Source of the DNA: Nocardiopsis ansamitocini
Lineage (GTDB): Bacteria > Actinomycetota > Actinomycetes > Streptosporangiales > Streptosporangiaceae
Direction of reading: 5' to 3'
Assembly (NCBI RefSeq): GCF_030268225.1
Contig: NZ_BSQG01000002.1
Span: forward strand, 124,001 to 188,000
Length of the DNA: 64,000 nucleotides
Part shown: positions 1 to 64,000 of the stretch, in pieces
Layout: each line of letters starts with the position of its first letter
Position numbering within the stretch: position 1 is the stretch's first letter
The notes under the pieces: model-generated
Database searches by the model: none
Told to the model about the DNA's origin: nothing
What the model saw: the letters and a program-made list of their open reading frames with translations, nothing else
Made by a program: the position numbers and the translations under genes

Positions 1-779
1 CTGCTGACGGGGTGCAGCGAGGTCACGAACACGAGGTCGGTCGGCGCAGGAAGCCGCGCCCGCCCGCCCCCCGACGCCGGTGCGGGGTTCCAGGCGCGGC
101 CGAGCGAGCCCGCCAGCCCGGCGGAGCCCACCGGCAGGATCCGCGGGCCCGCATCGCGGACCGCAGCGGCGATCGCGTCGAGTTCTCCGCGCGTGCGCGC
201 ATCGACCACGGCGATGTCGCCCGGTTCGAGGCCGGCGATCTCGTCGGTGCGCGCGCGACGGCCGCCCGTGAGGGCGGCCAGGTCGTCGGTCGTCAGCGGG
301 GTGACGGGGTCGCGTCCGGCCGCTCCACCGGTGGCTGGACCGCCGTCGACCCGCAAAGAGCCGTCGACGACGGTGCGTCCCGCCTCCGGGTAGGCGGGGC
401 AGACCACGGCCGCGGCGGGGACGGCCTCACCCCAGGCGTCGAGCGCGCCGCGGACCTGGGCCCCGAGCGATCCGCGCCCGGTCGAGTCGATCTTGAGGTA
501 GACGCGGTCGCCCGCTGTGGCCATGGCCGCGCGCACGGCTCGGGCGGTCGTGGTCCGGGCCGTCCCCCGATCCGCGGCGCGCACGTCGGTGGAGCGGGCC
601 ACGATCCGCGGGGACGCGAGGTCCGGACGGGGAGGGGCCTCGCCGCTGAGCAGGAGGGTCGCCTCCCATCCCGTCCGGACGAATTGGAGCGCGCTGTCCC
701 CGGCCCCCGTCATGTCATCGGCGATCACGGACACGGCGCGGACGGTCGCCGCAGCGGGGCGCCGCATCGTCGCGCTCAT
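1..779 (-). CDS. Four-carbon acid sugar kinase (DUF1537/OtnK-like), 3' end beyond window
   Basis: ATP-dependent kinase of four-carbon acid sugars (threonate/erythronate type) acting in the cytosol. About 259 N-terminal residues are visible, and the reading frame stays open to base 1, so the C-terminal nucleotide-binding domain lies outside. Family signatures seen are IADDMTGAGDSALQF near residue 20, KIDSTGRGSLGAQV near 90, CPAYPEAGRTVVDG near 120 and VGSAGLAGSL near 230. The ATG overlaps the stop of the upstream aldolase gene (ATGA), so translation is probably coupled. It is the last visible gene of a five-gene catabolic operon. DUF1537 kinases are known to phosphorylate acid sugars ahead of an aldolase or decarboxylase step. 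The exact substrate cannot be read from the sequence. Confidence 0.85.
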   Translation of the reverse strand, partial: MSATMRRPAAATVRAVSVIADDMTGAGDSALQFVRTGWEATLLLSGEAPPRPDLASPRIVARSTDVRAADRGTARTTTARAVRAAMATAGDRVYLKIDSTGRGSLGAQVRGALDAWGEAVPAAAVVCPAYPEAGRTVVDGSLRVDGGPATGGAAGRDPVTPLTTDDLAALTGGRRARTDEIAGLEPGDIAVVDARTRGELDAIAAAVRDAGPRILPVGSAGLAGSLGRAWNPAPASGGGRARLPAPTDLVFVTSLHPVS

Positions 780-1540
780 CCCCGTGCGTCGCCGAGGTGG
801 CCGCGCGCGACCGCCTCGAGGTGGGTGAGCTCGGACGCGATCGTCACCATCCGGAACCCGGCGTCCAAACGGCGACGCGCTGTTGCTCCGTCGGGTGTGT
901 GGATGGCCGGGACGATCCCTGCGGCGGCAGCGGCGTCACGGGTACGCGTGACGGCCTCCTCGAGCGCGTCGACCGATTCCGGGTCGCCGGGGTAGGCGCC
1001 GCCGACGGCGAGCATGAGGTCGGAGGGGCCGATGTAGAGGCCGTCGACCCCGTCGACGGCGGCGATCTCCTCGACGTTGCGCAGCCCTTCCTCGGTCTCG
1101 ATCATGACGAGCAGGAGGGTCTGGGCGTTGGCGTCCTGAGGCTTGGGACCCACCCGCAGCCCGGAACGCATCGGCCCGTAGGAGCGGATGCCGCGGCCGG
1201 GGTAGCGGGCGGCGCGCACGGCTGCCTCGGCCTCCTCGGCGTTGTTGACCAGCGGCACGATGACACCGAGCGCACCCGCGTCGAGAGCCTGCCCGATGAC
1301 GGTGGGATCGTTCGCGGCCACGCGCACGATCCCCGCCGGTCCGTGGGCGGCATCGATGGCCATGAGGTTGCGCAGGACGCCGTCGTAGCCCATGAGGCCG
1401 TGCTGGGCGTCGATGCCGATGTAGTCGTACCCGGTCCTCGCGACCCGTTCGGTGGAGACGGGCGAGTCGAGCACGGCCCAGTATCCGACGGCGGTCCCGC
1501 CGGCTTTGAGGTCCTCGATGACGGTGGAGGCGTGGTGCAT
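776..1540 (-). CDS. HpcH/HpaI-family aldolase
   Basis: Class II pyruvate-type aldolase, 254 residues, the usual length of the HpcH/HpaI family (2-keto-3-deoxyrhamnonate or 4-hydroxy-2-oxoheptanedioate aldolase type). Recognisable motifs are YDYIGIDAQHGLMGYD near residue 40, the metal-ligand segment VMIETEEGLRNVEEI near 150 and DGLYIGPSDLMLAVG near 175. Family members need Mg or Mn and split a 2-keto acid into pyruvate plus an aldehyde. The start is supported by GAGGAG six bases upstream. The gene sits 9 bp after the aldo/keto reductase gene and overlaps the kinase gene by four bases. In this operon it probably cleaves a phosphorylated or oxidised sugar acid, which is an inference from context. 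Confidence 0.9.
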   Translation of the reverse strand: MHHASTVIEDLKAGGTAVGYWAVLDSPVSTERVARTGYDYIGIDAQHGLMGYDGVLRNLMAIDAAHGPAGIVRVAANDPTVIGQALDAGALGVIVPLVNNAEEAEAAVRAARYPGRGIRSYGPMRSGLRVGPKPQDANAQTLLLVMIETEEGLRNVEEIAAVDGVDGLYIGPSDLMLAVGGAYPGDPESVDALEEAVTRTRDAAAAAGIVPAIHTPDGATARRRLDAGFRMVTIASELTHLEAVARGHLGDARG

Positions 1541-1549
1541 GTGTGCTCC

Positions 1550-2515
1550 TCAGCGGTTGTAGGCGGGCATCGGGCCGTGCAGTTCCTCCCCGACCGCGTC
1601 GCAGGCCGCGACGGTGTCGTCGTCCAACGGGCCGCGAGCGATGACGGCGAGGTTGTCGGAGATCTGTTCGGGACGGGAGCCGCCGACGAGCACCGAGTCC
1701 GTGACGGGTTTGGACAGCAGCCACCGCAGCGACAGCTCGATGAGCGAGATCCCGGCTCCGGCGGCGATGTCGGTGAGTGAGCGGATCGCCTCGAACAGCC
1801 GGGCGTTCCAGTAGCGTTCGGTGTACATTCCCGCCAGGCGCGAGTCACCGAACCGGCCGCTGTCGGGGCGTTCCTCGAAGCGGTGCCGCCCGACGAGCAG
1901 CCCGCCTCCGAGGGGGTTGTAGACCATCGTGTGCAGGCCGGCGGTCCGTGCGAACTCGGCGTACTCGTTCTCGATGCGCCGGGCGACGAGGTTGTACAGC
2001 TGCTGGGCGACGACGGGGCGGTCGATGCCGAGCCGGTCGGCGGTGGCGTTCATCTCCGCGACCTGCCAGGCGGCGTAGTTGGAGACGCCGTAGGCGCCGA
2101 TGCGGCCCTCGGAGAGGAGCCCGCCAACGGTTTCGAGGGTCTCCTCGACGGGCGTCGACCGGTCCGGTTGGTGCAGGTAGAACAGGTCCACCTTGTCCAT
2201 GCCCAGCCGCCGGAGGCTGCCTTCCAACGAGCGGTGGATCCCTTCCCGGGAGAGCAGGGCGGCGTCGCCGGCGTCGTCGTGGGGCATGCCCGCCTTGGTC
2301 GCGACGAGGAAGCGGCCTTCGTGCCCGGTGAGGACGCGGCCGAGGATCTCCTCGGTGCGGCCGGCGGCGTAGGCGTTGGCCGTGTCGATCATCCGCACGC
2401 CCGCGTTCGCGGACAGGTCGATGATCCGCGCGGCCGTCGCCTCGTCCACGGTGTCGCCGAAAGTCATCGTGCCCAGCACGGCTCCGCCGATTCGGGTGGG
2501 AAGTGGGGTGCTCAT
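1550..2515 (-). CDS. Aldo/keto reductase
   Basis: NAD(P)H-dependent oxidoreductase of the AKR superfamily, 321 residues. The catalytic tetrad is visible in order: Asp and Tyr in DTANAYAAGRTEE (near residue 50), Lys in VATKAGM and His in FYLHQPDRS. The C-terminal cofactor segment VLVGGSRPEQISDN is also present. AGGAAGG eight bases upstream supports the ATG. The gene lies between the dehydrogenase and aldolase genes with gaps of 9 to 12 bp, so it belongs to the sugar-acid operon. It could reduce the aldehyde released by the aldolase or oxidise the entering sugar. The direction is not determined by the sequence. Confidence 0.9.
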   Translation of the reverse strand: MSTPLPTRIGGAVLGTMTFGDTVDEATAARIIDLSANAGVRMIDTANAYAAGRTEEILGRVLTGHEGRFLVATKAGMPHDDAGDAALLSREGIHRSLEGSLRRLGMDKVDLFYLHQPDRSTPVEETLETVGGLLSEGRIGAYGVSNYAAWQVAEMNATADRLGIDRPVVAQQLYNLVARRIENEYAEFARTAGLHTMVYNPLGGGLLVGRHRFEERPDSGRFGDSRLAGMYTERYWNARLFEAIRSLTDIAAGAGISLIELSLRWLLSKPVTDSVLVGGSRPEQISDNLAVIARGPLDDDTVAACDAVGEELHGPMPAYNR

Positions 2516-2527
2516 GGCGTGGCCTTC

Positions 2528-3478
2528 CTAGTGCGAGGAGGTCGGTACGGGATGGTCGGGGCGCTCGCCCGCCAGGACGCTCAGGACGTCGCGGGCGACG
2601 GATACGCCCATCGACCTGTTCGCGAGGTCGGTCTGCGCACCGATGTGCGGGGTCAGGATCAGTCGAGGGGCGTTTCTGAGCGGGCTCGACTCCGGCAGGG
2701 GCTCCACCGCGAGGGCGTCGAGCGCGGCACCGCCGAGGTGGCCGCTGTGCAGGAGCTCGGCGAGGGCGTCCTCGTCGATCAGGTCGCCGCGGGCGGCATT
2801 GATGACCAGGGCCCCGGGCCTGAGTCCTTCGAGCGCGGCGCGGTCGAGGATCCGCTCGCCGCCGCCGGGCATGTGCAGCGTGACGATGTCGGCGAGGGCG
2901 AGCGCCTCCTCGCGTCCGACACCGCGGACCCCGTCACCGAGGTCCTCTTCGCCGACATAGGGGTCGAACGCGACGACCTCCATGCCGAAGGCGCGGGCGC
3001 GCGCCGCGACGGCCCGGCCGATGCGGCCGTATCCCATGACGGCCAGGGTCTTGCCGGCCAACTCCAGGCCCGGGAACCTCCGCCATTGCCCGGCCAGGCA
3101 CGAGGCGTGCGCCGCTACCAGGTCGCGGGCGGCGGCCAGGATGAGTCCGAGCGTGAGGTCGGCGACGCCGCCGCTGTTGGAGCCAGGGGCGTGGACCACC
3201 TCGATGCCCGCCGCCCGGGCGGCCGCCACGTCGATGTTGTCGTAGCCGACACCGTGCTTGGCGACCACGCGCAGGCCCCCGACGGTCAGTGCGGGGCCCC
3301 GCACGTCGTCCAGGCCCACGATCATCGCCTGGCATCCGGCGGCCTCGGCAGCCAGTGTCGCGGCGTCCAGGGGGTGCGGTGCGGTGGGGCGGACGATCGT
3401 TGCCCCCGCCTCGCGCAGGACGCGCCAGGGATCATCGGACTGGGCCCCGAAGCTCGGAGTGGTGACCAGGACTCGCAT
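2528..3478 (-). CDS. D-2-hydroxyacid dehydrogenase (phosphoglycerate dehydrogenase-like)
   Basis: NAD-dependent dehydrogenase of the D-isomer specific 2-hydroxyacid family, 316 residues, without the extra ACT domain of long SerA proteins. The Rossmann motif is VMGYGRIGRAVAARA near residue 150. The catalytic Arg is in INAARGDLIDEDAL, the Glu in LAVEPLPESSPL and the His in ILTPHIGAQTD. It is cytosolic, second gene of the operon, 10 bp after the transporter gene, with GGGAAGAG directly before the ATG. It likely oxidises a 2-hydroxy acid intermediate of the pathway. A role in serine synthesis is less likely because of its place in a catabolic operon. Confidence 0.9.
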   Translation of the reverse strand: MRVLVTTPSFGAQSDDPWRVLREAGATIVRPTAPHPLDAATLAAEAAGCQAMIVGLDDVRGPALTVGGLRVVAKHGVGYDNIDVAAARAAGIEVVHAPGSNSGGVADLTLGLILAAARDLVAAHASCLAGQWRRFPGLELAGKTLAVMGYGRIGRAVAARARAFGMEVVAFDPYVGEEDLGDGVRGVGREEALALADIVTLHMPGGGERILDRAALEGLRPGALVINAARGDLIDEDALAELLHSGHLGGAALDALAVEPLPESSPLRNAPRLILTPHIGAQTDLANRSMGVSVARDVLSVLAGERPDHPVPTSSH

Positions 3479-3488
3479 CTCTTCCCAA

Positions 3489-4901
3489 CTATCCGATCGT
3501 GAAGCCGAAGATCGTCGCCACGGAGTAGATCCCCAGGGCGCCGATCGCGATGCTGGAGATGACCAGGGCGGTCGTCCAGACGGGGCTGAGCCGGAAACGG
3601 CGGTCGACCTGGCGGCGCAGCACCCACACCGCGATCACGACGGCCACGAGGAAGAGCCCGGAGGCGACGCCACCGATCATCACCATGACGACGGGCGACT
3701 GGATGAGCAGGAAGCTCAGTGCCCACACGATGGGGTAGCACACGGTGAGGGTGCGGATGATCCGTTCGCGGACCTTGACGTTCGTCCAGTCGAACACGCC
3801 GAGGATTCCCAGGGTGTTGGTCCACAGCCGCGGCACGGAGGCGGTCGAGGCGACGAACGTCGACCACAGCACCGCGAACGCGCCGAGGAGGAACGCCCAC
3901 TGGGCCCACGAACCGAGGACGTCGGTGTACATCCGCGAGAGCGTGGTGATCATGTCGTTGCCCTGCGGCACCAGGCCCTGCGGGTGCAGGACGGCGGCGC
4001 CGATCAGGTAGAACGACAGCGTGCAGACCGTGCAGATCACCCAGGAGACGAAGGCGTCCAGACGCATCACCCTGATCCAGCCCTCGGCGCGCTGCGCGCG
4101 CTCCTCGGACCCGTCGTCGGGTCCGGTCCAGCGGCCGTACCCCTTCTCCAGGACCCAGTAGGTGTAGGTGGTCATCTCGTCGGAGCCCACCCCGGTGAGG
4201 CCGAACATGGCGACCGCTAGGCCGATCGCGCCGACGGGGAGGGCGAAGCTCAGGCCGCCGAGGAGGTCGCCGCCGGTGTAGGCGAAGGGGGTCAACGGCA
4301 GGCCCAGCGCGAGCGCGACCGTGACGAGGGTGAACACGACCACGGAGGCGAAGGCGACGCGCTCGACCACGGAGTACTTGCCCGTGATGAGGAGTGCGAC
4401 CGTGGCGACGAGCGTCACGAGCGTCCAGAACGCGAGCGAGGGGAAGCTGAGGGGTTCTCCCAGTACGGGGAACATGATCGACAGGCAGGCGGCCGCGCCG
4501 CCGATGATGCCGCCGCGTTGCAGGATCTTCGCGAAGTCCATGACGATCCACAGCAGGGTGATCCAGCTGCCGCGTCGGGTCTTCGGCGCGATCTGCGCGT
4601 ACCCCTCCAGGGCGGGTTTGCCGCTGAGGATCGTCCAGGTGGCGAGTTCGACCTGGACCCACACCTTGATCGCCGTCGAGATGACGACGAGCCACAGGAG
4701 GACGAATCCCGCCTGGGCACCCAGGCCCGTGGTCGTGATGAGTTCGCCCGAACCGATCACGGCGGCCGAGATGATGAGCCCCGGTCCGAGGTAGCGCAAC
4801 CGGCCGCGCAACGTGCGTGGAGGTTCGAGGGCGTGCTCCTTGCGCAGGGCGTAGGGATCGAATCGTTCGTGCTCTGCGCGAGGCGATGCGTTCGCGACCA
4901 A
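3489..4901 (-). CDS. Nramp-family transporter lacking the canonical metal motifs
   Basis: Inner-membrane transporter, 470 residues with about eleven hydrophobic segments, clearly of the Nramp fold by the first-helix context LGPGLIISAAVIGSGE. The helix 1 metal motif (DPGN in true Nramp) is replaced by IGSGE. The helix 6 MPH motif is replaced by FGLTGVGSDEMTTY, so both residue pairs that bind Mn/Fe are absent. The start is TTG at 4901, supported by AGGAGG seven bases upstream. It is first in the catabolic operon, so it may import the growth substrate or a related solute rather than a transition metal. An alternative is supply of Mg/Mn for the HpcH/HpaI aldolase. Regulation is probably by the divergent DeoR protein. 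Confidence 0.8.
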   Translation of the reverse strand: MVANASPRAEHERFDPYALRKEHALEPPRTLRGRLRYLGPGLIISAAVIGSGELITTTGLGAQAGFVLLWLVVISTAIKVWVQVELATWTILSGKPALEGYAQIAPKTRRGSWITLLWIVMDFAKILQRGGIIGGAAACLSIMFPVLGEPLSFPSLAFWTLVTLVATVALLITGKYSVVERVAFASVVVFTLVTVALALGLPLTPFAYTGGDLLGGLSFALPVGAIGLAVAMFGLTGVGSDEMTTYTYWVLEKGYGRWTGPDDGSEERAQRAEGWIRVMRLDAFVSWVICTVCTLSFYLIGAAVLHPQGLVPQGNDMITTLSRMYTDVLGSWAQWAFLLGAFAVLWSTFVASTASVPRLWTNTLGILGVFDWTNVKVRERIIRTLTVCYPIVWALSFLLIQSPVVMVMIGGVASGLFLVAVVIAVWVLRRQVDRRFRLSPVWTTALVISSIAIGALGIYSVATIFGFTIG

Positions 4902-4911
4902 GACAGCCTCC

Positions 4912-4926
4912 TTAAACGCGCGTTAA
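4912..4926. promoter_or_regulatory. Palindrome at the transporter start
   Basis: TTAAACGCGCGTTAA holds a perfect 10-bp palindrome (AACGCGCGTT, 4915-4924). It lies immediately upstream of the ribosome site of the transporter gene, so a bound protein would block the first gene of the operon. Function is inferred from position. Confidence 0.45.
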
Positions 4927-4957
4927 CCCGGTGGCAACACACGGGAACGGTACTGTG

Positions 4958-5049
4958 ATTGCGCACACTACGCAATAGACTCGCTCGTTTTGCGCAGAGA
5001 GAAAGGGTCTGTTCACGAGTGATTCCCTTGTGGATGCGCACTTCGCGCA
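4958..5049. promoter_or_regulatory. Cluster of TGCGCA-type inverted repeats, candidate DeoR operators
   Basis: The divergent promoter region contains ATTGCG-7-CGCAAT (4958-4976, perfect), a lone TTTTGCGCA (4988-4996) and TGCGC-5-GCGCA (5035-5049, perfect). The same hexamer core recurs three times between the catabolic operon and the DeoR-type gene. This is the pattern expected for an autoregulated repressor controlling both directions. Confidence 0.6.
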
Positions 5050-5175
5050 ACTCCGTTCGTTCTTCCAGCATCGCCTGATGGGCGGATGGGTGAACGGCGC
5101 ACCCGCGCCGTGTCGCGTCGCGCGGGGAGGAACGACGCGGTGCGCGGACCGCGCAGCGGGATAGCATCGGGTGCC

Positions 5176-5982
5176 ATGAACACTCCGGTACCCGCCGGTC
5201 GCCGACGCGAGGCGATCTACGAACAGGCCACGACGGTAGGGCTTGCTTCGGTGGAGGAGTTGTCCGCCCGGTTCGGCGTGACCCCGTCGACGATTCGCCG
5301 CGACCTCGCCTCCCTGCACCGGGAGGGAAGGCTGGCGCGCACGTACGGGGGCGCGATCCCCGTGGGCGTGCACCCCGAGACGTCGCTACGGGAGAGGCTC
5401 GGCCGGGCCCATCTGGAGAAGTCGGCGATCGGACGCCGCGCGGCGCTTCTCGTCGAGGACGGTGAAGTGCTCATGCTCGACGGGGGATCCACCGTGCTCG
5501 CCCTCGCCAGGGCGCTCCGGAACCGATCGCTCCTCACGGTCGTCTCGACCGCGTTGAAGACCCTGGAGACCCTGTCGAACGCCCCGGGGATCACCGTCGA
5601 ATGCATCGGCGGGCGCCTGCGCGATGTCAGCGGCAGCATGGTCGGCCCGATCGCTGAGGCGGCGTTGGAACGCATGACGTTCGACCGCGTTTTCCTGGGG
5701 GCGGACGGAGTCGATCCGCACCTGGGCATCTGCGAGGCGGGCCGGGACCAGGCCCGCCTCAAGGAGTTGATGATCCGCGCCTCCGGCGAGGTGGTGGTCC
5801 TGGCCGATTCCTCGAAGATCGGTGCGGCCCCCTTCCACGCCTGGACACAGCTGGGGACCGGCTGGACCCTCGTGACGGACGACGGGGTGGACGAGGCGCA
5901 GTTGAAAGCGTTTCGCGAGCAGGACGTCACGATCCACATCGCACCGTCCGAGGCCGAGGCCGAGCCCGGGAGCGAGTCCTGA
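5176..5982 (+). CDS. DeoR-family transcriptional repressor
   Basis: DNA-binding regulator of sugar catabolism, 268 residues. The N-terminal winged helix reads RREAIYEQATTVGLASVEELSARFGVT followed by the DeoR signature PSTIRRDLASLHREGRLART (residues about 10 to 60). The C-terminal sugar-phosphate-sensing domain has LMLDGGSTVLALARAL, ECIGGRLR and DRVFLGADGVD, typical of the DeoRC/isomerase-like fold. An in-frame start 30 codons earlier is open, but the added segment is Arg-rich and unlike the family, so the ATG at 5176 is preferred. It is transcribed divergently from the sugar-acid operon and very likely represses it until a phosphorylated intermediate accumulates. Confidence 0.9.
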   Translation: MNTPVPAGRRREAIYEQATTVGLASVEELSARFGVTPSTIRRDLASLHREGRLARTYGGAIPVGVHPETSLRERLGRAHLEKSAIGRRAALLVEDGEVLMLDGGSTVLALARALRNRSLLTVVSTALKTLETLSNAPGITVECIGGRLRDVSGSMVGPIAEAALERMTFDRVFLGADGVDPHLGICEAGRDQARLKELMIRASGEVVVLADSSKIGAAPFHAWTQLGTGWTLVTDDGVDEAQLKAFREQDVTIHIAPSEAEAEPGSES

Positions 5983-6214
5983 GGAGCCGGTTCCCGACAG
6001 CCGACCGGGACCGCGGGACCGCGGACACGTATTCCTCGCAGTGACCCGGTTCCCACCGGATGCTGTGCGGGGCGACCGCCCCTGGTTCCGTCGGCCCGGG
6101 TAGACGGCCGGAGGTACGGCGGGGCGTCGACCACCGTTGCCGCCGGGCCGATTGCCCTGGGACACGAGGGGGCGAACGACCCCGATCCGCAGGTCGGCGG
6201 GGTAATAATGCCTC

Positions 6215-7639
6215 ATGACGACTAGCCAGGACCCGGCCGGTGCGCCCGAGGAGTTCGACGACGAATTCGCGTCCTCCCCGATGTTGAGCCACGCACCCAA
6301 GTCGCGGTTCCCTTCGGCGGAGAACGACCCGAGGCAGATCTACCAGTTCGTGCACGACGAGCTGATGCTCGACGGCGTGGCGAGGATGAACCTCGCCACC
6401 TTCTGCACCACCTGGGTCGAACCGGAGGTCCGGCAGCTCATGTCCGACTCCATCGACAAGAACATCGTCGACAAGGACGAGTACCCGCAGACCGCGGAGC
6501 TGGAGACGCGCTGTGTCAGCATGCTGGCCGAGCTCTTCCACGCGCCCAGCCCGACGGCCACCCTGGGGACGTCCACGACGGGCTCCAGCGAGGCGGCGAT
6601 GCTCAGCGGCCTGGCTGCCAAGTGGCGTTGGCGCAAACAGCGCGCAGCCCTCGGCAAGGACGTCTCACGTCCCAACTTCGTCTGCGGACCGGTCCAGGTG
6701 TGCTGGGAGAAATTCGGGCGGTACTTCGACGTCGAGATCCGGCAGGTGCCGATGGGGCCGGGGCACGTCATGACACCCGACGAGGCGATCGCCCGATGCG
6801 ACGAGAACACGATCGCCGTCGTCGCGACGTTCGGCCAGACCTTCACGGGGAAGTTCGAGGACGTCGAAGGGATCAGCCGCGCTCTGGACGATCTCCAGGG
6901 CCGTACGGGCCTCGATATCCCGATCCACGTCGACGCCGCCAGCGGTGCCTTCGTCGCGCCGTTCTGTGCCCCCCAGCTGTGCTGGGACTTCCGGTTGCCG
7001 AGGGTCAAGTCGATCAACGCCTCGGGGCACAAGACCGGGCTGGCGCCACTGGGCAGCGGATGGGCGATCTGGCGGGAGAAGGAGGACCTTCCCGAGGAGC
7101 TGATCTTCGACGTCAACTACCTCGGCGGCCAGATGCCGAGCTTCAACCTGAACTTCTCGCGCCCGGGAGGCCAGGTGGTGTGCTCGTACTACAACTTCTT
7201 CCGCCTGGGTCGGCAGGGCTACACCAAAGTCCAGTCCGCCACCTACGCCGTCGCGCGGCATCTCGCCCGAGGGGTGGCCGACATCGAGGAGTTCGAGATC
7301 CTCTTCGACGCCGATCCCCTGCGCGGCATTCCGGCCATCACGTGGACACTTGCGGACCGGGACGCGCCGTACAGCCTCTTCGACGTGGCCGAGGAGCTGC
7401 GCACCCGCGGGTGGCTCGTACCCGCCTACACGCTTCCTCCCGGACAGCAGGACGTCGCGGTGCAGCGCATCATCGTGCGACACGGCCTCAGCCTCGACAT
7501 GGCCGACATGGTGCTGGCGGACATCGTCCAGGCGGTGGCGAAGCTCGCCGCCCGGCCGCCCGCCCGCAAGCTCGTCGCCGCGGAAGCACCCAGCTTCAAT
7601 CACGACGCCGTCCCCGTGGTGCCGGATTCGATGGTCTGA
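6215..7639 (+). CDS. gadB: Glutamate decarboxylase
   Basis: Pyridoxal-phosphate enzyme converting L-glutamate to GABA with CO2 release, 474 residues, the usual length. The group II decarboxylase signature GTSTTGSSEAAMLSGLA lies near residue 112. HVDAASGAFVAPF lies near 245. The PLP lysine is Lys273 in SINASGHKTGLAPLG. FNLNFSRPGGQVV also matches bacterial Gad proteins. It stands alone, without an adjacent glutamate/GABA antiporter. A GABA-route enzyme, succinate-semialdehyde dehydrogenase, occurs at 39.6 kb but is not linked. It acts in the cytosol, giving acid resistance or entry to the GABA shunt. Confidence 0.95.
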   Translation: MTTSQDPAGAPEEFDDEFASSPMLSHAPKSRFPSAENDPRQIYQFVHDELMLDGVARMNLATFCTTWVEPEVRQLMSDSIDKNIVDKDEYPQTAELETRCVSMLAELFHAPSPTATLGTSTTGSSEAAMLSGLAAKWRWRKQRAALGKDVSRPNFVCGPVQVCWEKFGRYFDVEIRQVPMGPGHVMTPDEAIARCDENTIAVVATFGQTFTGKFEDVEGISRALDDLQGRTGLDIPIHVDAASGAFVAPFCAPQLCWDFRLPRVKSINASGHKTGLAPLGSGWAIWREKEDLPEELIFDVNYLGGQMPSFNLNFSRPGGQVVCSYYNFFRLGRQGYTKVQSATYAVARHLARGVADIEEFEILFDADPLRGIPAITWTLADRDAPYSLFDVAEELRTRGWLVPAYTLPPGQQDVAVQRIIVRHGLSLDMADMVLADIVQAVAKLAARPPARKLVAAEAPSFNHDAVPVVPDSMV

Positions 7640-7689
7640 GCGTGCGTGGACCCGCCCCCGGCCGGTGCCCCGGTGACTCTGGGCGTGCG

Positions 7690-8252
7690 CCGCGGCCTTG
7701 GCGCTGTCGGACGTGACGAGGCGCTCGGCGGAGCGGCGGAACGCCCAGATGACGACCAGGGCGACCAGTGCCGTCAGCGGAAAGCCCAACACGACATCGG
7801 AGAAGGCCGGCCCGCTGGTGGAACCGGCGGGGTAGAGCCATTCCCGCACGACGAAACGCGCGGCGAACATGGCCGTGACCGCGAGGGTGGCGATGTCGTG
7901 GGCACGTAGCGAAGGGGCGTCCTGGCGCCAGGCATGCTTGCCGCCGTGGACGGCGTTCCAGATGACGCCGGTCAGCGGCCGGCGCACGACCACCGAGGCC
8001 AGCGTGCCCAGGCCCGCTGCCAGGGCGGCCCAGATCCAGATGAGGAAGAAGTCGTTGGCCGATCCGGTCCAGGCGGCCAGGCCCCCGGCGGCGGCGACGC
8101 CGATCACCCCGCCCATGGCCGCGGAGACGCCCTCTCCGCGCCGCATCCGGAACACGGCTGGCGCCGACGCGACGGTGATCGCGATCCCGACCGTGACCGG
8201 CAGCGGGAGCAAGGAGATGGCGACCGGCACGGTCGTGGTCGGCTTCGGTCAT
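7690..8252 (-). pseudogene. Decayed DUF3159 membrane-protein gene
   Basis: This is a broken paralogue of the intact DUF3159 gene at 14330-15064. It begins with MTEADHDRAG (start at 8252), matching MTDHDHDRADG of the intact copy. About 60 codons are then missing, and the homologous sequence resumes in a different frame at about 8225 and runs through MGGVIGVAAAGG, TGSANDFFLIWIW, VVRRPLTGVIWNAVHG and VVIWAFRRS. After that the frame has no stop where the intact protein ends and would read on into the antisense of the decarboxylase gene. Internal deletion, frameshift and lost stop together indicate a pseudogene, although a GTG at 8230 could still start a truncated product. Confidence 0.7.
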
Positions 8253-8607
8253 CGCGTCCTCCCGGGGTCGGGTGAAGCAGTGGTGCGCAAAGCGGTGCGA
8301 ACGTGGCCGGTCGTGGTCGTCTCGTCCGGCGAACTCGACTCTGGGAAGGCCATGTCGTTCCTTTCGTTCGGACTCGGCGACTCGTTGCGGTCTGCGTCCA
8401 GGGAAAGACCGTGCCGTTACGGCGTGCTCAACCCGCTGTTGATGTGATGCGGGCCACCACGAATGCGGTATCAGGTCCTTGTCGCCCCCGGTGCCCCGGA
8501 TGATGTGCGGGGCACGGTCGTGGTTCGCCGGAGGTCGGGGCGGTGTCGGGGCGGGCGTCGACGGTCCCGGACGACCCCGACCGCCGCGGGTCCTGCCCAC
8601 CGGCCCC
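8253..8607. other. Intergenic, no gene seen
   Basis: Between the decayed DUF3159 gene and the thioesterase gene I see no reading frame with protein-like composition. A stem-loop GTGCCCC-11-GGGGCAC (8491-8515) lies downstream of the thioesterase gene and could end its transcription, but it has no T-run. Confidence 0.4.
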
Positions 8608-9123
8608 TCATCGCCCGGTGGCTTTGTCGCCGGACAATGTCATGACCGTGCTGGAGACCGTCGCGACGGTCGTGCCGTCCGCGCGGATGATGTCACAGGC
8701 GTAATGGGTGATGGTGCGGCCCGAATGGGTCGGACGGGCGCGTGCGAGCAGTTCGCCCGTCCAGACCGGCCGTAGGAAGGTCGCCCTGAGATCGATACTG
8801 GTGAACGACTGGCCCGGCCCGATGAGCGTCGAGCGGGCGGTGCCGATCGCCGCGTCGGCCAACTCGACCAGGAAACCGCCGTGGACCGTGCCCTGCTGGT
8901 TGCCGTGCAGTTTGGTGTCGGCGCGGACGCGCAAGGTGGCGCTCCCCGCTCCCACCTCCACGATCTCGAAGCGGAGCAACTGGGAGATCGCCGTCGGATA
9001 GCGCATGTGGGTGCGCTGCTCCGGACGCAGGGTGCCGGACACCGCCCTTTGCAGATAGGCCAGAACCGGCAGTTCCTCGCCCCGGGGCTCAGGGGCGTTC
9101 GCGTCGACTTCGTCTCGATCCAT
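8608..9123 (-). CDS. PaaI-type hotdog thioesterase
   Basis: Acyl-CoA thioesterase of the hotdog fold, 171 residues. The characteristic helix-containing segment GTVHGGFLVELADAAIG lies near residue 78, followed by TSIDLRATFLRPVWTGELLARA. A fold partner strand THYACDIIRADGTTVAT lies towards the C-terminus. The catalytic acid of the PaaI subgroup would be in the ELADAA stretch. It is cytosolic. It is transcribed divergently from the MocR regulator with only 68 bp between, so the regulator probably controls it. The acyl substrate cannot be deduced. Confidence 0.88.
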   Translation of the reverse strand: MDRDEVDANAPEPRGEELPVLAYLQRAVSGTLRPEQRTHMRYPTAISQLLRFEIVEVGAGSATLRVRADTKLHGNQQGTVHGGFLVELADAAIGTARSTLIGPGQSFTSIDLRATFLRPVWTGELLARARPTHSGRTITHYACDIIRADGTTVATVSSTVMTLSGDKATGR

Positions 9124-9191
9124 GGCGTCACGCTAGTGACTGATCTCAGTACAATCACCTTAATGTCCTAGATACAAGTTGGCGGAGAACG
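9124..9191. promoter_or_regulatory. Divergent promoter between thioesterase and MocR genes
   Basis: A 68-bp region holds an inverted repeat ACTGA-TC-TCAGT (9139-9150) and two TACAA elements (9150-9154 and 9174-9178) in the same orientation, 24 bp apart. MocR-type regulators often bind direct repeats near their own promoter, so this is the likely operator region. Confidence 0.4.
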
Positions 9192-10520
9192 GTGAGGCAG
9201 CCTCGGTACAAGGCGATCGTCGACCGGTTCGCTGCGGCGATTCGCAGCGGACGGCTGGCCGCTGGATCACGCATGCCCACCCACAGGGAACTCGCCCGCG
9301 ACCACGGCATCGCCCTGGCGACCGCAACGCGTGTCTACACAGAACTGGCCGAAGCCGGGCTCGTGGTCGGAGAACCGGGGCGGGGGACGTTCGTCCGCGA
9401 GCAGTTCGGCTACGACGGGGTCGAGCCGCAGCGCGTCGCGCACGGGAACCGGGTCGCCGACCTGGCTTTCAACCAACCTCTTGATCCGGGCCAGGCGGAC
9501 GACCTCCGCGACAGGCTGCGCGAGTTGGCCGCGACGGGAGACATCGAGACGCTTCTCGTCCAACATCCGCCAGGGGGCCGCAGCACCGACCGAGCCGTCG
9601 TCGCGACGCACCTCCTCGATGCCGGCATAGACGTCGCCCCGGAGAACGTGTTGCTGACCGGCGGGGCACAGCACGGGCTCGACACCGTGCTCAGGGCCCT
9701 CGCCCGCCCCGGTGACGTGATCGCGGTCGACGAACTCACCTACCCGGGCATCAAGCTCATCGCCGACGTCCAAGGGATCGAACTCGCGGCCGTGCGGCAC
9801 ACCGACCGCGGCATGAGCCTCGGATCGCTGGAGAAACTGTGTCGCGAGCGCAGTGTCAAGGCGGTCTACACCATGCCGACACTGCACAATCCGCTCGGCA
9901 GCGTCATGGGCGCCGATGACCGTTCACGGATGGCAGCCGTTGCCCGCCGGTACGACACGTTCCTGATCGAAGACGCCACCTACGCGTTCCTCGCGCCCGA
10001 TGCTCCCGCCCCCTTGTACGCAGTCGCTCCGGAACGAACCGTCTATGTCGCGAGCCTGTCGAAGAACCTCGCGACTGGTCTGCGTTTCGGTTTTCTCGTC
10101 GCGCCGACCGCGCACCGCCACCGCTTGGTCCGTACCCTGAAAGCCTCCAGCTGGGGAACGCCTCCGATCATTGCCGCCCTGGCTGTCGCCTGGCTCCGCA
10201 GCGGCGCGATCACCAGGTGGACACACCAGCGGCGGATCGACGCCCGGAGCCGCCAGCACGTCGCGGCACGCGTGTTCTCCGGCCTCGACTACCGGGCCCA
10301 TCCGGCGGCCTATTTCGGCTGGCTGCGCTTACCGTCCGGGATCCGAGCCGTGCAGATGGAGCGCACGCTTGCCGCGCAGGGCATCCTCGTCTCCACGGCC
10401 GACGAGTTCTCGGTAAGGCCCCATCCGCCGGCCGCTCTCCGGATCTCGCTCTCGGGCACACCCACCCTGGCGACCCTGGAGCGGGTTCTGGAAACGATCC
10501 GTACCGAGCTGCCCCCCTGA
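9192..10520 (+). CDS. MocR/PdxR-type regulator (GntR helix fused to aminotransferase domain)
   Basis: Transcription factor of 442 residues. The N-terminal GntR winged helix shows LAAGSRMPTHRELARDHGIALATATRVYTEL. A linker leads to a fold-type I aminotransferase domain with LLTGGAQHGLDTVLRAL, TMPTLHNPLGS and LIEDATYAFL. The probable PLP lysine is Lys291 in VASLSKNLATGLR. GTG start, with GGAG five bases upstream. PLP-bound MocR proteins respond to amino-acid-like or pyridoxal ligands. The divergent thioesterase is the obvious target. Its ligand is unknown. Confidence 0.92.
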   Translation: MRQPRYKAIVDRFAAAIRSGRLAAGSRMPTHRELARDHGIALATATRVYTELAEAGLVVGEPGRGTFVREQFGYDGVEPQRVAHGNRVADLAFNQPLDPGQADDLRDRLRELAATGDIETLLVQHPPGGRSTDRAVVATHLLDAGIDVAPENVLLTGGAQHGLDTVLRALARPGDVIAVDELTYPGIKLIADVQGIELAAVRHTDRGMSLGSLEKLCRERSVKAVYTMPTLHNPLGSVMGADDRSRMAAVARRYDTFLIEDATYAFLAPDAPAPLYAVAPERTVYVASLSKNLATGLRFGFLVAPTAHRHRLVRTLKASSWGTPPIIAALAVAWLRSGAITRWTHQRRIDARSRQHVAARVFSGLDYRAHPAAYFGWLRLPSGIRAVQMERTLAAQGILVSTADEFSVRPHPPAALRISLSGTPTLATLERVLETIRTELPP

Positions 10521-10599
10521 GCCCCGGGGTGCCGCGTCCACCCGGATCCGCCCGATCGGCGTTCCCGCCGTGTCCGAACCGTCGGGGCGCACCCTGCGA

Positions 10600-10872
10600 T
10601 CAGCGAGGATCCTGCCCGGAGACCGGCCCGCGAGCGCCGTCGCCGTGCCTCCACGGTCCTTGGCAGGCCACGTCGATCGCCTCCTGTGTGCGACCGTCCT
10701 CCAACAGCCAGACGATCACGTGGAGTTGCTCGCGGTACGCGCGCTCCGCCGATGCCACGGGAAAAGGGCCCCAGACCCTGGCCGCCTCCAAGGCCTCTTC
10801 GCCGGCCCGCAGTCCGGGCAGACGCAGCAGCGTTCGTACGCACTGCCGGACACGACTGCGTCTGGTTGCCAT
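10600..10872 (-). CDS. Small protein of unknown function
   Basis: A 90-residue reading frame starting MATRRSRVRQCVRTLLRLPG, with GGGAG six bases before its ATG. It has an amphipathic Leu/Glu/Ala-rich middle (GEEALEAARVWG, REQLHVIVWLLEDG). I recognise no family. The good ribosome site and helical composition argue that it is real, while the basic, Gly-rich last 20 residues do not. It sits convergent with the MocR gene and divergent from the LysR gene at 11009. Confidence 0.45.
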   Translation of the reverse strand: MATRRSRVRQCVRTLLRLPGLRAGEEALEAARVWGPFPVASAERAYREQLHVIVWLLEDGRTQEAIDVACQGPWRHGDGARGPVSGQDPR

Positions 10873-11008
10873 CAGTCGCTCCCATCTGCTTTGTTGGCCT
10901 TCGGGGATTCGGAAGCCTTGAAGCGAATCTAGGCCGAGAAAGGCGCCGGAGCCTTTCGCCGTTCCCGGTTTGGCTTCCGGTCCGGTGAAGGCAGAAGGAG
11001 AGCGGTGG

Positions 11009-11899
11009 ATGAACTTTCGCGACCTGGCACTCTTCGTCGAGGTGGTCGACACCGGTTCCATCACGGCCGGCGCCCAACGGTGCGATCTGTCGTTGTCCGC
11101 GGCCAGCGTCCGGATCGCCTCGCTGGAGCGTCATTTCGACGTGCGTCTGCTCGACCGCGGACGCAGGGGAGTCCTGCCGACTCCGGCCGGAGAAGCCCTG
11201 GCCGCCCAGGGGCGCCGGCTGCTCGCCGGTGCCGAGGACCTGGAGAGCGGCATGGCGGCCCGTGCCCGTGGGCTGGAGAGCACGGTCAGGTTGGTCACCA
11301 ACAGCTCCGCTGCGGACGCCCTCGTCGAGTTCCTGGCCGCGACCCTCAACCGCCTGCCCAACACGGCTGTCACCATGACGGAGCTCGGCAGTGAGGCGGC
11401 CGTCCAGCACGTGCTGGACGACCGCGCCGATATCGCGGTCGTCTCCTCGGTCCCGGCCGGCGCGCCCTGCCGGACGCGCCCGCTGTGGGACGACCGCCTG
11501 GTGGTCGTCGGGCCGGTGACGTCTGCGGCGCGGCACCCTCTCGGTCTCGAAGAAGTGCTTCGTGACCCCATCGTCGGCCTGCTCCAGGGAAGCCCTTTGC
11601 AGGACCTCGTCGACCGATACGCGCGCGGACGCGGCATCGAACCCGCCTACCGTGTTCGCCTGCCCGCGTTGGGGGCCGTCTGCGCGGTCGCCAGTACCGG
11701 CGCGGGACGGGCCGTCGTGCCGCGCGAGTCGGCGAGGCGACACGGTGTCTCCCCGGCCGCCTTGTACGAGCTGCAAGAGCCGTGGGCCCGAAGGAGCGCG
11801 ACGCTCGTCGTCAAGGACTCCGACAGTGCCAGCCGGAGCACGGCCGCGTTCGTCGACCTGCTTCTCCGGCATCGAGCGGACCTCGGCACCGAGCACTGA
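11009..11899 (+). CDS. LysR-family transcriptional regulator
   Basis: DNA-binding regulator of 296 residues from the ATG at 11009, which has AAGGAG eight bases upstream. The upstream in-frame extension is rejected because the LysR domain starts directly with MNFRDLALFVEVVDTGSITA. The helix-turn-helix is SLSAASVRIASLERHFDVRLLDR, followed by PTPAGEALAAQGRRLLAG. The C-terminal half is a LysR substrate-binding domain (DDRADIAVVSSVPAG, AVASTGAGRAVVPRESARRHG). No obvious target gene adjoins it. The neighbour upstream is a small unknown gene and downstream is a convergent XRE regulator. Confidence 0.9.
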   Translation: MNFRDLALFVEVVDTGSITAGAQRCDLSLSAASVRIASLERHFDVRLLDRGRRGVLPTPAGEALAAQGRRLLAGAEDLESGMAARARGLESTVRLVTNSSAADALVEFLAATLNRLPNTAVTMTELGSEAAVQHVLDDRADIAVVSSVPAGAPCRTRPLWDDRLVVVGPVTSAARHPLGLEEVLRDPIVGLLQGSPLQDLVDRYARGRGIEPAYRVRLPALGAVCAVASTGAGRAVVPRESARRHGVSPAALYELQEPWARRSATLVVKDSDSASRSTAAFVDLLLRHRADLGTEH

Positions 11900-12079
11900 A
11901 AAATCGTCCTGGCTCCCGCCGACCGCCGAGCACCCGGTCCGGAAGAACGGGAGGCCTCGCCGGTGGTGCCCGCCCGAGAGGGGGCTCAATACACATGCCG
12001 CGGCACACGGCTTGCTGCGGCGACGGGTGCACACCCGAAGCGGGCGGATGACGGTTCCGGCAGTGCGAGTGGAACGTGT

Positions 12080-12958
12080 TCAGCGAAGCGCCCGGGGCCC
12101 GACGGCGGACAGCAGGCGCAGTTTCTCGTGGCTCTCGCTGCCGGGAACGGCGGTGTAGACGAGCAGTGAGTGCGCCTGGCCGGGGTCGACCAGTCGCTGA
12201 CAGTTCAGCTCCAGGGGGCCCACCTCGGGGTGGACGAAGCGCTTGACATGGTGGGGACGCACACCGATCTCGTGGTCCTCCCACACCCGGCGGAACTCTT
12301 CGCTGAGGTCGAGGAGCAGGCCGGCGAGGTACGCGGCCCGCGAGTCAGGGCCCCGGAGGGTGACGAGCTCGCGCAGGCCCGAGGCGTACATGCGGGTGAG
12401 GAAAGCGTGCTCCTCGGGCGCGTAGAACCGCCGAACCGCGGGATCGGTGAACCACCGGTACCCCGAGCAGCGGGCAGGCCCGGTGTATCCGGTCGTGTCG
12501 CCGGTGAGCGCGACACCCATCGGGGTCTGCCGCAGCGTCTCACCGAGTTCGGTGACGATCTCGGCGGGCGTGTCGTCCAGGCGGTCGAGGACCCGCAGCA
12601 GACCGGGGCTGATGTGCTCGTTGACCGTGCCGCGTGCGGGCGGGTTCTGCCCGGCGAGGCGGAACAGGTGGTCCCTCTCGTCGAGTGACAGGTGCAGCCC
12701 CTGGGCGATCGAGGCGAGCATCTGGTTCGACGGCCGAGGCCCGCGTTCCCGCTCGAGTCGGGAGTAGTAGTCGGTCGACATGTGGCACAGCGCCGCGACC
12801 TCCTCGCGCCGCAATCCGCTGGTCCTGCGGCGCTGCCCGCGCGGAAGACCCACGTCTTCGGGCTGTAGCGCCTCCCTGCGTCTCCGCAGGAACTCCGCCA
12901 AGCCGAGGCGATCGATCACGACATCCCTTCCGCCGAGGTGCTGCTCCGTGTCTACCAT
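12080..12958 (-). CDS. XRE regulator with MmyB-like ligand-binding domain
   Basis: Regulator of 292 residues. The N-terminal helix-turn-helix contains SGLRREEVAALCHMSTDYYSRLE and RGPRPSNQMLASIAQGL, the standard opening of actinobacterial MmyB-type proteins. The C-terminal PAS-like MmyB domain includes YRWFTDPAVRRFY, LRELVTLRGPDSRA and HPEVGPLELNCQRL. Such proteins bind fatty-acid-like ligands and often regulate a divergent oxidoreductase. Here the divergent gene is a short-chain dehydrogenase at 13326, which is the expected target. It is a different subtype from the MmyB-like protein at 26203. Confidence 0.9.
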   Translation of the reverse strand: MVDTEQHLGGRDVVIDRLGLAEFLRRRREALQPEDVGLPRGQRRRTSGLRREEVAALCHMSTDYYSRLERERGPRPSNQMLASIAQGLHLSLDERDHLFRLAGQNPPARGTVNEHISPGLLRVLDRLDDTPAEIVTELGETLRQTPMGVALTGDTTGYTGPARCSGYRWFTDPAVRRFYAPEEHAFLTRMYASGLRELVTLRGPDSRAAYLAGLLLDLSEEFRRVWEDHEIGVRPHHVKRFVHPEVGPLELNCQRLVDPGQAHSLLVYTAVPGSESHEKLRLLSAVGPRALR

Positions 12959-13325
12959 CCGCGCGCGACGGCAACCACGGATCGCCGATCCCCCTATGCC
13001 GGCCCCAGGCGCGCCCAGGTGAGCCTGGGATCGGGAGGCCGTGGCTGCTTTCTCGGCTTGGGCCGAGAATCGATGCGGTGAACCGAGTACGACAGAGAAC
13101 GGGAGACGACGGACCTCTCGGGCAGGACCGCCGTCGCCGCGGGTCCGACGCAGGGAATCCGGCGGGGCGGGGCATCGGCCGGTCCCTCCTGATCGCGGGC
13201 GGCGCGATCAGGCGACCATCGCCCGGTCCGCATGCGGAGCCCGGCATCCGTTGAACGAGAAGACCCCGAACGCCTGCCGAGTCCTCACCGGGCACGCGTC
13301 AACGACGTCACGAAGGAGCAGAACC
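12959..13325. promoter_or_regulatory. Divergent intergenic region, XRE regulator and dehydrogenase
   Basis: A 367-bp non-coding stretch with promoters for both flanking genes. I could not find a convincing long inverted repeat. AAGGAG eight bases before the dehydrogenase ATG is the only clear signal. Confidence 0.4.
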
Positions 13326-14270
13326 ATGCCACGCCGAATCATCGACATCACCGTGCCGAGCCTGGCCGGAAAGCGCGCGCTCGTCACCGGCGCGAGCGAC
13401 GGAATGGGTCTGGGCATGGCCGAGCGGCTGGCCGCGGCCGGCGCGGAGGTCGTCCTGCCCGTCCGCAACCCCGACAAGGGCGCGAACGCGGTCGCGAGGA
13501 TCCGCCGAAGCCACCCGGATGCGCAGGTCTCGCTACGCGAACTCGACCTCTCCTCGCTCGACTCGGTCGCGGCCCTCGGCGACACACTCCGCCAGGAGGG
13601 CCGCCCCATCCACATCCTCATCAACAACGCGGGGGTGATGACACCGCCGAACCGGCAGACCACGGCGGACGGTTTCGAACTCCAGTTCGGCACCAACCAC
13701 CTCGGCCACTTCGCCCTCGTCGGCCACGTCCTCCCGCTGCTGCGCGCAGGCCGCGCCCGCGTCACATCGCAGATCAGCGTCGCGGCGAACCGGAACACGA
13801 TCAACTGGGACGACCTGAACTGGGAGCGTTCCTACCACGGCATGCGCGCCTACAGCCAGTCCAAGATCGCGTTCGGACTCTTCGGCCTCGAACTCGACCG
13901 ACGCAGCAAGGCCCACGGATGGGGCATCACCAGCAACCTCTCCCACCCGGGAGTGGCCCCGACCAGCCTCCTCGCCGCCCGCCCCGAAGTCGGCCGCGCC
14001 AAGGACACCTTGCCGGTCCGTCTGATCCGCGCGCTGTCGGCCTTCGGCATCCTCCTCGGCACCGTCGAGACCGCCAAACTCCCCGCCCTCATGGCCGCGA
14101 CCGACCCCGGCGCCGAGCCCGGCGCGCTCTACGGGCCCAGCGGCCCCGGCAACCTCGGCGGTCCGCCCGCCGAACAGCGCATCTACTCCCGCCTGCGCGA
14201 AACCGACGACGCCGAGCGGATCTGGCGGATCTCCGAGCAGCTCACCAAGGTCCCCATCCCCACCACCTGA
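13326..14270 (+). CDS. Short-chain dehydrogenase/reductase
   Basis: NAD(P)-dependent oxidoreductase of 314 residues. The cofactor motif is [20 protein letters not shown] near residue 20. NNAGVMTPP lies near 100, [11 protein letters not shown] near 122 and the active-site YSQSK (Tyr, Lys) near 178. The length and [10 protein letters not shown] segment resemble retinol-dehydrogenase/WW-oxidoreductase-like SDRs. AAGGAG eight bases upstream fixes the ATG at 13326 and rules out the longer in-frame opening. It is probably regulated by the divergent MmyB-type protein. The substrate is unknown. Confidence 0.9.
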
Positions 14271-14329
14271 CCGCCGTCGGGGCGTTCCCCGGGAGAACCC
14301 CGTCCGGGGCCCGATGCCGGGCGGACCGG

Positions 14330-15064
14330 TCAGACCCGGGGAGCTGCCGAGGCACCGGCGGACTTGATGAGCCGCTTGGTCGAGCGGCGGAACGCCCAGA
14401 TGACGACGACCGCGGCCAGCGCCGTCAGCGGAAAGCCCGTCACCGTGTCGGCGATCGCGAGCCCGGTCGTGGAGTCGGCGAGATAGAGCCACTGCCGCAC
14501 GGCGAACCGGGCGGCTAGCATGGCCATCACGGCGAGGGTGGCGAGGTCGTGTACGCGCAGCGAGGGCCGGTCCTTTCGCCAGGGGTGCGTGTTGCCGTGG
14601 ACGGCGTTCCAGATCATTCCGGTCAGCGGCCGCCGCACGACGAGCGAGACGAGCATGACCACGGCTCCCACCAGGGAGACCCAGATCCCGATCAGGAAGA
14701 AGTCGTTGGCCGATCCGGTCAGGGCGGCGATGCCTCCGGCGGCCACGACCCCGATGACCCCGCCCATAGCGGGCGCGAACTGCTCACCGCGCCACATCCG
14801 CAACGCGGTCAGCACCAGGGCGACGGCGATCGAGATCCCGATCGCCACCAGCAACGAGAGGAAGGGAACGGCCGCCGCGAAGACCACGACCGGCAGGGCG
14901 GAGTACACCATCCCCGACGGACCGCCCAGCCCCTTGAGCACCTCCGCTTTCAGGTCGACGGGCGGCTCTCCCGGCCGTGCGGCCCCGTCGACGGTCTCGT
15001 GCGCGCTTTCCCGGACGTTCTCGCGCGGGGTCCCGTCGGCGCGGTCGTGGTCGTGGTCGGTCAT
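14330..15064 (-). CDS. DUF3159 integral membrane protein
   Basis: Membrane protein of 244 residues with a charged N-terminus of about 55 residues and five or six hydrophobic segments. Recognisable DUF3159 blocks are KGLGGPSGMVYSALPVVVF, GVIGVVAAGGIAAL, TGSANDFFLIGIW, VVRRPLTGMIWNAVHG and VHDLATLAVMAMLAARF. Function of the family is unknown. It follows the S9 peptidase gene by 55 bp on the same strand, so the two may be cotranscribed. It is the intact paralogue of the decayed copy at 7690-8252. Confidence 0.88.
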   Translation of the reverse strand: MTDHDHDRADGTPRENVRESAHETVDGAARPGEPPVDLKAEVLKGLGGPSGMVYSALPVVVFAAAVPFLSLLVAIGISIAVALVLTALRMWRGEQFAPAMGGVIGVVAAGGIAALTGSANDFFLIGIWVSLVGAVVMLVSLVVRRPLTGMIWNAVHGNTHPWRKDRPSLRVHDLATLAVMAMLAARFAVRQWLYLADSTTGLAIADTVTGFPLTALAAVVVIWAFRRSTKRLIKSAGASAAPRV

Positions 15065-15119
15065 GATGGTCCGTCCTCCCAGGTGCGTAAGGGGGTCGAG
15101 CAGGTCGGTGCGGTCGTGT

Positions 15120-16919
15120 TCAGGCGTGGTCCTCCCGTCCTCCCAGGTGCTGCGCGAGGAAACGCTCGATGGCGCCGAACAGGGTGATCTGGTTCTCCGG
15201 GTTCACGAAGCCGTGTCCCTCGTCGCCGAAGAGGAGGTATTCGACGTCGACGTCGCGGGCGCGCAGGGATTCGACGATCTGGTCGGACTCTTCCCGCACG
15301 ACACGGCTGTCGTTGGCGCCCTGGACCACCATCAGCGGCGTGCGGATCTCGTGGACCCGGGTGATCGGGGAGCGGGCGAGCATGTCCGCCTCCTGCTCGG
15401 GGATCTCGGGGTCGCCGACGTAGCGGTACCAGTTGTTGACCAGGCCAGGGCGGACGAACGCGGGCTGGGTGCGCATGAAGTTCGCCAGGTTCGAGATACC
15501 GACGACGTCGACGGCTGCGGCGAAGCGGTCGGGGGTGAAGGTGACCCCCACCAGTGCGGCGTAGCCGCCGTAGGAGCCCCCGATGATCGCGACCCGCTCG
15601 GGGTCGGCGTAGCCCTGCTCCACCGCCCAGTCCACGGCGTCGATGAGGTCGTCGTGCATCTTGCCCGCGAACTCCCCGATCGCGGCCTGGGCGTGGGCTT
15701 TCCCGTAACCGGTCGAGCCGCGGAAGTTCACCTGCAACACCGCGTAGCCCCGGTTGGCCAGCAACTGCACACTGCTGTCGAACCCCCAGGCATCCCGGGT
15801 CCACGGTCCGCCGTGCACGAGCAGCACCATCGGCAGACCGGTCGGCTCCACCCCGACGGGCAGCGTCAGGTAGGACGGCAGCCGTAGTCCGTCGCGTGCG
15901 GTGATGGTGACCGGGCGCATCGGGGCCAGCGCGTCCGGGTCGAGGTGCGGGTAGGGCCGGAACAGCAGCCGGGACTCGCCGGTGGAGTGGTCGTAGAACC
16001 AGGTCGCTCCCGGATCGCGGTCGTGGTTGAAGGCGACGACCCACCGCTGACCGCTCGTGTCCGAGGACACCATGGTCAGATCGCCCTCGGACAGTTTCTC
16101 CAGGTTCTGTAGGACTTCGGCGAAGTGCGGGTCCAGGGCGTGGATCACCTGGCGTTCACCGAGGTAGCGCACCCCCAGCAGTTCTCCTCGACGGCCGAGG
16201 ATCAGCGGCGAGGGGAGCGTGGGGAAGACCTGGGCCCGGGTTTCGAGATCCATGGTCGGGTGGCTGTCGACCTCGGTCACCTCGCCGGTGGCCAGCTCGA
16301 CGTGGACCAGACGGGTGAGGTCGGTGCCCCGGTGGGAGCCGATCCACAGGCCGGTCCCGTCCGGCGTGGCCTGCATCGGGTAGACGCCCAACGGGTAGTC
16401 GGTGCCGTCGAACCACTCGCCGGCTTGGAGCAGCCCCGGAGCCTGGGAGGTGGGATCCTCGTCCCGCGGCGTGAGTCCACCGGTGGGCACGTCGAGCTCA
16501 AAAGACTGGAACTCCCCGGTCGCCCTGGCGAGCAACAGGGTCATCCTCCCCGACCGGTCGGCGGCCGGCTCGAAGCTCACGACCCTGTCCCCGGGGAAGG
16601 GGGTGAGGTCGACGGCTGCGGCTCCAGGAGTGTCCAGGTCGACCCGGTACAGGTGCCAGTTCTCGTCACCGCCGTCGTCCTGGAGGTAGAGCAGCCAGCG
16701 CGGGTCGTCGGCCCACTCGTAGCGCACCACGTTGCGGGTCTCGTCGGCGGTGACGCACCTGGGCTCGGAACCGGGTTCGAGGTCGTGGATCCAGACGTTG
16801 AGCCGGTTCTTCCACGGTGCCAGGAAGGCGATCCGGGTGCCGTCGGGTGAGATCGACGCGCGGGCGCGCTCCGGCAGACCGAGAAGGTCCTCGACCGGGA
16901 TCAGGTCGGGCAGTGCCAT
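15120..16919 (-). CDS. S9-family serine peptidase (prolyl oligopeptidase type)
   Basis: Cytosolic peptidase of 599 residues from the ATG at 16919, which has GAGGAA five bases upstream. The longer in-frame opening adds an Arg-rich segment and is rejected. The N-terminal two thirds form a beta-propeller (repeated strands such as SPDGTRIAFLAPWKN, DPRWLLYLQDDGGDENWH, SGQRWVVAFNHDRD). The C-terminal alpha/beta hydrolase domain has the nucleophile Ser near 448 in GGSYGGYAAL, Asp near 537 in GANDSRVV and His near 568 in DEGHGFVNP. It resembles acyl-aminoacyl peptidases. No signal peptide is seen. Confidence 0.92.
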   Translation of the reverse strand: MALPDLIPVEDLLGLPERARASISPDGTRIAFLAPWKNRLNVWIHDLEPGSEPRCVTADETRNVVRYEWADDPRWLLYLQDDGGDENWHLYRVDLDTPGAAAVDLTPFPGDRVVSFEPAADRSGRMTLLLARATGEFQSFELDVPTGGLTPRDEDPTSQAPGLLQAGEWFDGTDYPLGVYPMQATPDGTGLWIGSHRGTDLTRLVHVELATGEVTEVDSHPTMDLETRAQVFPTLPSPLILGRRGELLGVRYLGERQVIHALDPHFAEVLQNLEKLSEGDLTMVSSDTSGQRWVVAFNHDRDPGATWFYDHSTGESRLLFRPYPHLDPDALAPMRPVTITARDGLRLPSYLTLPVGVEPTGLPMVLLVHGGPWTRDAWGFDSSVQLLANRGYAVLQVNFRGSTGYGKAHAQAAIGEFAGKMHDDLIDAVDWAVEQGYADPERVAIIGGSYGGYAALVGVTFTPDRFAAAVDVVGISNLANFMRTQPAFVRPGLVNNWYRYVGDPEIPEQEADMLARSPITRVHEIRTPLMVVQGANDSRVVREESDQIVESLRARDVDVEYLLFGDEGHGFVNPENQITLFGAIERFLAQHLGGREDHA

Positions 16920-17676
16920 GCCGTTCCTCTCGTTCGTGTTCGGGAACGCCGGCCGCCTCCGGGAGGCGGAGTGAGCCGGGGACCGGAGCGGCCGGGCTCG
17001 ACCAGCGGATTCACCCCCAGTCTTCTTTGCGCTGCGTATCGGCACCAGTGACGCCGTGTCATGGGTTCACCCGGAGAAACATCATGGCGAGGTGATGACA
17101 CACCCCACGGGCGAGGGCCCGTCGGAGGAGCCATAGGGCGTGGGAGTGCGTCCATTGCTCCGTACTCGACACGTGCCTCCCGGCCTCGCCCTCGTCGGCC
17201 AGGCAATGGGGCGCAGCGCGGGATCGCGTCCTCAGCCTCATCAAGATCATTGACCTGAAAGCCCGTCGTCGTAGGTCCGTTCCAGGGAGGAACTGGCTTT
17301 CGGGGGTGTGAGGGAGTTCCCGCCCGGATGGTCGTGTGGTGGGGCGAGGCTGCTCCGGTGAACGTCTGCCTGTCTTCGGGCGAACCGGTTGCTCGCGAAA
17401 GCAGAGAAAACATGTCCACATAAGGTCATTTTTTGCAGGTTTGAGATTTTATTAAGCACATTACGCCTGGTGCAACGCATGTTCTGTTTCAGGCTTATCG
17501 GTCGATGTGAGAGGTGTGCTGGGTTTCGTCCTTTACGGATGATCTTGGGTTGGTTACTTTTACCCGGTCCTTAAGCCACGGCTGCTGTGCCGATGGCGCG
17601 GGCGTCGGGTTCCTGGTCTGACGCCCATCGCCTGACCACGTTCACGAATCGGGGAGCGCCCCGGTGGGGGTTGCTG
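16920..17676. other. Non-coding region upstream of the Rhs toxin gene
   Basis: About 750 bp without a credible gene; reading frames here are Arg/Pro/Ser-rich shadows. The segment 17400-17480 is clearly AT-richer than its surroundings (runs such as TTTTTTGCAGG and GATTTTATTAAG) and is the likely promoter area of the Rhs gene. Confidence 0.5.
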
Positions 17677-20600
17677 ATGCTTCGCGCTGGTGTGTGGCAC
17701 GTCCGAGCTCTGGTGCTGCTGCTCGTCCTGGTGCTGCTGGTGGGCAACGCCTGGCCAGGGGGGCCGGGTTCTGCGGCCATGGCAGCGGTCCCCGACGCGG
17801 CCGCCGGCCAGAGCGCTGCGGCGCCGCAGCCCCAGGCGCGGCAGGACGCGATGTCCCTGGCCGAGCGCCGAGAACAGTTGAGCAGTGGCTTGGAGGGAGA
17901 GCCCGCACCCCCGCCGGACGCGCCTGAACCGAGCGCGTCCGAGATCGAGGAATTGGCTGCGGAAACTGCCCCAGCTCTAGTTACCCCTTATGCAGTGAAT
18001 ATTTGGGCAACTATGCCCTGGGGAACGGTCGGAGCTGAGTGGGGGATGCTCTCTGGTGCTCCGCGCAGAGGTGTGGGCGCTCCAGGGATGCCATTGCAGG
18101 TCACCGTAAGGGTCATGCACAGTAGCTACGATGCGCCGATCACCAATTTTCCGACCGATTTGCGTGAAGTTTCAGTCAAATGGAAAGTGCAGACCTGTTC
18201 GGAATCGGTTACATATGACTTTGGTCAAGTAGTGAGCGCCCCCTACTTGCTTGCTGGAATTAGAGATGGAGCCCCGCTGGTCACCGCTTCATTGTCAATT
18301 CCAGAGACCGTGGATTGCCTTGGGCGAGATGAATTTTCCGTAGCGCCAATCTTGCAGATGGTCGACGACGGTTCAGGACAGGTACGACCAGAGCCAGCAG
18401 CCCCCATCGCTGTCATTTTCTATATGGTCTCGGAGTTGGACGGAGCTTCGTTGTGTGCCTCCGAATGCACCGGGACGGGGGGTCTGACCCAGCCGGCCAA
18501 CGCTCGGGGCACCGGGGTCAACACCGCGACCGGTGGTTACGCGGACGTCTTCCCCGATGCCCAGGTGGCTTCGGCCCAGGCCCCGTTCGCGCTCGACCGT
18601 TCCTACAGTTCCAGGAACTCGTCCAGCGGGGCGTTGGGGCCGGGGTGGACCCTGCCGTGGGAGACGTCCCTGGAGACCGGGGCCGACGGGCGGGTCGTGC
18701 TGCGAGAGGAGTCCGGTGCCCGCCTGACCTTCACCCGTGGCAGCGGAACCTCTTACACGGCCCCGACCGGGGCGCGCTCGGTCCTGCGCGGCACGGACAC
18801 GGGCTGGCAGCTGGACACCCCGGACCGGCGCACCCTGCGCTACGACACGCAGGGGCGCCTGGCCTCGGTCACCAGCCGCGGCCAACAACAGCTCGCCCTC
18901 TCCTACACCGGCGACAAGCCCACCACCCTCACCGACTCCGCGGGACGGGAGTACCAGTTCGACTACACCGGCGCGCACCTGACCAGGGTCACCCTGCCCG
19001 ATGGCCGCTCCACCCGGTACGGCTACACCGGTGGCCGGCTCACCAGCGTGCGGGCACTGGACGGAGCCACGACCACCTACGGCTACGACCCCGACGGACG
19101 CCTCGACCACATCACCGGCCCCGACGGGCACGCCCTGCTGGGCCTGGTCTATGACGCCCAAGGCCGGGTCACCGAACAGACCGACGCCGTGGGAGCGGTG
19201 ACCCGCTTCGCCTACACCACCGCGAACGGCTTCGACACCACCCACACCACCACCCCCTCCGGTGGCATCTGGACCGACCTCTACTCCCGCAACGTGCTGT
19301 TCGCCCAGATCGACCCGTTCGGCAACGCCACCAGCCACACCTACGACGCGGACCTCAACCGCACCTCGGTGCAGGACCCGCTGGGCCGCATCACCACCTA
19401 CACCTACAACACGGCCAAACGCCTGACCCAGACCGTCACCGCGGCTTCCTCCACCTCCTGGACCTACGACGCCAACGGCAACGTCACCAGGGCCACCGAC
19501 GGCGCCGCGCGAGCCGCCACCTACGAGTACACCGCCGCCGGCCTGCTCGCGGCCACCGTCGACAGCCTGGGAAACCGCACCGTTTTCACCTACACCGCCG
19601 CCGGCCTGTTGGAGAGCGTCACCACCCCCGAAGGCAACACCAGCAGCTTCGAGTACGACGCCCACGGCAACCAGACGGCGGTGGTGAGCCCGTCGGGCGC
19701 GCGTGAGGAACGCACCTACGACACGGCCGGGCGTCTGCTGAGCGTCACCGACCCCCGCGGCCACGACAGCGCGAACCCGCAGAACCACACCACGGCCTTC
19801 ACCTACGACGACGCCGACAGGGTCACCTCCCGCACCCTGCCCGGCGGCGGCACCGAGCACTTCACCTACGACGCCTACGGCAACCCCACAGCCTCCACCG
19901 ACGCAGCAGACCGAACCACCACCTACACCTACAGTTCACCGGGACGGCTGGAAGAGGTGAGCGCGCCGGGCGACGCCACCACGACCTACGCCTACGACGC
20001 CGCCGGCAACCTCACCGAAGCGACCGGCCCCGACGGTGCCACCACCTCCCACACCTACGACGAGGCCGACCGGCATCTCACCACCGTCACCCCGCGCGGC
20101 AACGCCCAAGGCGCCGACCCCCAGGACTTCACCTGGACCTTCGGCTACGACGCGGCCGGGCAGCAGAGCACCGTCACCGACCCGCTGGGCAACACCACCG
20201 CCTACGCCTACGACGCCGACTCCCGCGTCATCCAGACCACCGACCCCCTGGGCACCGTCCGCAAGAGCACCTACGACCGGGGCGGCCTGCTCACGACCGT
20301 CGTCGACGGCAACAACCGCACCGAGACCCTCCGCTACGACACCGCCGGACAGCTCATCCGCTTCACCGACCGGCGCGCCAAGAACTTCACCTACGCCTAC
20401 GACGCCGACGGCAACCTCACCACGAGCACCACCCCCACCGGCGCGGCCACCACCTACGCCTACACCACCGACGGCCTGCTTGCTTCCGTGGTCGACCCGC
20501 GCGGCAACGCCCAAGGCGCCGACCCCCAGGACTTCACCTGGACCTACGCCTACGACCAGGCCGGACTGCTCGCCTCGGTCACCGACCCCCTGGGCCACAC

Positions 20601-23600
20601 CCAGACCAGTACCCACGACGGGCGCGGCCTGGTCACCGCGATGACCGACGCCCTGGGCAACACCACCGCCTACGCCTACGACGCCCTGGGCCGAGTGGAA
20701 ACACTCACCGCCCCCGACGGCGGCACCACCGGCTACACCTACGACCCGGCCGGCACCCTGGCCTCTCGCACCGACGCCAACGGCCACACCACCGACTACG
20801 GCTACGACGACGCGGGCAGGCTGACCTCGGTCACCGACCCCCTCGACCGCGTCCGCACCCTCGACTACGACCCCGAAGGCAACCTCACCCGGGAAACCAA
20901 CGCCCGGGGCCACACCACGACCTACCGGGCCGACGCCCTGGGCCGCACCACGCGAGCCGACTACTCCGACACCACACCCACCGTCACCATCGTCTACGAC
21001 GCAGCCGGGCGCCCCGTGCAGGTCACCGACGGCACCGGAACCCGCTCCTTCACCAACCTCGACGGCGAAGGCCGCCCGCGCACCGTCATGCTCCCCACCG
21101 GCCAGGGCAGCATGGCCTACACCTACGACAACGCCGGCAACATCGCCTCCATCCGTACCCGCGACAACCAGACGACCCGCTACGTCTACAACGACGACGG
21201 CCAGATGGTCTCCCAGGACATCGCCGCCAGCCACAAAACCGAATACGCCTACGACCCGGCCGGCAACCTCACCACCGTCACCAGTCCCACCGGCAACGGC
21301 CACACCGAAACCCGCACCTACGACCCCGCCAACCTCCTGAGCGGCATCACCACCGGAAAAGCAGGCACCGCACTCTCCACCTGGGCCCTCACCCGCGACC
21401 CCAACGGCCAACCCCTCCAGGTCGACGCCGTGCGGTCAGGGCAGGCCGGCCGCCAGATCTTCGCCTACGACGACAACGGCCGCCTCACCCAGGAATGCGC
21501 CACCACCCCCGACGCCACCGCGTGCCCCGCCGGACCCGACACCACCACCTACACCTACGACCAGGTCGGCAACCGCCTCACCGCCCAAAGCGACACCACC
21601 ACGACCTACGCCTACGACGCCGCCGACCAGCTCACCTCCGTGGTGAGCGGGACGACCACCACGCCCTACGCCTACGACGCCGACGGCAACCTCACCTCTG
21701 ACGGCACCGCCGCCTTCGACTACAACGCCCCGGGCAGCCTCACCGACGTCACCACCCCCCAAGGCACCTACACCTACGCCTACGACGCCGACGGCAACCG
21801 CACCTCCGCCAGCCATGACGGCCAGCTCCAACGCACCAGCACCTGGGACATCCTGCACCCCCTGCCCCAGCTGATCAGCGACTACGACGGCGCCGGCGCA
21901 CTCACCGCCAACTACACCTACAACCCCCACGGTCAGATCCAGACCCAACGCCACGCCACCGGCGGCAACCAGCAGTACCACCTGGACTGGCTCGGCTCCG
22001 TCGCCGACACCACCAACGCCACCGGCACCCCCCAACACCAGTACGCCTACAGCGGCTTCGGCCTCACCGACCACACCTGGACAAGCGACGGCGCGCCGGC
22101 CAACCCCTTCACCTACACCGGCCAATACGCCGAATCCACCACCGACGCCGCGGGTCTTTACCTACGCGACCGCGACTACCGCCCCGACCTGGGACGCTTC
22201 ACCAGCACCGACCCCGAACCCCGCCCAACAGCCACCCCCCACACCAACGCCTACGCCTACGCCGAAAACCTCCCCACCACCCTCACCGATCCCTCCGGAC
22301 GCTGCCCGATGTGCGTCAGCATCGGCATCGGCGCCGTGTTGGGAGGCGTCATCGAAGGCGGCGCCTACGCCCTCACCACCGACAACGCGACCTGGGGCGG
22401 CCTCGCCCAAGCGGCCGGACGCGGAGCGGTGATCGGCGCGGTGGGCGGCGCGCTCATGCCGGGCGTGGGCAACCTCGCCGCACGCAGCCTCAGCCTGACC
22501 GGGGGCAGGGCCCTGACCCTCTCCGTCGGCGTCAACGCAGGCGTGGGCGCCGGCTTCACCTGGGCCGTCAACGCCGTCCAATGCCGACCGACCAGCCCCA
22601 CCGACCTTCTCCTGGGAGCCCTCGGCGGAGGCGCCGGTGGCTTGATCGGCCCTGGGCTCAGCAAGCTCGGCACCCTCCTCGGCCCCCGGGCCGCTGCGGG
22701 GGCGGGTTCGTCGACCCGGGCTGGTGGGGTGGTCGATACCGTCAACCGGTCCGAGCGTGGTGCCGTGGACCGTCTCGCCGGTTGCACGGGAAACAGTTTC
22801 GTCGCGGGTACTCCGGTGCTGATGGCCGATGGCACGTTCAAGCCCATTGAGCAGGTCGAGGTCGGGGACGAGGTGGCGGCCACCGATCCCGGGACCGGGG
22901 AGCAGGAGGCCAAGCCGGTCCTGGCCACCATCACCGGGACGGGGGAGAAGGATCTCGTCACCATCACCGTGGACACCATCACGCGAACGCCCGCGGGAGA
23001 AGGCGACGCCACTGACGGTGAGGTAAACGGTGCCTCGGACGGCGCGCCGGTGGGTGAGGACGGCAGCATCGTCGCCACCGGTCAGCATCCGTTCTGGGTC
23101 CCGGAACTGGGTGAGTGGGTGAACGCGGGTGATTTGGCGCCCGGGATGTGGTTGCAGACCTCGGCGGGGACCTGGGTGCAGGTCAGCGCGGTCAAGGCGT
23201 GGACTCAGAGCACCACGGTCCACAACCTGACCGTCGCCGACATCCACACCTACCATGTGCTGGCCGGCGACACACCGGTACTCGCACACAACTGCGGTAG
23301 TGGGGCTGCAGACCTAGGCCATCTGATTGATAGGGCTGACGAACTGCATTCTCTGATTCCTTCGGGTGGCCAGCGGTACAGGACTACCGGGGTATTGCAT
23401 GCCGATGGTGTCGGCGGAGGGATTGATCTTTCTGCTGTTGGGGCGAGGAGTAACCTTACTCTGATCCAGAGAGGAAATTCTCTTGATGCCGGAGAGCTGG
23501 CCATATCAATGACCAACGGTGCACACACTGAAGTGAAACTGGTAACTGCGGCCCAACATCTAGGGATTAGACCCGGCGGAATTGCAGTAAGTAGGCCCTT

Positions 23601-23691
23601 TTGTTCAGATTGCTCTAAATTCTTGACAGGTCAGGGTGCGGTACTCGTGAGTCCCAGGTCCGCACTTTGGCACCCATTTGACGCAAAGTAA
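17677..23691 (+). CDS. Rhs/YD-repeat polymorphic toxin with HINT domain and deaminase-like tail
   Basis: Secreted contact or polymorphic toxin of about 2004 residues. The preferred ATG at 17677 begins a signal-peptide-like stretch (basic residues, then LVLLLVLVLLVGNA). An in-frame start at 17587 without a ribosome site would add 30 residues. Order: N-terminal unique region; DUF6531-like module (VNTATGGYADVFPDAQ, DRSYSSRNSS); more than 25 YD repeats of the type TYTYDxxGNL; Rhs core end (GRFTSTDPEP, NLPTTLTDPSGR); Gly/Ala-rich hydrophobic segment; HINT domain opening CTGNSFVAGTPVLMADG with HPFWVPELGEW and ending LAHNC. The last 130 residues are a toxin tail with HTE and CSDC motifs of the cytidine-deaminase fold. 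Neighbour: its likely immunity gene, 33 bp downstream. The N-terminal part (about 17985-18470) and tail (after 23290) are lower in GC. Confidence 0.9.
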   Translation: MLRAGVWHVRALVLLLVLVLLVGNAWPGGPGSAAMAAVPDAAAGQSAAAPQPQARQDAMSLAERREQLSSGLEGEPAPPPDAPEPSASEIEELAAETAPALVTPYAVNIWATMPWGTVGAEWGMLSGAPRRGVGAPGMPLQVTVRVMHSSYDAPITNFPTDLREVSVKWKVQTCSESVTYDFGQVVSAPYLLAGIRDGAPLVTASLSIPETVDCLGRDEFSVAPILQMVDDGSGQVRPEPAAPIAVIFYMVSELDGASLCASECTGTGGLTQPANARGTGVNTATGGYADVFPDAQVASAQAPFALDRSYSSRNSSSGALGPGWTLPWETSLETGADGRVVLREESGARLTFTRGSGTSYTAPTGARSVLRGTDTGWQLDTPDRRTLRYDTQGRLASVTSRGQQQLALSYTGDKPTTLTDSAGREYQFDYTGAHLTRVTLPDGRSTRYGYTGGRLTSVRALDGATTTYGYDPDGRLDHITGPDGHALLGLVYDAQGRVTEQTDAVGAVTRFAYTTANGFDTTHTTTPSGGIWTDLYSRNVLFAQIDPFGNATSHTYDADLNRTSVQDPLGRITTYTYNTAKRLTQTVTAASSTSWTYDANGNVTRATDGAARAATYEYTAAGLLAATVDSLGNRTVFTYTAAGLLESVTTPEGNTSSFEYDAHGNQTAVVSPSGAREERTYDTAGRLLSVTDPRGHDSANPQNHTTAFTYDDADRVTSRTLPGGGTEHFTYDAYGNPTASTDAADRTTTYTYSSPGRLEEVSAPGDATTTYAYDAAGNLTEATGPDGATTSHTYDEADRHLTTVTPRGNAQGADPQDFTWTFGYDAAGQQSTVTDPLGNTTAYAYDADSRVIQTTDPLGTVRKSTYDRGGLLTTVVDGNNRTETLRYDTAGQLIRFTDRRAKNFTYAYDADGNLTTSTTPTGAATTYAYTTDGLLASVVDPRGNAQGADPQDFTWTYAYDQAGLLASVTDPLGHTQTSTHDGRGLVTAMTDALGNTTAYAYDALGRVETLTAPDGGTTGYTYDPAGTLASRTDANGHTTDYGYDDAGRLTSVTDPLDRVRTLDYDPEGNLTRETNARGHTTTYRADALGRTTRADYSDTTPTVTIVYDAAGRPVQVTDGTGTRSFTNLDGEGRPRTVMLPTGQGSMAYTYDNAGNIASIRTRDNQTTRYVYNDDGQMVSQDIAASHKTEYAYDPAGNLTTVTSPTGNGHTETRTYDPANLLSGITTGKAGTALSTWALTRDPNGQPLQVDAVRSGQAGRQIFAYDDNGRLTQECATTPDATACPAGPDTTTYTYDQVGNRLTAQSDTTTTYAYDAADQLTSVVSGTTTTPYAYDADGNLTSDGTAAFDYNAPGSLTDVTTPQGTYTYAYDADGNRTSASHDGQLQRTSTWDILHPLPQLISDYDGAGALTANYTYNPHGQIQTQRHATGGNQQYHLDWLGSVADTTNATGTPQHQYAYSGFGLTDHTWTSDGAPANPFTYTGQYAESTTDAAGLYLRDRDYRPDLGRFTSTDPEPRPTATPHTNAYAYAENLPTTLTDPSGRCPMCVSIGIGAVLGGVIEGGAYALTTDNATWGGLAQAAGRGAVIGAVGGALMPGVGNLAARSLSLTGGRALTLSVGVNAGVGAGFTWAVNAVQCRPTSPTDLLLGALGGGAGGLIGPGLSKLGTLLGPRAAAGAGSSTRAGGVVDTVNRSERGAVDRLAGCTGNSFVAGTPVLMADGTFKPIEQVEVGDEVAATDPGTGEQEAKPVLATITGTGEKDLVTITVDTITRTPAGEGDATDGEVNGASDGAPVGEDGSIVATGQHPFWVPELGEWVNAGDLAPGMWLQTSAGTWVQVSAVKAWTQSTTVHNLTVADIHTYHVLAGDTPVLAHNCGSGAADLGHLIDRADELHSLIPSGGQRYRTTGVLHADGVGGGIDLSAVGARSNLTLIQRGNSLDAGELAISMTNGAHTEVKLVTAAQHLGIRPGGIAVSRPFCSDCSKFLTGQGAVLVSPRSALWHPFDAK

Positions 23692-23724
23692 TTGCAGTTT
23701 TCTCTAGAATAAGAAATGGCATAA

Positions 23725-24369
23725 ATGCTCACAAGCGAAGAAATTGGTCGAATCGAGAAAGCGTGCAATGAGCTGACTCTGGAAAAAGTTTTTGTGCTTG
23801 CTTTGGCTGCAGGCCACCGGACTCTTCCCGTCTACCAAGCATACAGTGAGGGCAATGTCGAGATGAAAGGGCACGGATTGGTTCACGACGGCCTGGTAGG
23901 GGCTTGGAGAGTTCTACGCGCCAGGCCAGGCGCCTCTTTCCTTGAAGTTGCTCCTAGGCTGGAGACCGCGATCGGGACGGCAGAGTCAGACCTTGAGGCG
24001 ATCAACACGGCCGGTGAGTTTGGCCTCGCGGAAGCTTTAGCGGCTGAGTCGATTCTTGCGGCGATTCTCGCATTGCGCTCCTATCTTGAACAATCGCGGA
24101 ATGGCGCATTCAATGCCATCATTGGTGCCCTGGAGGTTGATATGGTTTGGGCGGAGGGAGAAGCTGAAAGATCAAACGCTGAAGGCATTGTTTCGTGGGA
24201 CGGATTGATGGATCACTATGGACAGCAAGTAAGGGATATCGCCCTCTTGTCTGACGTTGACGATTCTGAAAAAGAACTCCTTTTTCGGGATGTCGCAATG
24301 CGCGCAGAACAAGAAGGAATGCACTTTTTTGTCCGGATGAAAGCACTGATGTCAACTCCAAATATCTAG
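23725..24369 (+). CDS. Putative immunity protein for the upstream deaminase-like toxin
   Basis: A 214-residue, largely helical acidic protein with no signal peptide or membrane segment. It starts 33 bp after the toxin gene on the same strand, is of similarly low GC, and has no homologue I can name with confidence. The opening IEKACNELTLEKVFVLALAAGHR and the pattern of helices loosely recall DUF416/YjaG-type proteins, which is only an impression. Position directly after a polymorphic toxin tail is the standard place of the cognate immunity gene, so the call rests on context. Confidence 0.65.
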   Translation: MLTSEEIGRIEKACNELTLEKVFVLALAAGHRTLPVYQAYSEGNVEMKGHGLVHDGLVGAWRVLRARPGASFLEVAPRLETAIGTAESDLEAINTAGEFGLAEALAAESILAAILALRSYLEQSRNGAFNAIIGALEVDMVWAEGEAERSNAEGIVSWDGLMDHYGQQVRDIALLSDVDDSEKELLFRDVAMRAEQEGMHFFVRMKALMSTPNI

Positions 24370-24409
24370 AGATCATCTTAAAATCCATCAGCGTGTTTGG
24401 TGCGATTTT

Positions 24410-24484
24410 TCAGCAGATGAGGGTGCAGACGATGGCGAGCATGGCCAAGAAGTCGTGAGGAGTTGCGTTTCCAACGCGCGTTCA
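24410..24484 (-). pseudogene. Possible transposase C-terminal remnant
   Basis: On the minus strand a short open stretch reads TRVGNATPHDFLAMLAIVCTL and then stops. This style of hydrophobic end is seen in IS5-like transposases. It is only about 24 codons and lies exactly between the immunity gene and the orphan HINT copy. Too short for a firm call. Confidence 0.25.
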
Positions 24485-24500
24485 ACCTGTGTCTGAGATG

Positions 24501-25015
24501 CCGGGCTGGTGGGGTGGTCGATACCGTCAATCGGTCCGAGCGTGGTGCCGTGGACCGTCTCGCCGGTTGCACGGGAAACAGTTTCGTCGCGGGTACTCCG
24601 GTGCTGATGGCCGATGGCACGTTCAAGCCCATTGAGCAGGTCGAGGTCGGGGACGAGGTGGCGGCCACCGATCCCGGGACCGGGGAGCAGAAGGCCAAGC
24701 CGGTCCTGGCCACCATCACCGTCGATACCACCACGCGAATACCCGTTCTGGGTCCCGGAACTGGGTGAGTGGGTGAACGCGGGTGATTTGGCGCCCGGGA
24801 TGTGGTTGCAGACCTCGGCGGGGACCTGGGTCCAGGTCAGCGCGGTCAAGGCGTGGACTCAGAGCACCACGGTCCACAACCTGACCGTCGCCGACATCCA
24901 CACCTACCATGTGCCCGCAGGAGACACCGCACTCCTCGCGAACAACTGCACTACTACGGTCTATCGCAAGATGGAAACCCGCCTTCCCCCTGCCCGGGCG
25001 GCCCGGCGTTTTCGG
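24501..25015 (+). pseudogene. Degenerate orphan copy of the HINT-toxin cassette
   Basis: A second copy of the HINT module of the Rhs gene, beginning mid-protein. Block 24501-24720 matches 22716-22935 almost base for base. After a 33-bp in-frame loss between two ACCATCACC copies and a 98-bp loss that shifts the frame, block 24745-24914 matches 23091-23260. The second loss removes the conserved HP of HPFWVP, so the module could not self-process. After the HINT end (LLANNC) the frame carries a different tail, TTTVYRKMETRLPP, that quickly turns into Arg-rich nonsense. This is how silent replacement cassettes of Rhs toxins look, here decayed. Confidence 0.75.
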
Positions 25016-25046
25016 GGAGCCGAGCCGCTTCTGGTCACAGACCACG

Positions 25047-25077
25047 CCCGCACGGACAGGGGCGCCGCCCGTGCGGG
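25047..25077. terminator. Stem-loop, probable terminator
   Basis: CCCGCACGG and CCGTGCGGG form a perfect 9-bp stem with a 13-base loop, directly downstream of the minus-strand gene ending at 25091 and after the orphan cassette. Confidence 0.5.
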
Positions 25078-25090
25078 GCGGGGCAAGGGG

Positions 25091-25648
25091 TTATCGGCCC
25101 GATCGAGAGGAAAGCCGTGGCGAGAGCATGCGTCCGACCGCGCGGAGCAGGGCCCGGAACTCGGCCCCGTTCGGGCGGACGCCCAGGCCGGCGTACATGA
25201 GTGCGTTCCCGTACTCGGCCATGAGAACGATCCGGCCGTTCTCGATGTCGAACCGTGTCACATAGGTGTTGCGGTAGGGCCGGCCCGTGCGCGCGACGAC
25301 CATGTCGCCGATCCCGTGGAAGAAGAGTTCGCCGCCATCGGGTGAGACGCGCCATTCGTGGCCGCGCCAGAGCAACGGGGTGAACTTGTCGAACAGGGCA
25401 CTCGTGTAAGCGAGCACCTCACTCTTGCCCTTGACATCTGCGACGCAGACGGCCCGCCTGCGACCCGCGATGATGTCCGTGACGCCGTCGGAGGTCGTGG
25501 CACCTCGGGTGTGCATGAACAACTGCCGTGCGTCGTCGGCCATGGTTCGGGCCACGGCTTCGATGTCCTTCGCTTCGACGGCGCGGATGAACTCCTTGGC
25601 GACGTCGAGCCCGGTTCGGGTGGCGGGTGTTGGTTCCTGGTTATTCAT
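25091..25648 (-). CDS. SnoaL/NTF2-like protein
   Basis: Protein of 185 residues from the ATG at 25648. The fold signature is an N-terminal helix pair (VAKEFIRAVEAKDIEAVARTMADDAR) followed by strands (GHEWRVSPDGGELFFHGIG, RNTYVTRFDIENGRIVLMAEYGN). The last part is the ketosteroid-isomerase/SnoaL hallmark of ligand-pocket strands. An in-frame GTG/ATG further upstream is possible but adds an unlike segment. It lies 66 bp after the small gene at 25715 on the same strand. With the divergent MmyB-type regulator it forms a small regulated module. Substrate unknown. Confidence 0.8.
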   Translation of the reverse strand: MNNQEPTPATRTGLDVAKEFIRAVEAKDIEAVARTMADDARQLFMHTRGATTSDGVTDIIAGRRRAVCVADVKGKSEVLAYTSALFDKFTPLLWRGHEWRVSPDGGELFFHGIGDMVVARTGRPYRNTYVTRFDIENGRIVLMAEYGNALMYAGLGVRPNGAEFRALLRAVGRMLSPRLSSRSGR

Positions 25649-25714
25649 GAGGGTTTCCGATCGTTGCGTTCCACGTGTGAAGATTCGGTTCAGGCGTCCC
25701 ACGACAGCAAGGGC

Positions 25715-26026
25715 TCACCAAATGACGTGGGGAGCCCGAAAACCCCGAAGCGGGGCGTCCACCAACGCGTGAACCCGGACTCGTAGGCGAGGAGACGCCT
25801 CGGAGAAGGCGGCCAGGTCGACGCCTTCGTCGAATTCGAGGTAGACGATGAACTCCGCGCCGCCGTCGTCATTGGGCTGGAGCCACATCCGTTCCCGGTG
25901 GTAACCGACCTCCCGGGCTCTGGTGTCCAGACCGGAGAGGTGGTCCCTGTTCAGGGCGGTGAAGAGGTCCCGGAACTCCTGGACGCGGTTCTGGGGGATC
26001 GGGAAGGTCCACGCTGTACTGGTCAT
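25715..26026 (-). CDS. Small ferredoxin-like-fold protein (dimeric alpha/beta barrel candidate)
   Basis: Protein of 103 residues starting MTSTAWTFPIPQNRVQEFRD, with GAGGAGA five bases upstream of the ATG. The order strand, helix (RDLFTALNRDHL), strand (GYHRERMWLQ) and strand (AEFIVYLEFDEGV) with RVRVHALVDAPL resembles small DUF6176/antibiotic-monooxygenase-like alpha+beta proteins. I do not assign a reaction. It is first in a two-gene minus-strand operon with the SnoaL-like gene and divergent from the XRE regulator at 26203. Confidence 0.75.
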   Translation of the reverse strand: MTSTAWTFPIPQNRVQEFRDLFTALNRDHLSGLDTRAREVGYHRERMWLQPNDDGGAEFIVYLEFDEGVDLAAFSEASPRLRVRVHALVDAPLRGFRAPHVIW

Positions 26027-26202
26027 GCCGTCTCCTCGGCCATGGGTGATCCGTCGAGTCCGCGGGGCGGTCCTGATCAACCGGGTGCGCCCTTGATGAT
26101 CCGGGAGGCCGAGCGGGGGAGGAAGGCCACGTCGAGGGTGGTACCGGCAGGGCCAGGTTCGCCCGCCGGCACAGGGCGCGGGAGGCGGGGACAATCGGGG
26201 GT

Positions 26203-27000
26203 ATGTCGAGCAGCGATCGGACCGAGTTCGGGGAGTACTTGAGGCGGCGCAGGGCCGCGATGAGTCCTCCGGGCCCGCAGGGCGGTGTGCGGACGTCCCG
26301 TCGGCGGGTTCCGGGGCTTCGCCGCCAGGAGGTCTCCGATATCGCGGGTATCTCAGTGGAGTACTACACACGCCTCGAACAGGGGAGAGCGCCCCGCCCC
26401 TCGCGCGAGATCCTCACCTCGCTGGCACAGGCGTTCGGGCTATCGGACGCCGAGCGCGATCACCTCTTCCGGTTGGGGGGTGAGTCCCCTCCGGAACCGA
26501 CCTCTCCCGCCTCTGTCATTCGACCGGGGCTGTTGCGTCTGTTGCGGGGCCTGGACGACACGATGCCGGTCACCGTGCATGACGGGCGGCTCGACCTCCT
26601 CGCTCGCAACAAGGCCGCGGAGGAGTTGCTCGGAACCTTGACGGGCAGCGGCCCGTTCGAGCGCAATATCGCCTACCAGGCATTCACGACCGACGTGCTT
26701 GCGCACCTGCTCGGAGGCGACGGCTCGGAGTGGTTCCTACGAGTCGCTGCCGCTGAACTCCGTATGGCACTCAGCCGGTACCCCGGCGACGCCTATCTTC
26801 GTGCCTTGCTCGCCGAGCTCGCCGCGACCAGCCAGAGCTTCCGCGACCATTGGAAGAAGGGGGAGGTCAGTGCTTCGAGATCCGCGATCAAACGGATGCA
26901 CCACCCGACCTACGGGTGGGCCCGTTTTGAGATCGAGGTGCTCCACGACCCTGAGCGGGACCACTGGATCATGCTCTACACGCCTCATGATGACGGGTAG
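26203..27000 (+). CDS. XRE regulator with MmyB-like ligand-binding domain
   Basis: Regulator of 265 residues. The N-terminal helix-turn-helix shows VPGLRRQEVSDIAGISVEYYTRLEQGR and PSREILTSLAQAFGL, the classic MmyB-type opening. The ligand domain shows VIRPGLLRLLRGLDDTMPV, LLARNKAAEELLG and HPTYGWARFEIEVLHDP. It is divergent from the two-gene operon 26026-25091, which it most likely controls. It is a paralogue of the regulator at 12080 by domain plan only. Confidence 0.9.
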   Translation: MSSSDRTEFGEYLRRRRAAMSPPGPQGGVRTSRRRVPGLRRQEVSDIAGISVEYYTRLEQGRAPRPSREILTSLAQAFGLSDAERDHLFRLGGESPPEPTSPASVIRPGLLRLLRGLDDTMPVTVHDGRLDLLARNKAAEELLGTLTGSGPFERNIAYQAFTTDVLAHLLGGDGSEWFLRVAAAELRMALSRYPGDAYLRALLAELAATSQSFRDHWKKGEVSASRSAIKRMHHPTYGWARFEIEVLHDPERDHWIMLYTPHDDG

Positions 27001-27310
27001 TCCGCCGCGCCGGACAGGAGTTCCGGCTACGGAGCGGTGCGGGGTGCTCATTTCGGCAGGGCCGCGATGTCATGTCCTCCGGGAAGAGCGCGCGGGGGCC
27101 GAACCTGTGCCCTTCACACGATTCCCGCACCCGTTCGATGTCCGGCCTCCGCGTGTGCGGGGAATGGATGCTTCCCCCACGCAAAGGGATTGGTCCCCTG
27201 CCGACGATGGCGTGAGGGAAGCCCTGCCTGAACCGAGAACTTCAACGTGTATTCCCCGCCATCACCCGGACGTAGCACGGAGCAGCCGTAGCCAGCCGGA
27301 CAAAGCAAAG
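27001..27310. other. Intergenic, no gene seen
   Basis: A 310-bp chromosomal stretch between the MmyB-type gene and the left end of the integrative element. No protein-like frame or RNA recognised. Confidence 0.4.
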
Positions 27311-27346
27311 AGCCCGTTGGCCAGGTTTCCCCTGGTCAACGGGCTT
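27311..27346. terminator. Terminator of the original tRNA-Arg locus
   Basis: AGCCCGTTG at 27311-27319 pairs with CAACGGGCT at 27338-27346, extended by CCAGG/CCTGG inside, and is followed by TTTTCT. It lies 20 bp outside the left att copy, where the 3' flank of the tRNA gene would have been before insertion, so it was probably that tRNA's terminator. Confidence 0.7.
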
Positions 27347-27365
27347 TTCTTGCTGCTTGATCACT

Positions 27366-27403
27366 GTGCACTCGGAGGGACTCGAACCCCCAACCTTCTG
27401 ATC
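27366..27403. repeat. Left attachment site (displaced tRNA 3' fragment)
   Basis: The 38 bp are identical to 39308-39345. They hold the discriminator base, acceptor 3' strand, T arm and the 3' half of the anticodon stem of tRNA-Arg. After 27403 the sequence departs from the tRNA, so this is a displaced fragment and not a tRNA gene. Confidence 0.9.
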
Positions 27404-27965
27404 TCCCGATGCCCTTTGCCGGCCAGGTGCCCACTCGCATAAATGGCCTCTGAACTGGCGATTCTTCTCGGACGTTTCCCATGGTTCCCGGACGTCCCCC
27501 GTAGCCATGTGCAATGAATGTGCATCGGTCTGGGCGCCCGCCACGGGGCTTCGCCCAAGGTGAGCCGCGCCTTTCGACGGACCCGCGCCACCGCTTCCCC
27601 AGCCACAGCGTTCGGCAACCACGGTCTCGGGGCGTGTTGCTTGGTCGCGCTGGGGCCGTCACCACAGACAGTCAGCGTCGCGCGACCGAGTGACACGCGA
27701 TCCGAGCACGTCAGTGGCCATAGGTGGCCATTGGAAAAGAAATGCGTATCACTTTTGGTGATGTCGGGACGGATGTGCCGTTGGTGTGCTGTGATCCCGC
27801 TACTGGACCGCAGCACCTTCAGTAGCGGGGGTTGTGGCTCCGGACCGGGCGGTAGCCCGCAGACGGAGCCACAACCCCGTACTGCGACGGCGCGAAGCGC
27901 CGGAGCCTTGATCTCATAAAGCCGAAATCGGCAAAATAACTGGTGAATTGAAACGAGGTCTGCTT
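27404..27965. other. Left arm of the element, non-coding
   Basis: About 560 bp without a gene. It holds a GGACGTCCCC element (27490-27499) like the operators at 30254 and 33390, a putative integrase arm site (27508-27527), and two tandem perfect stem-loops: CCCGCTACTG/CAGTAGCGGG (27796-27829) and a 15-bp stem 27828-27842/27864-27878. GC content falls sharply after about 27930. Confidence 0.6.
27508..27527. repeat. Putative integrase/excisionase arm site, left
   Basis: TGTGCAATGAATGTGCATCG matches 18 of 20 bases with 39196-39215 in the same orientation. It lies 104 bp inside the left core. Each copy contains TGTGCA twice. Confidence 0.5.
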
Positions 27966-28874
27966 ATGGCAGAAAGGACAGTTCGGTTTTTTGAGATTCT
28001 TAACGCTAAGCGAGAGCGACTTCCTTCTCAGATTAAATTTGACGAACTCCGTTATTTGGTAGAAAATCTGCCGGAAAATAAAGCTTATGTAAAATTTAAT
28101 AAAATGGAAATTCTTGGTTCCGCATTCGATCCTGAAAATGTTGAAGAGCTTTTTGGTGGTGTTCCAATTATTTCATTGGATCGAATAACGAGGAATCCAA
28201 GGATGAGGATTGAGCGGCGGAGAAATTATCGCCCGCTAATCTTGGGCTCAGACGAGAATCTTGCAGAGCCGACTTTCTATTCTATATTTGATTCTAATGT
28301 TCTTGGGATGATGAGAAACAGTGGGTCGGCGCCGAGTGCTGCATCTTTTCGGGAGTATATGAATAAGATTCTTGGTCCAAATAACGAAATTGAAATTGCC
28401 CCGTTGGTAGATAAAAATTTCCTTCGAGCTCTTCGCAATGTAGATGTATTGACCCGTTTTGATGTAGAAGTCGGTCCGAATGTAGTTTCCGAAATTTTCG
28501 GACCGGCTCGAACGATTGAGTCTCAAATAAAGCAGCTGCGTAAGAATCTTGGCGCTGTTGGAATTCAGCTAGTAATCAAAATAGACCCTAAGGGTGATGC
28601 TCAAGGGGCAGAGATTATTCACTCAGAGATCGAAAAGCTTGCCGCATCTGGAGCTTTTACCTATACAGAGCGAGCTCAAATCGCCTACAGAGATGTCGAT
28701 TCTTTTAAGGCGAAAACTTTTGATTTTTTAAATGAATCGATAGCAACTTCTATCCAAGTTGACGTAAATGAAGAAACCGATCAGCCAAGAGAAAGTTCTG
28801 TCTCACAGTCTATGTATGCTGCTTATGAAGACCTTTTTGATGATATTAAGTTAGCGTTGCGCTCAGTCGGCTAA
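27966..28874 (+). CDS. Low-GC cargo protein, cytosolic, unknown function
   Basis: Protein of 302 residues from the ATG at 27966 (GAGG eight bases upstream; an in-frame TTG lies six codons earlier). No signal peptide or membrane segment. It opens MAERTVRFFEILNAKRERLP and has a mixed alpha/beta profile with an acidic C-terminal helix (MYAAYEDLFDDIKLAL). The start resembles DUF6731-type proteins, but I am not sure. Codons are AT-rich (frequent AAA, ATT, TTT, GAA), quite unlike the flanking element genes, which signals recent transfer. It is followed by a membrane protein gene 37 bp downstream, so the two form a module. Confidence 0.75.
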   Translation: MAERTVRFFEILNAKRERLPSQIKFDELRYLVENLPENKAYVKFNKMEILGSAFDPENVEELFGGVPIISLDRITRNPRMRIERRRNYRPLILGSDENLAEPTFYSIFDSNVLGMMRNSGSAPSAASFREYMNKILGPNNEIEIAPLVDKNFLRALRNVDVLTRFDVEVGPNVVSEIFGPARTIESQIKQLRKNLGAVGIQLVIKIDPKGDAQGAEIIHSEIEKLAASGAFTYTERAQIAYRDVDSFKAKTFDFLNESIATSIQVDVNEETDQPRESSVSQSMYAAYEDLFDDIKLALRSVG

Positions 28875-28911
28875 ACTCTAGTTGTCACTGGCACGACGTA
28901 AGGTTGCTGCT

Positions 28912-29478
28912 GTGAAGACGAAGATACTTGAACTATTTGAAAAAGTTCGAGGCTGGCTAGTCGACTGGTGGTGGTTGGATCCGCCCGTTGCAGCAATTCT
29001 CTCGTTTATCTGCTGGTACCTGATTCCTCTGCGTAGTCAGTGGGATGTCCTAGGTAATCTTGACCTCCCAGTAAGACAAGCAATTTACACGGATATAATT
29101 CAACTTTCTACGATATTTGCTGGTTTCGGCGCGGTCGCTTTTACTGTTTTTATTAGTTCAAGTAGTCCGACAAGCATGAAGCTTAAAAATGGAGACTTAG
29201 GGCCGCGGATAATTCGCCTTTGGATTGCAGCACTTTCTTTTCCTTGGATTAGTGCTTTTGTAATTATTCTTGCAAAAGCTACAGATTCGGGTGGTGTTGG
29301 ATCGACTAGCATTTCAAGATGGCTAGTTCTCGGTGCTGTTCTCGTTATTTTGTTTCAAATGGTGCGCACGCTGCGTGTTTTTTATCAGATTTCTACTTTG
29401 GAGATTACAGAACAGAAGCCAGCAAGAAAAACTGCCTCTAAAGGGATAGTAATTGATAAGAATGGGGCACACTTGTGA
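28912..29478 (+). CDS. Low-GC cargo protein, four-helix membrane protein
   Basis: Membrane protein of about 188 residues from the GTG at 28912 (AAGG eight bases upstream); an in-frame TTG at 28882 would add ten. Four hydrophobic segments can be seen: PPVAAILSFICWYLIP, IIQLSTIFAGFGAVAFTVF, IRLWIAALSFPWISAFVII and WLVLGAVLVILFQMV. A charged cytosolic tail follows. Family not recognised. It shares low GC and strand with the upstream cytosolic protein gene. Pairs of a soluble protein and a small multi-pass protein are common among phage-defence effectors, so that role is a guess worth testing. Confidence 0.7.
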   Translation: MKTKILELFEKVRGWLVDWWWLDPPVAAILSFICWYLIPLRSQWDVLGNLDLPVRQAIYTDIIQLSTIFAGFGAVAFTVFISSSSPTSMKLKNGDLGPRIIRLWIAALSFPWISAFVIILAKATDSGGVGSTSISRWLVLGAVLVILFQMVRTLRVFYQISTLEITEQKPARKTASKGIVIDKNGAHL

Positions 29479-29483
29479 ACAAG

Positions 29484-30212
29484 TTATCGAAATTTTTTAC
29501 TATTTTCCCAGACTAAATTAAAGCTCTTTGTGTAGGTGGAGTACATTTCTCTTTCTGTGCTCTTGCTGAATGGAATAACTGGGGCGTTGGATGCAGGGGC
29601 TCCATAAATGTGAGGATTGATCATGAGGCGCTGGTCTGACTGGTATATTGAGTTATAGAGAATTGTGTCGTGAGTTCGAATCTCAATTCCTTCGACCTTT
29701 TGTAGATGTTGAGATAAAATTAGAGCATTTTTTATTTTTGCTTGCATTGAATTTCCTATTTTTTCTTCGTCTCCTCGATTCTTGACGTGAAAACTTCCAG
29801 GACTTCCGAGTGCAATTTTTACTGTCACTCCAGATTGCGCTTTTCTTATAAAAGTTTGCAAAATTTCCGGATCGTCAAACAGGAAAAAGCTGCTGTAGGC
29901 GAGTATCCCAATTTGGTCTTTTGCGGATTTAAAAAAATTGAGCCAAACTTGATGGGGGATAGTCCATCGGTGTGGATAAATATGCTCTGATTCTGTTGAA
30001 TCAGAGTGTTTTAAATCAGTTTTTTTATTTTCTGGCCATAGTTCGGCTCTTGAAGCCCCTGTGAGTTCGGCAACCGCCAACTGGTGCCGAGGGTAGGGCC
30101 GTTGGCCAAACAGCCAGCGACGCACGGTCTTCGGATTCACTCCGAGACGGGTGGCGACTTCGGCGTCTGTCAGGTGCGTGTTGGCAAGTGCCTGTCGCAG
30201 GGCCTCGTTCAC
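29484..30212 (-). CDS. HTH regulator with DUF5919-like domain, mosaic in base composition
   Basis: Protein of 242 residues from the GTG at 30212, which has GGAGG eight bases upstream; longer in-frame openings are poorly composed. The N-terminal helix-turn-helix is LTDAEVATRLGVNPKTVRRWLFG. After the shared hinge ELWPE comes a DUF5919/PLD-like domain (IGILAYSSFFLFDD, GVTVKIALGSPGS, RTHDTILYNSIYQSDQRLM, HIYGAPASNAPV). It is a paralogue of the gene at 32607. The first 58 codons are GC-rich while the rest (29484 to about 30037) is as AT-rich as the two cargo genes, to which it is convergent with only 5 bp between. The gene therefore looks like a domain swap. Confidence 0.85.
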   Translation of the reverse strand: MNEALRQALANTHLTDAEVATRLGVNPKTVRRWLFGQRPYPRHQLAVAELTGASRAELWPENKKTDLKHSDSTESEHIYPHRWTIPHQVWLNFFKSAKDQIGILAYSSFFLFDDPEILQTFIRKAQSGVTVKIALGSPGSFHVKNRGDEEKIGNSMQAKIKNALILSQHLQKVEGIEIRTHDTILYNSIYQSDQRLMINPHIYGAPASNAPVIPFSKSTEREMYSTYTKSFNLVWENSKKFR

Positions 30213-30253
30213 GTGGGTGACCTCCGTGGCGCGGGGGCTCCGACGATAACAGA

Positions 30254-30283
30254 AGACGTCCCTAGACGTCCCTGAAGATGTCC
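30254..30283. promoter_or_regulatory. AGACGTCCCT repeats, candidate operator of the mosaic regulator
   Basis: Two perfect tandem copies of AGACGTCCCT (30254-30263 and 30264-30273) and a weaker AAGATGTCC (30275-30283) lie 42 bp upstream of the regulator start. The same core lies 46 bp upstream of the paralogue at 33344 and in the left arm of the element. Confidence 0.6.
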
Positions 30284-30401
30284 GATACGGGGTACACATG
30301 TCCGCCTGATCAGGCGAGGGTTTCCGCAGATGAGAAGACCCCCGCAAGTGTCGTAAGCACTCCGGGGGCGCGGTCCCACCTTGATCGAGAGCAGGCGGAA
30401 C

Positions 30402-30650
30402 ATGCGGAACCCTATCGGGCGACCCCAGATCGGACACCCCTGGAAGAGTTCGGCCGCGCGTGCGCGGCCATACGTGCCGCTTCCCTTCACCCCTGAGCCT
30501 CGGGCCTACCCGGTGCTGCCCAAAGCGGCCTTGGTCCGCCCCTACGTGTTGGACAGTGAGCGGCGTCGCTGGCGGGAGTGCGCGGATCGGACACGGCTGG
30601 GTCTTGCGGTGCTCCTGGATATGGCTCGGCCGTTGGAGTTGGCCCTATGA
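30402..30650 (+). CDS. Small AICE protein, unknown function
   Basis: A frame of 82 residues opening MRNPIGRPQIGHPW and ending CADRTRLGLAVLLDMARPLELAL. The Leu/Arg-rich end is a style I associate with small conserved AICE genes near the regulatory region. It overlaps the next gene by ATGA, a sign of coupled translation. The start is uncertain (a TTG seven codons earlier is in frame). Confidence 0.5.
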   Translation: MRNPIGRPQIGHPWKSSAARARPYVPLPFTPEPRAYPVLPKAALVRPYVLDSERRRWRECADRTRLGLAVLLDMARPLELAL

Positions 30651-30919
30651 GCGAGGAACAGGACCCGACGTTGCGGCTGCTCCGGGTGACGTACGGGGAT
30701 CGGTGGTTCATTCGCCGTACCGAGCGGCTGTGGATCGCGAGCACACGCGACAGGGACAGCGAACACGCGCCGACCCTGATCGAGACCGATGTCGAGAAGT
30801 TCGTCGCGCAGCTGGAAGACCCGCCGGCCCGCGTGGGTCAGTTCCTTCTCTCCGAGAACGGCATCCACTTCACCGGCAAACAGCCGCCCGGCTCCACTGG
30901 CCCTCGGCCGTTGGCCTGA
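30647..30919 (+). CDS. Small AICE protein, unknown function
   Basis: A protein of 90 residues (MSEEQDPTLRLLRVTYGDRW...). It has alternating strand-like segments (LRVTYGDRWFIRR, LWIASTRDRDSE) and an acidic helix (TLIETDVEKFVAQLED). It begins inside the stop of the previous frame (ATGA). No family recognised. It lies just ahead of the GntR operator and gene. Confidence 0.6.
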   Translation: MSEEQDPTLRLLRVTYGDRWFIRRTERLWIASTRDRDSEHAPTLIETDVEKFVAQLEDPPARVGQFLLSENGIHFTGKQPPGSTGPRPLA

Positions 30920-31010
30920 GCAGACCGCCGCGCGGTCGATGGCGTTCTCCTTCCCCTGCCACGGCCGCGCGGCCTTCTCGATTACACGAGATCAAGGCCG
31001 GAACGGAAAA

Positions 31011-31049
31011 TAGACACACTGTCTAAGATCATTGTGCAGCGCTGCACAA
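31011..31049. promoter_or_regulatory. Two palindromes, candidate operator of the twin-HTH GntR regulator
   Basis: TAGACA-CAC-TGTCTA (31011-31025) and the perfect 18-bp palindrome TTGTGCAGCGCTGCACAA (31032-31049) lie 23 bp upstream of the GntR start. Two operator types for a protein with two DNA-binding domains is a natural fit, though unproven. Confidence 0.6.
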
Positions 31050-31071
31050 GTGACATCGGAGGGACAACCAG

Positions 31072-31551
31072 GTGAGCCCACGCTCGACCCCGTGGGGGAC
31101 CTACGCGCAGATCGCGGACGCGCTGCGCACGCGCATCACCGATGGCGACCTTGCCCCTGGCTCACCCCTGCCCTCCGAAGCGGCCCTTGGACAGGAGTTC
31201 GGGGTCTCGCGCACCACGATCCGCCGGGCGCTGGCCTCCTTGGAATCAGAGAAGCTGATCCGGCCCCTTCCCGGAACCGGGCGGGTGGTGTGCGACCCCG
31301 ACGGCCAAGAGGACGGCTCGACGCAACAGCCCCAATACCGCAGGATCGCCACCGACCTACGCGCCCAGATCACTGATGGCGTGCTCGCTCCCGGTGCCGC
31401 TCTACCCAGTGAAGCGGCCATCGTCCAGACCTACCAAGTGTCGCGGGGAACCGCTCGCCAAGCGCTCTCGGACCTGGAAGGGGCGGGGCTGATCCGCTCG
31501 GTCCACGGTAAGGGCAGGTTCGTTCGCGGGCCTGAAAACCCTTCGCGCTAG
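31072..31551 (+). CDS. GntR-type regulator made of two winged-helix domains
   Basis: A protein of 159 residues consisting only of two GntR winged-helix domains in tandem: residues about 8-75 (AQIADALRTRITDGDLAPGSPLPSE, VSRTTIRRALASLE) and about 86-152 (YRRIATDLRAQITDGVLAPGAALPSE, VSRGTARQALSDLE). There is no effector domain. GTG start with GGAGGG eight bases upstream. Regulators of this kind control transfer or excision functions in AICEs and Streptomyces plasmids (KorSA/TraR-like role). It is followed 9 bp later by the HD-domain gene. Confidence 0.9.
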   Translation: MSPRSTPWGTYAQIADALRTRITDGDLAPGSPLPSEAALGQEFGVSRTTIRRALASLESEKLIRPLPGTGRVVCDPDGQEDGSTQQPQYRRIATDLRAQITDGVLAPGAALPSEAAIVQTYQVSRGTARQALSDLEGAGLIRSVHGKGRFVRGPENPSR

Positions 31552-31560
31552 CCTGGACAT

Positions 31561-32112
31561 GTGGGACATGTTCAGTGGGCGCGCGACCTTGCTCGGCGGC
31601 TCCTCCAAGAGCCGCTTCCCCGACGATGGGCACACACCCAAGGGGTGGCGGAGCAAGCCCAGACGTTGGCCGGTGTGCTCGGTGACGATGCCGACCTGGT
31701 GACGGCCTCGGCCTGGCTGCACGACATCGGGTATTCACCCGCCCTGGCCCACACGGGTTTTCACCCCTTGGACGGTGCCCGCTACCTGTACGGTGTCGAG
31801 AACGCCGACGAGCAACTGTGCTCGCTGGTGGCCCACCACTCCGGCGCACTCGTGGAAGCCGAAGAACGGGGGATGCGCGGCGACCTGGCGGGCGAGTTCG
31901 ACCTACCGCGCGCGGAGTTGCTGGAAGCGCTGACCTACTCCGACATGACCACCGGCCCCGACGGCACACACCTGCCTGTTGAACAGCGCCTTTCCGAAAT
32001 CCTGGTGCGCTATGAGCCGGGCGACATCGTGCACCGCTCCATCACCCGGTCCTCACCCGACCTGATCAAGGCCGTGCGCTCGATCGAGGACCGTCTCACC
32101 GACGCGCGTTGA
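31561..32112 (+). CDS. HD-domain phosphohydrolase-like protein
   Basis: A protein of 183 residues with the HD metal motif: His near residue 25 (RWAHTQGVAEQA), HD in ASAWLHDIGYSPALAH near 58 and a further HH in LVAHHSGALVEAE. This indicates metal-dependent phosphohydrolase activity on a nucleotide or similar compound. GTG start directly after the GntR gene; no strong ribosome site. HD genes are regular companions of the Nudix/XRE genes in AICEs. The role there is not established. Confidence 0.85.
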   Translation: MGHVQWARDLARRLLQEPLPRRWAHTQGVAEQAQTLAGVLGDDADLVTASAWLHDIGYSPALAHTGFHPLDGARYLYGVENADEQLCSLVAHHSGALVEAEERGMRGDLAGEFDLPRAELLEALTYSDMTTGPDGTHLPVEQRLSEILVRYEPGDIVHRSITRSSPDLIKAVRSIEDRLTDAR

Positions 32113-32116
32113 TTGG

Positions 32117-32593
32117 TCAGCCGATGTAGGGCGCGGGGCCGCCGTCGAGGTGGTGGCTGATGCGTAGGCGCATGGACCGGTCCATCCCGCAGTCGGCCAA
32201 CTCGGTTTTGGGGACCCATCGGACTTCGCGTGACTCGTCGCTGGTGGTGGGCTCGCCCGAGACCGGGCGGGCGAGAAGCACGATGGAGAACTCCTGTCGG
32301 GCCTCGCCGTCGCTGGTGTAGAGGATGACGTGCTTGGGGTCGCTGTAGATCCCCGATATCCCGGTGATCGCGCATTCGATCCCGGTCTCTTCCAACGTCT
32401 CTCGGATCGCGGCCTCGGGCACGGACTCGCCCAGGTCGATCGCGCCCCCGGGCACCGCCCAGTTGTCGTTGTCGCTGCGGCGGATCATCAAGATCTCGCC
32501 GCGGTCGTTGGCGACGATCACGTTCACCGAGGGAACGAGACTGTTGGCGGCCGGGGCCTGGGGGTCGTCGTAGTAGTCGATCCGCCGTGCCAT
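32117..32593 (-). CDS. Nudix hydrolase (Pif-like position)
   Basis: A protein of 158 residues with a full Nudix box: GGAIDLGESVPEAAIRETLEETG, that is G-x5-E-x7-RE-x2-EE-x-G, at about residues 48-70. Flanking strands fit the fold (VNVIVANDRGEILMIRRS, REVRWVPKTEL). It hydrolyses a nucleoside diphosphate linked to another moiety. The gene is 13 bp downstream of an HTH-DUF5919 gene, so the two are cotranscribed. The pSAM2 transfer-immunity factor Pif carries a Nudix motif, so this gene may block redundant entry of a like element. That is inference from position. Confidence 0.9.
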   Translation of the reverse strand: MARRIDYYDDPQAPAANSLVPSVNVIVANDRGEILMIRRSDNDNWAVPGGAIDLGESVPEAAIRETLEETGIECAITGISGIYSDPKHVILYTSDGEARQEFSIVLLARPVSGEPTTSDESREVRWVPKTELADCGMDRSMRLRISHHLDGGPAPYIG

Positions 32594-32606
32594 CAGGGGC
32601 CTCTCC

Positions 32607-33344
32607 TCAGTCCAGGGGTGCGGCTTCGTCCCACACCCGCTCGAAGCTCTCGGTGTAGGTGGTGACCATCGTCCCGCCGGCCACCTTGCGCAGGTTGAAG
32701 ACCGGGGCGTTGGCCGCCGGTGCGCCGTAGACGTGCGTGTTGACCAGCAACTGGTCGTCGCCCCGGTAGATGGAGTTGTACAGGACCGTTCCGTGAAGGC
32801 GGAACTCCACGCCCTGCACCGCGCGGAGCGACTTGTAGAGCACGATGACGTTGCGGATCTTGGCGGCCATCGCGTCGTCGATGCCTTCGTCGATACCGCG
32901 CTGGGCCACCGCCGGGCTGTCGGGATCGCCCAACAGGATGCGCACCCGCACCCCCGCCCCGGCCTTCTCGGCCAGCAACCGGGCCACGCTGGCGTCCTCG
33001 GCCAGGAAGAACCCGCTGTAGACGAGGATTCCGATCTCACGCTCGGCGGAGGAGAAAAGCCGCTTCCACTCGTCCCGGGGCACACTCCACCGGTTGGGGT
33101 AGAGGGCGACGATCTCGCTCTCGGACGCGGCCGTGCTCTGCTCCCGCGTCAACGCCTCGGGCCACAGATACGTCTCGTCCACCCCCAGACGCGCGGCGAC
33201 CGAATAGCGGTGGCGGCGGTAGGGCGTGCGGCCGAGACTGATCCACCGCTCGACGCTCTTGGTGTCCACGCCGATGGACTCGGCGAGGCTGGCCGGTGTC
33301 AGTCCCCGTTCGAGTAGGGCGGCGCGCAGCCTCTCGTTTGGCAT
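32607..33344 (-). CDS. HTH regulator with DUF5919-like (PLD-like) domain
   Basis: A protein of 245 residues. The helix-turn-helix LTPASLAESIGVDTKSVERWIS is followed by the hinge YLWPEAL and a domain with IGILVYSGFFLAED, GVRVRILLGDPDSPAV, RLHGTVLYNSIYRGDDQLL and HVYGAPAANAPV. The latter resembles a phospholipase D-like fold with a degenerate HKD motif (His kept, Lys lost), so it probably senses rather than cleaves. Homogeneous high GC, unlike its mosaic paralogue at 29484. It leads the Nudix gene. Confidence 0.88.
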   Translation of the reverse strand: MPNERLRAALLERGLTPASLAESIGVDTKSVERWISLGRTPYRRHRYSVAARLGVDETYLWPEALTREQSTAASESEIVALYPNRWSVPRDEWKRLFSSAEREIGILVYSGFFLAEDASVARLLAEKAGAGVRVRILLGDPDSPAVAQRGIDEGIDDAMAAKIRNVIVLYKSLRAVQGVEFRLHGTVLYNSIYRGDDQLLVNTHVYGAPAANAPVFNLRKVAGGTMVTTYTESFERVWDEAAPLD

Positions 33345-33389
33345 GAACTCCGTGTTCGCAGGACTTCTAAGGACGCGCTCACATTATCG

Positions 33390-33408
33390 AGACGTCCCGA
33401 ACACGTCC
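33390..33408. promoter_or_regulatory. GACGTCC repeats, candidate operator of the Nudix-linked regulator
   Basis: AGACGTCCCG followed by AACACGTCC lies 46 bp upstream of the start at 33344. It matches the tandem element upstream of the mosaic paralogue in sequence and distance. Confidence 0.55.
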
Positions 33409-33546
33409 AGCCATGTAGTGATCGCGTCCCGTCCTCATGGCCGATGCTCTAAGTGTCCGAAGAACCCAAGACTCCCACCTCCGGCAGGAGGACCGGAACA
33501 GGGTTCACCGACCCAGCGCTGAGGGGTAACCACTGACACCACAGTT

Positions 33547-33569
33547 CGATACATGCTATACATGTGTCG
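33547..33569. promoter_or_regulatory. Inverted repeat upstream of the Pra-like gene
   Basis: CGATACATG-5-CATGTGTCG (one mismatched pair per arm) lies 77 bp upstream of the Pra-like start at 33647, in the promoter of the replication/transfer/integration operon. It is a likely repressor site. Confidence 0.45.
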
Positions 33570-33646
33570 ATGTTTGCGTGGTGGAGCTCAACGCGGGTGC
33601 CGCGTGCCATCCCGACCAGGAAACAGACGAGAAGGAGTGCTGACTG

Positions 33647-34057
33647 ATGGCGATTCAGGGTGCGTTGCCGGTGGAGTTCGGTGTGGTCTTCCCCAACGGT
33701 GCGTTTGCCCTCGGGGTGGAGGCGATCACCGACTTCGAGACCAAGAAGCCCCAGACCGACAAGGACAACGGGTTGCCGTTGTGGGCGGTGGATGTGATCG
33801 ACGCCGATCCCAACGCGCGGGGCAAAGCCAAGAGTGTGAAGGTCAAGGTCGCCGCCGAGCACTGCCCGACCCTGCCTGATGAGGTCCCGGGGTTGCCTTT
33901 CCGGCCGGTGGAGTTCGAGGCGATGGCGGTCATGCCCTACGTCGATGATTCCGGGCGTCGTCCCCGGGTGGCCTACTCCCTGCGTGCTCGTGGGGTGAAA
34001 ACCCCCGGCACCTCGGGTAACCGCCGCTCCCCGGCTCCGGTGAAGGACGCCGCGTAA
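33647..34057 (+). CDS. Pra-like activator of AICE replication and excision
   Basis: A protein of 136 residues opening MAIQGALPVEFGVVFPNGAF. It is one of the conserved AICE proteins annotated as plasmid replication, integration and excision activator, by comparison with what I remember of that family (PVWVVEV-like segment here PLWAVDVIDADP, then PFRPVEFEAMAVMPYV). It contains mainly strands. GAAGGAG lies about ten bases before the ATG. It is first gene of the core operon with FtsK/TraB, RepSA, Xis and Int downstream, and in pSAM2 Pra switches that set on. Confidence 0.65.
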   Translation: MAIQGALPVEFGVVFPNGAFALGVEAITDFETKKPQTDKDNGLPLWAVDVIDADPNARGKAKSVKVKVAAEHCPTLPDEVPGLPFRPVEFEAMAVMPYVDDSGRRPRVAYSLRARGVKTPGTSGNRRSPAPVKDAA

Positions 34058-34169
34058 GCCCCCGTACACGCGAGTGGGGCGGTCTGATGCGCCAACACCA
34101 GACCGCCCCTCACAACCCCTCGTCGAACCGGCTTCCCAACCGAACAACAAGAAGAGGTGCCTACAGGCT

Positions 34170-34418
34170 ATGACGTCCCCCCAACACCCGCGCCCAGTGA
34201 CCGCCCGTGACATCGCCGCGTTCCTGGCCGAGGTGCAGACCCGCGCTATGCGAACCGACCTCACCCCCACCGAGAACCTGGCGTTCTTCCAACGCAAGGC
34301 CGACCTGATGGACCGCATCGCCCACGAGTCACCCGACCCCGACGCGCTGCGCGTAGCGGCCAACGCACGCGCCCAACTGACCGCCGCCCGTGCCCAGGTC
34401 AACGGGGAGGGGTTCTGA
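34170..34418 (+). CDS. Small helical AICE protein
   Basis: A protein of 82 residues, all helical (DIAAFLAEVQTRAMRTDLTPTENLAFFQRKADLMDRIAHE, quoted in part by its first and last motifs DIAAFLAEVQ and KADLMDRIAHE). It ends overlapping the ATG of the translocase gene (TGATG), so the two are coupled. Small genes of this type regularly precede the AICE translocase. Function unknown. Confidence 0.7.
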   Translation: MTSPQHPRPVTARDIAAFLAEVQTRAMRTDLTPTENLAFFQRKADLMDRIAHESPDPDALRVAANARAQLTAARAQVNGEGF

Positions 34419-35839
34419 TGCTGTCCAACCGACCCGGAACCCATCAGGTCACGTTGACCACGCGCGTTCCCGCGCACGCTTTCCGCTTCTCCACCCCTGT
34501 TGTTGAGACTCCGGGGATCTTGATCATCGGCCGGTGGATCGGGCGCGTCATCGCGTTCTTCGCCCGCCTCCCGTTCCGTTTTCCTGTCGCCGTTGGGACC
34601 GTGACGGTCTCGGGGCTGGTCGGCTACTTCCTGGGCTGGGGAGCCTTGGCCGCCCTGTGGTCGGTCATCGATATCGGGTTGTTGGTGTGGTGGCGGCGCT
34701 GGCCCTCAACGTTCCGAACCCTCCTCGGCCTTCGGGCCATCGCCGCGTGGCGGTGGGTGTGGGTCTACCGGCGCCACTGGCAACCAGTCCTGGTCGTCGC
34801 CGGGTTGGCCGAAACCTACGCCGAACGCCAATACCTGCCCCGCATCCAACGGGTCACCTGCTCACAGTGGTCCGACCGGGTTCGAGTGAGGTTGGTAGCC
34901 GGCACCACCCCCGCGCATTTCGAGGAACGTGTGACCGAGCTGGCCCACGGATTCGGCGCACCCTCCTGCCGCGTCACCACCCTCGGGGCCCGCGACATCG
35001 TGTTGGAGTTCCCCCGACGCGACACCCTCGCCAACCCCATCAACGCCTTACCGATCCCCGACGTCGCGGACCTGGACGCTCTCCCGGTGGGTCAACGTGA
35101 GGACGGCACCCCCTGGCTGCTCAAACTCCACGGAACCCACGTCCTGGTAGTCGGCGTGACGGGCGCGGGCAAGGGCTCGGTGATCTGGTCGGCCATCCGC
35201 GCAATGCTCCCCGCCCTCTCGGATGGAACCGCGCAGGTGTGGGCCATCGACCCCAAACGCATGGAACTCTCCTACGGCCGCACCCTCTTCGCCCGCTACG
35301 CCGACACCGGCGAAACCGCGGTGGCCTTGCTCGAACAAGCCGTGAGTGACATGCAGGAGCGGGCCGAGCGCTACGCGGGCAAACAGCGCTCACATACCCC
35401 GACGGTGGATGACCCGTTCGTGGTCGTGGTCCTGGACGAAGTCGCGTTCCTGACGGCCTACCACCCTGATCGCGACGTCCGCCGACGTGCGGAGAACGCC
35501 ATCGCCACCCTCACCAGCCAAGGCCGCTCGGTGGGCTTCACCGTCTTGGCCGCGTTGCAGGACCCGCGCAAAGAGGTGATGAACCTGCGCAACCTCTTCC
35601 CCGACAAGATCGCCCTGCGCCTGGACGAAGCGACCCAGGTGGACATGGTGCTGGGTGAAGGCGCACGGGATCGCGGAGCCAACGCCCATTTGATCGACCC
35701 GGAGTTGCCCGGGGTGGCGTTCGTGCGGCTGGAGGGCTCACCCGTGCCGGTGCGGGTCCGCGCGGCCTACGTCTCCGACGACGACATCACCGCCATGGCC
35801 AAGGACTACGGCTCTTGCGAGGCGGTGGAACCGTGCTGA
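34418..35839 (+). CDS. FtsK/SpoIIIE-type DNA translocase (TraB/TraSA-like)
   Basis: A conjugative transfer protein of 473 residues. The N-terminus has two hydrophobic segments (near residues 45-100). The motor domain has Walker A GVTGAGKGS near residue 245, Walker B VVVLDEVAFL near 335 and SQGRSVGFTVLAALQDP. AICEs and Streptomyces plasmids move double-stranded DNA between mycelial compartments with such a single translocase, without relaxase or type IV secretion. It sits in the core operon. Confidence 0.92.
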   Translation: MLSNRPGTHQVTLTTRVPAHAFRFSTPVVETPGILIIGRWIGRVIAFFARLPFRFPVAVGTVTVSGLVGYFLGWGALAALWSVIDIGLLVWWRRWPSTFRTLLGLRAIAAWRWVWVYRRHWQPVLVVAGLAETYAERQYLPRIQRVTCSQWSDRVRVRLVAGTTPAHFEERVTELAHGFGAPSCRVTTLGARDIVLEFPRRDTLANPINALPIPDVADLDALPVGQREDGTPWLLKLHGTHVLVVGVTGAGKGSVIWSAIRAMLPALSDGTAQVWAIDPKRMELSYGRTLFARYADTGETAVALLEQAVSDMQERAERYAGKQRSHTPTVDDPFVVVVLDEVAFLTAYHPDRDVRRRAENAIATLTSQGRSVGFTVLAALQDPRKEVMNLRNLFPDKIALRLDEATQVDMVLGEGARDRGANAHLIDPELPGVAFVRLEGSPVPVRVRAAYVSDDDITAMAKDYGSCEAVEPC

Positions 35840-36042
35840 CGTTGGCGATACAGCCTCACCAGCAAGAACACGAGAAACCCCGATATGAGCAGCGCCGACA
35901 GGGCGCAGAACATCAAAAGGCCGGTGTGCTGTTGCACGTAGGCCACCAGCATCCCGGCCAGGGCTCCCACCAGGCTGAAGACAGGGCTGATCAGGTACAC
36001 CCCCCGAATGTCTCCCCGCGTCCCATCACCGATGGTCCTCAC
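35806..36042 (-). CDS. Small two-helix membrane protein, antisense to the translocase 3' end
   Basis: A frame of 78 residues with two hydrophobic helices (ISPVFSLVGALAGMLVAYV and LLMFCALSALLISGFLVFLLV) and a basic tail. GTG start with AGAGG five bases upstream. It overlaps the last 34 bases of the translocase gene on the opposite strand and fills the only gap of the core operon. It might serve as a spread-like (Spd) protein, which are small membrane proteins in such elements. Family not recognised. Confidence 0.55.
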   Translation of the reverse strand: MRTIGDGTRGDIRGVYLISPVFSLVGALAGMLVAYVQQHTGLLMFCALSALLISGFLVFLLVRLYRQRQHGSTASQEP

Positions 36043-36077
36043 CTGTACCTCTCACGCTCTGGGCCGGGGGTGCTCTG

Positions 36078-37754
36078 ATGCCCACCCCGACCGGTAAATC
36101 CACCCGGGCCGAGCGTATGGCCCAACCCCTGGCGCGGGAAGTGGCCGAGCAGATCGCCGCCGACAAGGGCGTGTGCATCCGCCCGGTCTCCCTGCGCCGT
36201 ACCGACCTGGACACCGGGGCCACTTCGATCGTCGATGTGCCGTGCGGGGCGACGCTTGAATCCCGGTGCCCGGCGTGTGCGAAGAGGAAACGATCGATCC
36301 GGCGCACCCAGTGCGAAGAGGGCTGGCACCTCACGAATGAACCGGTCATCACCCCCGACGACCCGACCGAGGTTCAACGGGAGTGGGTGGCCAAGCGGGC
36401 CGTGGTCACCGCCGAACGCGACGCGCTGGCCGCGACCGGACACGCCACCCCCCACGACCTCGCGGCGTTGGATGCGGCAATCGCGGACCTGGACACCGAG
36501 ATCACCGCCTCCGGACTGCGCGGCAAAGCCGGACCTTCCCCCGATGCCCCGCCCAAGTCGCGCCGCACCCGCTCCACCCGACGCCGACAAGACGCCCCGG
36601 ACCTGCCCAAGCGACCCATGACCAAAAGGACCGTGGGTCAGACCTTCACCGACCCCGAGTCGGGCGCGACCTTCCGGCCCTCACTGTTCATCACCCTCAC
36701 CTGCGACACCTACGGCCGCGTCAGAAGCGACGGAACCCCGGTCGACTTCTCGACCTATGACTACCGGCGCGCCGCACGCGACGCCCTGCACTTCTCCAAG
36801 CTCATCGACCGCTTCGTCCAAAACCTGCGCCGCGTCGTGGGCTATGACGTCCAGTACTTCGCGGCGGTAGAACCCCAGCGGCGGTTGGCTCCGCACCTGC
36901 ACATGGCCACCCGGGGAACGATCCCCCGTAGTGAGTTGAAGCAGATCGCCGCCGCCACCTACCACCAAGTGTGGTGGCCCACCACCGACGAGGTCGTCTA
37001 CGAGAACGACGACTTTCGGTATTGGAACGACGACCTTGGTGGCTATGCCGATACCGAAACCGGGGAGATCCTGCCCACTTGGGATGAGGCCCTGGACGCA
37101 CTCGACGCTGACGAGGACGCCGAGCCCATGCACGTGGTGCGCTTCGGACCCCAAATCGACGCCAAAGGCGTTCTCGCCGGATCGGCCGACGCTGACCGGT
37201 GCGTGCGCTACCTCGCCAAGTACCTCACCAAGGACATCGCGGGATGCCATGCGATCGAGAGCGACCGACAGGAACAGCACGTTGACCGTCTCGTCCACGC
37301 GCTGCGCTTCGAGCCGTGCTCACCCCGGTGTGCCAACTGGCTTCGCTACGGCGTGCAGCCCAAGGACGCCAAAGCCGGAATGCGACCCGGCTACTGCTCC
37401 TCCAAAGCCCACAAACGCGAATACCTGGGATATGCCGGACGCCGGGTCCTAGTCTCGCGCAAGTGGTCGGGAAAGACCCTGGCCGACCACAAGGCCGACC
37501 GCCTCGCCTGGGTCCTGGACACCCTGGGCATCGACCCCGACAGCGACCCCGAAAACACAGACTCGCCGCTGCGGTTGACCACCACCGACCGCAACACCGT
37601 GTGGGAACTGGCCCGACCCACCGACCCCGACGTCCCACCCCGCGAACACCGCCTCCTGCGAGCAGTCGGGGAGTCACTCAAACGCCGCGCCCGACTCGAC
37701 CAAGCGCGACAAGCCAACGACCTTTCGGCAACCGCAGAGACGAGGGCGGCATGA
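36078..37754 (+). CDS. repSA: RepSA-type replication initiator
   Basis: A rolling-circle-like initiator of 558 residues of the AICE RepSA family. It has a zinc-ribbon-like CPACAKRK near residue 70, motif 2 His-hydrophobic-His at His273/His275 (APHLHMATRG) and motif 3 RYLAKYLTKDI near 375 with the probable nicking Tyr. A Cys-rich stretch (CSPRCANWLRYGV) follows. It replicates the excised circle. It overlaps the next gene by ATGA. The double-strand origin in pSAM2 lies in or near repSA; none was pinpointed here. Confidence 0.9.
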   Translation: MPTPTGKSTRAERMAQPLAREVAEQIAADKGVCIRPVSLRRTDLDTGATSIVDVPCGATLESRCPACAKRKRSIRRTQCEEGWHLTNEPVITPDDPTEVQREWVAKRAVVTAERDALAATGHATPHDLAALDAAIADLDTEITASGLRGKAGPSPDAPPKSRRTRSTRRRQDAPDLPKRPMTKRTVGQTFTDPESGATFRPSLFITLTCDTYGRVRSDGTPVDFSTYDYRRAARDALHFSKLIDRFVQNLRRVVGYDVQYFAAVEPQRRLAPHLHMATRGTIPRSELKQIAAATYHQVWWPTTDEVVYENDDFRYWNDDLGGYADTETGEILPTWDEALDALDADEDAEPMHVVRFGPQIDAKGVLAGSADADRCVRYLAKYLTKDIAGCHAIESDRQEQHVDRLVHALRFEPCSPRCANWLRYGVQPKDAKAGMRPGYCSSKAHKREYLGYAGRRVLVSRKWSGKTLADHKADRLAWVLDTLGIDPDSDPENTDSPLRLTTTDRNTVWELARPTDPDVPPREHRLLRAVGESLKRRARLDQARQANDLSATAETRAA

Positions 37755-37960
37755 GTACGACGACGGTGACTGTGGAGCCTTCCGGGCACCGGACCGCTCC
37801 CGTCCTGTGGTCGGTCAAGGACACCGCCGCCTATCTGCGGGTGCCCGCGAAGACGCTCTATGAGTGGCGCTACAAGAACGACGGTCCGCCCTCGCATCGG
37901 GTCGGCCGCTACGTGCGTTACGTCCCCTCCGAGGTCCACGACTGGGTGCTCACCCGCTGA
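37751..37960 (+). CDS. xis: Excisionase (Xis)
   Basis: A protein of 69 residues with a MerR-like winged helix: LWSVKDTAAYLRVPAKTLYEWRYKNDGPPSHRVGRYVRY (core motifs AAYLRVPAKTLYEWR and GRYVRY). This is the helix-turn-helix_17 type found in AICE Xis proteins. It overlaps the repSA stop (ATGA) and lies 22 bp before the integrase gene, the standard repSA-xis-int order. It directs the integrase to excision by binding arm sites. Confidence 0.88.
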   Translation: MSTTTVTVEPSGHRTAPVLWSVKDTAAYLRVPAKTLYEWRYKNDGPPSHRVGRYVRYVPSEVHDWVLTR

Positions 37961-37982
37961 CCCCCAACGGAAAGGAAGTCTG

Positions 37983-39182
37983 ATGGCTCGCGCGTGGATC
38001 TACGACCGGACCAAGGACAAGAGCTATACCGCGTCGGTGAAGAAGGCCAAGGCCGCCAAGCGCACACCCCCGGGGCGCTGGATGGTCCGGTACTACGACC
38101 CTGCCGGCCGGATCAAGAGCGGCGGGACGTTCCAGAAGAAGCCCGACGCCGAGAAGCGGCAGACGGAGATCGAGAACAGCCTCCACGAGGGCAGTTACCG
38201 CAACCCCCACGACGGCAAGGTCACCGTGGGGGAGATGGCGGAGAAGTGGCTGAGTGCCCGCACCGACATCAAGCGCTCGACCTGGTGGAAGTACCGGGCG
38301 CTCCTGGACGGCCACGTTCTTCCCCGCTGGGGCGCACTGCCGCTGACGGCCGTGTACTCCGAGGACATCGCGGTGTGGGTGGCCCTGCTCCAGAAACCGC
38401 GCCACGAGGGCGGGGCCAACCTGGGTGCATCCCAGACGCGCGGGGCGGTCACCGTCCTCTCGATGGTGCTGGGGTGGTGCGTCCCCCGGCGCATCCCCTT
38501 CAACCCGGCCAAGGGGATGCCGTTGCCCAAGTCGAGTGAGGCCGAACACGTCTACCTCGACCACGTCCAGGTGGAAGCGCTCGCGAACGCCGCCGCGTCG
38601 CTGCGTACGAGCTACGACCAGGTGTCGGCCTCGGCGCACAACAACCGGGTGCTCGTCCTGCTGCTGGCCTACACGGGGTTGCGCTGGAACGAGGCCGCCG
38701 CGCTGCGGGTGGGCCGGGTGGACCTGGACCGCAAGCGCATCCGGGTCGTGACGACCTTCGCCGAGGTGGAAGGCGAGCTGATCGAACAGCCGCCCAAGAC
38801 GGGCAAGTTCCGCACGGTGCCCGTCCCCACCTCGCTCGTTCCGGAGCTGCGGCCCTTCGTGCAGGGGCGTGGTGCCGACGGTCTGGTGTTCACCACTCGG
38901 CGGGGTACGCCGCTGCGGCTGCGCAACTGGCGAAACCGGGAGTTCGGCAAGGCAGTGAAGGCCGCCGGGCTGCATGAGATGGGGCTCACCCCGCACAAGC
39001 TCCGACACACGGCCGCGTCGTTGGCGATCGCCGCCGGGGCCGACGTGAAGGTGGTTCAGGCGATGCTCGGCCACGCCACCGCCACCATGACCCTGGACCG
39101 CTACGGGCACCTCTTCCCCGACCGCCTGGACGAGGTGGCCGACGCGATGGACATCGCCCGGCTGCGCGCGCTCACCGCGTGA
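37983..39182 (+). CDS. int: Tyrosine site-specific integrase
   Basis: Recombinase of 399 residues. An N-terminal arm-binding region is followed by a core-binding SAM-like domain (residues about 75-180). The catalytic residues are Arg234 (YTGLRWNEA), His338 and Arg341 (HKLRHTAA), His364 (LGHATATM) and nucleophile Tyr374 (LDRYGHLF). ATG at 37983 follows AAGGAAG. It lies 125 bp from the right att copy, as expected for an integrase coded next to attP. It inserts the element at the 3' end of the tRNA-Arg gene. Confidence 0.95.
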   Translation: MARAWIYDRTKDKSYTASVKKAKAAKRTPPGRWMVRYYDPAGRIKSGGTFQKKPDAEKRQTEIENSLHEGSYRNPHDGKVTVGEMAEKWLSARTDIKRSTWWKYRALLDGHVLPRWGALPLTAVYSEDIAVWVALLQKPRHEGGANLGASQTRGAVTVLSMVLGWCVPRRIPFNPAKGMPLPKSSEAEHVYLDHVQVEALANAAASLRTSYDQVSASAHNNRVLVLLLAYTGLRWNEAAALRVGRVDLDRKRIRVVTTFAEVEGELIEQPPKTGKFRTVPVPTSLVPELRPFVQGRGADGLVFTTRRGTPLRLRNWRNREFGKAVKAAGLHEMGLTPHKLRHTAASLAIAAGADVKVVQAMLGHATATMTLDRYGHLFPDRLDEVADAMDIARLRALTA

Positions 39183-39195
39183 GGGAACCGGGCCG

Positions 39196-39215
39196 TGTGC
39201 ACTGAATGTGCACCG
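39196..39215. repeat. Putative integrase/excisionase arm site, right
   Basis: TGTGCACTGAATGTGCACCG, 18 of 20 bases shared with the left-arm copy at 27508-27527, same orientation. It lies 92 bp inside the right core, nearly mirror-placed about the joined attP. Confidence 0.5.
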
Positions 39216-39249
39216 CAGTGCTTCGGGGGAGGTTCCAGCGGGCATGAAA

Positions 39250-39289
39250 AAACCGCCGGTCTTGCGCGAATGCGCAGGTCCGGCGGTTT
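39250..39289. terminator. Bidirectional terminator at the right end of the element
   Basis: AAACCGCCGG (39250-39259) pairs perfectly with CCGGCGGTTT (39280-39289), with an inner GCGC/GCGC stem and A- and T-rich flanks. It can end integrase transcription and also serve the restored tRNA on the other strand. Confidence 0.75.
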
Positions 39290-39307
39290 GTTTGCTGTCT
39301 TCAGCTG

Positions 39308-39345
39308 GTGCACTCGGAGGGACTCGAACCCCCAACCTTCTGATC
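39308..39345. repeat. Right attachment site (within tRNA-Arg)
   Basis: Perfect 38-bp copy of 27366-27403. Because the element brings this sequence, the tRNA stays functional after integration. Confidence 0.9.
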
Positions 39346-39381
39346 CGTAGTCAGATGCTCTATCCGTTGAGCTACGAGTGC
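39309..39381 (-). tRNA. tRNA-Arg (anticodon ACG)
   Basis: 73 bases. The acceptor strand GCACTCG pairs with CGAGTGC and is followed by discriminator A; CCA is not encoded. The D arm has AGCTCAACGGATAGAGC. The anticodon loop is CTACGGA, giving anticodon ACG (decoded as ICG). The T loop is GGTTCGAGTCC. Its 3' half is the attachment site of the integrative element, so the 3' 38 bases were supplied by the element. Confidence 0.95.
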
Positions 39382-39609
39382 GTGTCTTCAATTGTGTCGG
39401 TTGGTGTGCCTTCCGACGTGAAAAACTCTAGCACAGCGTGGGTGCAGCCCCGGACTGGTTTGACCGGGGCCGGGTAGCCCCGCCGCGCTCTCGGACTCCG
39501 AGCGCCGTGCTCCTGTTAGCGGACGCCCACGGCGGGAAGTCGTCTCCTTACGGGGTCGACCCGGCCAGAGGCGGGTCGCAGCCGTCGAAGTGGGAGTGAG
39601 GAACCGGAT

Positions 39610-41079
39610 ATGACCATGACAGAGCGTGCCGCCCGACTCATCGACAGCGCCGCCAAGCAGTTGTTCGTCGGGGGGGAGTGGCGGGGCGCGGCCTCGGGGG
39701 AGGTCTTCGCGGTCGAGGACCCCTCGACCGGAAAACCGTTGTGCGAGGTCGCCGACGCCTCCTCCGACGATGCCCGTGCCGCCCTCGACGCGGCGGTCGC
39801 GACCCAGCCCGTCTGGGGCAAGTATCCGCCCAGGGAACGCGGCGAGATCCTGCGGTCCGCCTACGAGCTGATGCTGAAACGCCAGGACGACCTCGCCCTT
39901 CTCATGACACTGGAGATGGGTAAGTCGCTCAACGAGGCCAAGGGCGAGATCGCCTACGCCGCCGAGTTCTTCCGCTGGTTCGCGGAGGAGGCCGTGCGGA
40001 TCGAGGGCAGCTACTCCCTCTCACCCGACGGAAAGGCCCGCTTCCTGGTGATGCGCCAACCGGTCGGGCCCACCATGCTCATCACCCCGTGGAACTTCCC
40101 CATGGCCATGGGGACCCGCAAGATCGGCCCCGCGATCGCCGCCGGGTGCACCATGATCCTCAAGCCCGCCCAGCAGACACCGCTGTCCGCGCTGGCACTC
40201 GCCGGCATCCTCGCCGAGGCCGGTCTTCCCGAGGGCGTGCTCAGCGTCCTGCCGACCACCAGCGCCGGTGCGCTGACCGAACCGCTGCTACGCGGCGGCC
40301 AGATCCGCAAACTCTCCTTCACCGGCTCCACCGGAGTCGGGCGTTCGCTCCTGGAGCAGAGCGCCCAACAGGTCCTGCGGACCTCCATGGAACTGGGCGG
40401 CAACGCGCCCTTCGTCGTCTTCGACGACGCCGACCTCGATGCCGCGGTGGACGGTGCGATGCAGGCCAAGATGCGCAACATCGGCGAGGCGTGCACGTCC
40501 GCGAACCGCTTCTACGTCCAGTCCGGGGTGGCTGCGGAGTTCGCGCGCCGGCTCACCGAACGGATGGCGGCCCTCACCGTGGGCCCGGGAGTCGAGGAGG
40601 GGGTGGACGTCGGTCCGCTCATCGACGACAAGGCGCGGCAGAAGGTCCAGAGCCTGGTGGACGACGCCGTCAGTCGTGGGGCGCGGGTGCTTCTGGGCGG
40701 CAGCGCTGGGGAAGGGGCCGGGTACTTCTACCAGCCCACGGTCCTCACCGACGTCCCCAAGGACAGCGAGCTCTCCACCACCGAGATCTTCGGTCCGGTG
40801 GCCCCCGTTATTTCCTTCGAGACCGAGGCCGAGGTGATCGGGGCCGCCAACGACACCGAGTTCGGGTTGGTCGCCTACCTCTACACCCGGGATCTCGCCC
40901 GCGCCTTCCGGGTCAGTGAGGCGTTGGAGAGCGGGATGATCGGCCTCAACCAGGGGATCGTGTCCAACCCGGCAGCCCCCTTCGGCGGGGTCAAGCAGTC
41001 GGGGCTGGGACGTGAGGGCGGACGAGTGGGAATCGACGAATACCTGGAGACCAAGTACGTGGGGGTCGGCGGTATCTGA
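39610..41079 (+). CDS. gabD: NAD(P)-dependent succinate-semialdehyde dehydrogenase
   Basis: Aldehyde dehydrogenase of 489 residues, length and motifs of GabD-type enzymes. TPWNFPMAMGTRKIGPA and the cofactor motif SFTGSTGVGRSLLEQ are present. The general-base Glu261 is in MELGGNAPF and the catalytic Cys295 in GEACTSANRFYV. SGLGREGGRVGIDEYLE is the usual end of the SSADH subgroup. GAGGAA precedes the ATG. It acts in the cytosol, oxidising succinate semialdehyde to succinate, the last step of the GABA shunt. It is not linked to the glutamate decarboxylase at 6.2 kb. Confidence 0.92.
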   Translation: MTMTERAARLIDSAAKQLFVGGEWRGAASGEVFAVEDPSTGKPLCEVADASSDDARAALDAAVATQPVWGKYPPRERGEILRSAYELMLKRQDDLALLMTLEMGKSLNEAKGEIAYAAEFFRWFAEEAVRIEGSYSLSPDGKARFLVMRQPVGPTMLITPWNFPMAMGTRKIGPAIAAGCTMILKPAQQTPLSALALAGILAEAGLPEGVLSVLPTTSAGALTEPLLRGGQIRKLSFTGSTGVGRSLLEQSAQQVLRTSMELGGNAPFVVFDDADLDAAVDGAMQAKMRNIGEACTSANRFYVQSGVAAEFARRLTERMAALTVGPGVEEGVDVGPLIDDKARQKVQSLVDDAVSRGARVLLGGSAGEGAGYFYQPTVLTDVPKDSELSTTEIFGPVAPVISFETEAEVIGAANDTEFGLVAYLYTRDLARAFRVSEALESGMIGLNQGIVSNPAAPFGGVKQSGLGREGGRVGIDEYLETKYVGVGGI

Positions 41080-41117
41080 GCCGAGGACACGAAGGTTGGT
41101 CTTCCTGGGGAAACGCG

Positions 41118-41153
41118 AACGGTCCCGCCCGGCTTTCGCCCGGCGGGACCGTT
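41118..41153. terminator. Stem-loop after the dehydrogenase gene
   Basis: AACGGTCCCGCC and GGCGGGACCGTT form a long GC-rich stem with a short CTTTCG-type loop, 39 bp after the stop. There is no T-run, which is common in high-GC actinomycetes. Confidence 0.65.
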
Positions 41154-41159
41154 CACTGA

Positions 41160-42466
41160 CAGGACGGCACGGCGGTCGCCTCACGGCGGATTGCACAACG
41201 CGGCTCCGAAGACCGTCCGGGCGACCACCGGAGTGGACGCCGGACGCGGTATTCCGCGAAGGCTGTTAATTGGAGCCCGGGGGACACTTTCTACCGCGCC
41301 GACCCGTACCCTGCACAACGGGTACATGATCCCCGGAATTCCCCGGGCTCAATCTTTTTTGGTCCCCTTGCCGGCAGTGGGCGCTGTCCTGCGCGGACCG
41401 TCGGGAAAGAGGCACGGCGGGCGTTGCGCCCGAGATCCTCCACCCGGCCCAGGGCGACGGCCGCCGCTCGATCCGCAGCCGGGGCCGGCCCTGGTACTCG
41501 GGCGTGCTGTAGCGGCCCGGCGTGCCCCGGGTGATGATCGACGACGCCAACGCGACGTCGTGCTACGGGGGCACCGTCAGCGAGCGGGTGTTGAGCGGTG
41601 CCGCCGCGCGGATCCAGTACCGGCGTCTGCCGAAAGCCGCTCCAGCCGCGGAGCGGGACGCGGGAGGAGAAACACGAATGCGCGTGGACCGGGTCCCGGT
41701 CGCCCCGGGTATGCCAAGAGCCTCGGGGGGAGGGCGCGGCTGCCTCACCGGTGACAGTCTGCCCGGACTGCTCCGGTTACCGGGTCGCTGACCACCCGAT
41801 CGTTCTCCTCGGTGTCGGTGTCGGTGTCGGTGGTGAACGGGGATGGATCAGGAGCCCCTGCTGGACCGGGACGCGCTCCACGGCGAGGGGCTCGGTCCGC
41901 GGACCGGGGCGGCGGAGCCGTGGAGGGCGTCGCAATCCGAATCGTTACTCAAGGTGGGGGATTTTCCACGGAGTGTGCCACGAGCGAGCTGGGTCGGGTG
42001 CCCCCTGCTCGGTTCGGGCTGCGCGGTACGTTGCCGTCGCGGAATTTTTCGCGGATCTGGATCATCCTTCGAAAAGGGTATTCGGATTTCATTGGTATCC
42101 GGTGTGAGGTTCGGTGGCCGGGGGTGGGGATTCTTCGATTGATGGCCCTCTGGCCTGCGGTTTTGTGGCGCTGTGCGTATATCTCCTGATTGCTTCGCAT
42201 CGTTTTGTGAAGTGGGTTCGCGTACTCCTGGACGATCTGGGGAATCGAGGGCCTGTGTGCTTCTCGTCGTCTCTTTCGATCGGTGGGTGAAAATTGTTCA
42301 TTTTCTTGTGGGAAAAGCGGTTTCCCGGAGTGGCCGGCCTGCTGGGCGGATGTCTGTTTCAGGACCTTCGTCCCCGGCCAATTGAGTCATTCGGCGTGGT
42401 CCCCGCCGGAGCGGAGCGTTACGGTCGAGAGGGGAGACTTCGGCAGCGAAACGGTGGAGGCTAGCG
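41160..42466. other. 1.3-kb region without a convincing gene
   Basis: Several frames are open but all have the Arg/Gly/Pro/Ser-rich composition of shadows. A stretch at 41460-41550 looks weakly coding on the minus strand (YSTPEYQGRPRLRIERR), possibly a gene remnant. Four tandem GGTGTC-like hexamers lie near 41810-41835. The segment 42050-42330 is AT-richer and may hold the promoter of the response regulator at 42467. Confidence 0.5.
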
Positions 42467-43129
42467 ATGTCCAGGGCGGCCACGCCTGATCCGATCAAGG
42501 TGTTCTTGGTCGACGACCACGAAGTCGTGCGACGGGGGGTCGCCGCACTGCTGGAGGGCGAAGGCGACATGCGCGTCGTCGGAGAGGCCGGCACCGCCGA
42601 ACAGGCGATGAGTCGGGTTCCGGCGGTTCGTCCCCACGTCGCCGTACTCGATGTCCGGCTCCCCGACGGTTCGGGGGTCGGAGTCTGCCGCGACATCCGA
42701 TCAGGCCACCCCGAGATCGCCTGCCTGATGCTCACGTCGTTCGCCGACGACGAGGCATTGTTCGACGCGGTGATGGCCGGCGCGGCCGGATACGTCCTCA
42801 AACAGATCCACGGAGCCGACCTGGTCGGCGCGGTCCGCACCGTCGCCTCCGGAGGCTCGCTGCTGGATCCCAAGAGCACGGGAAGAATGCTCGACCGGCT
42901 CCGCGGCCGCGGAGGCAAGACCGACCCGCTGGCGGTGCTCACCCCGCAGGAACGCCAGATCCTCGACCTCATCGGTGAGGGGTTGACCAACCGCCAGATC
43001 GGCGATCGCCTCTACTTGGCGGAGAAGACGGTCAAGAACTACGTGTCGAGCCTGCTCGCCAAGCTCGACCTCAAGCGCAGGACGCAGGCGGCGGTCCTCG
43101 TCGCCCAGTTGCGCGGCAAGGGGAACTGA
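42467..43129 (+). CDS. NarL/DevR-like response regulator
   Basis: A protein of 220 residues. The receiver domain has acidic residues VDDHE near residue 16 and phospho-acceptor Asp62 in AVLDVRLPDG. The C-terminal LuxR helix-turn-helix is LTPQERQILDLIGEGLTNRQIG and YLAEKTVKNYVSSLLAKL. The end (KRRTQAAVLVAQLRG) is like DevR/DosR, the dormancy regulator of actinomycetes. No kinase gene adjoins it. The GAF histidine kinase at 49012 is the likely partner. The next gene, a flavin-binding protein, is a typical member of such regulons. Confidence 0.92.
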   Translation: MSRAATPDPIKVFLVDDHEVVRRGVAALLEGEGDMRVVGEAGTAEQAMSRVPAVRPHVAVLDVRLPDGSGVGVCRDIRSGHPEIACLMLTSFADDEALFDAVMAGAAGYVLKQIHGADLVGAVRTVASGGSLLDPKSTGRMLDRLRGRGGKTDPLAVLTPQERQILDLIGEGLTNRQIGDRLYLAEKTVKNYVSSLLAKLDLKRRTQAAVLVAQLRGKGN

Positions 43130-43191
43130 TCCTCGCCAGTGGGCGGCCGGACCGCCCGAGCAGTGGATCGAGCGGGGAGGGGCAGGACGGG

Positions 43192-43599
43192 ATGCGGATC
43201 GACACCGCGGGCCTTGAGATCCTCAGGCGAGCCGAGTGCCTGCGCCTGCTCGCCGCGGCGCCGATAGGGCGCATCGTCTTCACCGATCGGGCGCTGCCCG
43301 CGATCCAACCGGTGAACTTCACCTTGCACGGAGCCGACATCATCGTGCGCACCGCACCGGACACGAAGCTGGCCCAGGCGACTCGCGACTCCGTGGTCGC
43401 CTTCGAGGTCGACGACTACGACGTCTACGAGCGCACCGGGTGGTCCGTCACGGTCGTGGGCATCGGCCGCGCGGTGACCGACCTCGCCGAACTCGCCGAG
43501 CTTCGGACCCTCCCGCTGCGGGCATGGGCCCCCGGGGACCGCGCGCACTACATCCGCATCGAGACCGACATCGTCACCGGCCGGCGCATACCCGGGTGA
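43192..43599 (+). CDS. Pyridoxamine 5'-phosphate oxidase-like flavin-binding protein
   Basis: A protein of 135 residues with the split-barrel flavin-reductase fold: ECLRLLAAAPIGRIVFTDRALPAIQPVNFTL in its first half (motifs GRIVFTDRALPAIQPVN), VVAFEVDDYDVYERTGWSVTVVG in its middle and HYIRIETDIVTGRRI at its end. It matches the short FMN/F420-binding family common near DevR genes in actinomycetes. It starts 62 bp after the DevR-like gene on the same strand, probably cotranscribed. The substrate is unknown. Confidence 0.85.
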   Translation: MRIDTAGLEILRRAECLRLLAAAPIGRIVFTDRALPAIQPVNFTLHGADIIVRTAPDTKLAQATRDSVVAFEVDDYDVYERTGWSVTVVGIGRAVTDLAELAELRTLPLRAWAPGDRAHYIRIETDIVTGRRIPG

Positions 43600-43893
43600 C
43601 CCGGTCGCGCCCCGGCGGCCGGGGCCGTGATCGTCCCCGTTGCCGACGGATACAGGGACCGTCGCAGGAACCACCCAAGGGCCTCGCCTCTTCGGCGCGA
43701 GCCGGTACCGGCCGCGCACCGGCGTTCGCCGACGCCGCCATGCCCGACGGCGCAGCGCTCCAGTACTGTGATGGCCGTAACCACGCGGGGTGTCCCGAGA
43801 CCGTCCGTTCCCGCGGACGCAGGACTGAGACGGGCCGATCGGCCCGAACCCGTCGAACCTGATCTCGTTGACACGAGCGGAGGGACGTTGGGC

Positions 43894-44598
43894 ATGATTC
43901 CTGTTGCCCCTGATGAAACCGGTTTCACAGCCGAGCTGGGCCGTCGGCACGCCGACCTTTTCGAGGCCTTCTACCAGCATCCGTTCTTGCGGGGGATGCG
44001 TGCGGGCACACTCGCCAAGGAGCAGGTGCTGCACTACGTCGGCCAGGACCACCAGTACCTGACCGCCTACATCCGCTGCTACGGCCTGGGGTTGGCGCTC
44101 TCGCCCGACCGCGAGTGGATGCGCTACTTCCACGACAGCGTGGCCTTCGTGCTCAGCGAGGAGGACCACGCCCACCAGGCGCTGTGCGACTTCGCGGGGA
44201 CCAGCTACGCCGACGCGCAGGTGGACGTGCTCGCCCCCAGCGCGCAGGCCTACGTCAACCACATGATGGAAGCGGGGCGCGACAGTCTCGCCGTTCTTCT
44301 GGCGGCGCTGTTGCCCTGCCCGTGGACCTACCTGTGGTCGGCGCAGCGCTTCCTCGCCGAGGGGACCCTTGGAGAGGACCACCCCTTCCACGGCTGGTGG
44401 GCCTTCTACGCCGACCCCTCGATGGGCAGCACCCTGACCCGGCTCCGGGGTCTGCTCGACGAACTGGCGGCTCAGGCGGGAGCTGCGGAGCTGGAGCGGA
44501 TCGAGAAGGCGTTCGTGGCCAGTGTCCATCACGAGGTCCGCTTCTGGCAGATGGCGTGGTCCCTGGAGGACTGGACCCCCGTAGGCTCCGACAGCTGA
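43894..44598 (+). CDS. tenA: TenA/thiaminase II-family protein
   Basis: A helical protein of 234 residues from the ATG at 43894 (GGAGGG nine bases upstream). It shows the TenA pattern HPFLRGMRAGTLAKEQVLHYVGQDHQYL, YFHDSVAFVLSEEDHAHQAL, LAALLPCPWTYLWSAQRF and FVASVHHEVRFWQMAW, including the family Asp, the Tyr in the WTYLW region and the C-terminal Glu. These enzymes hydrolyse aminopyrimidine precursors in thiamine salvage. The Cys of TenA-C enzymes cannot be placed with certainty. It stands alone and ends before a strong bidirectional terminator. Confidence 0.88.
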   Translation: MIPVAPDETGFTAELGRRHADLFEAFYQHPFLRGMRAGTLAKEQVLHYVGQDHQYLTAYIRCYGLGLALSPDREWMRYFHDSVAFVLSEEDHAHQALCDFAGTSYADAQVDVLAPSAQAYVNHMMEAGRDSLAVLLAALLPCPWTYLWSAQRFLAEGTLGEDHPFHGWWAFYADPSMGSTLTRLRGLLDELAAQAGAAELERIEKAFVASVHHEVRFWQMAWSLEDWTPVGSDS

Positions 44599-44654
44599 GC
44601 CCTGCACGGTCGCCAGTGATCCGACCGTGCCACATCTGGGGAACAACCCTGGGG

Positions 44655-44695
44655 GTGGCTCGCTCCCGGTAGAGAACAGGCCGGGAGCGAGCCAC
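44655..44695. terminator. Bidirectional terminator between tenA and exported-protein gene
   Basis: GTGGCTCGCTCCCGG (44655-44669) and CCGGGAGCGAGCCAC (44681-44695) form a perfect 15-bp stem with an 11-base loop between two convergent genes. Confidence 0.8.
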
Positions 44696-44709
44696 TCCTG
44701 CTATGTCGC

Positions 44710-45513
44710 CTACAGCAGCGGCAGCCCGCTGTTGATGTCCACGCCCTCGGTCAGTCCGCCGAGCAGGTCACCCGGCGCCACGGAGTCCGTCCGCGCCTCG
44801 GGCAGACCGATCGTGCCGGCGGCGGAGGCCAGCCCGGCGACCTGGCCGACAGCGGAATCGATGCCGGCCTGCTGCACCTGGACCTGGTCCCGCAGCTCCT
44901 TGGTGGTCGCCGGTGCGACCGTGCCGGGCAGTGCGGTCACGTCGCTCAGCTCCGGGAGCCCGGCGGGCAACCCCACCGGCGCGGCCTGCGCGCTGCGCGC
45001 GGGCGCGGGCAGGGTGACGGGCTGCTCCGGCAGCACCACGGTCTGGTCGGGCAGCGCAAGCGAGCCCGGCAGACCGGCCAGGGCGGCACCGCCGGGAAGC
45101 GCGGACGCAGTGGGCAGCGCGGCCAGGTCAACCAGGTCAACCGGGGAGCTCTGGTGCACCTTCGTCGTGGGAAGCCCGTTGGCCCCCAGCGGGGTGGCCA
45201 CCCCGGGGTCGCCGATGATGAGCAGGCGGGGGAGGGTGGCCAGGCCGGTGTTGAGGTCGCCCAACTGGCTGCCCAGGTCGGTGGCCTCGGCGGGCGACAG
45301 CTCCGGTGCGGCCTGGGAGGTGCGGGGCAGGCCGCCGAGGGACGCGGTGATCGGGCCGGTGATCTTCTCGGCGACGGTGCCGGTCTGGGCCACGGCGTTG
45401 AGGTCGGTGGCGGAGCCGTCGACGATCGCGGCGGAGGCGATCCCGCCGCTCAGCGCGACGAAGCCGGCAGTCAGCAGGAGGGTCTTGGCGGACGTACGGG
45501 CGAAGGTGAACAT
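44710..45513 (-). CDS. Exported Leu/Ala/Pro-rich protein with RxxQxxP repeats, paralogue 1
   Basis: A secreted protein of 267 residues. The signal peptide is MFTFARTSAKTLLLTAGFVA with a cleavage-like ASA at about 28. The mature part has no Cys and is low-complexity (Leu, Ala, Pro, Gly, Val). A short motif recurs: LPRTSQAAPEL, TTKVHQSSPVDL and PARSAQAAPVGL, that is R/K-x-x-Q-x-x-P with flanking Leu. It ends SGLPLL. The next gene has the same start MFTFAR-SAK and the same GLPLL end. Family not recognised; a cell-wall or developmental surface role is a guess. Confidence 0.8.
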   Translation of the reverse strand: MFTFARTSAKTLLLTAGFVALSGGIASAAIVDGSATDLNAVAQTGTVAEKITGPITASLGGLPRTSQAAPELSPAEATDLGSQLGDLNTGLATLPRLLIIGDPGVATPLGANGLPTTKVHQSSPVDLVDLAALPTASALPGGAALAGLPGSLALPDQTVVLPEQPVTLPAPARSAQAAPVGLPAGLPELSDVTALPGTVAPATTKELRDQVQVQQAGIDSAVGQVAGLASAAGTIGLPEARTDSVAPGDLLGGLTEGVDINSGLPLL

Positions 45514-45677
45514 CGTGGTCTTCCTCGTGTCGGGTGTTCGCTGGCTGGCGCGTCGGTCATGGCCCTGGTGCGAAACCGACCCACGCGCGGGGAACGGCCG
45601 TGCCGGGCGGCGTGGCCGAAGGGGGTGGGGCCCGGAAACGGGCGGGTGCTTCCGGGCCCGGTGAAAGGCGGTCCGTA

Positions 45678-47198
45678 CTACAGGAGGGGCAGCCCGGGCA
45701 GTTCGTCGGTGATCGAGCGGTCGGAGGTGGTCACGCCGGTGTCCACGGGCAGCTCGGGGAGCCGCTCGACCGCCGACAGGCGAGGCAGGCCGGGGAGTTC
45801 GACCGGGACGGACACGGGGGACGCCTGCTGCTGGCGGGGCAGACTGGCCAGCAGGTCGTTGGTCAGTTTGGTCTCGGTGAGCACGTCGCTGGCGGCCTTG
45901 CCGACGACGTGGGCCGGAGTGGCGAGGTTGGTGCCGGTGACCAGCCCGCTCGGGGCCTGCTCCTGGTTGGTGCCGGGAATCCCGTTCTCGAAGTGCGGGA
46001 GGCCGGCCGGAACGCCGGAGGGTGTTGCGGGGCCGCTCTGGAACTGGCGGGGGGCAAGCCCGACGACCGCGTCGGCCAGCTGTTCCTCGATGGCGGGTTC
46101 GGCGTTGAGCACGCCCATGTCCACGCCCTCCAGCGGTGACAGCGCCGTGCCCTGCTGGCTTTCGCGGGTGCCGCCGGGCAGTGCGGGAAGCTCGATCCCG
46201 GTCAGTTTGGTCACGAGCTGCTGCTCGATGGAGTCGCGCCCGCTCAGGACGCCGACGCTGCCGCCCTCGATCGGAACGGCAACAGTGTCGGGACGGCCCG
46301 CCGGGCCGGCCTGTGCGGTGCGCGCAGTGCCGGGCAGGCTCGCTCCGTCGAGCATGCGGGTCAGGTCACCGGTGGACAGGCCGGCGACAAGGGCCTCTGC
46401 CGGTGCGATCAGCTCACCGACGGACGGGGTCGCGATCAGGGTGTCGGGCTGCTGCTGGGGCAGGTCGGCCAGGTCGGTGCGGTGGTGCTGGGGCTCGCGG
46501 GCGCCGCCGGTCAGCGAGTCCAGGTCCAGCTTGGGCACCAGACCGGTCACGCCGCCCAGCGCCGGGCCCCCGAGCTGCGTCTTTTCGGTGAGGTCGGTGC
46601 CCAGGCCGGCGGTCGCGCTGTCCGCGACCGACTTCACCGTCAGTTGGCCGGCCCCCTCGTTCAACTGGTCCGCGCCGGCGCTCAGCTGGCTCGCACCGTC
46701 GCCCAACCCGTCCAGCAGCGTGTCCGCTCCGTCGCGGACCTGCTTCGTCCCCAGGTCGGAGGTCGCCCGGTGCGACTGCGGCGAGCGGGTGTCCAGTGCG
46801 CTCAACGGGGTTTCGGCCAAAAGTTCCCGCACACCGGTGGCCTCGTCCACCTCGTCGGAGACCTGCTCGGGGATTCCGGCCACGGTCGGAACGTGCGGGG
46901 CGACGGTACCGGCGGGAGCGCCTGCCAGGGTCTCCACGACGCCTCCGGTGGGCGTGAGCCCCAGGCCGGTCGGGCCGCTCTGGGGCAGGCGGCCCTGCCC
47001 GCCCAGGACGCCCGTGGGCAGGGCCTTGGTCAGACCGGTCGCACCGAGCGCGTCCGCGCTCCCGCCGAGAGGGGCACCGAGGTTTCCGGTGGGCAGCATA
47101 CTGTCCGCGACTGCGATTCCGGTTCCCAGGCCGACGAATCCCGCCACCCCGGCGGTGAGCAGAATGGCTTTGGCGGATTTGCGGGCGAACGTGAACAT
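45678..47198 (-). CDS. Exported protein with RxxQxxP repeats, paralogue 2
   Basis: A secreted protein of 506 residues. The signal peptide is MFTFARKSAKAILLTAGVAG with an AVA-type cleavage near 30. The repeat motif of paralogue 1 recurs at least seven times (GRLPQSGPTGL, LADLPQQQPDTL, GTARTAQAGPAG, GTRESQQGTAL, PRQFQSGPAT, PRQQQASPVSV). The region DGLGDGASQLSAGADQLNEG has the heptad look of YhgE/MmpL-type coiled segments. It ends LPGLPLL like its neighbour, 164 bp downstream. No Cys is seen. It probably arose by duplication and expansion. Function unknown. Confidence 0.8.
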   Translation of the reverse strand: MFTFARKSAKAILLTAGVAGFVGLGTGIAVADSMLPTGNLGAPLGGSADALGATGLTKALPTGVLGGQGRLPQSGPTGLGLTPTGGVVETLAGAPAGTVAPHVPTVAGIPEQVSDEVDEATGVRELLAETPLSALDTRSPQSHRATSDLGTKQVRDGADTLLDGLGDGASQLSAGADQLNEGAGQLTVKSVADSATAGLGTDLTEKTQLGGPALGGVTGLVPKLDLDSLTGGAREPQHHRTDLADLPQQQPDTLIATPSVGELIAPAEALVAGLSTGDLTRMLDGASLPGTARTAQAGPAGRPDTVAVPIEGGSVGVLSGRDSIEQQLVTKLTGIELPALPGGTRESQQGTALSPLEGVDMGVLNAEPAIEEQLADAVVGLAPRQFQSGPATPSGVPAGLPHFENGIPGTNQEQAPSGLVTGTNLATPAHVVGKAASDVLTETKLTNDLLASLPRQQQASPVSVPVELPGLPRLSAVERLPELPVDTGVTTSDRSITDELPGLPLL

Positions 47199-47348
47199 AG
47201 AGGTCCTTCGGTGTTGTCAGTGGGGGCGGGCCTGTCCGGCCGCGCCGCGGTACTCATGTGTGATTAGGGGCCGGCCGCCTCGCGTGTCCGAGGACGGTGC
47301 GGGCTGGCGTGCCGGGAGTCAGCTGTGAGGTCTGGCGGACCACTGGCT

Positions 47349-47413
47349 GACCTGAATCCCGTGGGACGGGGTTACGGGACTCAGGTCAACCCCCAGCGGA
47401 AGAGGCGCTGGGA
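47349..47413. terminator. Double stem-loop after the exported-protein gene at 47523
   Basis: GACCTGAATCCCGT/ACGGGACTCAGGTC (47349-47387, one mismatch) is followed by CCCAGCG/CGCTGGG (to 47413). It lies downstream of the minus-strand gene ending at 47523 and upstream of paralogue 2. No gene lies in 47199-47522. Confidence 0.6.
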
Positions 47414-47522
47414 GGGGGAGCCGCCGGCCGAAGGCCGGTACGGGCAGGGGCTGTCGCACGTGCCATGACGTCTGCGAGTGCCTGCTGTCGCCGGGAAGAG
47501 ATCCGGCGGTCGGTCCGGTCGG

Positions 47523-48362
47523 CTAGTCGGGGGAGGAGAAGTGCTCGTCCGCGGGCTGCTGCGGGACGAGTTCCAGCGCGTGCCTGGTCGCCGACGCCAG
47601 CGCATCGCCCTTGGGGGCGACGGGCTGGTGGGCCAGGTATCCGGCGAACCCGCCGGGGAAAGCGCCGCTCTGTGCCTGGGGGGACCCTGCTGAGACGGAC
47701 TGGTGCGCTGACGCGACCGGTTCGTCGGGCAGGACCGGCGCCGGAGCCGGTGCGTGCGTCAGAGCGCCCGCGGTGAACGCGGTCGGTCCGCTCCGGGCTG
47801 CGGGCTGGTGAGGTGACACGGAAGGAGAGGGAGAGGGGGAGGCATTGAGGACCGGGGCCTCCGCGGATTCGCGGGGGGTGGGCTCTGCCTCGGTCTCGGT
47901 CCCGTTCTCAACCGCAGGCTCCGCCGGCAGCGTTCGGGGCGGTACGGCCCTGGCGGGCCCGGCCGGCTGGGTGATGCCGACGATCGCACCGACGGGCGTG
48001 GTCGACTGGTGAAGCCCCTGGAGGTCGGGAAGGACGATTTCGGGGTGTTGTTCGCCGACCACAGTGGCGGGGACCGTCTCGGTGACTGCCGAACGGGCTC
48101 CGCTCACGATGTTTTCCGCCGTGTGAGCGACCGAGAGGAGTTCCGTTCCGGCCGTGCTGTGTTCCGCGGCTGTCGTGGTGACCGCCTCGGTGGCGCGGTC
48201 CAGGGTCGCCAATGCGTCGGCTCCGGCCGGCGCGGAGCCGACCAGCCACGCCGTGGCCATGAACCCGCCGATGACCATCAGGCGGCGTGCCATTGGGGAC
48301 CTCAGGGCACGGGCGACACCGAAGGAGCGCGTCGTGCGCTCTTTTCGGCTGTTCCGTGCCAC
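47523..48362 (-). CDS. Exported Pro/Ala/Ser-rich protein with conserved C-terminal motif
   Basis: A protein of 279 residues. A basic N-terminus (RNSRKERTTRS) and the hydrophobic segment RLMVIGGFMATAWLVGSAPAGA form a signal peptide, followed by about 170 residues rich in Ala, Pro, Ser, Thr and Glu. The C-terminus GGFAGYLAHQPVAPKG, ALELVPQQPADEHFSSPD recalls a conserved actinobacterial exported family whose members also end in PADE-x-FSPD. One HQSTTP copy of the motif of the two genes downstream is present (GLHQSTTPVGA). The function is unknown. It lies on the same strand as the paralogue pair. Confidence 0.75.
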   Translation of the reverse strand: MARNSRKERTTRSFGVARALRSPMARRLMVIGGFMATAWLVGSAPAGADALATLDRATEAVTTTAAEHSTAGTELLSVAHTAENIVSGARSAVTETVPATVVGEQHPEIVLPDLQGLHQSTTPVGAIVGITQPAGPARAVPPRTLPAEPAVENGTETEAEPTPRESAEAPVLNASPSPSPSVSPHQPAARSGPTAFTAGALTHAPAPAPVLPDEPVASAHQSVSAGSPQAQSGAFPGGFAGYLAHQPVAPKGDALASATRHALELVPQQPADEHFSSPD

Positions 48363-49011
48363 AGCGTGGTCCCCTCGACGGCGGCAAGCCTGATTGTCGC
48401 TCAGAGTGGCGATCGGCTACGAAAAGTGACCGTAGCATGATCGGTTGTGACCGCAACCCGAATTCCGGGAAATCTTCGGGCCCCAACCCATCAGGTATGT
48501 CCGTGGGGCGACCACCTGGCCCGGGAGGCCCCCGGGGAGGCCGGGACGGCCAGAAGGCGCCGGTCATCGGTCGGTGCGACGGCTCGGGACCAAAGGCCCG
48601 GGCGAAACCAGGGCTTTGGACCGCTGTTAGGCCGTGCGTCACACGGTTTACTCGTTCAGGTAGCGGGGCCGGGGCGTGCGGTCCTCACCCCGCCTGCCAC
48701 CCCTTCGGGGCGGTGCGCATGAAGCGAGGTCGAATCCGAGGCCGCCGTCGCGGCCTTCTCGCTCATGATGACCCCGAGGTCAGGAGCCCGGACCGGTACG
48801 CGGACCCGTCCGGGCTCCACTCCTCCCGCCGTGGTGTGCAGGAGAGCGGCAATCCATTCGGTCGCTCCGGAACACCTCCCCAATGTCACGGTCCTCGGCC
48901 ACGATCGCCCCGAAACCGTCTATCTGAAAGGGATTCAGGGTCCGAACGGTGGCCCGGTTTGCTCTCATTGCGGTGAATCAGGGGATAGCGTGGTCTCGGA
49001 GGTATGGACAC
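48363..49011. other. Divergent intergenic region, no gene seen
   Basis: About 650 bp between the exported-protein gene and the histidine kinase gene. Open frames here are Arg/Pro-rich and unlike proteins. It must hold promoters for both sides. GGAGG at 48998-49002 serves the kinase start. Confidence 0.5.
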
Positions 49012-50715
49012 GTGCCCGAGCCCCCGGTGCGCCCAGAGCGCCCATTGCTGCCCCAAATGCGGTTGGACGAGTTGCTCACCGAGGTCCAGGCCCGCCTGGC
49101 CGACGCACTCTCCACCAGAGACCGGCTCCACTCGCTACTGGAAGCCGTCGTCTCCATTGGCGGTGACCTCGATTTGGCCACCGTGCTGCGAAGACTCACC
49201 AAGGCCGCCGCACACCTGGTCAACGCCCGTTACGCCGGTCTGGGGGTGGTGGACCACAACGGCAACGTCAGCGAGTTCATCCCCGTCGGCTTCACCGAAG
49301 AGCAGTTCCGGCGCATGCCGCACTACCCGCGCGGCAAGGGCCTGCTCGCCTACCCCACCCGCGAACGCCGTTCTCTGCGGTTGAGCCGGATGCAGGATCA
49401 TCCGAGCTTTCACGGGTTTCCCGAAGGCCACCCCCCGATGACCACCTTCCTCGGTGTACCCATCCAGGTGCGCGACGAGGTGTTCGGCAACCTCTATCTC
49501 ACCGAGAAGTACGACGGCGGCGAGTTCGACGAGGACGACGAGGCGATCGTCAGCGCGTTGGCCACTGCCGCGGGGGTTGCCATCGCCAACGCCCGACTCT
49601 ACGAGGAGAGCCGCCAACGGGAGCGCTGGCGTTCGGCCTCCACCGAGATCACCACGCGGTTGCTGTCGGGGGTGGCGGCCGAGGAGGTACTGGCCTACCT
49701 GGCCGAGCAGGCCCGCGAGATGGTCGACGCCGACATCGCCGCTGTGATGCTGCCCGACTCCCAGGACGGTTACCTCGTCGCCGAGATCGCCGAGGGCGCC
49801 GGCGCCAAAGAGCTGCTCGGCATGGCAGTCGAGGTGGAAGGGACCGAGTGCGGTTCCGTGTACCGCAGGGGCGAGGGGGTCATGGTGGCCGACCTGCGCG
49901 AACTCGCCCTTCCGTTCCCGCCGGAGTACGATTTCCGCCCCGGCCTCCTCGTCCCCCTCGGTTCGCCCCACCATGCCCGCGGCGTCCTCTTGCTGGGCAA
50001 AGCCGGACTGAGCAGCCCGTTCAACCCTGCGGCGCTGGGAATGCTGAGCGCTTTCTCCGGCCAGGCGGCCGTCGCCCTGGAGTTGGCGGAGGCGCGCCAC
50101 GACGCCGAGCGGCTGGTCGTGCTCGAGGACCGCGACCGTATCGCCAAGGACCTGCACGACATCGTCATTCAGCGGCTGTTCGCCTCCGCCATGACCTTGA
50201 TGAGCACGGTCCGCATGATCGCCGATCCCGAAGCGGGCAACCGCGTCCAGCGCACGATCGACGACCTGGACGAGACGATCCGCGAGATCAGGTCCACCGT
50301 CTTCGCGCTCCAGGCGACCACCGAGGTCCAGGAGGCATCTCTTCGCGGACGCATCCTCACCACGGTGGAGAACGCCGCACACACGCTGGTCTGCCGGCCC
50401 GGTGTCGGGTTGGACGGGCCGATCGACGCCTCGGTCCCCGACGACGTGGGGGACCACGTGCTTGCCGTGTTGCGCGAGGCCCTTTCCAACGTGGCCAGAC
50501 ACGCCAGCGCCGACGAAGTCCACGTCAGTGTGCAGGCGGAGGACGGCGAGCTGCGATTGGAGGTCGGCGACAACGGAGTGGGCATCCCTGAACAAGGCCG
50601 CCGCAGCGGACTCCGCAACATGGCCGAGCGCGCCACCGGGTTGGGGGGGCACTTCGCCGTCTCCCCGCGGGCCGGCGGTGGCACGCTCCTGGAATGGGTT
50701 GTCCCCATCGGCTAG
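49012..50715 (+). CDS. DevS-like histidine kinase with two GAF domains
   Basis: A sensor kinase of 567 residues from the GTG at 49012, chosen for GGAGG nine bases upstream. The first GAF domain (about 45-190) has the DevS/DosT-type segment GFPEGHPPMTTFLGVPI with His140 at HPPM. The second GAF domain (about 205-360) follows. The HisKA_3 phospho-acceptor is His382 in RIAKDLHDIVIQRLF. The HATPase domain has VLREALSNVARHA and GVGIPEQGRRSGLRNM. No membrane segment, so cytosolic. It would sense redox or gas through GAF-A and phosphorylate the DevR-like regulator at 42467. Heme binding is not proven. Confidence 0.92.
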   Translation: MPEPPVRPERPLLPQMRLDELLTEVQARLADALSTRDRLHSLLEAVVSIGGDLDLATVLRRLTKAAAHLVNARYAGLGVVDHNGNVSEFIPVGFTEEQFRRMPHYPRGKGLLAYPTRERRSLRLSRMQDHPSFHGFPEGHPPMTTFLGVPIQVRDEVFGNLYLTEKYDGGEFDEDDEAIVSALATAAGVAIANARLYEESRQRERWRSASTEITTRLLSGVAAEEVLAYLAEQAREMVDADIAAVMLPDSQDGYLVAEIAEGAGAKELLGMAVEVEGTECGSVYRRGEGVMVADLRELALPFPPEYDFRPGLLVPLGSPHHARGVLLLGKAGLSSPFNPAALGMLSAFSGQAAVALELAEARHDAERLVVLEDRDRIAKDLHDIVIQRLFASAMTLMSTVRMIADPEAGNRVQRTIDDLDETIREIRSTVFALQATTEVQEASLRGRILTTVENAAHTLVCRPGVGLDGPIDASVPDDVGDHVLAVLREALSNVARHASADEVHVSVQAEDGELRLEVGDNGVGIPEQGRRSGLRNMAERATGLGGHFAVSPRAGGGTLLEWVVPIG

Positions 50716-50804
50716 CGACCCGGTTCGATGGGGTGATGCGCGCGCCGGTCGCCCGGGACGCCGACGGGCCGGAGCCCCACTGCGGTCCGTCCCGGGAAAC
50801 ACGT

Positions 50805-50836
50805 CGGGCGGGGCGGACTCTTGTCCACCCCGCCCG
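50805..50836. terminator. Bidirectional terminator between kinase and LCP genes
   Basis: CGGGCGGGG (50805-50813) pairs with CCCCGCCCG (50828-50836) between two convergent genes. Confidence 0.7.
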
Positions 50837-50851
50837 AACGGGAGAAAAGGG

Positions 50852-52096
50852 CTACTCCTCCTCGGTGCCGAGCCCGAGCCCGTTGGCGCAGGGGTTGGAG
50901 GTCGCGTCCCGACCGGTGATGGAGTCCTCTTCCGTGCCGCTCTGCTGCCCGACCGGCTCCGTCGGCGGCTCCGCAGGGTAGGAGGGTGAGGGGTCGGCCG
51001 AGGGGCTCGCCTCGGGTTCCTCGGGTTTTCCGGTCTCCAGCATCGCGTCGGTCACGGACTTGTCGTTGTTGATCGCCTTGAACAACTGATCGGCTTTCTC
51101 CTCGTCCCAGACCACCCGGTTGGGGTCGGAGGGCGCCTGCCACCAGGGAACCGTGTAGAAGGCGATCTCGTGCAGGTCCACGTCGGCCAGAGTCGAGCCG
51201 ATCGAGACCATCGTCTCCAAGGAGAGGTCGGCGTCGGTGGCGGTGTACTCGGTGACAGCGGAGAGCAGCGAGGTCATCCGGCTGGGGCTGGTCAGCACCT
51301 TGCTGCTGGTGACCTGTGCGGCCAGCGCTCCGAGGAACATCTGTTGGCGGTCGATGCGTCCGATGTCGCCGCCGTCACCGATCTCGTAACGGGCACGGAC
51401 GAACGCAAGGGACTGCTCGCCGTCCAACGTCTGCTCGCCCGCCTCCAGGTCGAGCTTGGCGCGCTCGTCGCTCATCGGCTCCGGGATGCACATCTCCACC
51501 CCGCCGACCGAGTCCACCATGTCGCGGAAACCCACGAAGCTCAGGTGCACGAAGTGGTCGATGCGGATCTCGGTGAGTGACTCGATCGTCTTGACCGCGC
51601 AGGGGGGCCCACCGTGGAACAGGGCGGCGTTGATCATCCCGTAGTAGCCGTAGGTTCCCTCGGAACCCTCGTAGGCCGAGCACTCCGGCAGTTGCACCAG
51701 GGAGTCGCGGGGGAAGTTGACGACGGTGACGCCGTTCTCCGGAGAGATGTGCGCCAGCATCAGCGAGTCCGAGCGTTCGCCGACGAAATCGCGGCCTCCG
51801 TAATCGGCGTTGCCGTCCTCCCGGCCGTCGGAGCCGATGAAGAGGATGTTGAGTTCTTCGCCGATCTTGGGCGGGCGTTCCTCGTCGGCGAGGGCTGTCC
51901 CGAGGTCGTGCTGCACCATGTTGGAGCGCAGCGAGCGGTAGTAGGCGTAGGCGGTGCCCACGCTCGCGAGCAGGACCACCACGAGTATCCCGGAGGTCCA
52001 GCCGAGGACGCGCGCCCATCGCCGGCGCCGGCGCGGAGGCTCTGTGGGGGCTGCCGCAGGGGCGTCGGGTGCGGGGACGGGGGCGTCATCGGACAT
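50852..52096 (-). CDS. LytR-CpsA-Psr (LCP) family cell-wall glycopolymer transferase
   Basis: A membrane-anchored extracytoplasmic enzyme of 414 residues from the ATG at 52096. Longer in-frame starts add a poor segment. A cytosolic Pro/Arg-rich N-terminus is followed by one transmembrane helix (GWTSGILVVVLLASVGTAYAY). The LCP domain follows, with ILFIGSDGREDGN, GERSDSLMLAHISPENG, VVNFPRDSLVQLP, INAALFHGGP and RARYEIGDGGDIGRIDRQQ, in which the conserved Arg/Asp residues bind the lipid pyrophosphate. The tail is Pro/Ser-rich. These enzymes attach teichoic acids or other polymers to peptidoglycan. Monocistronic. Confidence 0.92.
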   Translation of the reverse strand: MSDDAPVPAPDAPAAAPTEPPRRRRRWARVLGWTSGILVVVLLASVGTAYAYYRSLRSNMVQHDLGTALADEERPPKIGEELNILFIGSDGREDGNADYGGRDFVGERSDSLMLAHISPENGVTVVNFPRDSLVQLPECSAYEGSEGTYGYYGMINAALFHGGPPCAVKTIESLTEIRIDHFVHLSFVGFRDMVDSVGGVEMCIPEPMSDERAKLDLEAGEQTLDGEQSLAFVRARYEIGDGGDIGRIDRQQMFLGALAAQVTSSKVLTSPSRMTSLLSAVTEYTATDADLSLETMVSIGSTLADVDLHEIAFYTVPWWQAPSDPNRVVWDEEKADQLFKAINNDKSVTDAMLETGKPEEPEASPSADPSPSYPAEPPTEPVGQQSGTEEDSITGRDATSNPCANGLGLGTEEE

Positions 52097-52587
52097 GAAT
52101 GGAGGGTGCCTTCTGTCGGCTGCGATAAGAGTGCCGGACGGCGAGGGGCGAACATGCGCGCAAGACATGGCGGGAAAAGTCACCGCGAAACATCACGTCC
52201 GTCCGGTATAGAGCCGATCTTACGAGACTTGGCTGTGAAAAGCGCGTGTGGGTCGGCCGCCGGTTCCCGGTGCGTTCGGCCGACCGGCCGGAGGCGTCGA
52301 GAAGTCAGTGCTGGTGGGAGAGGAAGGGGGCGGGGCCGATCCGATGACGCAGGGGTGCAGCTAATGCGAAAAGTCCGTATTGATCCAGTTCGGCGCGCTT
52401 TTTTGGTGGTGGTCTCGGTGTTGCTGTGTCGATTCGGCGACAAGACGATCCATCGTCGGGTCGCAGAGAGGAAACGCCTTATAGGGTGCACACGTTTGCA
52501 GTTTCTGTGTGCCGCGCGCTGTCTTCACCGCTCTGACCGGGCTTATAGGTGCGCGGCCGGCATCGGCGCGTTGAACCGGACCCCCTT
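52097..52587. other. Intergenic, no gene seen
   Basis: About 490 bp upstream of the LCP gene. Frames are short and Arg-rich. A moderately AT-richer stretch at 52360-52520 may hold promoters. Confidence 0.4.
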
Positions 52588-53016
52588 ATGCCACTTTCCT
52601 TCGGCACAGCGGATGACGAACCCGTCCGCTTGCCGCACGTCCACTCCCACGAGCAGCAGTCCGACCTTGTCGAACGGGTCGCGGCCGGGTTGCGTGCTCA
52701 TCCGCGGATCATCATGGAGGCGCACACCGAACGCGATCAGCAGCGCATCGTCGCGGCGGGAAAAGTAGCGGGCAAACAATTGAAGCGTGGGGTCGTCACC
52801 ACGGTGGTCGATGCCTGGGCGCTGGTTGAGTTCGACGACATGGCCGACCGGTTTCCGGTCCCACCCGAGTCCGGTGATCCGAACGCGGCGGAGTCGGGGC
52901 GGTTCCTGCCGCACGTGCAACCGGTCTCGCTCGACCAGCACCGTCCCCCGGAGCTGCCCAGCCGCGTGCCAGGGGCCGGCCCCAAGCCGGGCAAGCGCAG
53001 ACGTGTAGGTGAGTAG
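52588..53016 (+). CDS. Small soluble protein of unknown function
   Basis: A frame of 142 residues opening MPLSFGTADDEPVRLPHVHSH with a balanced composition through RVAAGLRAHPRIIMEAHTERD, GKVAGKQLKRGVVTTVVDAWALVEFDDMA, then a Pro/Arg-rich end. Third codon positions are GC-rich, as in real genes here. No clear ribosome site and no family recognised. It lies alone between the LCP gene and the terminator of the TasA-like genes. Confidence 0.5.
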   Translation: MPLSFGTADDEPVRLPHVHSHEQQSDLVERVAAGLRAHPRIIMEAHTERDQQRIVAAGKVAGKQLKRGVVTTVVDAWALVEFDDMADRFPVPPESGDPNAAESGRFLPHVQPVSLDQHRPPELPSRVPGAGPKPGKRRRVGE

Positions 53017-53082
53017 AACCGGGCGTGGGAGCGGCTCCTCCCAGCACGCCCCCACACCCGGTTCCCGGCCCGCCCGGTTCCA

Positions 53083-53103
53083 AGGCCCCATCCGCAGGGG
53101 CCT
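53083..53103. terminator. Terminator of the TasA-like operon
   Basis: AGGCCCC-7-GGGGCCT, a perfect 7-bp stem, lies 8 bp downstream of the last minus-strand TasA-like gene. Confidence 0.55.
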
Positions 53104-53110
53104 ACACCGT

Positions 53111-53695
53111 TCAGACCTGCTGTTCCACCGTCACCTTGAGTCGGAAACCGGTTGATGATTCGGTGTGGTCACGGTCGTCGCCGGCATCGGCCAGGCGGAC
53201 CTTGAGGTAGAGGACGCGGTCCTGCCCGGCGGGCAGGGCGAGCCGATCGGTAGGGATCGGCCGGCCGGACGGCTCGGCGCCGGTGGCGATGCGTCGCCAG
53301 GTCAACACGGGGTCGTTCCAGTCCTGTGCGGCCCGTGTGCTGGAAGCGATCTCCAGGGTCCTGCTCAGCGGGGGGGTTCCGGTGTCGGAGACCTCGATGC
53401 TCTCCAGCCGGGTGAGCGTTCCGTCGAGGTCGCCGGTGTTGGTCAGGGTCAGGGCGAAGGCACCGTTGCGCGGCCACACGTCTCCCGGATCTGCCTCGGT
53501 GAAGTCGATCGTGATGGTGTCACCACCGCCGGGAGAGGTCGAGAGTTCCACCGAGAGCCGTCCCGCGGTCACGGGCTGGGGGCTTCCGGAGGTCTGCGCG
53601 GTGAAGGATGCCTGGGTGCCCAAGATGATGCCGCAGAGTGCTGCTGCAGCAGCTACCGCGCTGATCGCCACCAGCGTCGGCTTTTTGAGCCTCAT
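53111..53695 (-). CDS. TasA/camelysin-like exported protein 3
   Basis: An exported protein of 194 residues. The signal peptide LVAISAVAAAAALCGIILG is followed by TQASFTAQTSGSPQPVTAGRL, where ASFT plus the Gly-rich TAG step copies the cleavage region of SipW-dependent proteins such as TasA and CalY. The mature part is beta-rich with the family pattern of a surface strand pair (TITIDFTEADPGDVWPR, FALTLTNTGDLDGTL). No anchor or LPXTG. Third of three related genes on this strand, 50 bp after the second. It probably forms or joins surface fibres; this is inference. Confidence 0.8.
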   Translation of the reverse strand: MRLKKPTLVAISAVAAAAALCGIILGTQASFTAQTSGSPQPVTAGRLSVELSTSPGGGDTITIDFTEADPGDVWPRNGAFALTLTNTGDLDGTLTRLESIEVSDTGTPPLSRTLEIASSTRAAQDWNDPVLTWRRIATGAEPSGRPIPTDRLALPAGQDRVLYLKVRLADAGDDRDHTESSTGFRLKVTVEQQV

Positions 53696-53745
53696 CCCCG
53701 CGCTTCCTCCTGTCCGCTTCTCCGCTTGTTCGTTCTCCTCCCCGA

Positions 53746-54339
53746 TTAGACCTGACCGAGTCGGACGCTGAACACGAATTCCGTGTCCGCTCCCTGGAAC
53801 CGATTGTCGTGCTCAGGGGTGCCGTTGGGCCACCGCAACTGGAAACGCAGTTCGCTGGAGGTTCCTGCGGGCACTGTTGCGGGTGCTCGCCGTAGGGTTT
53901 CCAGCACCGATCCCGACTCCAGTCGGATCCATCCGCTGCCGCGCCCCCAGTCGGGTTCCCGTGCGCCGGCGACCATCCCGTAGCGGACTTCCAGGGCCTC
54001 GCTCAGGTCGGGGGTGTTCCCGGTTCCTTCGCTGGTCACTGTGAGATCCAGCGCCTCGAACTCGGCGAGGATCGATCCGGAGTTGGAGATGACCAGCGAG
54101 TAGGAATCGCGGGGGGAGGCCGGCCACTGGCCGCCGGGGGCGACGAGACCGAGTTTAAGCGGTCCGCTGGTACCGTCCGGCGAACGTTCGTTGATCTCGA
54201 CGGTGAGGTCGCCGGCGGTGATCTCGTTGGAGGGGGTGGTGTCGGTGGCGGTGAAATAGGCGTAGGTGCCGCCGATGGACAACAGCAACGCGCTGGTTGT
54301 CGCAGCAGCACCCAGGATAAGGATTTTCCGCTTTTTCAT
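53746..54339 (-). CDS. TasA/camelysin-like exported protein 2
   Basis: An exported protein of 197 residues from the ATG at 54339 (GGAGAGAG upstream). The N-terminus MKKRKILILGAAATTSALLL leads to GGTYAYFTATDTT and ITAGDLTVEI, the SipW-type signature (A-Y-F-T/S-D, then a TAGDL-like strand). The mature part has PGGQWPASPRDSYSLVISNSGSI, the conserved donor-strand region. LRFQLRWPNGTPEHDNRFQGA is shared almost word for word with protein 1 (LQWPNGTPEQDNPYKNA). It is separated from gene 1 by a strong stem-loop. Confidence 0.85.
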   Translation of the reverse strand: MKKRKILILGAAATTSALLLSIGGTYAYFTATDTTPSNEITAGDLTVEINERSPDGTSGPLKLGLVAPGGQWPASPRDSYSLVISNSGSILAEFEALDLTVTSEGTGNTPDLSEALEVRYGMVAGAREPDWGRGSGWIRLESGSVLETLRRAPATVPAGTSSELRFQLRWPNGTPEHDNRFQGADTEFVFSVRLGQV

Positions 54340-54377
54340 ATCGCGTCTCTCTCCACTGGGGGTTGGTGAGCGCGGAA

Positions 54378-54410
54378 CGTCCCGCACCGGTGGGGGACCG
54401 GTGCGGGACG
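54378..54410. terminator. Strong stem-loop between TasA-like genes 1 and 2
   Basis: CGTCCCGCACCGGT (54378-54391) pairs perfectly over 14 bp with ACCGGTGCGGGACG (54397-54410), loop GGGGG, 14 bp after the stop of gene 1. It would let gene 1 be made in excess over genes 2 and 3, or protect its mRNA 3' end. Confidence 0.75.
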
Positions 54411-54423
54411 GTGGCCGCGTACG

Positions 54424-55044
54424 CTAGCGGCCCTGGTTTTTCTGGTCCAGGTTGACCTGGAACTTGAAGGAGGTCGTGGCGTTCTTGTAGGGATTGTCCT
54501 GCTCGGGGGTCCCGTTGGGCCATTGGAGCTGGAAGTAGATGTAGACGGAAGCGCCTGCCCGCAGGGTCTTGTTCCCGGACAGGCCGCTCAGCTTGCCCAC
54601 GCGCAGGGCCTCGTAGCTGCCGGCGTCCCACGAGCCGGGTTCCCAGTTGGTGGGCTTGATGACGGCGCGGATCTGGAGGCGGTCGGCCAGGTTGGGCTGG
54701 CTTCCTCCCAGCTGTACGACCTCCAGCGAGTTGATGTCGCCGTCGATGGACCCGGTGTTGGTGACCTTGATCCGGTACCAGTCCGAGCCATACCAGGGCT
54801 GGTGCAGGCCCTGGACGTAGACCTGGCCGGGAGCGGCGTTCTCCACCTTGACCGGGAAGTCGGCGAGACCGCTGCCGTTCTGGCTGATCTGCAGACTCAG
54901 GTCGCCGGCCGAAATGGTCTGGTCGGCGGTCTGGGCGCTGTCGGTGAAGTAGGCGTAAGTGCCGCCGGTGATCGCCACCGCAGCACCGATGACCACCGCT
55001 GCACCGAGCCCGGCGATGAGCTTCTTACTCTTGCTGGTGGCCAT
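54424..55044 (-). CDS. TasA/camelysin-like exported protein 1
   Basis: An exported protein of 206 residues from the ATG at 55044. The signal peptide is SKSKKLIAGLGAAVVIGAAV, then GGTYAYFTDSAQ and TISAGDLSLQI. The AYFTD step is the cleavage signature of SipW-dependent substrates. The mature part is beta-rich (VYVQGLHQPWYGSDWYRIKVTNTG in two motifs, VYIYFQLQWPNGTPEQDN). No anchor is seen. It is first in the three-gene minus-strand operon and is followed by a strong stem-loop, so it is probably the major subunit. The SipW-type peptidase that would process it lies at 57035. Confidence 0.85.
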   Translation of the reverse strand: MATSKSKKLIAGLGAAVVIGAAVAITGGTYAYFTDSAQTADQTISAGDLSLQISQNGSGLADFPVKVENAAPGQVYVQGLHQPWYGSDWYRIKVTNTGSIDGDINSLEVVQLGGSQPNLADRLQIRAVIKPTNWEPGSWDAGSYEALRVGKLSGLSGNKTLRAGASVYIYFQLQWPNGTPEQDNPYKNATTSFKFQVNLDQKNQGR

Positions 55045-55487
55045 CTGGAGGTCCACTTCCTTCCACGCTGTCTGCCTGTTGATAAGGCCCGGGGGATGAG
55101 CGGGTTGGAAGGGCGACACACCCGGAGGGGAAGTCCGGGCGACAGCAAATGGTGGGCGCGTCGAACCGGCCCGTTACCCGTGATCCGGCCATCCGGTGAT
55201 ACCGGGTGGCGGGGAGACGGGCAGCGGGCCGGTCAGGGGGATGTAACGCGCTGCCCGGGTCCGGACGGTGCACTGTCGCCGTCCGTCATCGACCCTTCCA
55301 ACCTGCCGGGAATCACTCTGCCCGAGACCGGTGTTGCGGTCATCCTCAAAGTGGACGAAGTGCCTTTCCCCCTTTTTGGCGATGCTGCGGCCGGTATCGG
55401 AGCGAAACAGTGAGTGTGGACATGCGCGTCAGTAATCGACAATGGACAACCGTAGAGCCGGGCGATCCGGGTCCGGGAGCGAAAGCC
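55045..55487. promoter_or_regulatory. Divergent promoter region of the surface-protein locus
   Basis: About 440 bp between the minus-strand TasA-like operon and the plus-strand genes. No protein-like frame fits. It must contain both promoters and is the natural target for the LuxR-type regulator at 59379. No clear repeat was found by eye. Confidence 0.45.
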
Positions 55488-55895
55488 ATGAGCGTGAAGC
55501 GTGCCGACCGGTACGGGACCGGCCTTGTGGGCGGGCCCGCAGTGCTGCTGACGGTTGTCGTGGCTGCCGCGATTCTGACGTTCGACCATCCGGGCACCAC
55601 CACCGCGGCCTTCACCGTGCAGGCAACGACTGCCCCCTTCGAGGTCAGCGGCCCCTCGGCGAGTCCGTCGCCGTCGGCTTCCCCGTCGCCGTCACCCTCA
55701 CCCTCCGTCGAACCCGCTCCTTCGCCCCGCGACTCGGACGGCCCAGATGTCGAACAGCCGCCCGACCATGTTCCCGACCCGCCTGACAGTGCGCCGGACG
55801 GCCCCGGTGAGCCACCCCATCATCAGGACGGGGGCCATGGGCATCCCGCCCCACCCAGCGCTGGGCCCTCGGCCCCCGTCGCGCCATCCCCGTGA
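55488..55895 (+). CDS. Exported protein with TasA-like leader and Ser/Pro-rich tail
   Basis: A protein of 135 residues from the ATG at 55488. One hydrophobic segment (GPAVLLTVVVAAAILTF) is followed by TTTAAFTVQATTAPFEV, which imitates the ASFTAQT and AYFTATD steps of the TasA-like proteins. After that come about 80 residues of Ser/Pro/Asp/His (SPSASPSPSPSPSVEPAP). It looks like a TasA-type leader with the globular part replaced by a flexible stalk, perhaps a cell-wall spacer or fibre anchor. The start is not certain. Confidence 0.6.
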   Translation: MSVKRADRYGTGLVGGPAVLLTVVVAAAILTFDHPGTTTAAFTVQATTAPFEVSGPSASPSPSASPSPSPSPSVEPAPSPRDSDGPDVEQPPDHVPDPPDSAPDGPGEPPHHQDGGHGHPAPPSAGPSAPVAPSP

Positions 55896-55914
55896 GACAC
55901 CAAGAGGTGACGAG

Positions 55915-56691
55915 ATGATCCAGCGCGTGCGCTGTAGACCTCGCCTTATCGCCCGAACGACCGTGCTCCTGCTCGGGGCTGCCGTGCTGGTCGCGGGAGG
56001 TCCGGCCGCGAGCGCGGCGACCTCCTCCGGCGGTTCCGTCACGGTTGGACCCAAGGGCATCGATCTCTCCGGACTGGAGGAGATCACGGTTTCCGACATA
56101 GCGCCGGGATACCGGGAGCTGTGGTCGGTCCGAGTGGTCAACGACCGTTCCGAAGCCGTGACCCTGGGAGTCCGGTTGGGTGACCTCGTGGACGACGACA
56201 ACGGGTGCAGCGAACCAGAGGCCCGCGAGGACACCACCTGCGGGGCCGGTGAGGGTGAACTGGGTTCGTATCTGGAGTTCGCGTTCGGTGACGCGGATGC
56301 GCAGCCGTCCGCGACGGTGCTCGCGGAGGCTGCAGAGGGGGCCGGAGAGGCCGTCACGGTTCCCGCGGGCGGTGAGGCCGACGTAGTGCTGGGGCTGCAC
56401 CTGCCGGCCGGCACGGGCAACATCGTGCAGACCGATTCCGTTTCCTTCTCTCTCACCTGGAGGGCCGAGGCCGTGCCGGGGGGCGGGGGCGCGGTGGTCG
56501 AGAACGACGTCCAGGTGTACTCCTCCGCTGCCGGTAACGGGGCTGGTCCGGGGCTTCCGGTGTCTGGTGCGGCCCTGTTCGCTTTCATGGGCCTGGCGGT
56601 AGCGCTGATCGCTGCCGGAGCGCTACTGGTGCTGTACGTCCGCGACGTCGCCGCCGGCGGACGCGGGGTGGAGGCACCGGCTCCGCGCTGA
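55915..56691 (+). CDS. Membrane-anchored surface protein of the TasA-like locus
   Basis: A protein of 258 residues from the ATG at 55915 (AGAGG upstream). It has a signal peptide (ARTTVLLLGAAVLVAGGPAASA), an extracellular beta-rich domain with TVGPKGIDLSGLEEITVSDIAPG and WSVRVVNDRSEAVTLGVRL, one Cys pair (NGCSEPEAREDTTCG), and a C-terminal transmembrane helix (FMGLAVALIAAGALLVLYV) with a short basic tail. It likely anchors or nucleates fibres on the cell. It follows the Ser/Pro-rich gene by 19 bp. Confidence 0.75.
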   Translation: MIQRVRCRPRLIARTTVLLLGAAVLVAGGPAASAATSSGGSVTVGPKGIDLSGLEEITVSDIAPGYRELWSVRVVNDRSEAVTLGVRLGDLVDDDNGCSEPEAREDTTCGAGEGELGSYLEFAFGDADAQPSATVLAEAAEGAGEAVTVPAGGEADVVLGLHLPAGTGNIVQTDSVSFSLTWRAEAVPGGGGAVVENDVQVYSSAAGNGAGPGLPVSGAALFAFMGLAVALIAAGALLVLYVRDVAAGGRGVEAPAPR

Positions 56692-57034
56692 CCGGTACGT
56701 GTGGCCCCGGATGCCCGAACCTCTGCGGAGGTCCGGGCATCCAACCGTTATGGATCGATCTGGCGAGCCTTAAACGAGTTTTCGGGTCTCCGATACCTGG
56801 GGCTTGGAAAATCGGCCTCAATGCTGGATCTTTGTGCCTGCTATAAGGAATCTTCGTAAAATCGTTCGCGGGATCGACCCTTTTAGCATCGTTGTCTTTT
56901 TGTGACATTGGGTTTTCCGGGGAACGTGAGATTTTCGCCGGACGTGGTCGGCCGTGTAGGCAAGGAACGGTCAGGAGGAGAACACGTCGCCAGTGGCGCG
57001 GCTCGGTGCACTGCCGGGCGAGGAGGGGGGCCGG
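56692..57034. other. Intergenic, promoter of the peptidase/two-component operon
   Basis: A 343-bp stretch without a gene, with AT-richer parts (56760-56900) that fit a promoter for the signal peptidase gene and its downstream kinase/regulator pair. Confidence 0.45.
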
Positions 57035-57760
57035 ATGGCCAAGAGTGGTGCGGTATCCGACGGTGGACGTGCAAAGACCGGTGAGGCGTCTGGAAAGACG
57101 GAGAGACCCGACCGGTCGAAAAAGCCGCGAAAACGTTCGGTGATCCAACGAATCCTCTCGGTGCTGTTTCGTTGTGTCATCGGGCTTCTGCTGGTGGCGG
57201 CGTTGGCCGTCGTCTTTTCGGTCTCGATCCTGCCGCGACTCACCAATGCCCAGGCGTTGATCGTGCTCAGCGGGAGCATGGAGCCGACCATTCCCGTCGG
57301 TTCGGTCGTGATCTCCCGCCCGGTCGACCCCGCGGAACTGCGCGTCAACGACGTCATCACCTTCACGCACGGCAGCCCCGCCCAGACCGACGCCTTCGAC
57401 CCCGCCAACTCGCCGTTGGTGACCCACCGTGTCGTCCAGATAGAGACCACCCCCCAGGGGCGCGTCTTCCACACCCAGGGCGACGCCAACGATGTCCGTG
57501 ACGACCCCCCTGTGACCGCAGCCGATGTCCATGGTCGGGTTTGGTACCACATCCCCTATTTCGGTTACGCCCAGCAGGCCATGACCCAGGGGCCCACCAC
57601 CCTGTACGTTCTGGCCGGGATGCTGTTCGTTTTCGGGATCTGGCTGCTCAGCGTGGCCCTTGGCGACGATGATGACGAGGACGAGGACGACGACCGCTCG
57701 GAAGAGCCCGATCCGGAGGACGCACCACACGCGCCCCGGGGTCAGGAAGCCCCCCGATGA
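57035..57760 (+). CDS. sipW: SipW-type signal peptidase I (Ser/His)
   Basis: A membrane peptidase of 241 residues from the ATG at 57035 (GAGGAGGG upstream). A basic cytosolic start is followed by a transmembrane helix (FRCVIGLLLVAALAVVFSVS). The catalytic Ser81 is in LSGSMEPTIPVGS. His131 in LVTHRVV takes the place of the usual bacterial Lys, which marks the archaeal/ER-type S26B subgroup to which SipW belongs. Box E is GDANDVRDDPPV. A second helix and an acidic tail end the protein. SipW processes TasA-like proteins; three such proteins are coded next door. Confidence 0.9.
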   Translation: MAKSGAVSDGGRAKTGEASGKTERPDRSKKPRKRSVIQRILSVLFRCVIGLLLVAALAVVFSVSILPRLTNAQALIVLSGSMEPTIPVGSVVISRPVDPAELRVNDVITFTHGSPAQTDAFDPANSPLVTHRVVQIETTPQGRVFHTQGDANDVRDDPPVTAADVHGRVWYHIPYFGYAQQAMTQGPTTLYVLAGMLFVFGIWLLSVALGDDDDEDEDDDRSEEPDPEDAPHAPRGQEAPR

Positions 57761-57802
57761 GCGGTCGAACCACCCCCCGATCGGTCGAAGGACTGCTTCG
57801 CC

Positions 57803-59392
57803 ATGCGCAAACTCGCTCTGGAGTCGGCCGCCGTACTGGCCGTGATCATTACCGCCGTCCTGGCCCTGGACCACGCTGAGAACTGGTCCGATCTGGGCAC
57901 CCCCCAACTGCGGTCGTCGCTGGCGATGTTCAGTGCCGCGGTCGCCATCACAGCGGCGCTGGTCGCGGAGCTCGTCGCCCGGCTCGGTGACCTCCCCGCC
58001 CTGCGCCGGGTGTCGGCGGCGATGGCCGTATACGCGCTGATCGTCATCCCCGCCACGGCTGCGGTCGCGGTCAACACCGTGGACAACATCGTGGTGGCGG
58101 CCGTGCGCTACAGCGCCACGATCGCGGTCGGCGGTCTGCTCCTGCTCGCGGTGGCCACCTTCGACCGGCCCCGCCCCTGGCCGGTCCCCGGCCTGCGCAA
58201 CCCCCTCACCGGCCTTCGCGGACTGCTGGTCGGAGTCCTGTGCGCGGTGCTCGGCGGAACCGCGGCCGCGCTCTTCCCCACCGAGGGTTACGCGGTGGTC
58301 AGTTCCCCGCTGCTGGTCGGCGGCGTCTCGCTGCTCTGGTTGAACGTCGGAGCCACCACGCTGATCTCCGGGCTGCTGCGCCACCGCAGGTTCCTGGTCT
58401 GGCTGGGACTCGGCTCACTCGCGAGCGTCAGCGGGTATGCCCCCCGGTTGTGGCTGGGCGAGCCATCGGCCGGCTCCTTCCTGCTGGTTCCCGGCATGCG
58501 CGCGCTGGGGGTCCTCCTGACCCTTGTCGCGGTGCTTCAGCTCGCCTACCACCTCTACCAGCAGATCGCCGTTGACCAGAGGCGCCTCGAAGAGGCGCAG
58601 GCCGAGGCCGTGGAGGTGCGCGAGCGCATGTCCGAGCAGGCCCACGAGCTGCGCAACGCCCTGGCCGGAGTGGACGGTGCCGCCCAGTTGCTGGCGATGG
58701 AGGACAGCGGTGGCGCCGATCTCGACCGCGCTGCTCTGCGCGCCGCACTGTCCGCGGAACTGAACCGGATGCGTACCATGCTGGAATCGGAGTCCGCCCG
58801 ACGCCCCGCGAGCAAGGTCCACCTCAAGGCGCTCCTCGAACAGCTCGTGCTGATCCGGCGAACCAACGGAATGCGGATCGAACTCACCGCCGAGCACGAC
58901 GTCGACGTCGACGTACCGCCCGACGTGATCGCTCAGATCATCACCAACATCCTCGCCAACTGCGAGCGCCACGCCCCCGGTGCCCGTGTCTGGGTCGAGG
59001 CGTACCGGCTCGGCACGATGGCGCAGATCCGGATCCAGGACGACGGCCCCGGAGTGCCGGCAGGGATGGAGCACGAAGTGCTGTGCCGCGGGGTGAAGAG
59101 CGCCAAGTCCGTCGGTGACGGTATCGGGCTCCACGTCTGCCAGGAACTGGTGACCCAGCACGGCGGGCGGCTGCGCCTCGCGCCCACGCGGCCCGATCGC
59201 CCCGGCTGCGTTCTGACCGTGGACCTTCCGATCGAGGCGGGCGATCCCGCCCCCTCGAACGAGTCTCCGCGACGCAGTCATCGCGGAGCCAGGACCCGCT
59301 GGCTCGGCGCGCGCCGGCCCAGCGGTGCTTCGACCGCCCCCACCAGCCCATCGACCCCCACCAGTTTCGGGAGCGCAAATGCAGGTCAGTGA
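57803..59392 (+). CDS. Multi-pass sensor histidine kinase
   Basis: A kinase of 529 residues. About eight hydrophobic segments fill residues 5-250. Then a helical dimerisation region holds the acceptor His in RMSEQAHELRNALAGVDGAAQLL. The HATPase domain has IAQIITNILANCERHAPGA (N box), QDDGPGVPAGM and GDGIGLHVCQELVTQHGGRL. A 55-residue Arg/Ser/Pro-rich tail follows. The stop overlaps the response regulator start by 14 bases. It lies 42 bp after the signal peptidase gene, so it is probably cotranscribed and concerned with the surface-protein locus. Confidence 0.9.
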   Translation: MRKLALESAAVLAVIITAVLALDHAENWSDLGTPQLRSSLAMFSAAVAITAALVAELVARLGDLPALRRVSAAMAVYALIVIPATAAVAVNTVDNIVVAAVRYSATIAVGGLLLLAVATFDRPRPWPVPGLRNPLTGLRGLLVGVLCAVLGGTAAALFPTEGYAVVSSPLLVGGVSLLWLNVGATTLISGLLRHRRFLVWLGLGSLASVSGYAPRLWLGEPSAGSFLLVPGMRALGVLLTLVAVLQLAYHLYQQIAVDQRRLEEAQAEAVEVRERMSEQAHELRNALAGVDGAAQLLAMEDSGGADLDRAALRAALSAELNRMRTMLESESARRPASKVHLKALLEQLVLIRRTNGMRIELTAEHDVDVDVPPDVIAQIITNILANCERHAPGARVWVEAYRLGTMAQIRIQDDGPGVPAGMEHEVLCRGVKSAKSVGDGIGLHVCQELVTQHGGRLRLAPTRPDRPGCVLTVDLPIEAGDPAPSNESPRRSHRGARTRWLGARRPSGASTAPTSPSTPTSFGSANAGQ

Positions 59393-60068
59393 CGTTCGCA
59401 CCGACCCCGCCGTGTTCATCATCGACGACCATGCGCTGATCAGCACCACTATCGAGTTCACGCTCAAGGGACGCGGTATCAACGCGGTCCGTGCCCAGGT
59501 CCTTGGAAAGACACAGCTCCAGGGGCAGGCCGCGACGTTGCAGCCGGGGCTGGTGTTGCTCGACCTCGATTTGGGCAACGGCGTGGACGGACGCCCCCTC
59601 GACGCCGCGACCCTGGCCGGGGAGTTCGTCGTCCAGGGGTGGACGGTGCTGATCCTGACCGGTAGCACCGACCGCGGACGTATCGCCGCCGCGATCGCTG
59701 CCGGAGCCGCGGGATGGCTTTCCAAGGCAGCGCCCTTCCCCGACCTGATCTACGCGATTTTGGACGCTCTGGCCGGACGTCCGGTGATGGACGCCGGTGA
59801 GCGCGAGCGCTTGTTGGTCGAGCACCGGGCGGCACAGGCCCAGCGTCGTTCCTCCGATCAGGTCCTGAGCCGGCTCACCAGCAGGGAACGCGAGGTCCTC
59901 GCCCAATTGGAAGCGGGCAAGCGGGCCACCGTGATCGCCGAGGAGTCATTCGTCTCGATCTCCACCGTTCGCTCCCAGATCCGGTCGATCCTGTCCAAGC
60001 TCAACGTGAAGTCCCAGTTGGAGGCGGTTGCTCTTGCGCGCTCGCTGCGCAAGCAGCGGCGGGTGTGA
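59379..60068 (+). CDS. LuxR-type response regulator
   Basis: A protein of 229 residues from the ATG at 59379 (GGAG six bases upstream). The receiver domain has FIIDDHALI near residue 14 and Asp62 in VLLDLDLGNGVDG. The C-terminal helix-turn-helix is LTSREREVLAQLEAGKRATVIA and FVSISTVRSQIRSILSKLNV. It is translated together with the kinase (14-base overlap). It may control the divergent promoters at 55.0-55.5 kb. It differs from the DevR-like protein at 42467. Confidence 0.92.
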   Translation: MQVSDVRTDPAVFIIDDHALISTTIEFTLKGRGINAVRAQVLGKTQLQGQAATLQPGLVLLDLDLGNGVDGRPLDAATLAGEFVVQGWTVLILTGSTDRGRIAAAIAAGAAGWLSKAAPFPDLIYAILDALAGRPVMDAGERERLLVEHRAAQAQRRSSDQVLSRLTSREREVLAQLEAGKRATVIAEESFVSISTVRSQIRSILSKLNVKSQLEAVALARSLRKQRRV

Positions 60069-60075
60069 ACGACGA

Positions 60076-60432
60076 TCAGTTCTGCAACAACTGGTCGCTC
60101 ATCTTGAATTTCGGGTCGAATTCGATGTGCAGCTTCCCGGTGCAGTCGACAGAGTCGAACGCCACGTTCAGTACGCACCCCGTCGCCCGTGCTTCAAGGG
60201 ACAGCAGGGTCGCCCCCTCCCGGTAGAGCGACAACAGGGTCTCCGGGCCCTGCGAGACGCGCAGAGCGATGGACCGTCCCGGGATGTCGTAGGAGAGGCA
60301 CACGCTCTCCCCGGCGGGCGTCGTCAGGCTCAGACTCGCCACGTCGTCGTCCCCCGCGTTGCGGTCGGGGGCTACTCCGATGTGATCGATAAAAGTCTGA
60401 TCTGCGGGAACGATGAATTCTCGATGGCGCAT
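60076..60432 (-). CDS. Small protein of the immunity cluster, unknown family
   Basis: A protein of 118 residues, mostly strands (FIVPADQTFIDHIGVAPDR, SLSLTTPAGESVCLSYDIPG, RSIALRVSQGPETLLSLYREG, TGKLHIEFDPKFKMSD). No signal peptide. AAGGA five bases upstream of the ATG supports the start. It is the last gene of the minus-strand row that follows a polymorphic toxin, so it may be an immunity protein. It is convergent with the LuxR-type regulator gene, 7 bp apart. Confidence 0.7.
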   Translation of the reverse strand: MRHREFIVPADQTFIDHIGVAPDRNAGDDDVASLSLTTPAGESVCLSYDIPGRSIALRVSQGPETLLSLYREGATLLSLEARATGCVLNVAFDSVDCTGKLHIEFDPKFKMSDQLLQN

Positions 60433-60717
60433 GGGGTCCTTCTCAAAGGAGGTAACGCGGGTTCATCGTGTTCCAGACCGACCCTACACAAATCACGCTT
60501 TCCTGAACGAATTATCGGTACTGCCTGGGACTTTCGTCCCCACCGGGATAAAACTCCCCGCACCGGCCGAACGCGTGCGCTTCTTCGTCGGTATACACCG
60601 GTACCCGCGGAAAGATCAGGGCGCCGTTCGTCGACGGAGGAAGCACGGGTCTGCCCCGCGGGGCTCGCGACCGCGAACGCGCGTGCAGACGGGCCCCTGA
60701 AACGCCCTCCGGGCGGC

Positions 60718-61233
60718 TCACGGGCCCCCGGCCGATTGCTCCTGCTGCGCGAGTGCACCGGCGAGTGCGAACAGCCGAGCGAGAGCGCGTTCGTTGTTGA
60801 CGGTGTTGGCCGGATTCAACTCCGTGAGACGGCGCAGTGTCTTGGCGCCTTCGGTTGCGAGCAGCCCGACGAGTTCCTTCTCCCGCACGGACGAGGAGGT
60901 GATGACTTCCCGTCCCCGCCATGCCGTGACCTCGAACAGCAGCCAGTCGCCTCGGCGTCTGGTCAGGGTGGCGGTCAGCGGCTGGTCGGGGAAATCCATC
61001 CTCCCCGAGCCGTGTGCGAAGAACTGCGCGACCATGTCCACGAGGTACCACCAGAGGAACTCGATGTCGTCCCACAGGTCGGTGGTGAGGACCGCTTTGC
61101 CGCTGAGGACGAGTTCGATCGCGCCCTCCGGGTAGGCGCGGCCCTCGCCGTGCGCCTCAGGGGAGAAGATGTCGACGAACTCGCCGTGCCGGGTGCGCAG
61201 GTAGGTCGAGAGCCTGGGGGCACTAGCCGTCAT
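60718..61233 (-). CDS. Putative immunity protein, intact copy
   Basis: A protein of 171 residues from the ATG at 61233. It has an alpha/beta fold with VDIFSPEAHGEGRAYPEGAIELVLSG, DLWDDIEFLWWYLVDMVAQFF and a C-terminal helical part (VREKELVGLLATEGAKTLRRL, LNPANTVNNERALARL). The C-terminal half is closely copied by the fragment at 61990-62221. Family not recognised. Its place in the row of small genes behind a polymorphic toxin suggests an immunity role. Confidence 0.7.
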   Translation of the reverse strand: MTASAPRLSTYLRTRHGEFVDIFSPEAHGEGRAYPEGAIELVLSGKAVLTTDLWDDIEFLWWYLVDMVAQFFAHGSGRMDFPDQPLTATLTRRRGDWLLFEVTAWRGREVITSSSVREKELVGLLATEGAKTLRRLTELNPANTVNNERALARLFALAGALAQQEQSAGGP

Positions 61234-61316
61234 CGCCTGCCGTCCTCTCCGGATTTCGGACCGGGAGGACCGTGCCGACCACTGGTCGACGCGGCTGCCC
61301 CCGTCCCGGAAACCGC

Positions 61317-61823
61317 TCATTGCGAAGCGCGTCGCCGTTTCTCCTTGGCCTCGGTGTTGGCGCGGTCCTGTTCGCGCGCGTACTCCCAGTACTCGGGCGG
61401 GTGGTCGGCGGCCGTCGCCACGAACGAGCGGAAAAAGTCCGCGGCATGTCGGGCCTCGCCGCTCCCCTCCAGGTACGACCAGACGCCGGGGGCGTCGGAG
61501 CGGAAGAAGTAGAGCAGGTATCCCTGGTGCACGCAGAAGAAGAAGCATCCGTCGGTGACGAGGCCGGGATCCTCCTCGGCGGCGAATTCCTCGGCGTAGT
61601 CGTTGAAGTCCAGGCAGCCGGGGTAGTAGAGATCCGTCCCACGGAAGAGGTTGCCCGCGCCCCGGCCGAACGCCGTGAGGAAGCCCGTGTAGTCGTCGGG
61701 CGGCCGAACGGACGGTTTCGTGGCGAGGACGCGCTCCACCTCAGCATCGGTGCATACTACGATCTCGTCGGGGTGCGCGGCGCCGCTGGCCAGGAGCGTT
61801 CTCTTGAGTGTTTTTATACCCAG
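61317..61823 (-). CDS. SUKH-type (SMI1/KNR4) immunity protein
   Basis: SUKH-superfamily protein, a common immunity family against nuclease toxins. The visible core is PPDDYTGFLTAFGRGAGNLFRGTDLYYPGCL, FFFCVHQGYLLYFFRSDAPGVW and DFFRSFV, quoted by motif. Homology-like sequence continues upstream of the GTG at 61739 (TLLASGAAHPDEIVVCTDAEV), which is where this family normally starts. No ATG, GTG or TTG lies in that part. A CTG at 61823 is the only plausible start, so either a rare start is used or the true start is lost and the shorter protein (140 residues) is made. Confidence 0.65.
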   Translation of the reverse strand: MGIKTLKRTLLASGAAHPDEIVVCTDAEVERVLATKPSVRPPDDYTGFLTAFGRGAGNLFRGTDLYYPGCLDFNDYAEEFAAEEDPGLVTDGCFFFCVHQGYLLYFFRSDAPGVWSYLEGSGEARHAADFFRSFVATAADHPPEYWEYAREQDRANTEAKEKRRRASQ

Positions 61824-61989
61824 AGATACTTCTGGCGGTATGAGAGGCGGCCGCGCCTGCTCGATGGATCCGTCCGAGGCGCCGGCCGGAACGCTGCATC
61901 CAGGTACAGGAGGTGGGGAGAGGCGGGGAGACCCTGCGCGAGAGTCGGTCTCATGAATGGAAATGCCTCTTCACCGTTCTTCCCGACCG

Positions 61990-62221
61990 TCAGGTGACGC
62001 TGAGGGCGGAGAGCCGGGCCAGGGCGCGTTCGTGGGCGGTGGCGTTGGCCGGATTCAATTCCGCTAACCGGTTCAGGGTCCTGATCCCTTCGGCTTTGAC
62101 CAGGCCGATGAGTTCACTGTCGCGCGCGGAGGAGGAAGTGATCTCCTCGCCCTGCCACGACGTCACCCGGAACAGCAGCCATTCCCTTTCTTTCTCCTCA
62201 CGGGAACGCCCGGCCGTTCGC
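61990..62221 (-). pseudogene. Remnant of a second copy of the immunity gene at 60718
   Basis: The minus strand reads EWLLFRVTSWQGEEITSSSA, RDSELIGLVKAEGIRTLNRL and ELNPANATAHERALARLSALSV before a stop, matching the C-terminal half of the intact protein. No start codon lies in this frame. The ATG overlapping the upstream gene's stop is in another frame and soon terminates. The N-terminal half is gone. This is a decayed duplicate. Confidence 0.7.
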
Positions 62222-62725
62222 TCATCGACTGGCGGGGCCGTCCGGCGCCTGCGCGAAGGTCACGGTGGGCCCGTAAGCGCCGTCTTGCTCGTCGGTCACC
62301 GTGACGACGATGTCATGCCGAGGGTGACGGCGTGGGAGGAGCCCCTGCCAGCACTCCCCGATGGCGTAGGCCAGCTGCCGGAGGTTCTCCTCACCGTAGG
62401 AGTCGACTCCGACGTTGGTGAAGACGTCGAACAGAGAGGTCGTGTTGACCATCGACTCCGCACGGCGGACGTCGCCGCCGAAGTAAGCGATCCAACGGTC
62501 GGCGGTCTCCGTGCCGGCTTCGGCGAGGAACACCCCGCCCCGGTGTTCGATGGTCTCGGGGCAGAACAGCCACGCGGCGGCGAGAACGTAGGGGTAGGCC
62601 GCCTCCTGATCCAGGTAGGCGGTCGGGGTCAGTGTGCGCGACCCGCCGAAGCGCTCTCGCCAGGTCCCGACGAACTCCGGCTCGGTTCTCCCATGCCAGA
62701 AAGGCCGCTCACTACTCATAGTCAC
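62222..62725 (-). CDS. Putative immunity protein next to the Ntox24-like toxin
   Basis: A protein of 167 residues starting GTG ACT ATG, with the GTG overlapping the toxin stop by four bases (GTGA). It is therefore translated together with the toxin, the usual arrangement of toxin and cognate immunity. It is soluble with Trp/Tyr-rich helices (RPFWHGRTEPEFVGTWRERF in part, YPYVLAAAWLFCPETI, RWIAYFGGD, QLAYAIGECWQGLL). The family is not recognised. It probably binds and blocks the adjoining toxin domain. Confidence 0.75.
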   Translation of the reverse strand: MTMSSERPFWHGRTEPEFVGTWRERFGGSRTLTPTAYLDQEAAYPYVLAAAWLFCPETIEHRGGVFLAEAGTETADRWIAYFGGDVRRAESMVNTTSLFDVFTNVGVDSYGEENLRQLAYAIGECWQGLLPRRHPRHDIVVTVTDEQDGAYGPTVTFAQAPDGPASR

Positions 62726-64000
62726 AGTTTCTCGTCCGGACGGGCAGGACGCACATCGTTGCGGAGTCCTTGCACGTGGATCTCACCGCTGGGCGTTTGA
62801 TTGTGCTGGTATGGAATCACATGCGGAGTTTCGATACCCGAATGGGCTGCTCCCGTGAGATCGACCCGCTTTATGGCATTCCCGTTTCCGTCATAGACGA
62901 TGTAGTTGGTGACATCTCCCGTCTGGGGATCCTGCTTGTAGAGGGTCTGGTTGGGAGGACCTCCTTGCGCGGGCAGGTTACGTCCTCGCCAGAATGGACT
63001 GTTCTTATCGTATTTCTGCCCAGAACTGATCAGTTCTGGCGCCGGCGGAAGATGCGAATCATCTGGAATGCACGAATTGCTGTTGTGGACGAGTAGGGGT
63101 GTTTCGCCGGCGACGACGTGGTAGGTGTGCAGGTCCTCAACGGTGAGGTTGTGGACCTGCTGGTCGGCCACGGTGCGCACGTCCACCGCGTCGGCTTGGA
63201 CCCAGGTGCCGGTGGAGGTGCGCAGCCACGAGCCGGGCTCCAGGTCGGCGGCGTCGACCCACTGGGCGAGGTCGGGGACCCAGAAGGGGTGGGCATCGGT
63301 AGCGGTGATGGTCGCGGTGTGGCCGTCGGTGTCGGTGATCGTGATGTCGACCAGGGTCTTGGCGCCTGAGCCCTCGATGAGGTGGGTGACCTCGCGCGGT
63401 GCGCTCTCACCGGTGAGCGGGTCGGTGGCCAGCACTTCGTGGCCCACCTGCACCGCTTCGATGGGTGTGGTCGAACCATCGGCCATGAGCACCAGGGTCG
63501 CGGGGATGAAACTGTTGGGGCCCCGGGGGCACGAGATGGCGTCCTGGTCGCGGTTCCCCCCATCCGAATCCGAATCCGAATCCGAATCGGAGTTGGAGTT
63601 GGAGTCGCGGTTGTTGCCGCCGAGGCCGAAGGCCCGGTCGATCTTCTTGCCCCAACCGAGGAAGGGGATGAACCCGATCAGGGTGTCGCCCACGACCTGG
63701 GAACCCGCGTGCAGCCGCTCGCCGTCGTCCCAGTCGGCCTGGGCCTCCTCGCTGACGAACAGGTCCTTGACGAAACCCCACGGGTCGCTGGTGGCGGCGT
63801 CCCAGGTACCGGTCACCCCGCCCCACACCGAGTCCCACGTGTCAGAAGCCCACTGCCCGGGGTCGTTCCACAGGTCACCGGCGCCGTTCCAGAGTCCTAC
63901 CGCGCCGTCTTTGACGTCGCCCACGAAGCCCGCGCCGGAGTCCCACAGGCCGCTGCCGATGGCCGAGCCCTTGTCCCAGGTCCAATCCCAGGCGTCGGTG
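62722..64000 (-). CDS. Polymorphic toxin, C-terminal part (HINT plus Ntox24-like tail), 5' end beyond window
   Basis: The frame is open to the window edge, so this is the last 425 residues of a larger protein. Seen in order: Trp/Asp/Gly-rich repeats (GLWNGAGDLWNDPGQW, DTWDSVWGGVTGTWD); a Ser-Asp run coded by repeated GATTCG units; a HINT domain from SCPRGPNSFIPATLVLMADG to HPFWVPDLAQW and ending LLVHNSNS; then a toxin tail of about 105 residues with NYIVYDGNGNAIKRVDLTG and HSGIETPHVIPYQHNQ, which resembles polymorphic toxin type 24 (Ntox24). The HINT domain opens with Ser/Cys context and ends with N, so self-cleavage may release the tail. The immunity gene overlaps the stop. Confidence 0.85.
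   Translation of the reverse strand, partial: TDAWDWTWDKGSAIGSGLWDSGAGFVGDVKDGAVGLWNGAGDLWNDPGQWASDTWDSVWGGVTGTWDAATSDPWGFVKDLFVSEEAQADWDDGERLHAGSQVVGDTLIGFIPFLGWGKKIDRAFGLGGNNRDSNSNSDSDSDSDSDGGNRDQDAISCPRGPNSFIPATLVLMADGSTTPIEAVQVGHEVLATDPLTGESAPREVTHLIEGSGAKTLVDITITDTDGHTATITATDAHPFWVPDLAQWVDAADLEPGSWLRTSTGTWVQADAVDVRTVADQQVHNLTVEDLHTYHVVAGETPLLVHNSNSCIPDDSHLPPAPELISSGQKYDKNSPFWRGRNLPAQGGPPNQTLYKQDPQTGDVTNYIVYDGNGNAIKRVDLTGAAHSGIETPHVIPYQHNQTPSGEIHVQGLRNDVRPARPDEKL

Follow-up and report, generated by a model that had tools for sequence, protein, structure and literature searches.

Two adjacent genes of Nocardiopsis ansamitocini, here called A and B, encode exported proteins which carry a short, recurring RxxQxxP motif. 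What kind of proteins are these, and to which functional unit do they belong? The window analyzed comprises 64,000 nucleotides (contig NZ_BSQG01000002.1, positions 124,001 to 188,000 of the forward strand); all coordinates refer to it. Gene A (44710..45513, minus strand) codes for 267 aa, gene B (45678..47198, minus strand) for 506 aa. The N-termini read MFTFARTSAK in A and MFTFARKSAK in B, and both proteins end with GLPLL. Thus the original prediction of exported paralogs with a common start, a common end and a recurring motif is borne out by both sequences and supported by motif copies in excess of shuffled counts; A is a tandem paralog of B. It had further been claimed that no known repeat family fits. 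This holds for Pfam, which has zero matches in A, B and C, the neighboring gene, for A and B even up to E 1. It does not hold for NCBIfam: the single match in the three proteins, above the model cut-off, is the X-X-X-Leu-X-X-Gly heptad repeat TIGR03057, covering 22 residues of B (165-186). As only 1 of 38 family members contains this stretch it is not a family feature. A search of the PDB by sequence yielded no match. A and B are rich in Ala, Gly, Leu and Pro, and a predicted model of B, of low confidence and built from only 10 sequences, suggests disorder past the signal helix.

The adjacent gene C (47523..48362, minus strand) encodes 279 aa with a hydrophobic N-terminal segment and the C-terminus DEHFSSPD; its structure model is, like that of B, of low confidence. 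It belongs to an unnamed family with the tail ..D(E/D)P(T/S)(F/V)SPD, hereafter the SPD-tail family. Each of the 73 recognized SPD-tail genes precedes, in the same orientation, the gene or genes of an exported partner, which is either B-like or consists of two chaplins, one sortase-type and one long. At E<1e-6 the SPD-tail profile detects the family in 17 of 296 genomes of the class. Relaxing the threshold to E<=0.05 raises the number to 118; the additional 101 genomes are read as matches of composition, G089 excepted, which at locus L175 possesses the gene pair and the tail DEPFFAPD. The flanking genes lie on the plus strand. A divergent gene (48949..50715), a putative sensor histidine kinase to judge by its sequence, adjoins the C-B pair in many relatives. 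On the other side an ORF is listed at 43627..44598, the true start of which is probably further downstream; presumably it is TenA-like, in keeping with the TPP riboswitch that precedes it. Such a gene also neighbors five other loci (L065, L068, L074, L113 and, by eye, L152).

The gap between C and B contains a conserved structured leader. The leader model, R1, matches 47301..47398 on the minus strand with 87.6 bits (E 3.0e-18) and ends 102 nt ahead of the B start codon. Its long stem, 18 bp in the window (47345..47391, minus strand), shows covariation across leaders. Directly 5' of this stem is a first hairpin, CCCAGCG/CGCTGGG (47392..47412, minus strand), and a small hairpin, GGUC-CGCCA-GACC, is located at 47329..47341 of the same strand. 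A YCCAG element 5' of the stem is present in 53 of 56 leaders compared to 31% in shuffles. A third helix, CAGYCG/CGRCUG, which would compete with the base of the long stem, is visible by eye in many leaders, has mismatches in several and was not counted. In the module the leader is positioned ahead of the B-like or long-chaplin gene. A seed scan located it after 69 of the 73 SPD-tail genes, with 0 matches in 1.18 Mb of reversed or complemented control sequence. It was missed at L159, L173 and L175, thus the module can exist without a recognizable leader. At E<1e-6 the leader model identifies the same 17 of 296 class genomes as the tail profile, all from the family of N. ansamitocini; three marginal matches outside this family (E 9e-4 to 5e-3) were set aside. 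In its own genome the model does not find the element in front of A. Like the structured leaders collected in Rfam, R1 precedes a defined class of genes; unlike these, it has no match at gathering score. The best sub-threshold hits in the C-B gap are far below the cut-offs, and nothing in Rfam fits the leaders of four relatives. Upstream of the module genes a BldN-type promoter consensus is not in excess over shuffled sequence.

Is this element RNA at all? The inverted repeat might instead be a DNA operator for a developmental regulator, with B transcribed from its own promoter at this site. This reading accounts for the arms TGACGTGAG and TTCACGTCAG, which are highly conserved even where pairing is lost in one arm, for instance at columns 13-62, 15-60 and 16-59, unpaired in 9-11 of 48. 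Nevertheless we consider it unlikely. The spacing between the arms ranges from 13 to 64 nt, base pairs change type without loss of register (CG/UA/UG at 20-55, CG/UA at 25-50), a second hairpin covaries as well, and the model is strongly strand-specific, scoring 87.6 vs 29.4 bits in the own genome. Compensatory changes were counted as double-change cells, of which there are 72; shuffled controls have 24.7 +/- 7.2 and slid controls 4-25. The possibility that the leader hairpin masks the ribosome-binding site was considered and rejected: the mean longest complementarity is 5.15 compared to 5.08 in shuffled regions. At the level of sequence the gene module and its hairpin are established.

The motif itself was examined by 5000 shuffles of each mature sequence of A, B and C. 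Protein B contains seven RxxQ (R70, R138, R234, R293, R345, R384 and R455) compared to a shuffled mean of 0.93, a number reached by 0 of 5000 shuffles. In four of the seven a Pro follows three residues past the Gln, compared to 0.09 in shuffles and again reached by none of 5000. Protein A contains two RxxQxxP (R64, R173) vs 0.03, reached by 4 of 5000. For B, initially credited with at least seven copies, seven RxxQ are thus counted; of the three copies assigned to A one is an H form, VHQSSP, at Q121. The single HQSTTP form noted in C is confirmed as LHQSTTP at Q119; C has no RxxQ and shows no excess of it. The core also occurs in relatives of these proteins from Nocardiopsis and allied genera, where the constant part is Q-[SA]-[AGS]-P and the Arg at -3 is not constant. 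The main count was made on 47 dereplicated partner proteins: 24 copies of Q[SA][AGS]P are distributed over 17 proteins, where 2.75 would be expected and reversed sequences have 0. Hence the suspicion that the motif would not be conserved in orthologs and reflect composition only is not substantiated. A and B both carry Q(S/A)(A/G/S)P, but as 30 of the 47 partners have no copy, the motif does not define the family. SPD-tail proteins were considered as bearers of the same motif and the case was judged weak: HQ[SA] is present in 11 copies in 9 of 59 proteins vs a mean of 3.1, and the shuffled maximum is also 11; Q[SAT][AGS]P amounts to 11 vs 6.7.

These counts bear on a further explanation, according to which RxxQ merely arises along with relaxed, low-complexity sequence, and A and B would be secreted bulk proteins, disordered throughout, in which no short word matters. 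The composition of both proteins and the structureless model of B accord with it, as do the 30 partners lacking Q[SA][AGS]P and the over-representation of other short words, TLPx, DLTG and NGTV. Against it stand the 24 copies, far above shuffled and reversed sequences, and the recurrence of the motif in the long chaplins of the group, that of N. ansamitocini included. We regard this explanation as doubtful. One may also think of a protease site, with the partner cut into peptides of ~40-70 residues, a size like that of short chaplins. In B and a relative from G065 the copies are about 37-71 residues apart, close to the size of a chaplin domain, and in the long chaplins the motif is located between the domains; yet many relatives have no copy whatsoever, and such cleavage appears improbable. 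That the Gln, the constant residue of the motif, is a transglutaminase substrate cross-linked to fix the coat, as described for a Streptomyces surface protein, is very improbable, PF09017 being found in 0 of 120 genomes of the family including the own, a search which is not decisive since control genomes were silent too.

The link to chaplins emerges from a sister module in the same genome. Here a chaplin with six repeats takes the place of the partner, and in front of it lies another chaplin, which has an LPVTG-type anchor. The long chaplin shares its signal-peptide type with B, contains the motifs RTSQLAP and RSHQAAP, and has an SPD-tail gene and a leader upstream. Its linkers carry the motif, and a terminal sortase signal is absent. 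In the window, too, an SPD-tail gene (C) is succeeded by leader R1 and then by an exported partner (B), all on the minus strand. Large chaplins are thought to coat aerial filaments. A and B differ from chaplins (PF03777, ChpA-C) in that they have neither a chaplin domain nor an LPxTG anchor; among 38 aligned proteins PF03777 matches two long chaplins only and no A-like or B-like protein. A second comparison, restricted to the mode of action, is with the rodlins RdlA and RdlB of Streptomyces, which like A and B are exported non-chaplin proteins and work together with chaplins, as stated in a review (PMC4255298). The same review reports obvious rodlins in streptomycetes only, whereas genes resembling those of chaplins are mentioned for Nocardiopsis dassonvillei and Thermobifida fusca (PMC4255298). 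Neither A nor B has a Pfam match which would identify it as a rodlin, and NCBIfam contributes solely TIGR03057 for B.

The motif family together with the signal peptide shared with chaplins, the partner gene and the hairpin leader suggests a hitherto undescribed surface-coat gene module, as judged from sequence. On balance we favor, with some reservation, the interpretation that A and B, which lack chaplin domains, are coat proteins associated with chaplins, and that A, B and C represent one copy of a module of the Nocardiopsis group which consists of an SPD-tail protein, a structured leader and an exported partner. Gene order, signal-peptide type, motif and covarying leader can be read from the sequences; location in the coat, co-assembly, disorder and the mechanism and direction of regulation are what we infer from them. 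A and B would be exported, mostly disordered chains rich in Gly, Ala, Leu and Pro, in which (R/T)xxQ(S/A)(A/G)P may space blocks of about 37-70 residues, much as it lies between the domains of long chaplins. The motif could be a short docking or linker element by which A and B co-assemble with the chaplin layer. The stem of 17-18 bp in the B leader may be the site at which a C-B transcript is processed or its stability is set, so that, as we propose, the coat protein would be expressed apart from the SPD-tail protein. More tentatively, the leader may control a two-part coat module and represent a class of structured RNA that is both new and restricted to the Nocardiopsis group; Q(S/A)(A/G)P would then dock exported scaffolds that can replace one another, be they multi-chaplin or entirely disordered, into one layer, alongside an SPD-tailed protein dedicated to anchoring or chaperoning.

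Coat assembly is poorly described outside Streptomyces. The module supplies candidate non-chaplin coat proteins, a partner family defined by its tail, and a leader open to deletion or mutation. Because it names such candidates, what organizes the layer in these bacteria becomes a directly testable question.

The window's genes A (44710-45513), B (45678-47198) and C (47523-48362), all on the minus strand, lie where the original prediction placed them; A and B are alike at both the N-terminus and the C-terminus, and C carries its HQSTTP form once. A search with a single protein returned only weak matches among 60 relatives, some syntenic when read by eye. In two compared genomes (G006, G008) a B-like gene adjoins a gene whose product ends like C, the SPD tail, and in a third (G023) TenA adjoins such a pair. 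A profile built from five proteins matched, at E<=0.01, 52 of the family's 250 genomes, with 14 named loci in Nocardiopsis, Streptomonospora, Allosalinactinospora, Allonocardiopsis and one record labelled Glycomyces fuscus. The window's own TenA-like gene is preceded by a TPP riboswitch (43776-43902, plus strand; Rfam, 67 bits, above the gathering score). Because the listed open reading frame (43627-44598) overlaps this riboswitch, the true start is probably further downstream. Rfam also marks a tRNA gene at 39309-39381 (minus strand).

The relatives of C have in common a hydrophobic N-terminal segment, in which a Trp is conserved, and AGYL...DEPTFSPD at the C-terminus; none of 14 members matched Pfam or NCBIfam. 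The final PD was required for selection, so the last letters follow in part from this choice, which holds only partly for the preceding D(E/D)P(T/S)(F/V). Across 85 loci (the window, L061-L120 and L156-L179) a script picked out 73 SPD-tail genes, never more than one in a locus; in 12 loci it returned none, some being script misses, since L069 and L084 do carry one. An exported partner follows on the same strand in 73/73 cases, either B-like or an LPxTG-type chaplin and then a long chaplin, a figure conditioned in part by the retrieval of most of L061-L120 with the partner profile; L156-L179 were retrieved with the SPD-tail profile.

Ahead of the partner gene lies a conserved inverted repeat, seen when upstream regions were scanned for a promoter; in the window the part of this leader covered by its covariance model lies at 47301-47398. 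Fold z-scores are -3.47 for the 324-nt gap between C and B and -4.58 for a 114-nt core. The alignment of 48 leaders (55 selected, less two wrong-strand rows and the five long-loop rows L079, L080, L099, L101 and L158) supports a 17-pair stem and a 4-pair hairpin, with standard pairs in 90.2% of cells. Twelve pairs are doubly changed, giving 72 such cells versus 24.7 +/- 7.2 when shuffled (attained in 0/500) and 4-25 in slid-partner controls. Since kin sequences readily beat shuffles, most weight falls on the slid-partner values and on how varied the pair types are; the structure was itself picked from the sequences tested. Columns 15-60 hold C-G instead of G-C in three leaders, the window's included. 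An Rfam search of the leader gave no match. The spacing of the arms ranges from 13 to 64 nt, and in the window's own genome the covariance model, R1, reaches 87.6 bits for the sense strand versus 29.4 for the opposite one. Because of this variable spacing and strand bias I favour, judging from sequence, an RNA structure over a DNA operator. Masking of the ribosome-binding site by the leader was tested and not supported.

A strict seed scan without the model over 1.18 Mb, accepting leaders up to 2.6 kb downstream, found one after 69 of the 73 SPD-tail genes. Three of its 129 matches over both strands were left over: second matches inside the same leader (L079, L090) and a reverse-strand shadow (L113). 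Reversed or complemented sequence yielded 0 matches. Among the four misses L113 (G108) was matched by R1, and in L159, L173 and L175 neither seed scan nor R1 found a leader. At E<=0.01 R1 marks 55 of 250 family genomes and 19 of 68 genera. An SPD tail stands upstream of 21/21 further elements inspected (20 newly fetched plus L115), and 16 of these are followed by a recognised candidate partner. The SPD-tail profile and R1, both at E<1e-6, select the identical 17 of 296 class genomes, all from the window's family, with marginal R1 matches in three more; since R1 was partly built from those genomes, this agreement is co-occurrence, not independent discovery. In the window's own genome R1 finds two leaders, ahead of B and of a long chaplin, and none ahead of A. 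The g68 genomes (L082, L083, L086, L100-L112 and others) hold one more paralogous module type, the third, whose partners begin with MTQxKR, end in EALPVVS and likewise follow the leader.

Three RxxQxxP copies had been predicted in A and at least seven in B. Seven RxxQ in B and two RxxQxxP in A are indeed present; A's remaining copy is HQSSP. In 5000 shuffles of the mature sequences neither the seven RxxQ of B (0.93 expected) nor its four RxxQxxP (0.09 expected) were ever attained, the pair in A was attained in 4, and RxxQ in C did not exceed the shuffled level. The predicted absence of a known repeat family holds for Pfam and NCBIfam searches of A, B and C, save for a short heptad repeat matched in B. 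Among 47 dereplicated partners (from 70), 17 together hold 24 copies of Q[SA][AGS]P (2.75 on average after shuffling, 0 when reversed), 18 hold 30 of HQ[SA] (1.8 and 2) and 12 hold 16 of [RH]Q[SA].P (0.44 and 0); in 30 of the 47 the Q[SA][AGS]P form is absent. A narrower set of 34 leaves this picture unchanged; the residues that predominate there are T, V or R in position -3, P/H/R in position -1 and V/A past the proline. From these counts and flanking residues, RxxQxxP is real, yet only one variant of a core Q(S/A)(A/G/S)P. In a B-like protein of G065 the motif (RHAQ...) recurs about every 37 residues. A second recurring word, NGxVHxTxN or NGLVHGTVN, is seen in many B-like proteins (L061-L064, L067, L071 and others; g9 and allied genomes), and NGTV and GTVH rank among the most over-represented 4-mers of the partners. 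The model of B (10 sequences, mean pLDDT 42.7) has no structure beyond the signal helix, low confidence from so few sequences being a weak sign of disorder; that of C has a single confident helix, 23-42.

Several profile-found relatives are long chaplins: their signal peptide (MRKWVRTSAKTALLTAGFVALGAGVSFAD) is closely similar, and the motif stands between their chaplin domains as well. PF03777 gives 13 matches over five open frames in the window's own genome. One of these frames encodes a long chaplin of 468 aa with six SGNG repeats, B's type of signal peptide and the motifs RTSQLAP and RSHQAAP. The sister module there (L114, G000:C17, all minus strand) comprises an SPD-tail gene (9226-10266), a chaplin with an LPVTG-type end (8350-9042), the leader (8216-8321) and the six-repeat chaplin (6636-8042). 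In their export signal and motif, and in the leader and partner gene that go with them, B-like proteins resemble the long chaplins, but they do not match PF03777: only two of 38 aligned proteins match, both long chaplins, and by this domain test B-like proteins are not chaplins. The partner at L058 (6001-7134, plus strand) appears to carry chaplin repeats in degenerate form (DGRGSILGGNQ) and is possibly an intermediate between the two.

The SPD-tail family, a chaplin leader RNA and the motif were not found named in the literature covered, subscription journals lying largely outside it, which does not establish absence from print. The motif may act as a docking linker, and the leader stem would be a processing site. 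Indirect support for the latter comes from PMC12096830: S. venezuelae mutants of RNase III and RNase J show strong upregulation of the chaplin and rodlin genes, which that paper places within the (indirect) BldD regulon. Because the partner slot holds either long chaplins or B-like proteins under the same leader, I hold that the module is surface-coat machinery.

Follow-up and report, generated by a model that had tools for sequence, protein, structure and literature searches.

A conserved actinomycete locus of TasA-like proteins, a SipW-type peptidase and a two-component system, with a predicted role in surface-fibre formation

The locus described here raises the question of whether TasA-like exported proteins, a SipW-type signal peptidase, and a two-component system, encoded side by side in an actinomycete, work together as a single fibre-building unit. 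The window, which is the whole 64,000-nucleotide stretch of DNA that was analysed, comes from Nocardiopsis ansamitocini, a filamentous relative of Thermobifida that lives in soil, with a genome of 5.5 Mb and 67% GC. The reading favoured here, with a probability of approximately 0.7, is that the locus encodes a self-contained, regulated, and wall-anchored system of surface fibres of the donor-strand type.

Gene order and its conservation

Eight genes occupy positions 53111-60068 of the window, and both the coordinates and, with corrections to the fourth and fifth exported proteins, the protein families assigned to them in the preliminary description are confirmed. The genes of the exported proteins T3, T2, and T1 lie on the minus strand, and those of SP4, A5, the peptidase, the kinase, and the response regulator diverge from them on the plus strand. 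This order is kept in six relatives (four Thermobifida and members of two other genera), that is, in seven genomes including that of the window, with seven of the eight genes being present in all six relatives and the Ser/Pro gene SP4 in five. Given that the order is kept in six further genomes, the eight-gene set represents more than a chance assembly, and a lack of co-occurrence in relatives, which would have counted against the fibre proposal, is not what is seen. An orthologue of the peptidase is found in seven of the 151 genomes of the family, and these are the same seven that encode SipW-type (TIGR04088) substrates. A scan of contigs confirmed at least two Thermobifida loci among the matches listed, whose number was probably swollen by an Asp/Glu pattern of low complexity. 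The search of the locus against Rfam returned no match.

The divergent promoter region contains a non-coding block at 55338..55384, running from GGTCATCCnCAAAGTGnACGAAGT to TTTTTGGCGATG, which is near-invariant in six genomes, and whose core has a single site in the 5.5-Mb genome when up to one mismatch is allowed. It is a candidate site for the regulator. A peptide-coding role for this block was rejected, as indels shift the frame in one relative (L020), and the bases, including those at third positions, are largely fixed. A second block in this region, GGTCAGGGGGATGT (55231..55250), is also near-invariant in the six genomes. Upstream of the peptidase gene, the conserved TTCGTAAAATC (56853..56863, plus strand), with CGTAAAAT invariant in six genomes, is a candidate promoter of the peptidase, kinase, and regulator genes. 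The scan for sigma-70 promoters found none, this model being uninformative for an actinomycete of 67% GC.

The exported proteins and their peptidase

The three minus-strand proteins are of the SipW-dependent TasA type, as originally proposed, with all three exceeding the curated cut-off of 19 bits for the SipW-dependent signal (TIGR04088). T3 (54424..55044) has the leader GGTYA|YFTDSAQ and an ISAGDL strand, and scores 32.4 bits for TIGR04088 and 29.3 bits for the camelysin/TasA family PF12389, for which the gathering cut-off is 22.5 bits. This second threshold is also passed by T2 (53746..54339), which scores 25.0 bits, with 32.6 bits for TIGR04088. The most diverged of the three, T1 (53111..53695), scores 22.5 bits for TIGR04088, falls below the PF12389 cut-off, and has no Pfam match, but is homologous to T2 and T3 by alignment. 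Both T1 and T2 have orthologues in all six relatives, and are probably minor subunits. T3, which retains 66-75% identity in the relatives and has the highest GC3 of the eight genes (0.90), is predicted to be the major fibre subunit. Between the T3 and T2 genes is a hairpin with a perfect 14-bp stem (54378..54410), which has two sites in the genome as a whole; its core, CCCGCACCGG/CCGGTGCGGG, is unchanged in all of the seven genomes except one (L021), where it differs slightly. This hairpin is a candidate 3' end or stabiliser of the T3 mRNA.

The peptidase (57035..57760, plus strand, with an in-frame alternative start, GTG, at 56993) is an ER-type signal peptidase I, with 90 bits for TIGR02228 against a cut-off of 51.85. 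Numbered from the ATG at 57035, its Ser81 and His131 are invariant in the seven orthologues, and His131 falls on the HRV motif of human SEC11A in the alignment (E 4e-9), which bears out the earlier claim that the catalytic Lys is replaced by His, as in SipW. The score for the equivalog of the Bacillus SipW (NF046067) is 75.9 bits, below the cut-off of 190, and the peptidase is thus of the same type as the SipW of Bacillus, rather than its orthologue. T3, T2, and T1 would be exported by the Sec pathway and cut by this neighbouring peptidase just before the Y/S-F-T motif.

The fifth exported protein, A5 (55915..56691, plus strand), combines a TasA-related domain with an ordinary Sec leader (AASA|A) and a C-terminal sorting signal. 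Its C-terminus in the window reads LPVSGA, followed by a transmembrane segment and a tail, so that the motif is LPVSG, which is neither LAxTG nor LPxTG. The orthologues end in LAxTGA in Thermobifida and in one other relative (L016), and in LPLTGA in another (L018). In place of the original label of a membrane-anchored protein, A5 is better described as a sortase-type anchored protein, given the LAxTG and LPxTG ends of its relatives. The only sortase of the genome is of class E (188.8 bits, cut-off 160). Like SP4, A5 falls below the TIGR04088 cut-off of 19 bits, and the comparison of its profile with PDB sequences returned nothing useful; the profile does match a SipW-dependent protein from another family (L060), with a probability of 95.9 and an E-value of 6e-9. 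Its structural model is poor (pLDDT 54), and recovered mixed beta-sandwich matches, with TasA (5of1) in eighth place. With a domain like that of the subunits, an ordinary leader, and a sorting signal at its C-terminus, A5 is predicted to be the wall-anchored base of the fibre.

The possible use of such a fibre is a separate question from its mechanism. A hyphal or spore coat formed during development, in the role that chaplins play in Streptomyces, rather than a biofilm, is a serious possibility, albeit one that we hold somewhat below even odds. The lineage of the host is filamentous, and chaplins are anchored by class E sortases (PMC5148588), the A5 of the relatives bearing the same LAxTG signal. 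On the other side stands the spread of the module's relatives over many families, some of whose genomes measure 3-4 Mb.

SP4 (55488..55895, plus strand) is made up of a leader, a mature start with the sequence AFTVxATTPxxEV, and a Ser/Pro tail that is disordered and of low complexity. The mature start is strongly conserved in the window and five relatives, and SP4 was not detected in L018. The protein has no globular domain and no family match in Pfam or NCBIfam. It had been described as carrying the same leader as the TasA-like proteins on a Ser/Pro stalk; the leader does not score on TIGR04088, despite the strong conservation of the mature start. SP4 is a candidate donor-strand initiator or cap: lacking a domain, it may present an N-terminus that resembles a donor strand, and so start or cap the fibres.

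The fold of T3 and the case for a polymer

TasA fibres are known to assemble through donor-strand exchange (PMC9674648). When the AF2 model of T3 was compared with 350,542 PDB chains, the top match was the TasA fibre 8aur (E 4.7e-4, probability 0.98), and two archaeal donor-strand pili were among the first five, the bundling pilus of Pyrobaculum (7ueg) being third and the 0406 (thread) filament of Sulfolobus (7pnb) fifth. The prediction of a TasA-like fold is thus not refuted, although the model is only moderate, with a mean pLDDT of 61 and a TM score of 0.34 to TasA. The profiles of T1-T3 recovered no TasA chain and nothing useful among the PDB sequences.

These matches bear on the reading that the exported proteins do not polymerise, and are instead camelysin-like proteins, whether protease, adhesin, or coat, either soluble or associated with the wall, with the peptidase and the two-component system serving their secretion alone. 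PF12389 is named after camelysin, a cell-surface protease activity, and the fold model of T3 is not of high confidence, but the best structural matches of T3 are fibres rather than proteases, and three paralogues with a sortase-type relative suit a polymer with a base and minor subunits. We regard the non-polymerising reading as improbable. In the donor-strand fibre favoured here, the N-terminus freed by the peptidase would fill the groove of the next subunit, with T3 predominating, and A5 would form the wall-linked base.

The kinase-regulator pair and its association with SipW

The membrane histidine kinase (57803..59392, plus strand) has an HELRN H-box and a HATPase_c domain, and starts 42 bases after the peptidase gene, while the start of the NarL-type response regulator (59379..60068, plus strand) overlaps the end of the kinase gene. 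Both exceed the Pfam cut-offs for their domains (HisKA, PF00512, and HATPase_c, PF02518; Response_reg, PF00072, and GerE, PF00196). The peptidase, kinase, and regulator genes do stand in a row, as first noted. Among the 151 genomes of the family, orthologues of the kinase are found in the seven that bear the peptidase and in one other (G045), which has lost SipW and A5, and retains the kinase-regulator pair with one T-like gene.

In a second family (L060), the kinase, regulator, T, SipW, and A5 genes form an operon, with an A5 that ends in LPRTG, and in a third (L103), an A5 ending in LPFTG precedes the pair. Six or more further families of actinomycetes have SipW beside a kinase of this type, and in seven or more the pair is linked to either SipW or A5, with the regulator retaining 34-71% identity across the linked loci. 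Of 20 homologous kinases from outside the clade, five have a SipW gene at a distance of approximately 3 kb or less, against some 0.06 expected (Poisson P ~5e-9), and the SipW-linked kinases cluster on the tree (four changes, compared with 10 when shuffled). Many of the homologous kinases lie away from any SipW gene, and SipW-type peptidases are present in 125 of the 395 genomes of the class, often beside TasA-like genes. The reading of the SipW-kinase link as an artefact of common genes was rejected on the basis of both the expected count and the clustering.

That the pair is an unrelated neighbour, leaving only the TasA/SipW part as the unit, is very unlikely, since the absence of such a kinase near most actinomycete SipW loci and the separate promoter-like block upstream of the peptidase gene are outweighed by the 42-base spacing, the recurrent linkage across families, and the persistence of the pair with a T-like gene where SipW was lost. 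As part of the regulated fibre system, the pair would sense an envelope signal and control the divergent promoters accordingly. More tentatively, the locus may represent a widespread and undescribed actinobacterial class of fibres, started by SP4 as a free donor peptide and joined covalently to the wall by A5 as a sortase-anchored, TasA-like base, in which the kinase and regulator monitor the export or assembly of their own fibre and adjust its expression.

Comparison with known fibre systems

Thermobifida fusca is a culturable degrader of cellulose, and, as it has the same gene set, it would allow fibre formation, wall anchoring, and regulation to be put to a direct test. The recurring link between this kinase family and SipW also offers a route to the signals to which such fibres respond. 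Fibres of the TasA donor-strand type are known from Bacillus and from archaea (PMC9674648, PMC10151520, PMC9715654). In the open-access literature searched, no description was found of such a fibre in an actinomycete, nor of SipW in actinobacteria or with a histidine kinase.

As in the tapA-sipW-tasA operon of Bacillus subtilis, an ER-type signal peptidase adjoins its camelysin-family substrate, and the TasA fibre is the nearest solved fold to the T3 model. The donor N-terminus shared by the accessory protein of that operon (PMC10151520) is a further likeness, while no TapA was named among the eight proteins by Pfam or NCBIfam. Unlike the operon, the locus has three diverged TasA paralogues, A5, SP4, the kinase-regulator pair, and a divergent arrangement. 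The sipW-calY1-bc_1280-calY2 system of Bacillus cereus (TasA/CalY/CapP) resembles it in having two or more camelysins per SipW (PMC10151520), and likewise has an accessory protein and forms hetero-filaments (PMC13082335). That system is described as sortase-independent, whereas in the present locus the accessory protein ends in a predicted sorting signal, and a two-component system adjoins the genes. The archaeal pili matched by the T3 model, such as the Sulfolobus thread (PMC9715654), belong to a different domain of life.

In other actinomycetes, TasA/SipW pairs are common, and have already been annotated and named by NCBIfam (TIGR04088/TIGR04089), so that the system is not undescribed in this respect. 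Most of these pairs lack the kinase, the regulator, and A5, and the new part of the locus is its dedicated two-component system, its wall anchor, and its Ser/Pro leader protein.

Organization of the cluster and its surroundings

The interval 53111-60068 contains three genes on the minus strand and five on the plus strand. The former encode the TasA-like exported proteins T1 (53111-53695), T2 (53746-54339), and T3 (54424-55044), all of which exceed the cut-off of TIGR04088 (SipW-dependent signals), with T2 and T3 also exceeding that of Pfam PF12389 (the camelysin/TasA family), which supports the TasA/CalY-like character attributed to them in the preliminary description. The plus-strand genes are SP4 (55488-55895), which encodes a leader followed by Ser/Pro-rich sequence, A5 (55915-56691), with a Sec leader and a predicted C-terminal sorting signal, sipW (57035-57760), a histidine kinase (57803-59392), and a NarL-type response regulator (59379-60068). 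The gap between sipW and the kinase gene is 42 bases, and the kinase and regulator genes overlap.

The SipW-like His131 noted previously in the ER-type signal peptidase is borne out by a TIGR02228 match over the cut-off, the presence of Ser81 and His131, and the alignment of its THRV with the HRV motif of human SEC11A. The residue Asp150, located 19 residues past His131, is invariant in seven orthologues; Bacillus SipW relies on Ser47 and His87, together with an Asp at this same spacing from the His.

Candidate regulatory elements include two blocks of the divergent region (55231-55250 and 55338-55384) that hardly vary across six genomes and CGTAAAAT, upstream of sipW, which is invariant in six genomes. 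The second block has a core that occurs once genome-wide. A hairpin between T3 and T2 is found in 7/7 genomes, its stem core being the same in six and slightly changed in locus L021, and this hairpin type has one other site in the whole genome.

Elsewhere in the window, a 2034-residue RHS-repeat protein (17587-23691, plus strand), with 24 PF05593 stretches, DUF6531, and a C-terminal PT-HINT domain, is by family a polymorphic toxin. The region 60718-63924 (minus strand) encodes a PT-HINT protein that carries a Bacterial toxin 24 (Ntox24) domain (62722-63924) and has small genes alongside, one of which (61317-61739) is weakly SUKH-like, below the cut-off; the predicted fibre cluster thus probably has toxin-immunity genes as neighbours. 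A low-GC island (27948-30437; 41% GC at 28001-30000 vs. about 67%) has the look of a recent acquisition; its products are a helix-turn-helix protein, a small membrane protein, and a protein of 308 aa.

The predicted fibre and its accessory proteins

The structure of T3 was modelled by AlphaFold2 from nine sequences (the window, L027, and L028), with a mean pLDDT of 61, reaching 72-86 at residues 91-180 apart from the ends, and below 50 at residues 1-47. When this model was searched by Foldseek against 350,542 PDB chains, the best match was the TasA fibre 8aur (E 4.7e-4, probability 0.98, TM 0.34); in third place was the Pyrobaculum bundling pilus, and in fifth the Sulfolobus 0406 filament. Donor-strand exchange is the mode of assembly of TasA fibres (PMC9674648), and the presence of donor-strand fibres as three of the five top matches is a persuasive argument for a TasA-like fold. 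In the T3 model, the fold anticipated for these proteins has TasA as its best structural match, although the low TM and model quality leave the assignment at moderate strength; a sequence-profile search of the PDB did not reach TasA. T3 has the highest GC3 of the eight genes (0.90) and, whichever codon position is compared, differs least between the window and L016, which makes it the likely major subunit of the predicted fibre.

A5, described as membrane-anchored, more probably has a sortase-type anchor: its hydrophobic stretch and short tail are in each case preceded by a motif (LAxTGA in the Thermobifida orthologues and L016, LPLTGA in L018, LPVSGA in the window) that in the relatives has the form of a sorting signal. 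The LAxTG motif is a class E sortase signal (PMC5148588), and the single sortase of the genome is of class E (NF033747, 188.8 bits). The leader of A5 is of the ordinary Sec type. Its profile matches a SipW-dependent protein of L060, a locus in another family (probability 95.9, E 6e-9), with which it shares an ENGC...C motif and an NxxQxDSxxF stretch. A weaker match (59%) is that to the T1-T3 profile. By these comparisons, A5 is related to the TasA-like proteins, and we infer that it would form the wall-linked base of the fibre.

In SP4, the leader is followed by AFTVxATTPxxEV, conserved with small changes in the window and five relatives, and then by a Ser/Pro-rich stretch that varies and contains no domain. 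TapA starts TasA fibres, and the N-termini of the two are nearly identical, AFHDI and AFNDI, respectively (PMC10151520). SP4 may be a donor strand on a tether that serves as initiator or cap, the least certain of the roles proposed here.

Conservation and association with the kinase

The order of the cluster is the same in six other genomes of the GTDB family, including Thermobifida fusca NBRC 14071, T. cellulosilytica TB100, and two more with their genus code. All six have T1, T2, T3, A5, sipW, the kinase, and the regulator, and SP4 was detected in five, the exception being L018. Among 151 family genomes, a close SipW orthologue (E < 1e-80) is present in seven, exactly those with TIGR04088-signal proteins, so the expected co-occurrence of peptidase and substrates was found, although shared ancestry (four genera) reduces it to fewer than seven independent events. 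The kinase orthologue is found in these seven and in G045, a genome that has lost SipW and A5. What G045 retains, the kinase, the regulator, and a single diverged T-like gene, links the regulator pair with the T proteins. In four more genomes of the family, all SipW relatives are distant ones (E 1e-4 to 1e-11), with weakly TasA-like neighbours in three and the kinase in none.

An LCP-family (LytR-CpsA-Psr) gene (50852-52183, minus strand) lies near T1, and 6/6 relatives have one no more than several kb away from the cluster, on varying sides; it may have a role in wall attachment or be merely a stable neighbour. In L017 (genome G086, a single contig), the kinase frame is split (9379-10811, changing near 9621-9624); either the sequence is in error here or the strain has a broken kinase.

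SipW-type peptidases occur in 125 of the 395 class genomes, usually near TasA-like genes and usually without the kinase. A kinase profile search over these genomes provided 20 further loci (E < about 1e-38), picked by kinase score rather than position, of which five, from five families (f6, f26, f31, f38, and f40), have a SipW gene within about 3 kb, where about 0.06 would be expected (Poisson P about 5e-9, with the rate of 0.058 derived by hand from the class-genome SipW counts). The SipW-linked kinases cluster on the kinase tree (4 changes vs. a shuffled mean of 10), and of the three kinases in their group that lack the link, two are on contigs whose length (4.6 and 6.0 kb) does not allow a judgement. 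In L060, kinase, regulator, T, SipW, and A5 genes follow one another in this order and are co-directional, with A5 ending in LPRTG and followed by an exported protein of SipW type with RTX-like repeats, and L103, at a contig end, has A5 (LPFTG), kinase, and regulator. Given this proximity, the tree clustering, and the L060 and L103 loci, kinase-regulator pairs of this type recur as partners of SipW in actinomycetes, and the linkage in five families, together with the pair retained in G045, makes it likely that kinase and regulator belong with the T-SipW set.

RTX-like (GGxGxDxL-type) repeat proteins with SipW-type or similar leaders adjoin SipW-kinase loci of two different families (L060, 5892-7619, minus strand; L106, 10877-11761, plus strand). 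In two genomes of family f26, three or four SipW-type peptidase genes alternate with TasA-like genes over about 7 kb (L066 of G481, 7800-13000; L073 of G408, 6891-14026).

Comparison with known systems

The locus had been proposed as an undescribed surface-fibre system, and no description was found in the open-access literature of a dedicated two-component system with TasA/SipW, of a sortase-anchored TasA relative, or of a leader-only Ser/Pro protein in such a system. These three components would be the new part of the proposal; the other parts of the system are already known, given that TasA homologues have been recorded outside Bacillus (PMC10151520), and that SipW-dependent signals are already named in NCBIfam.
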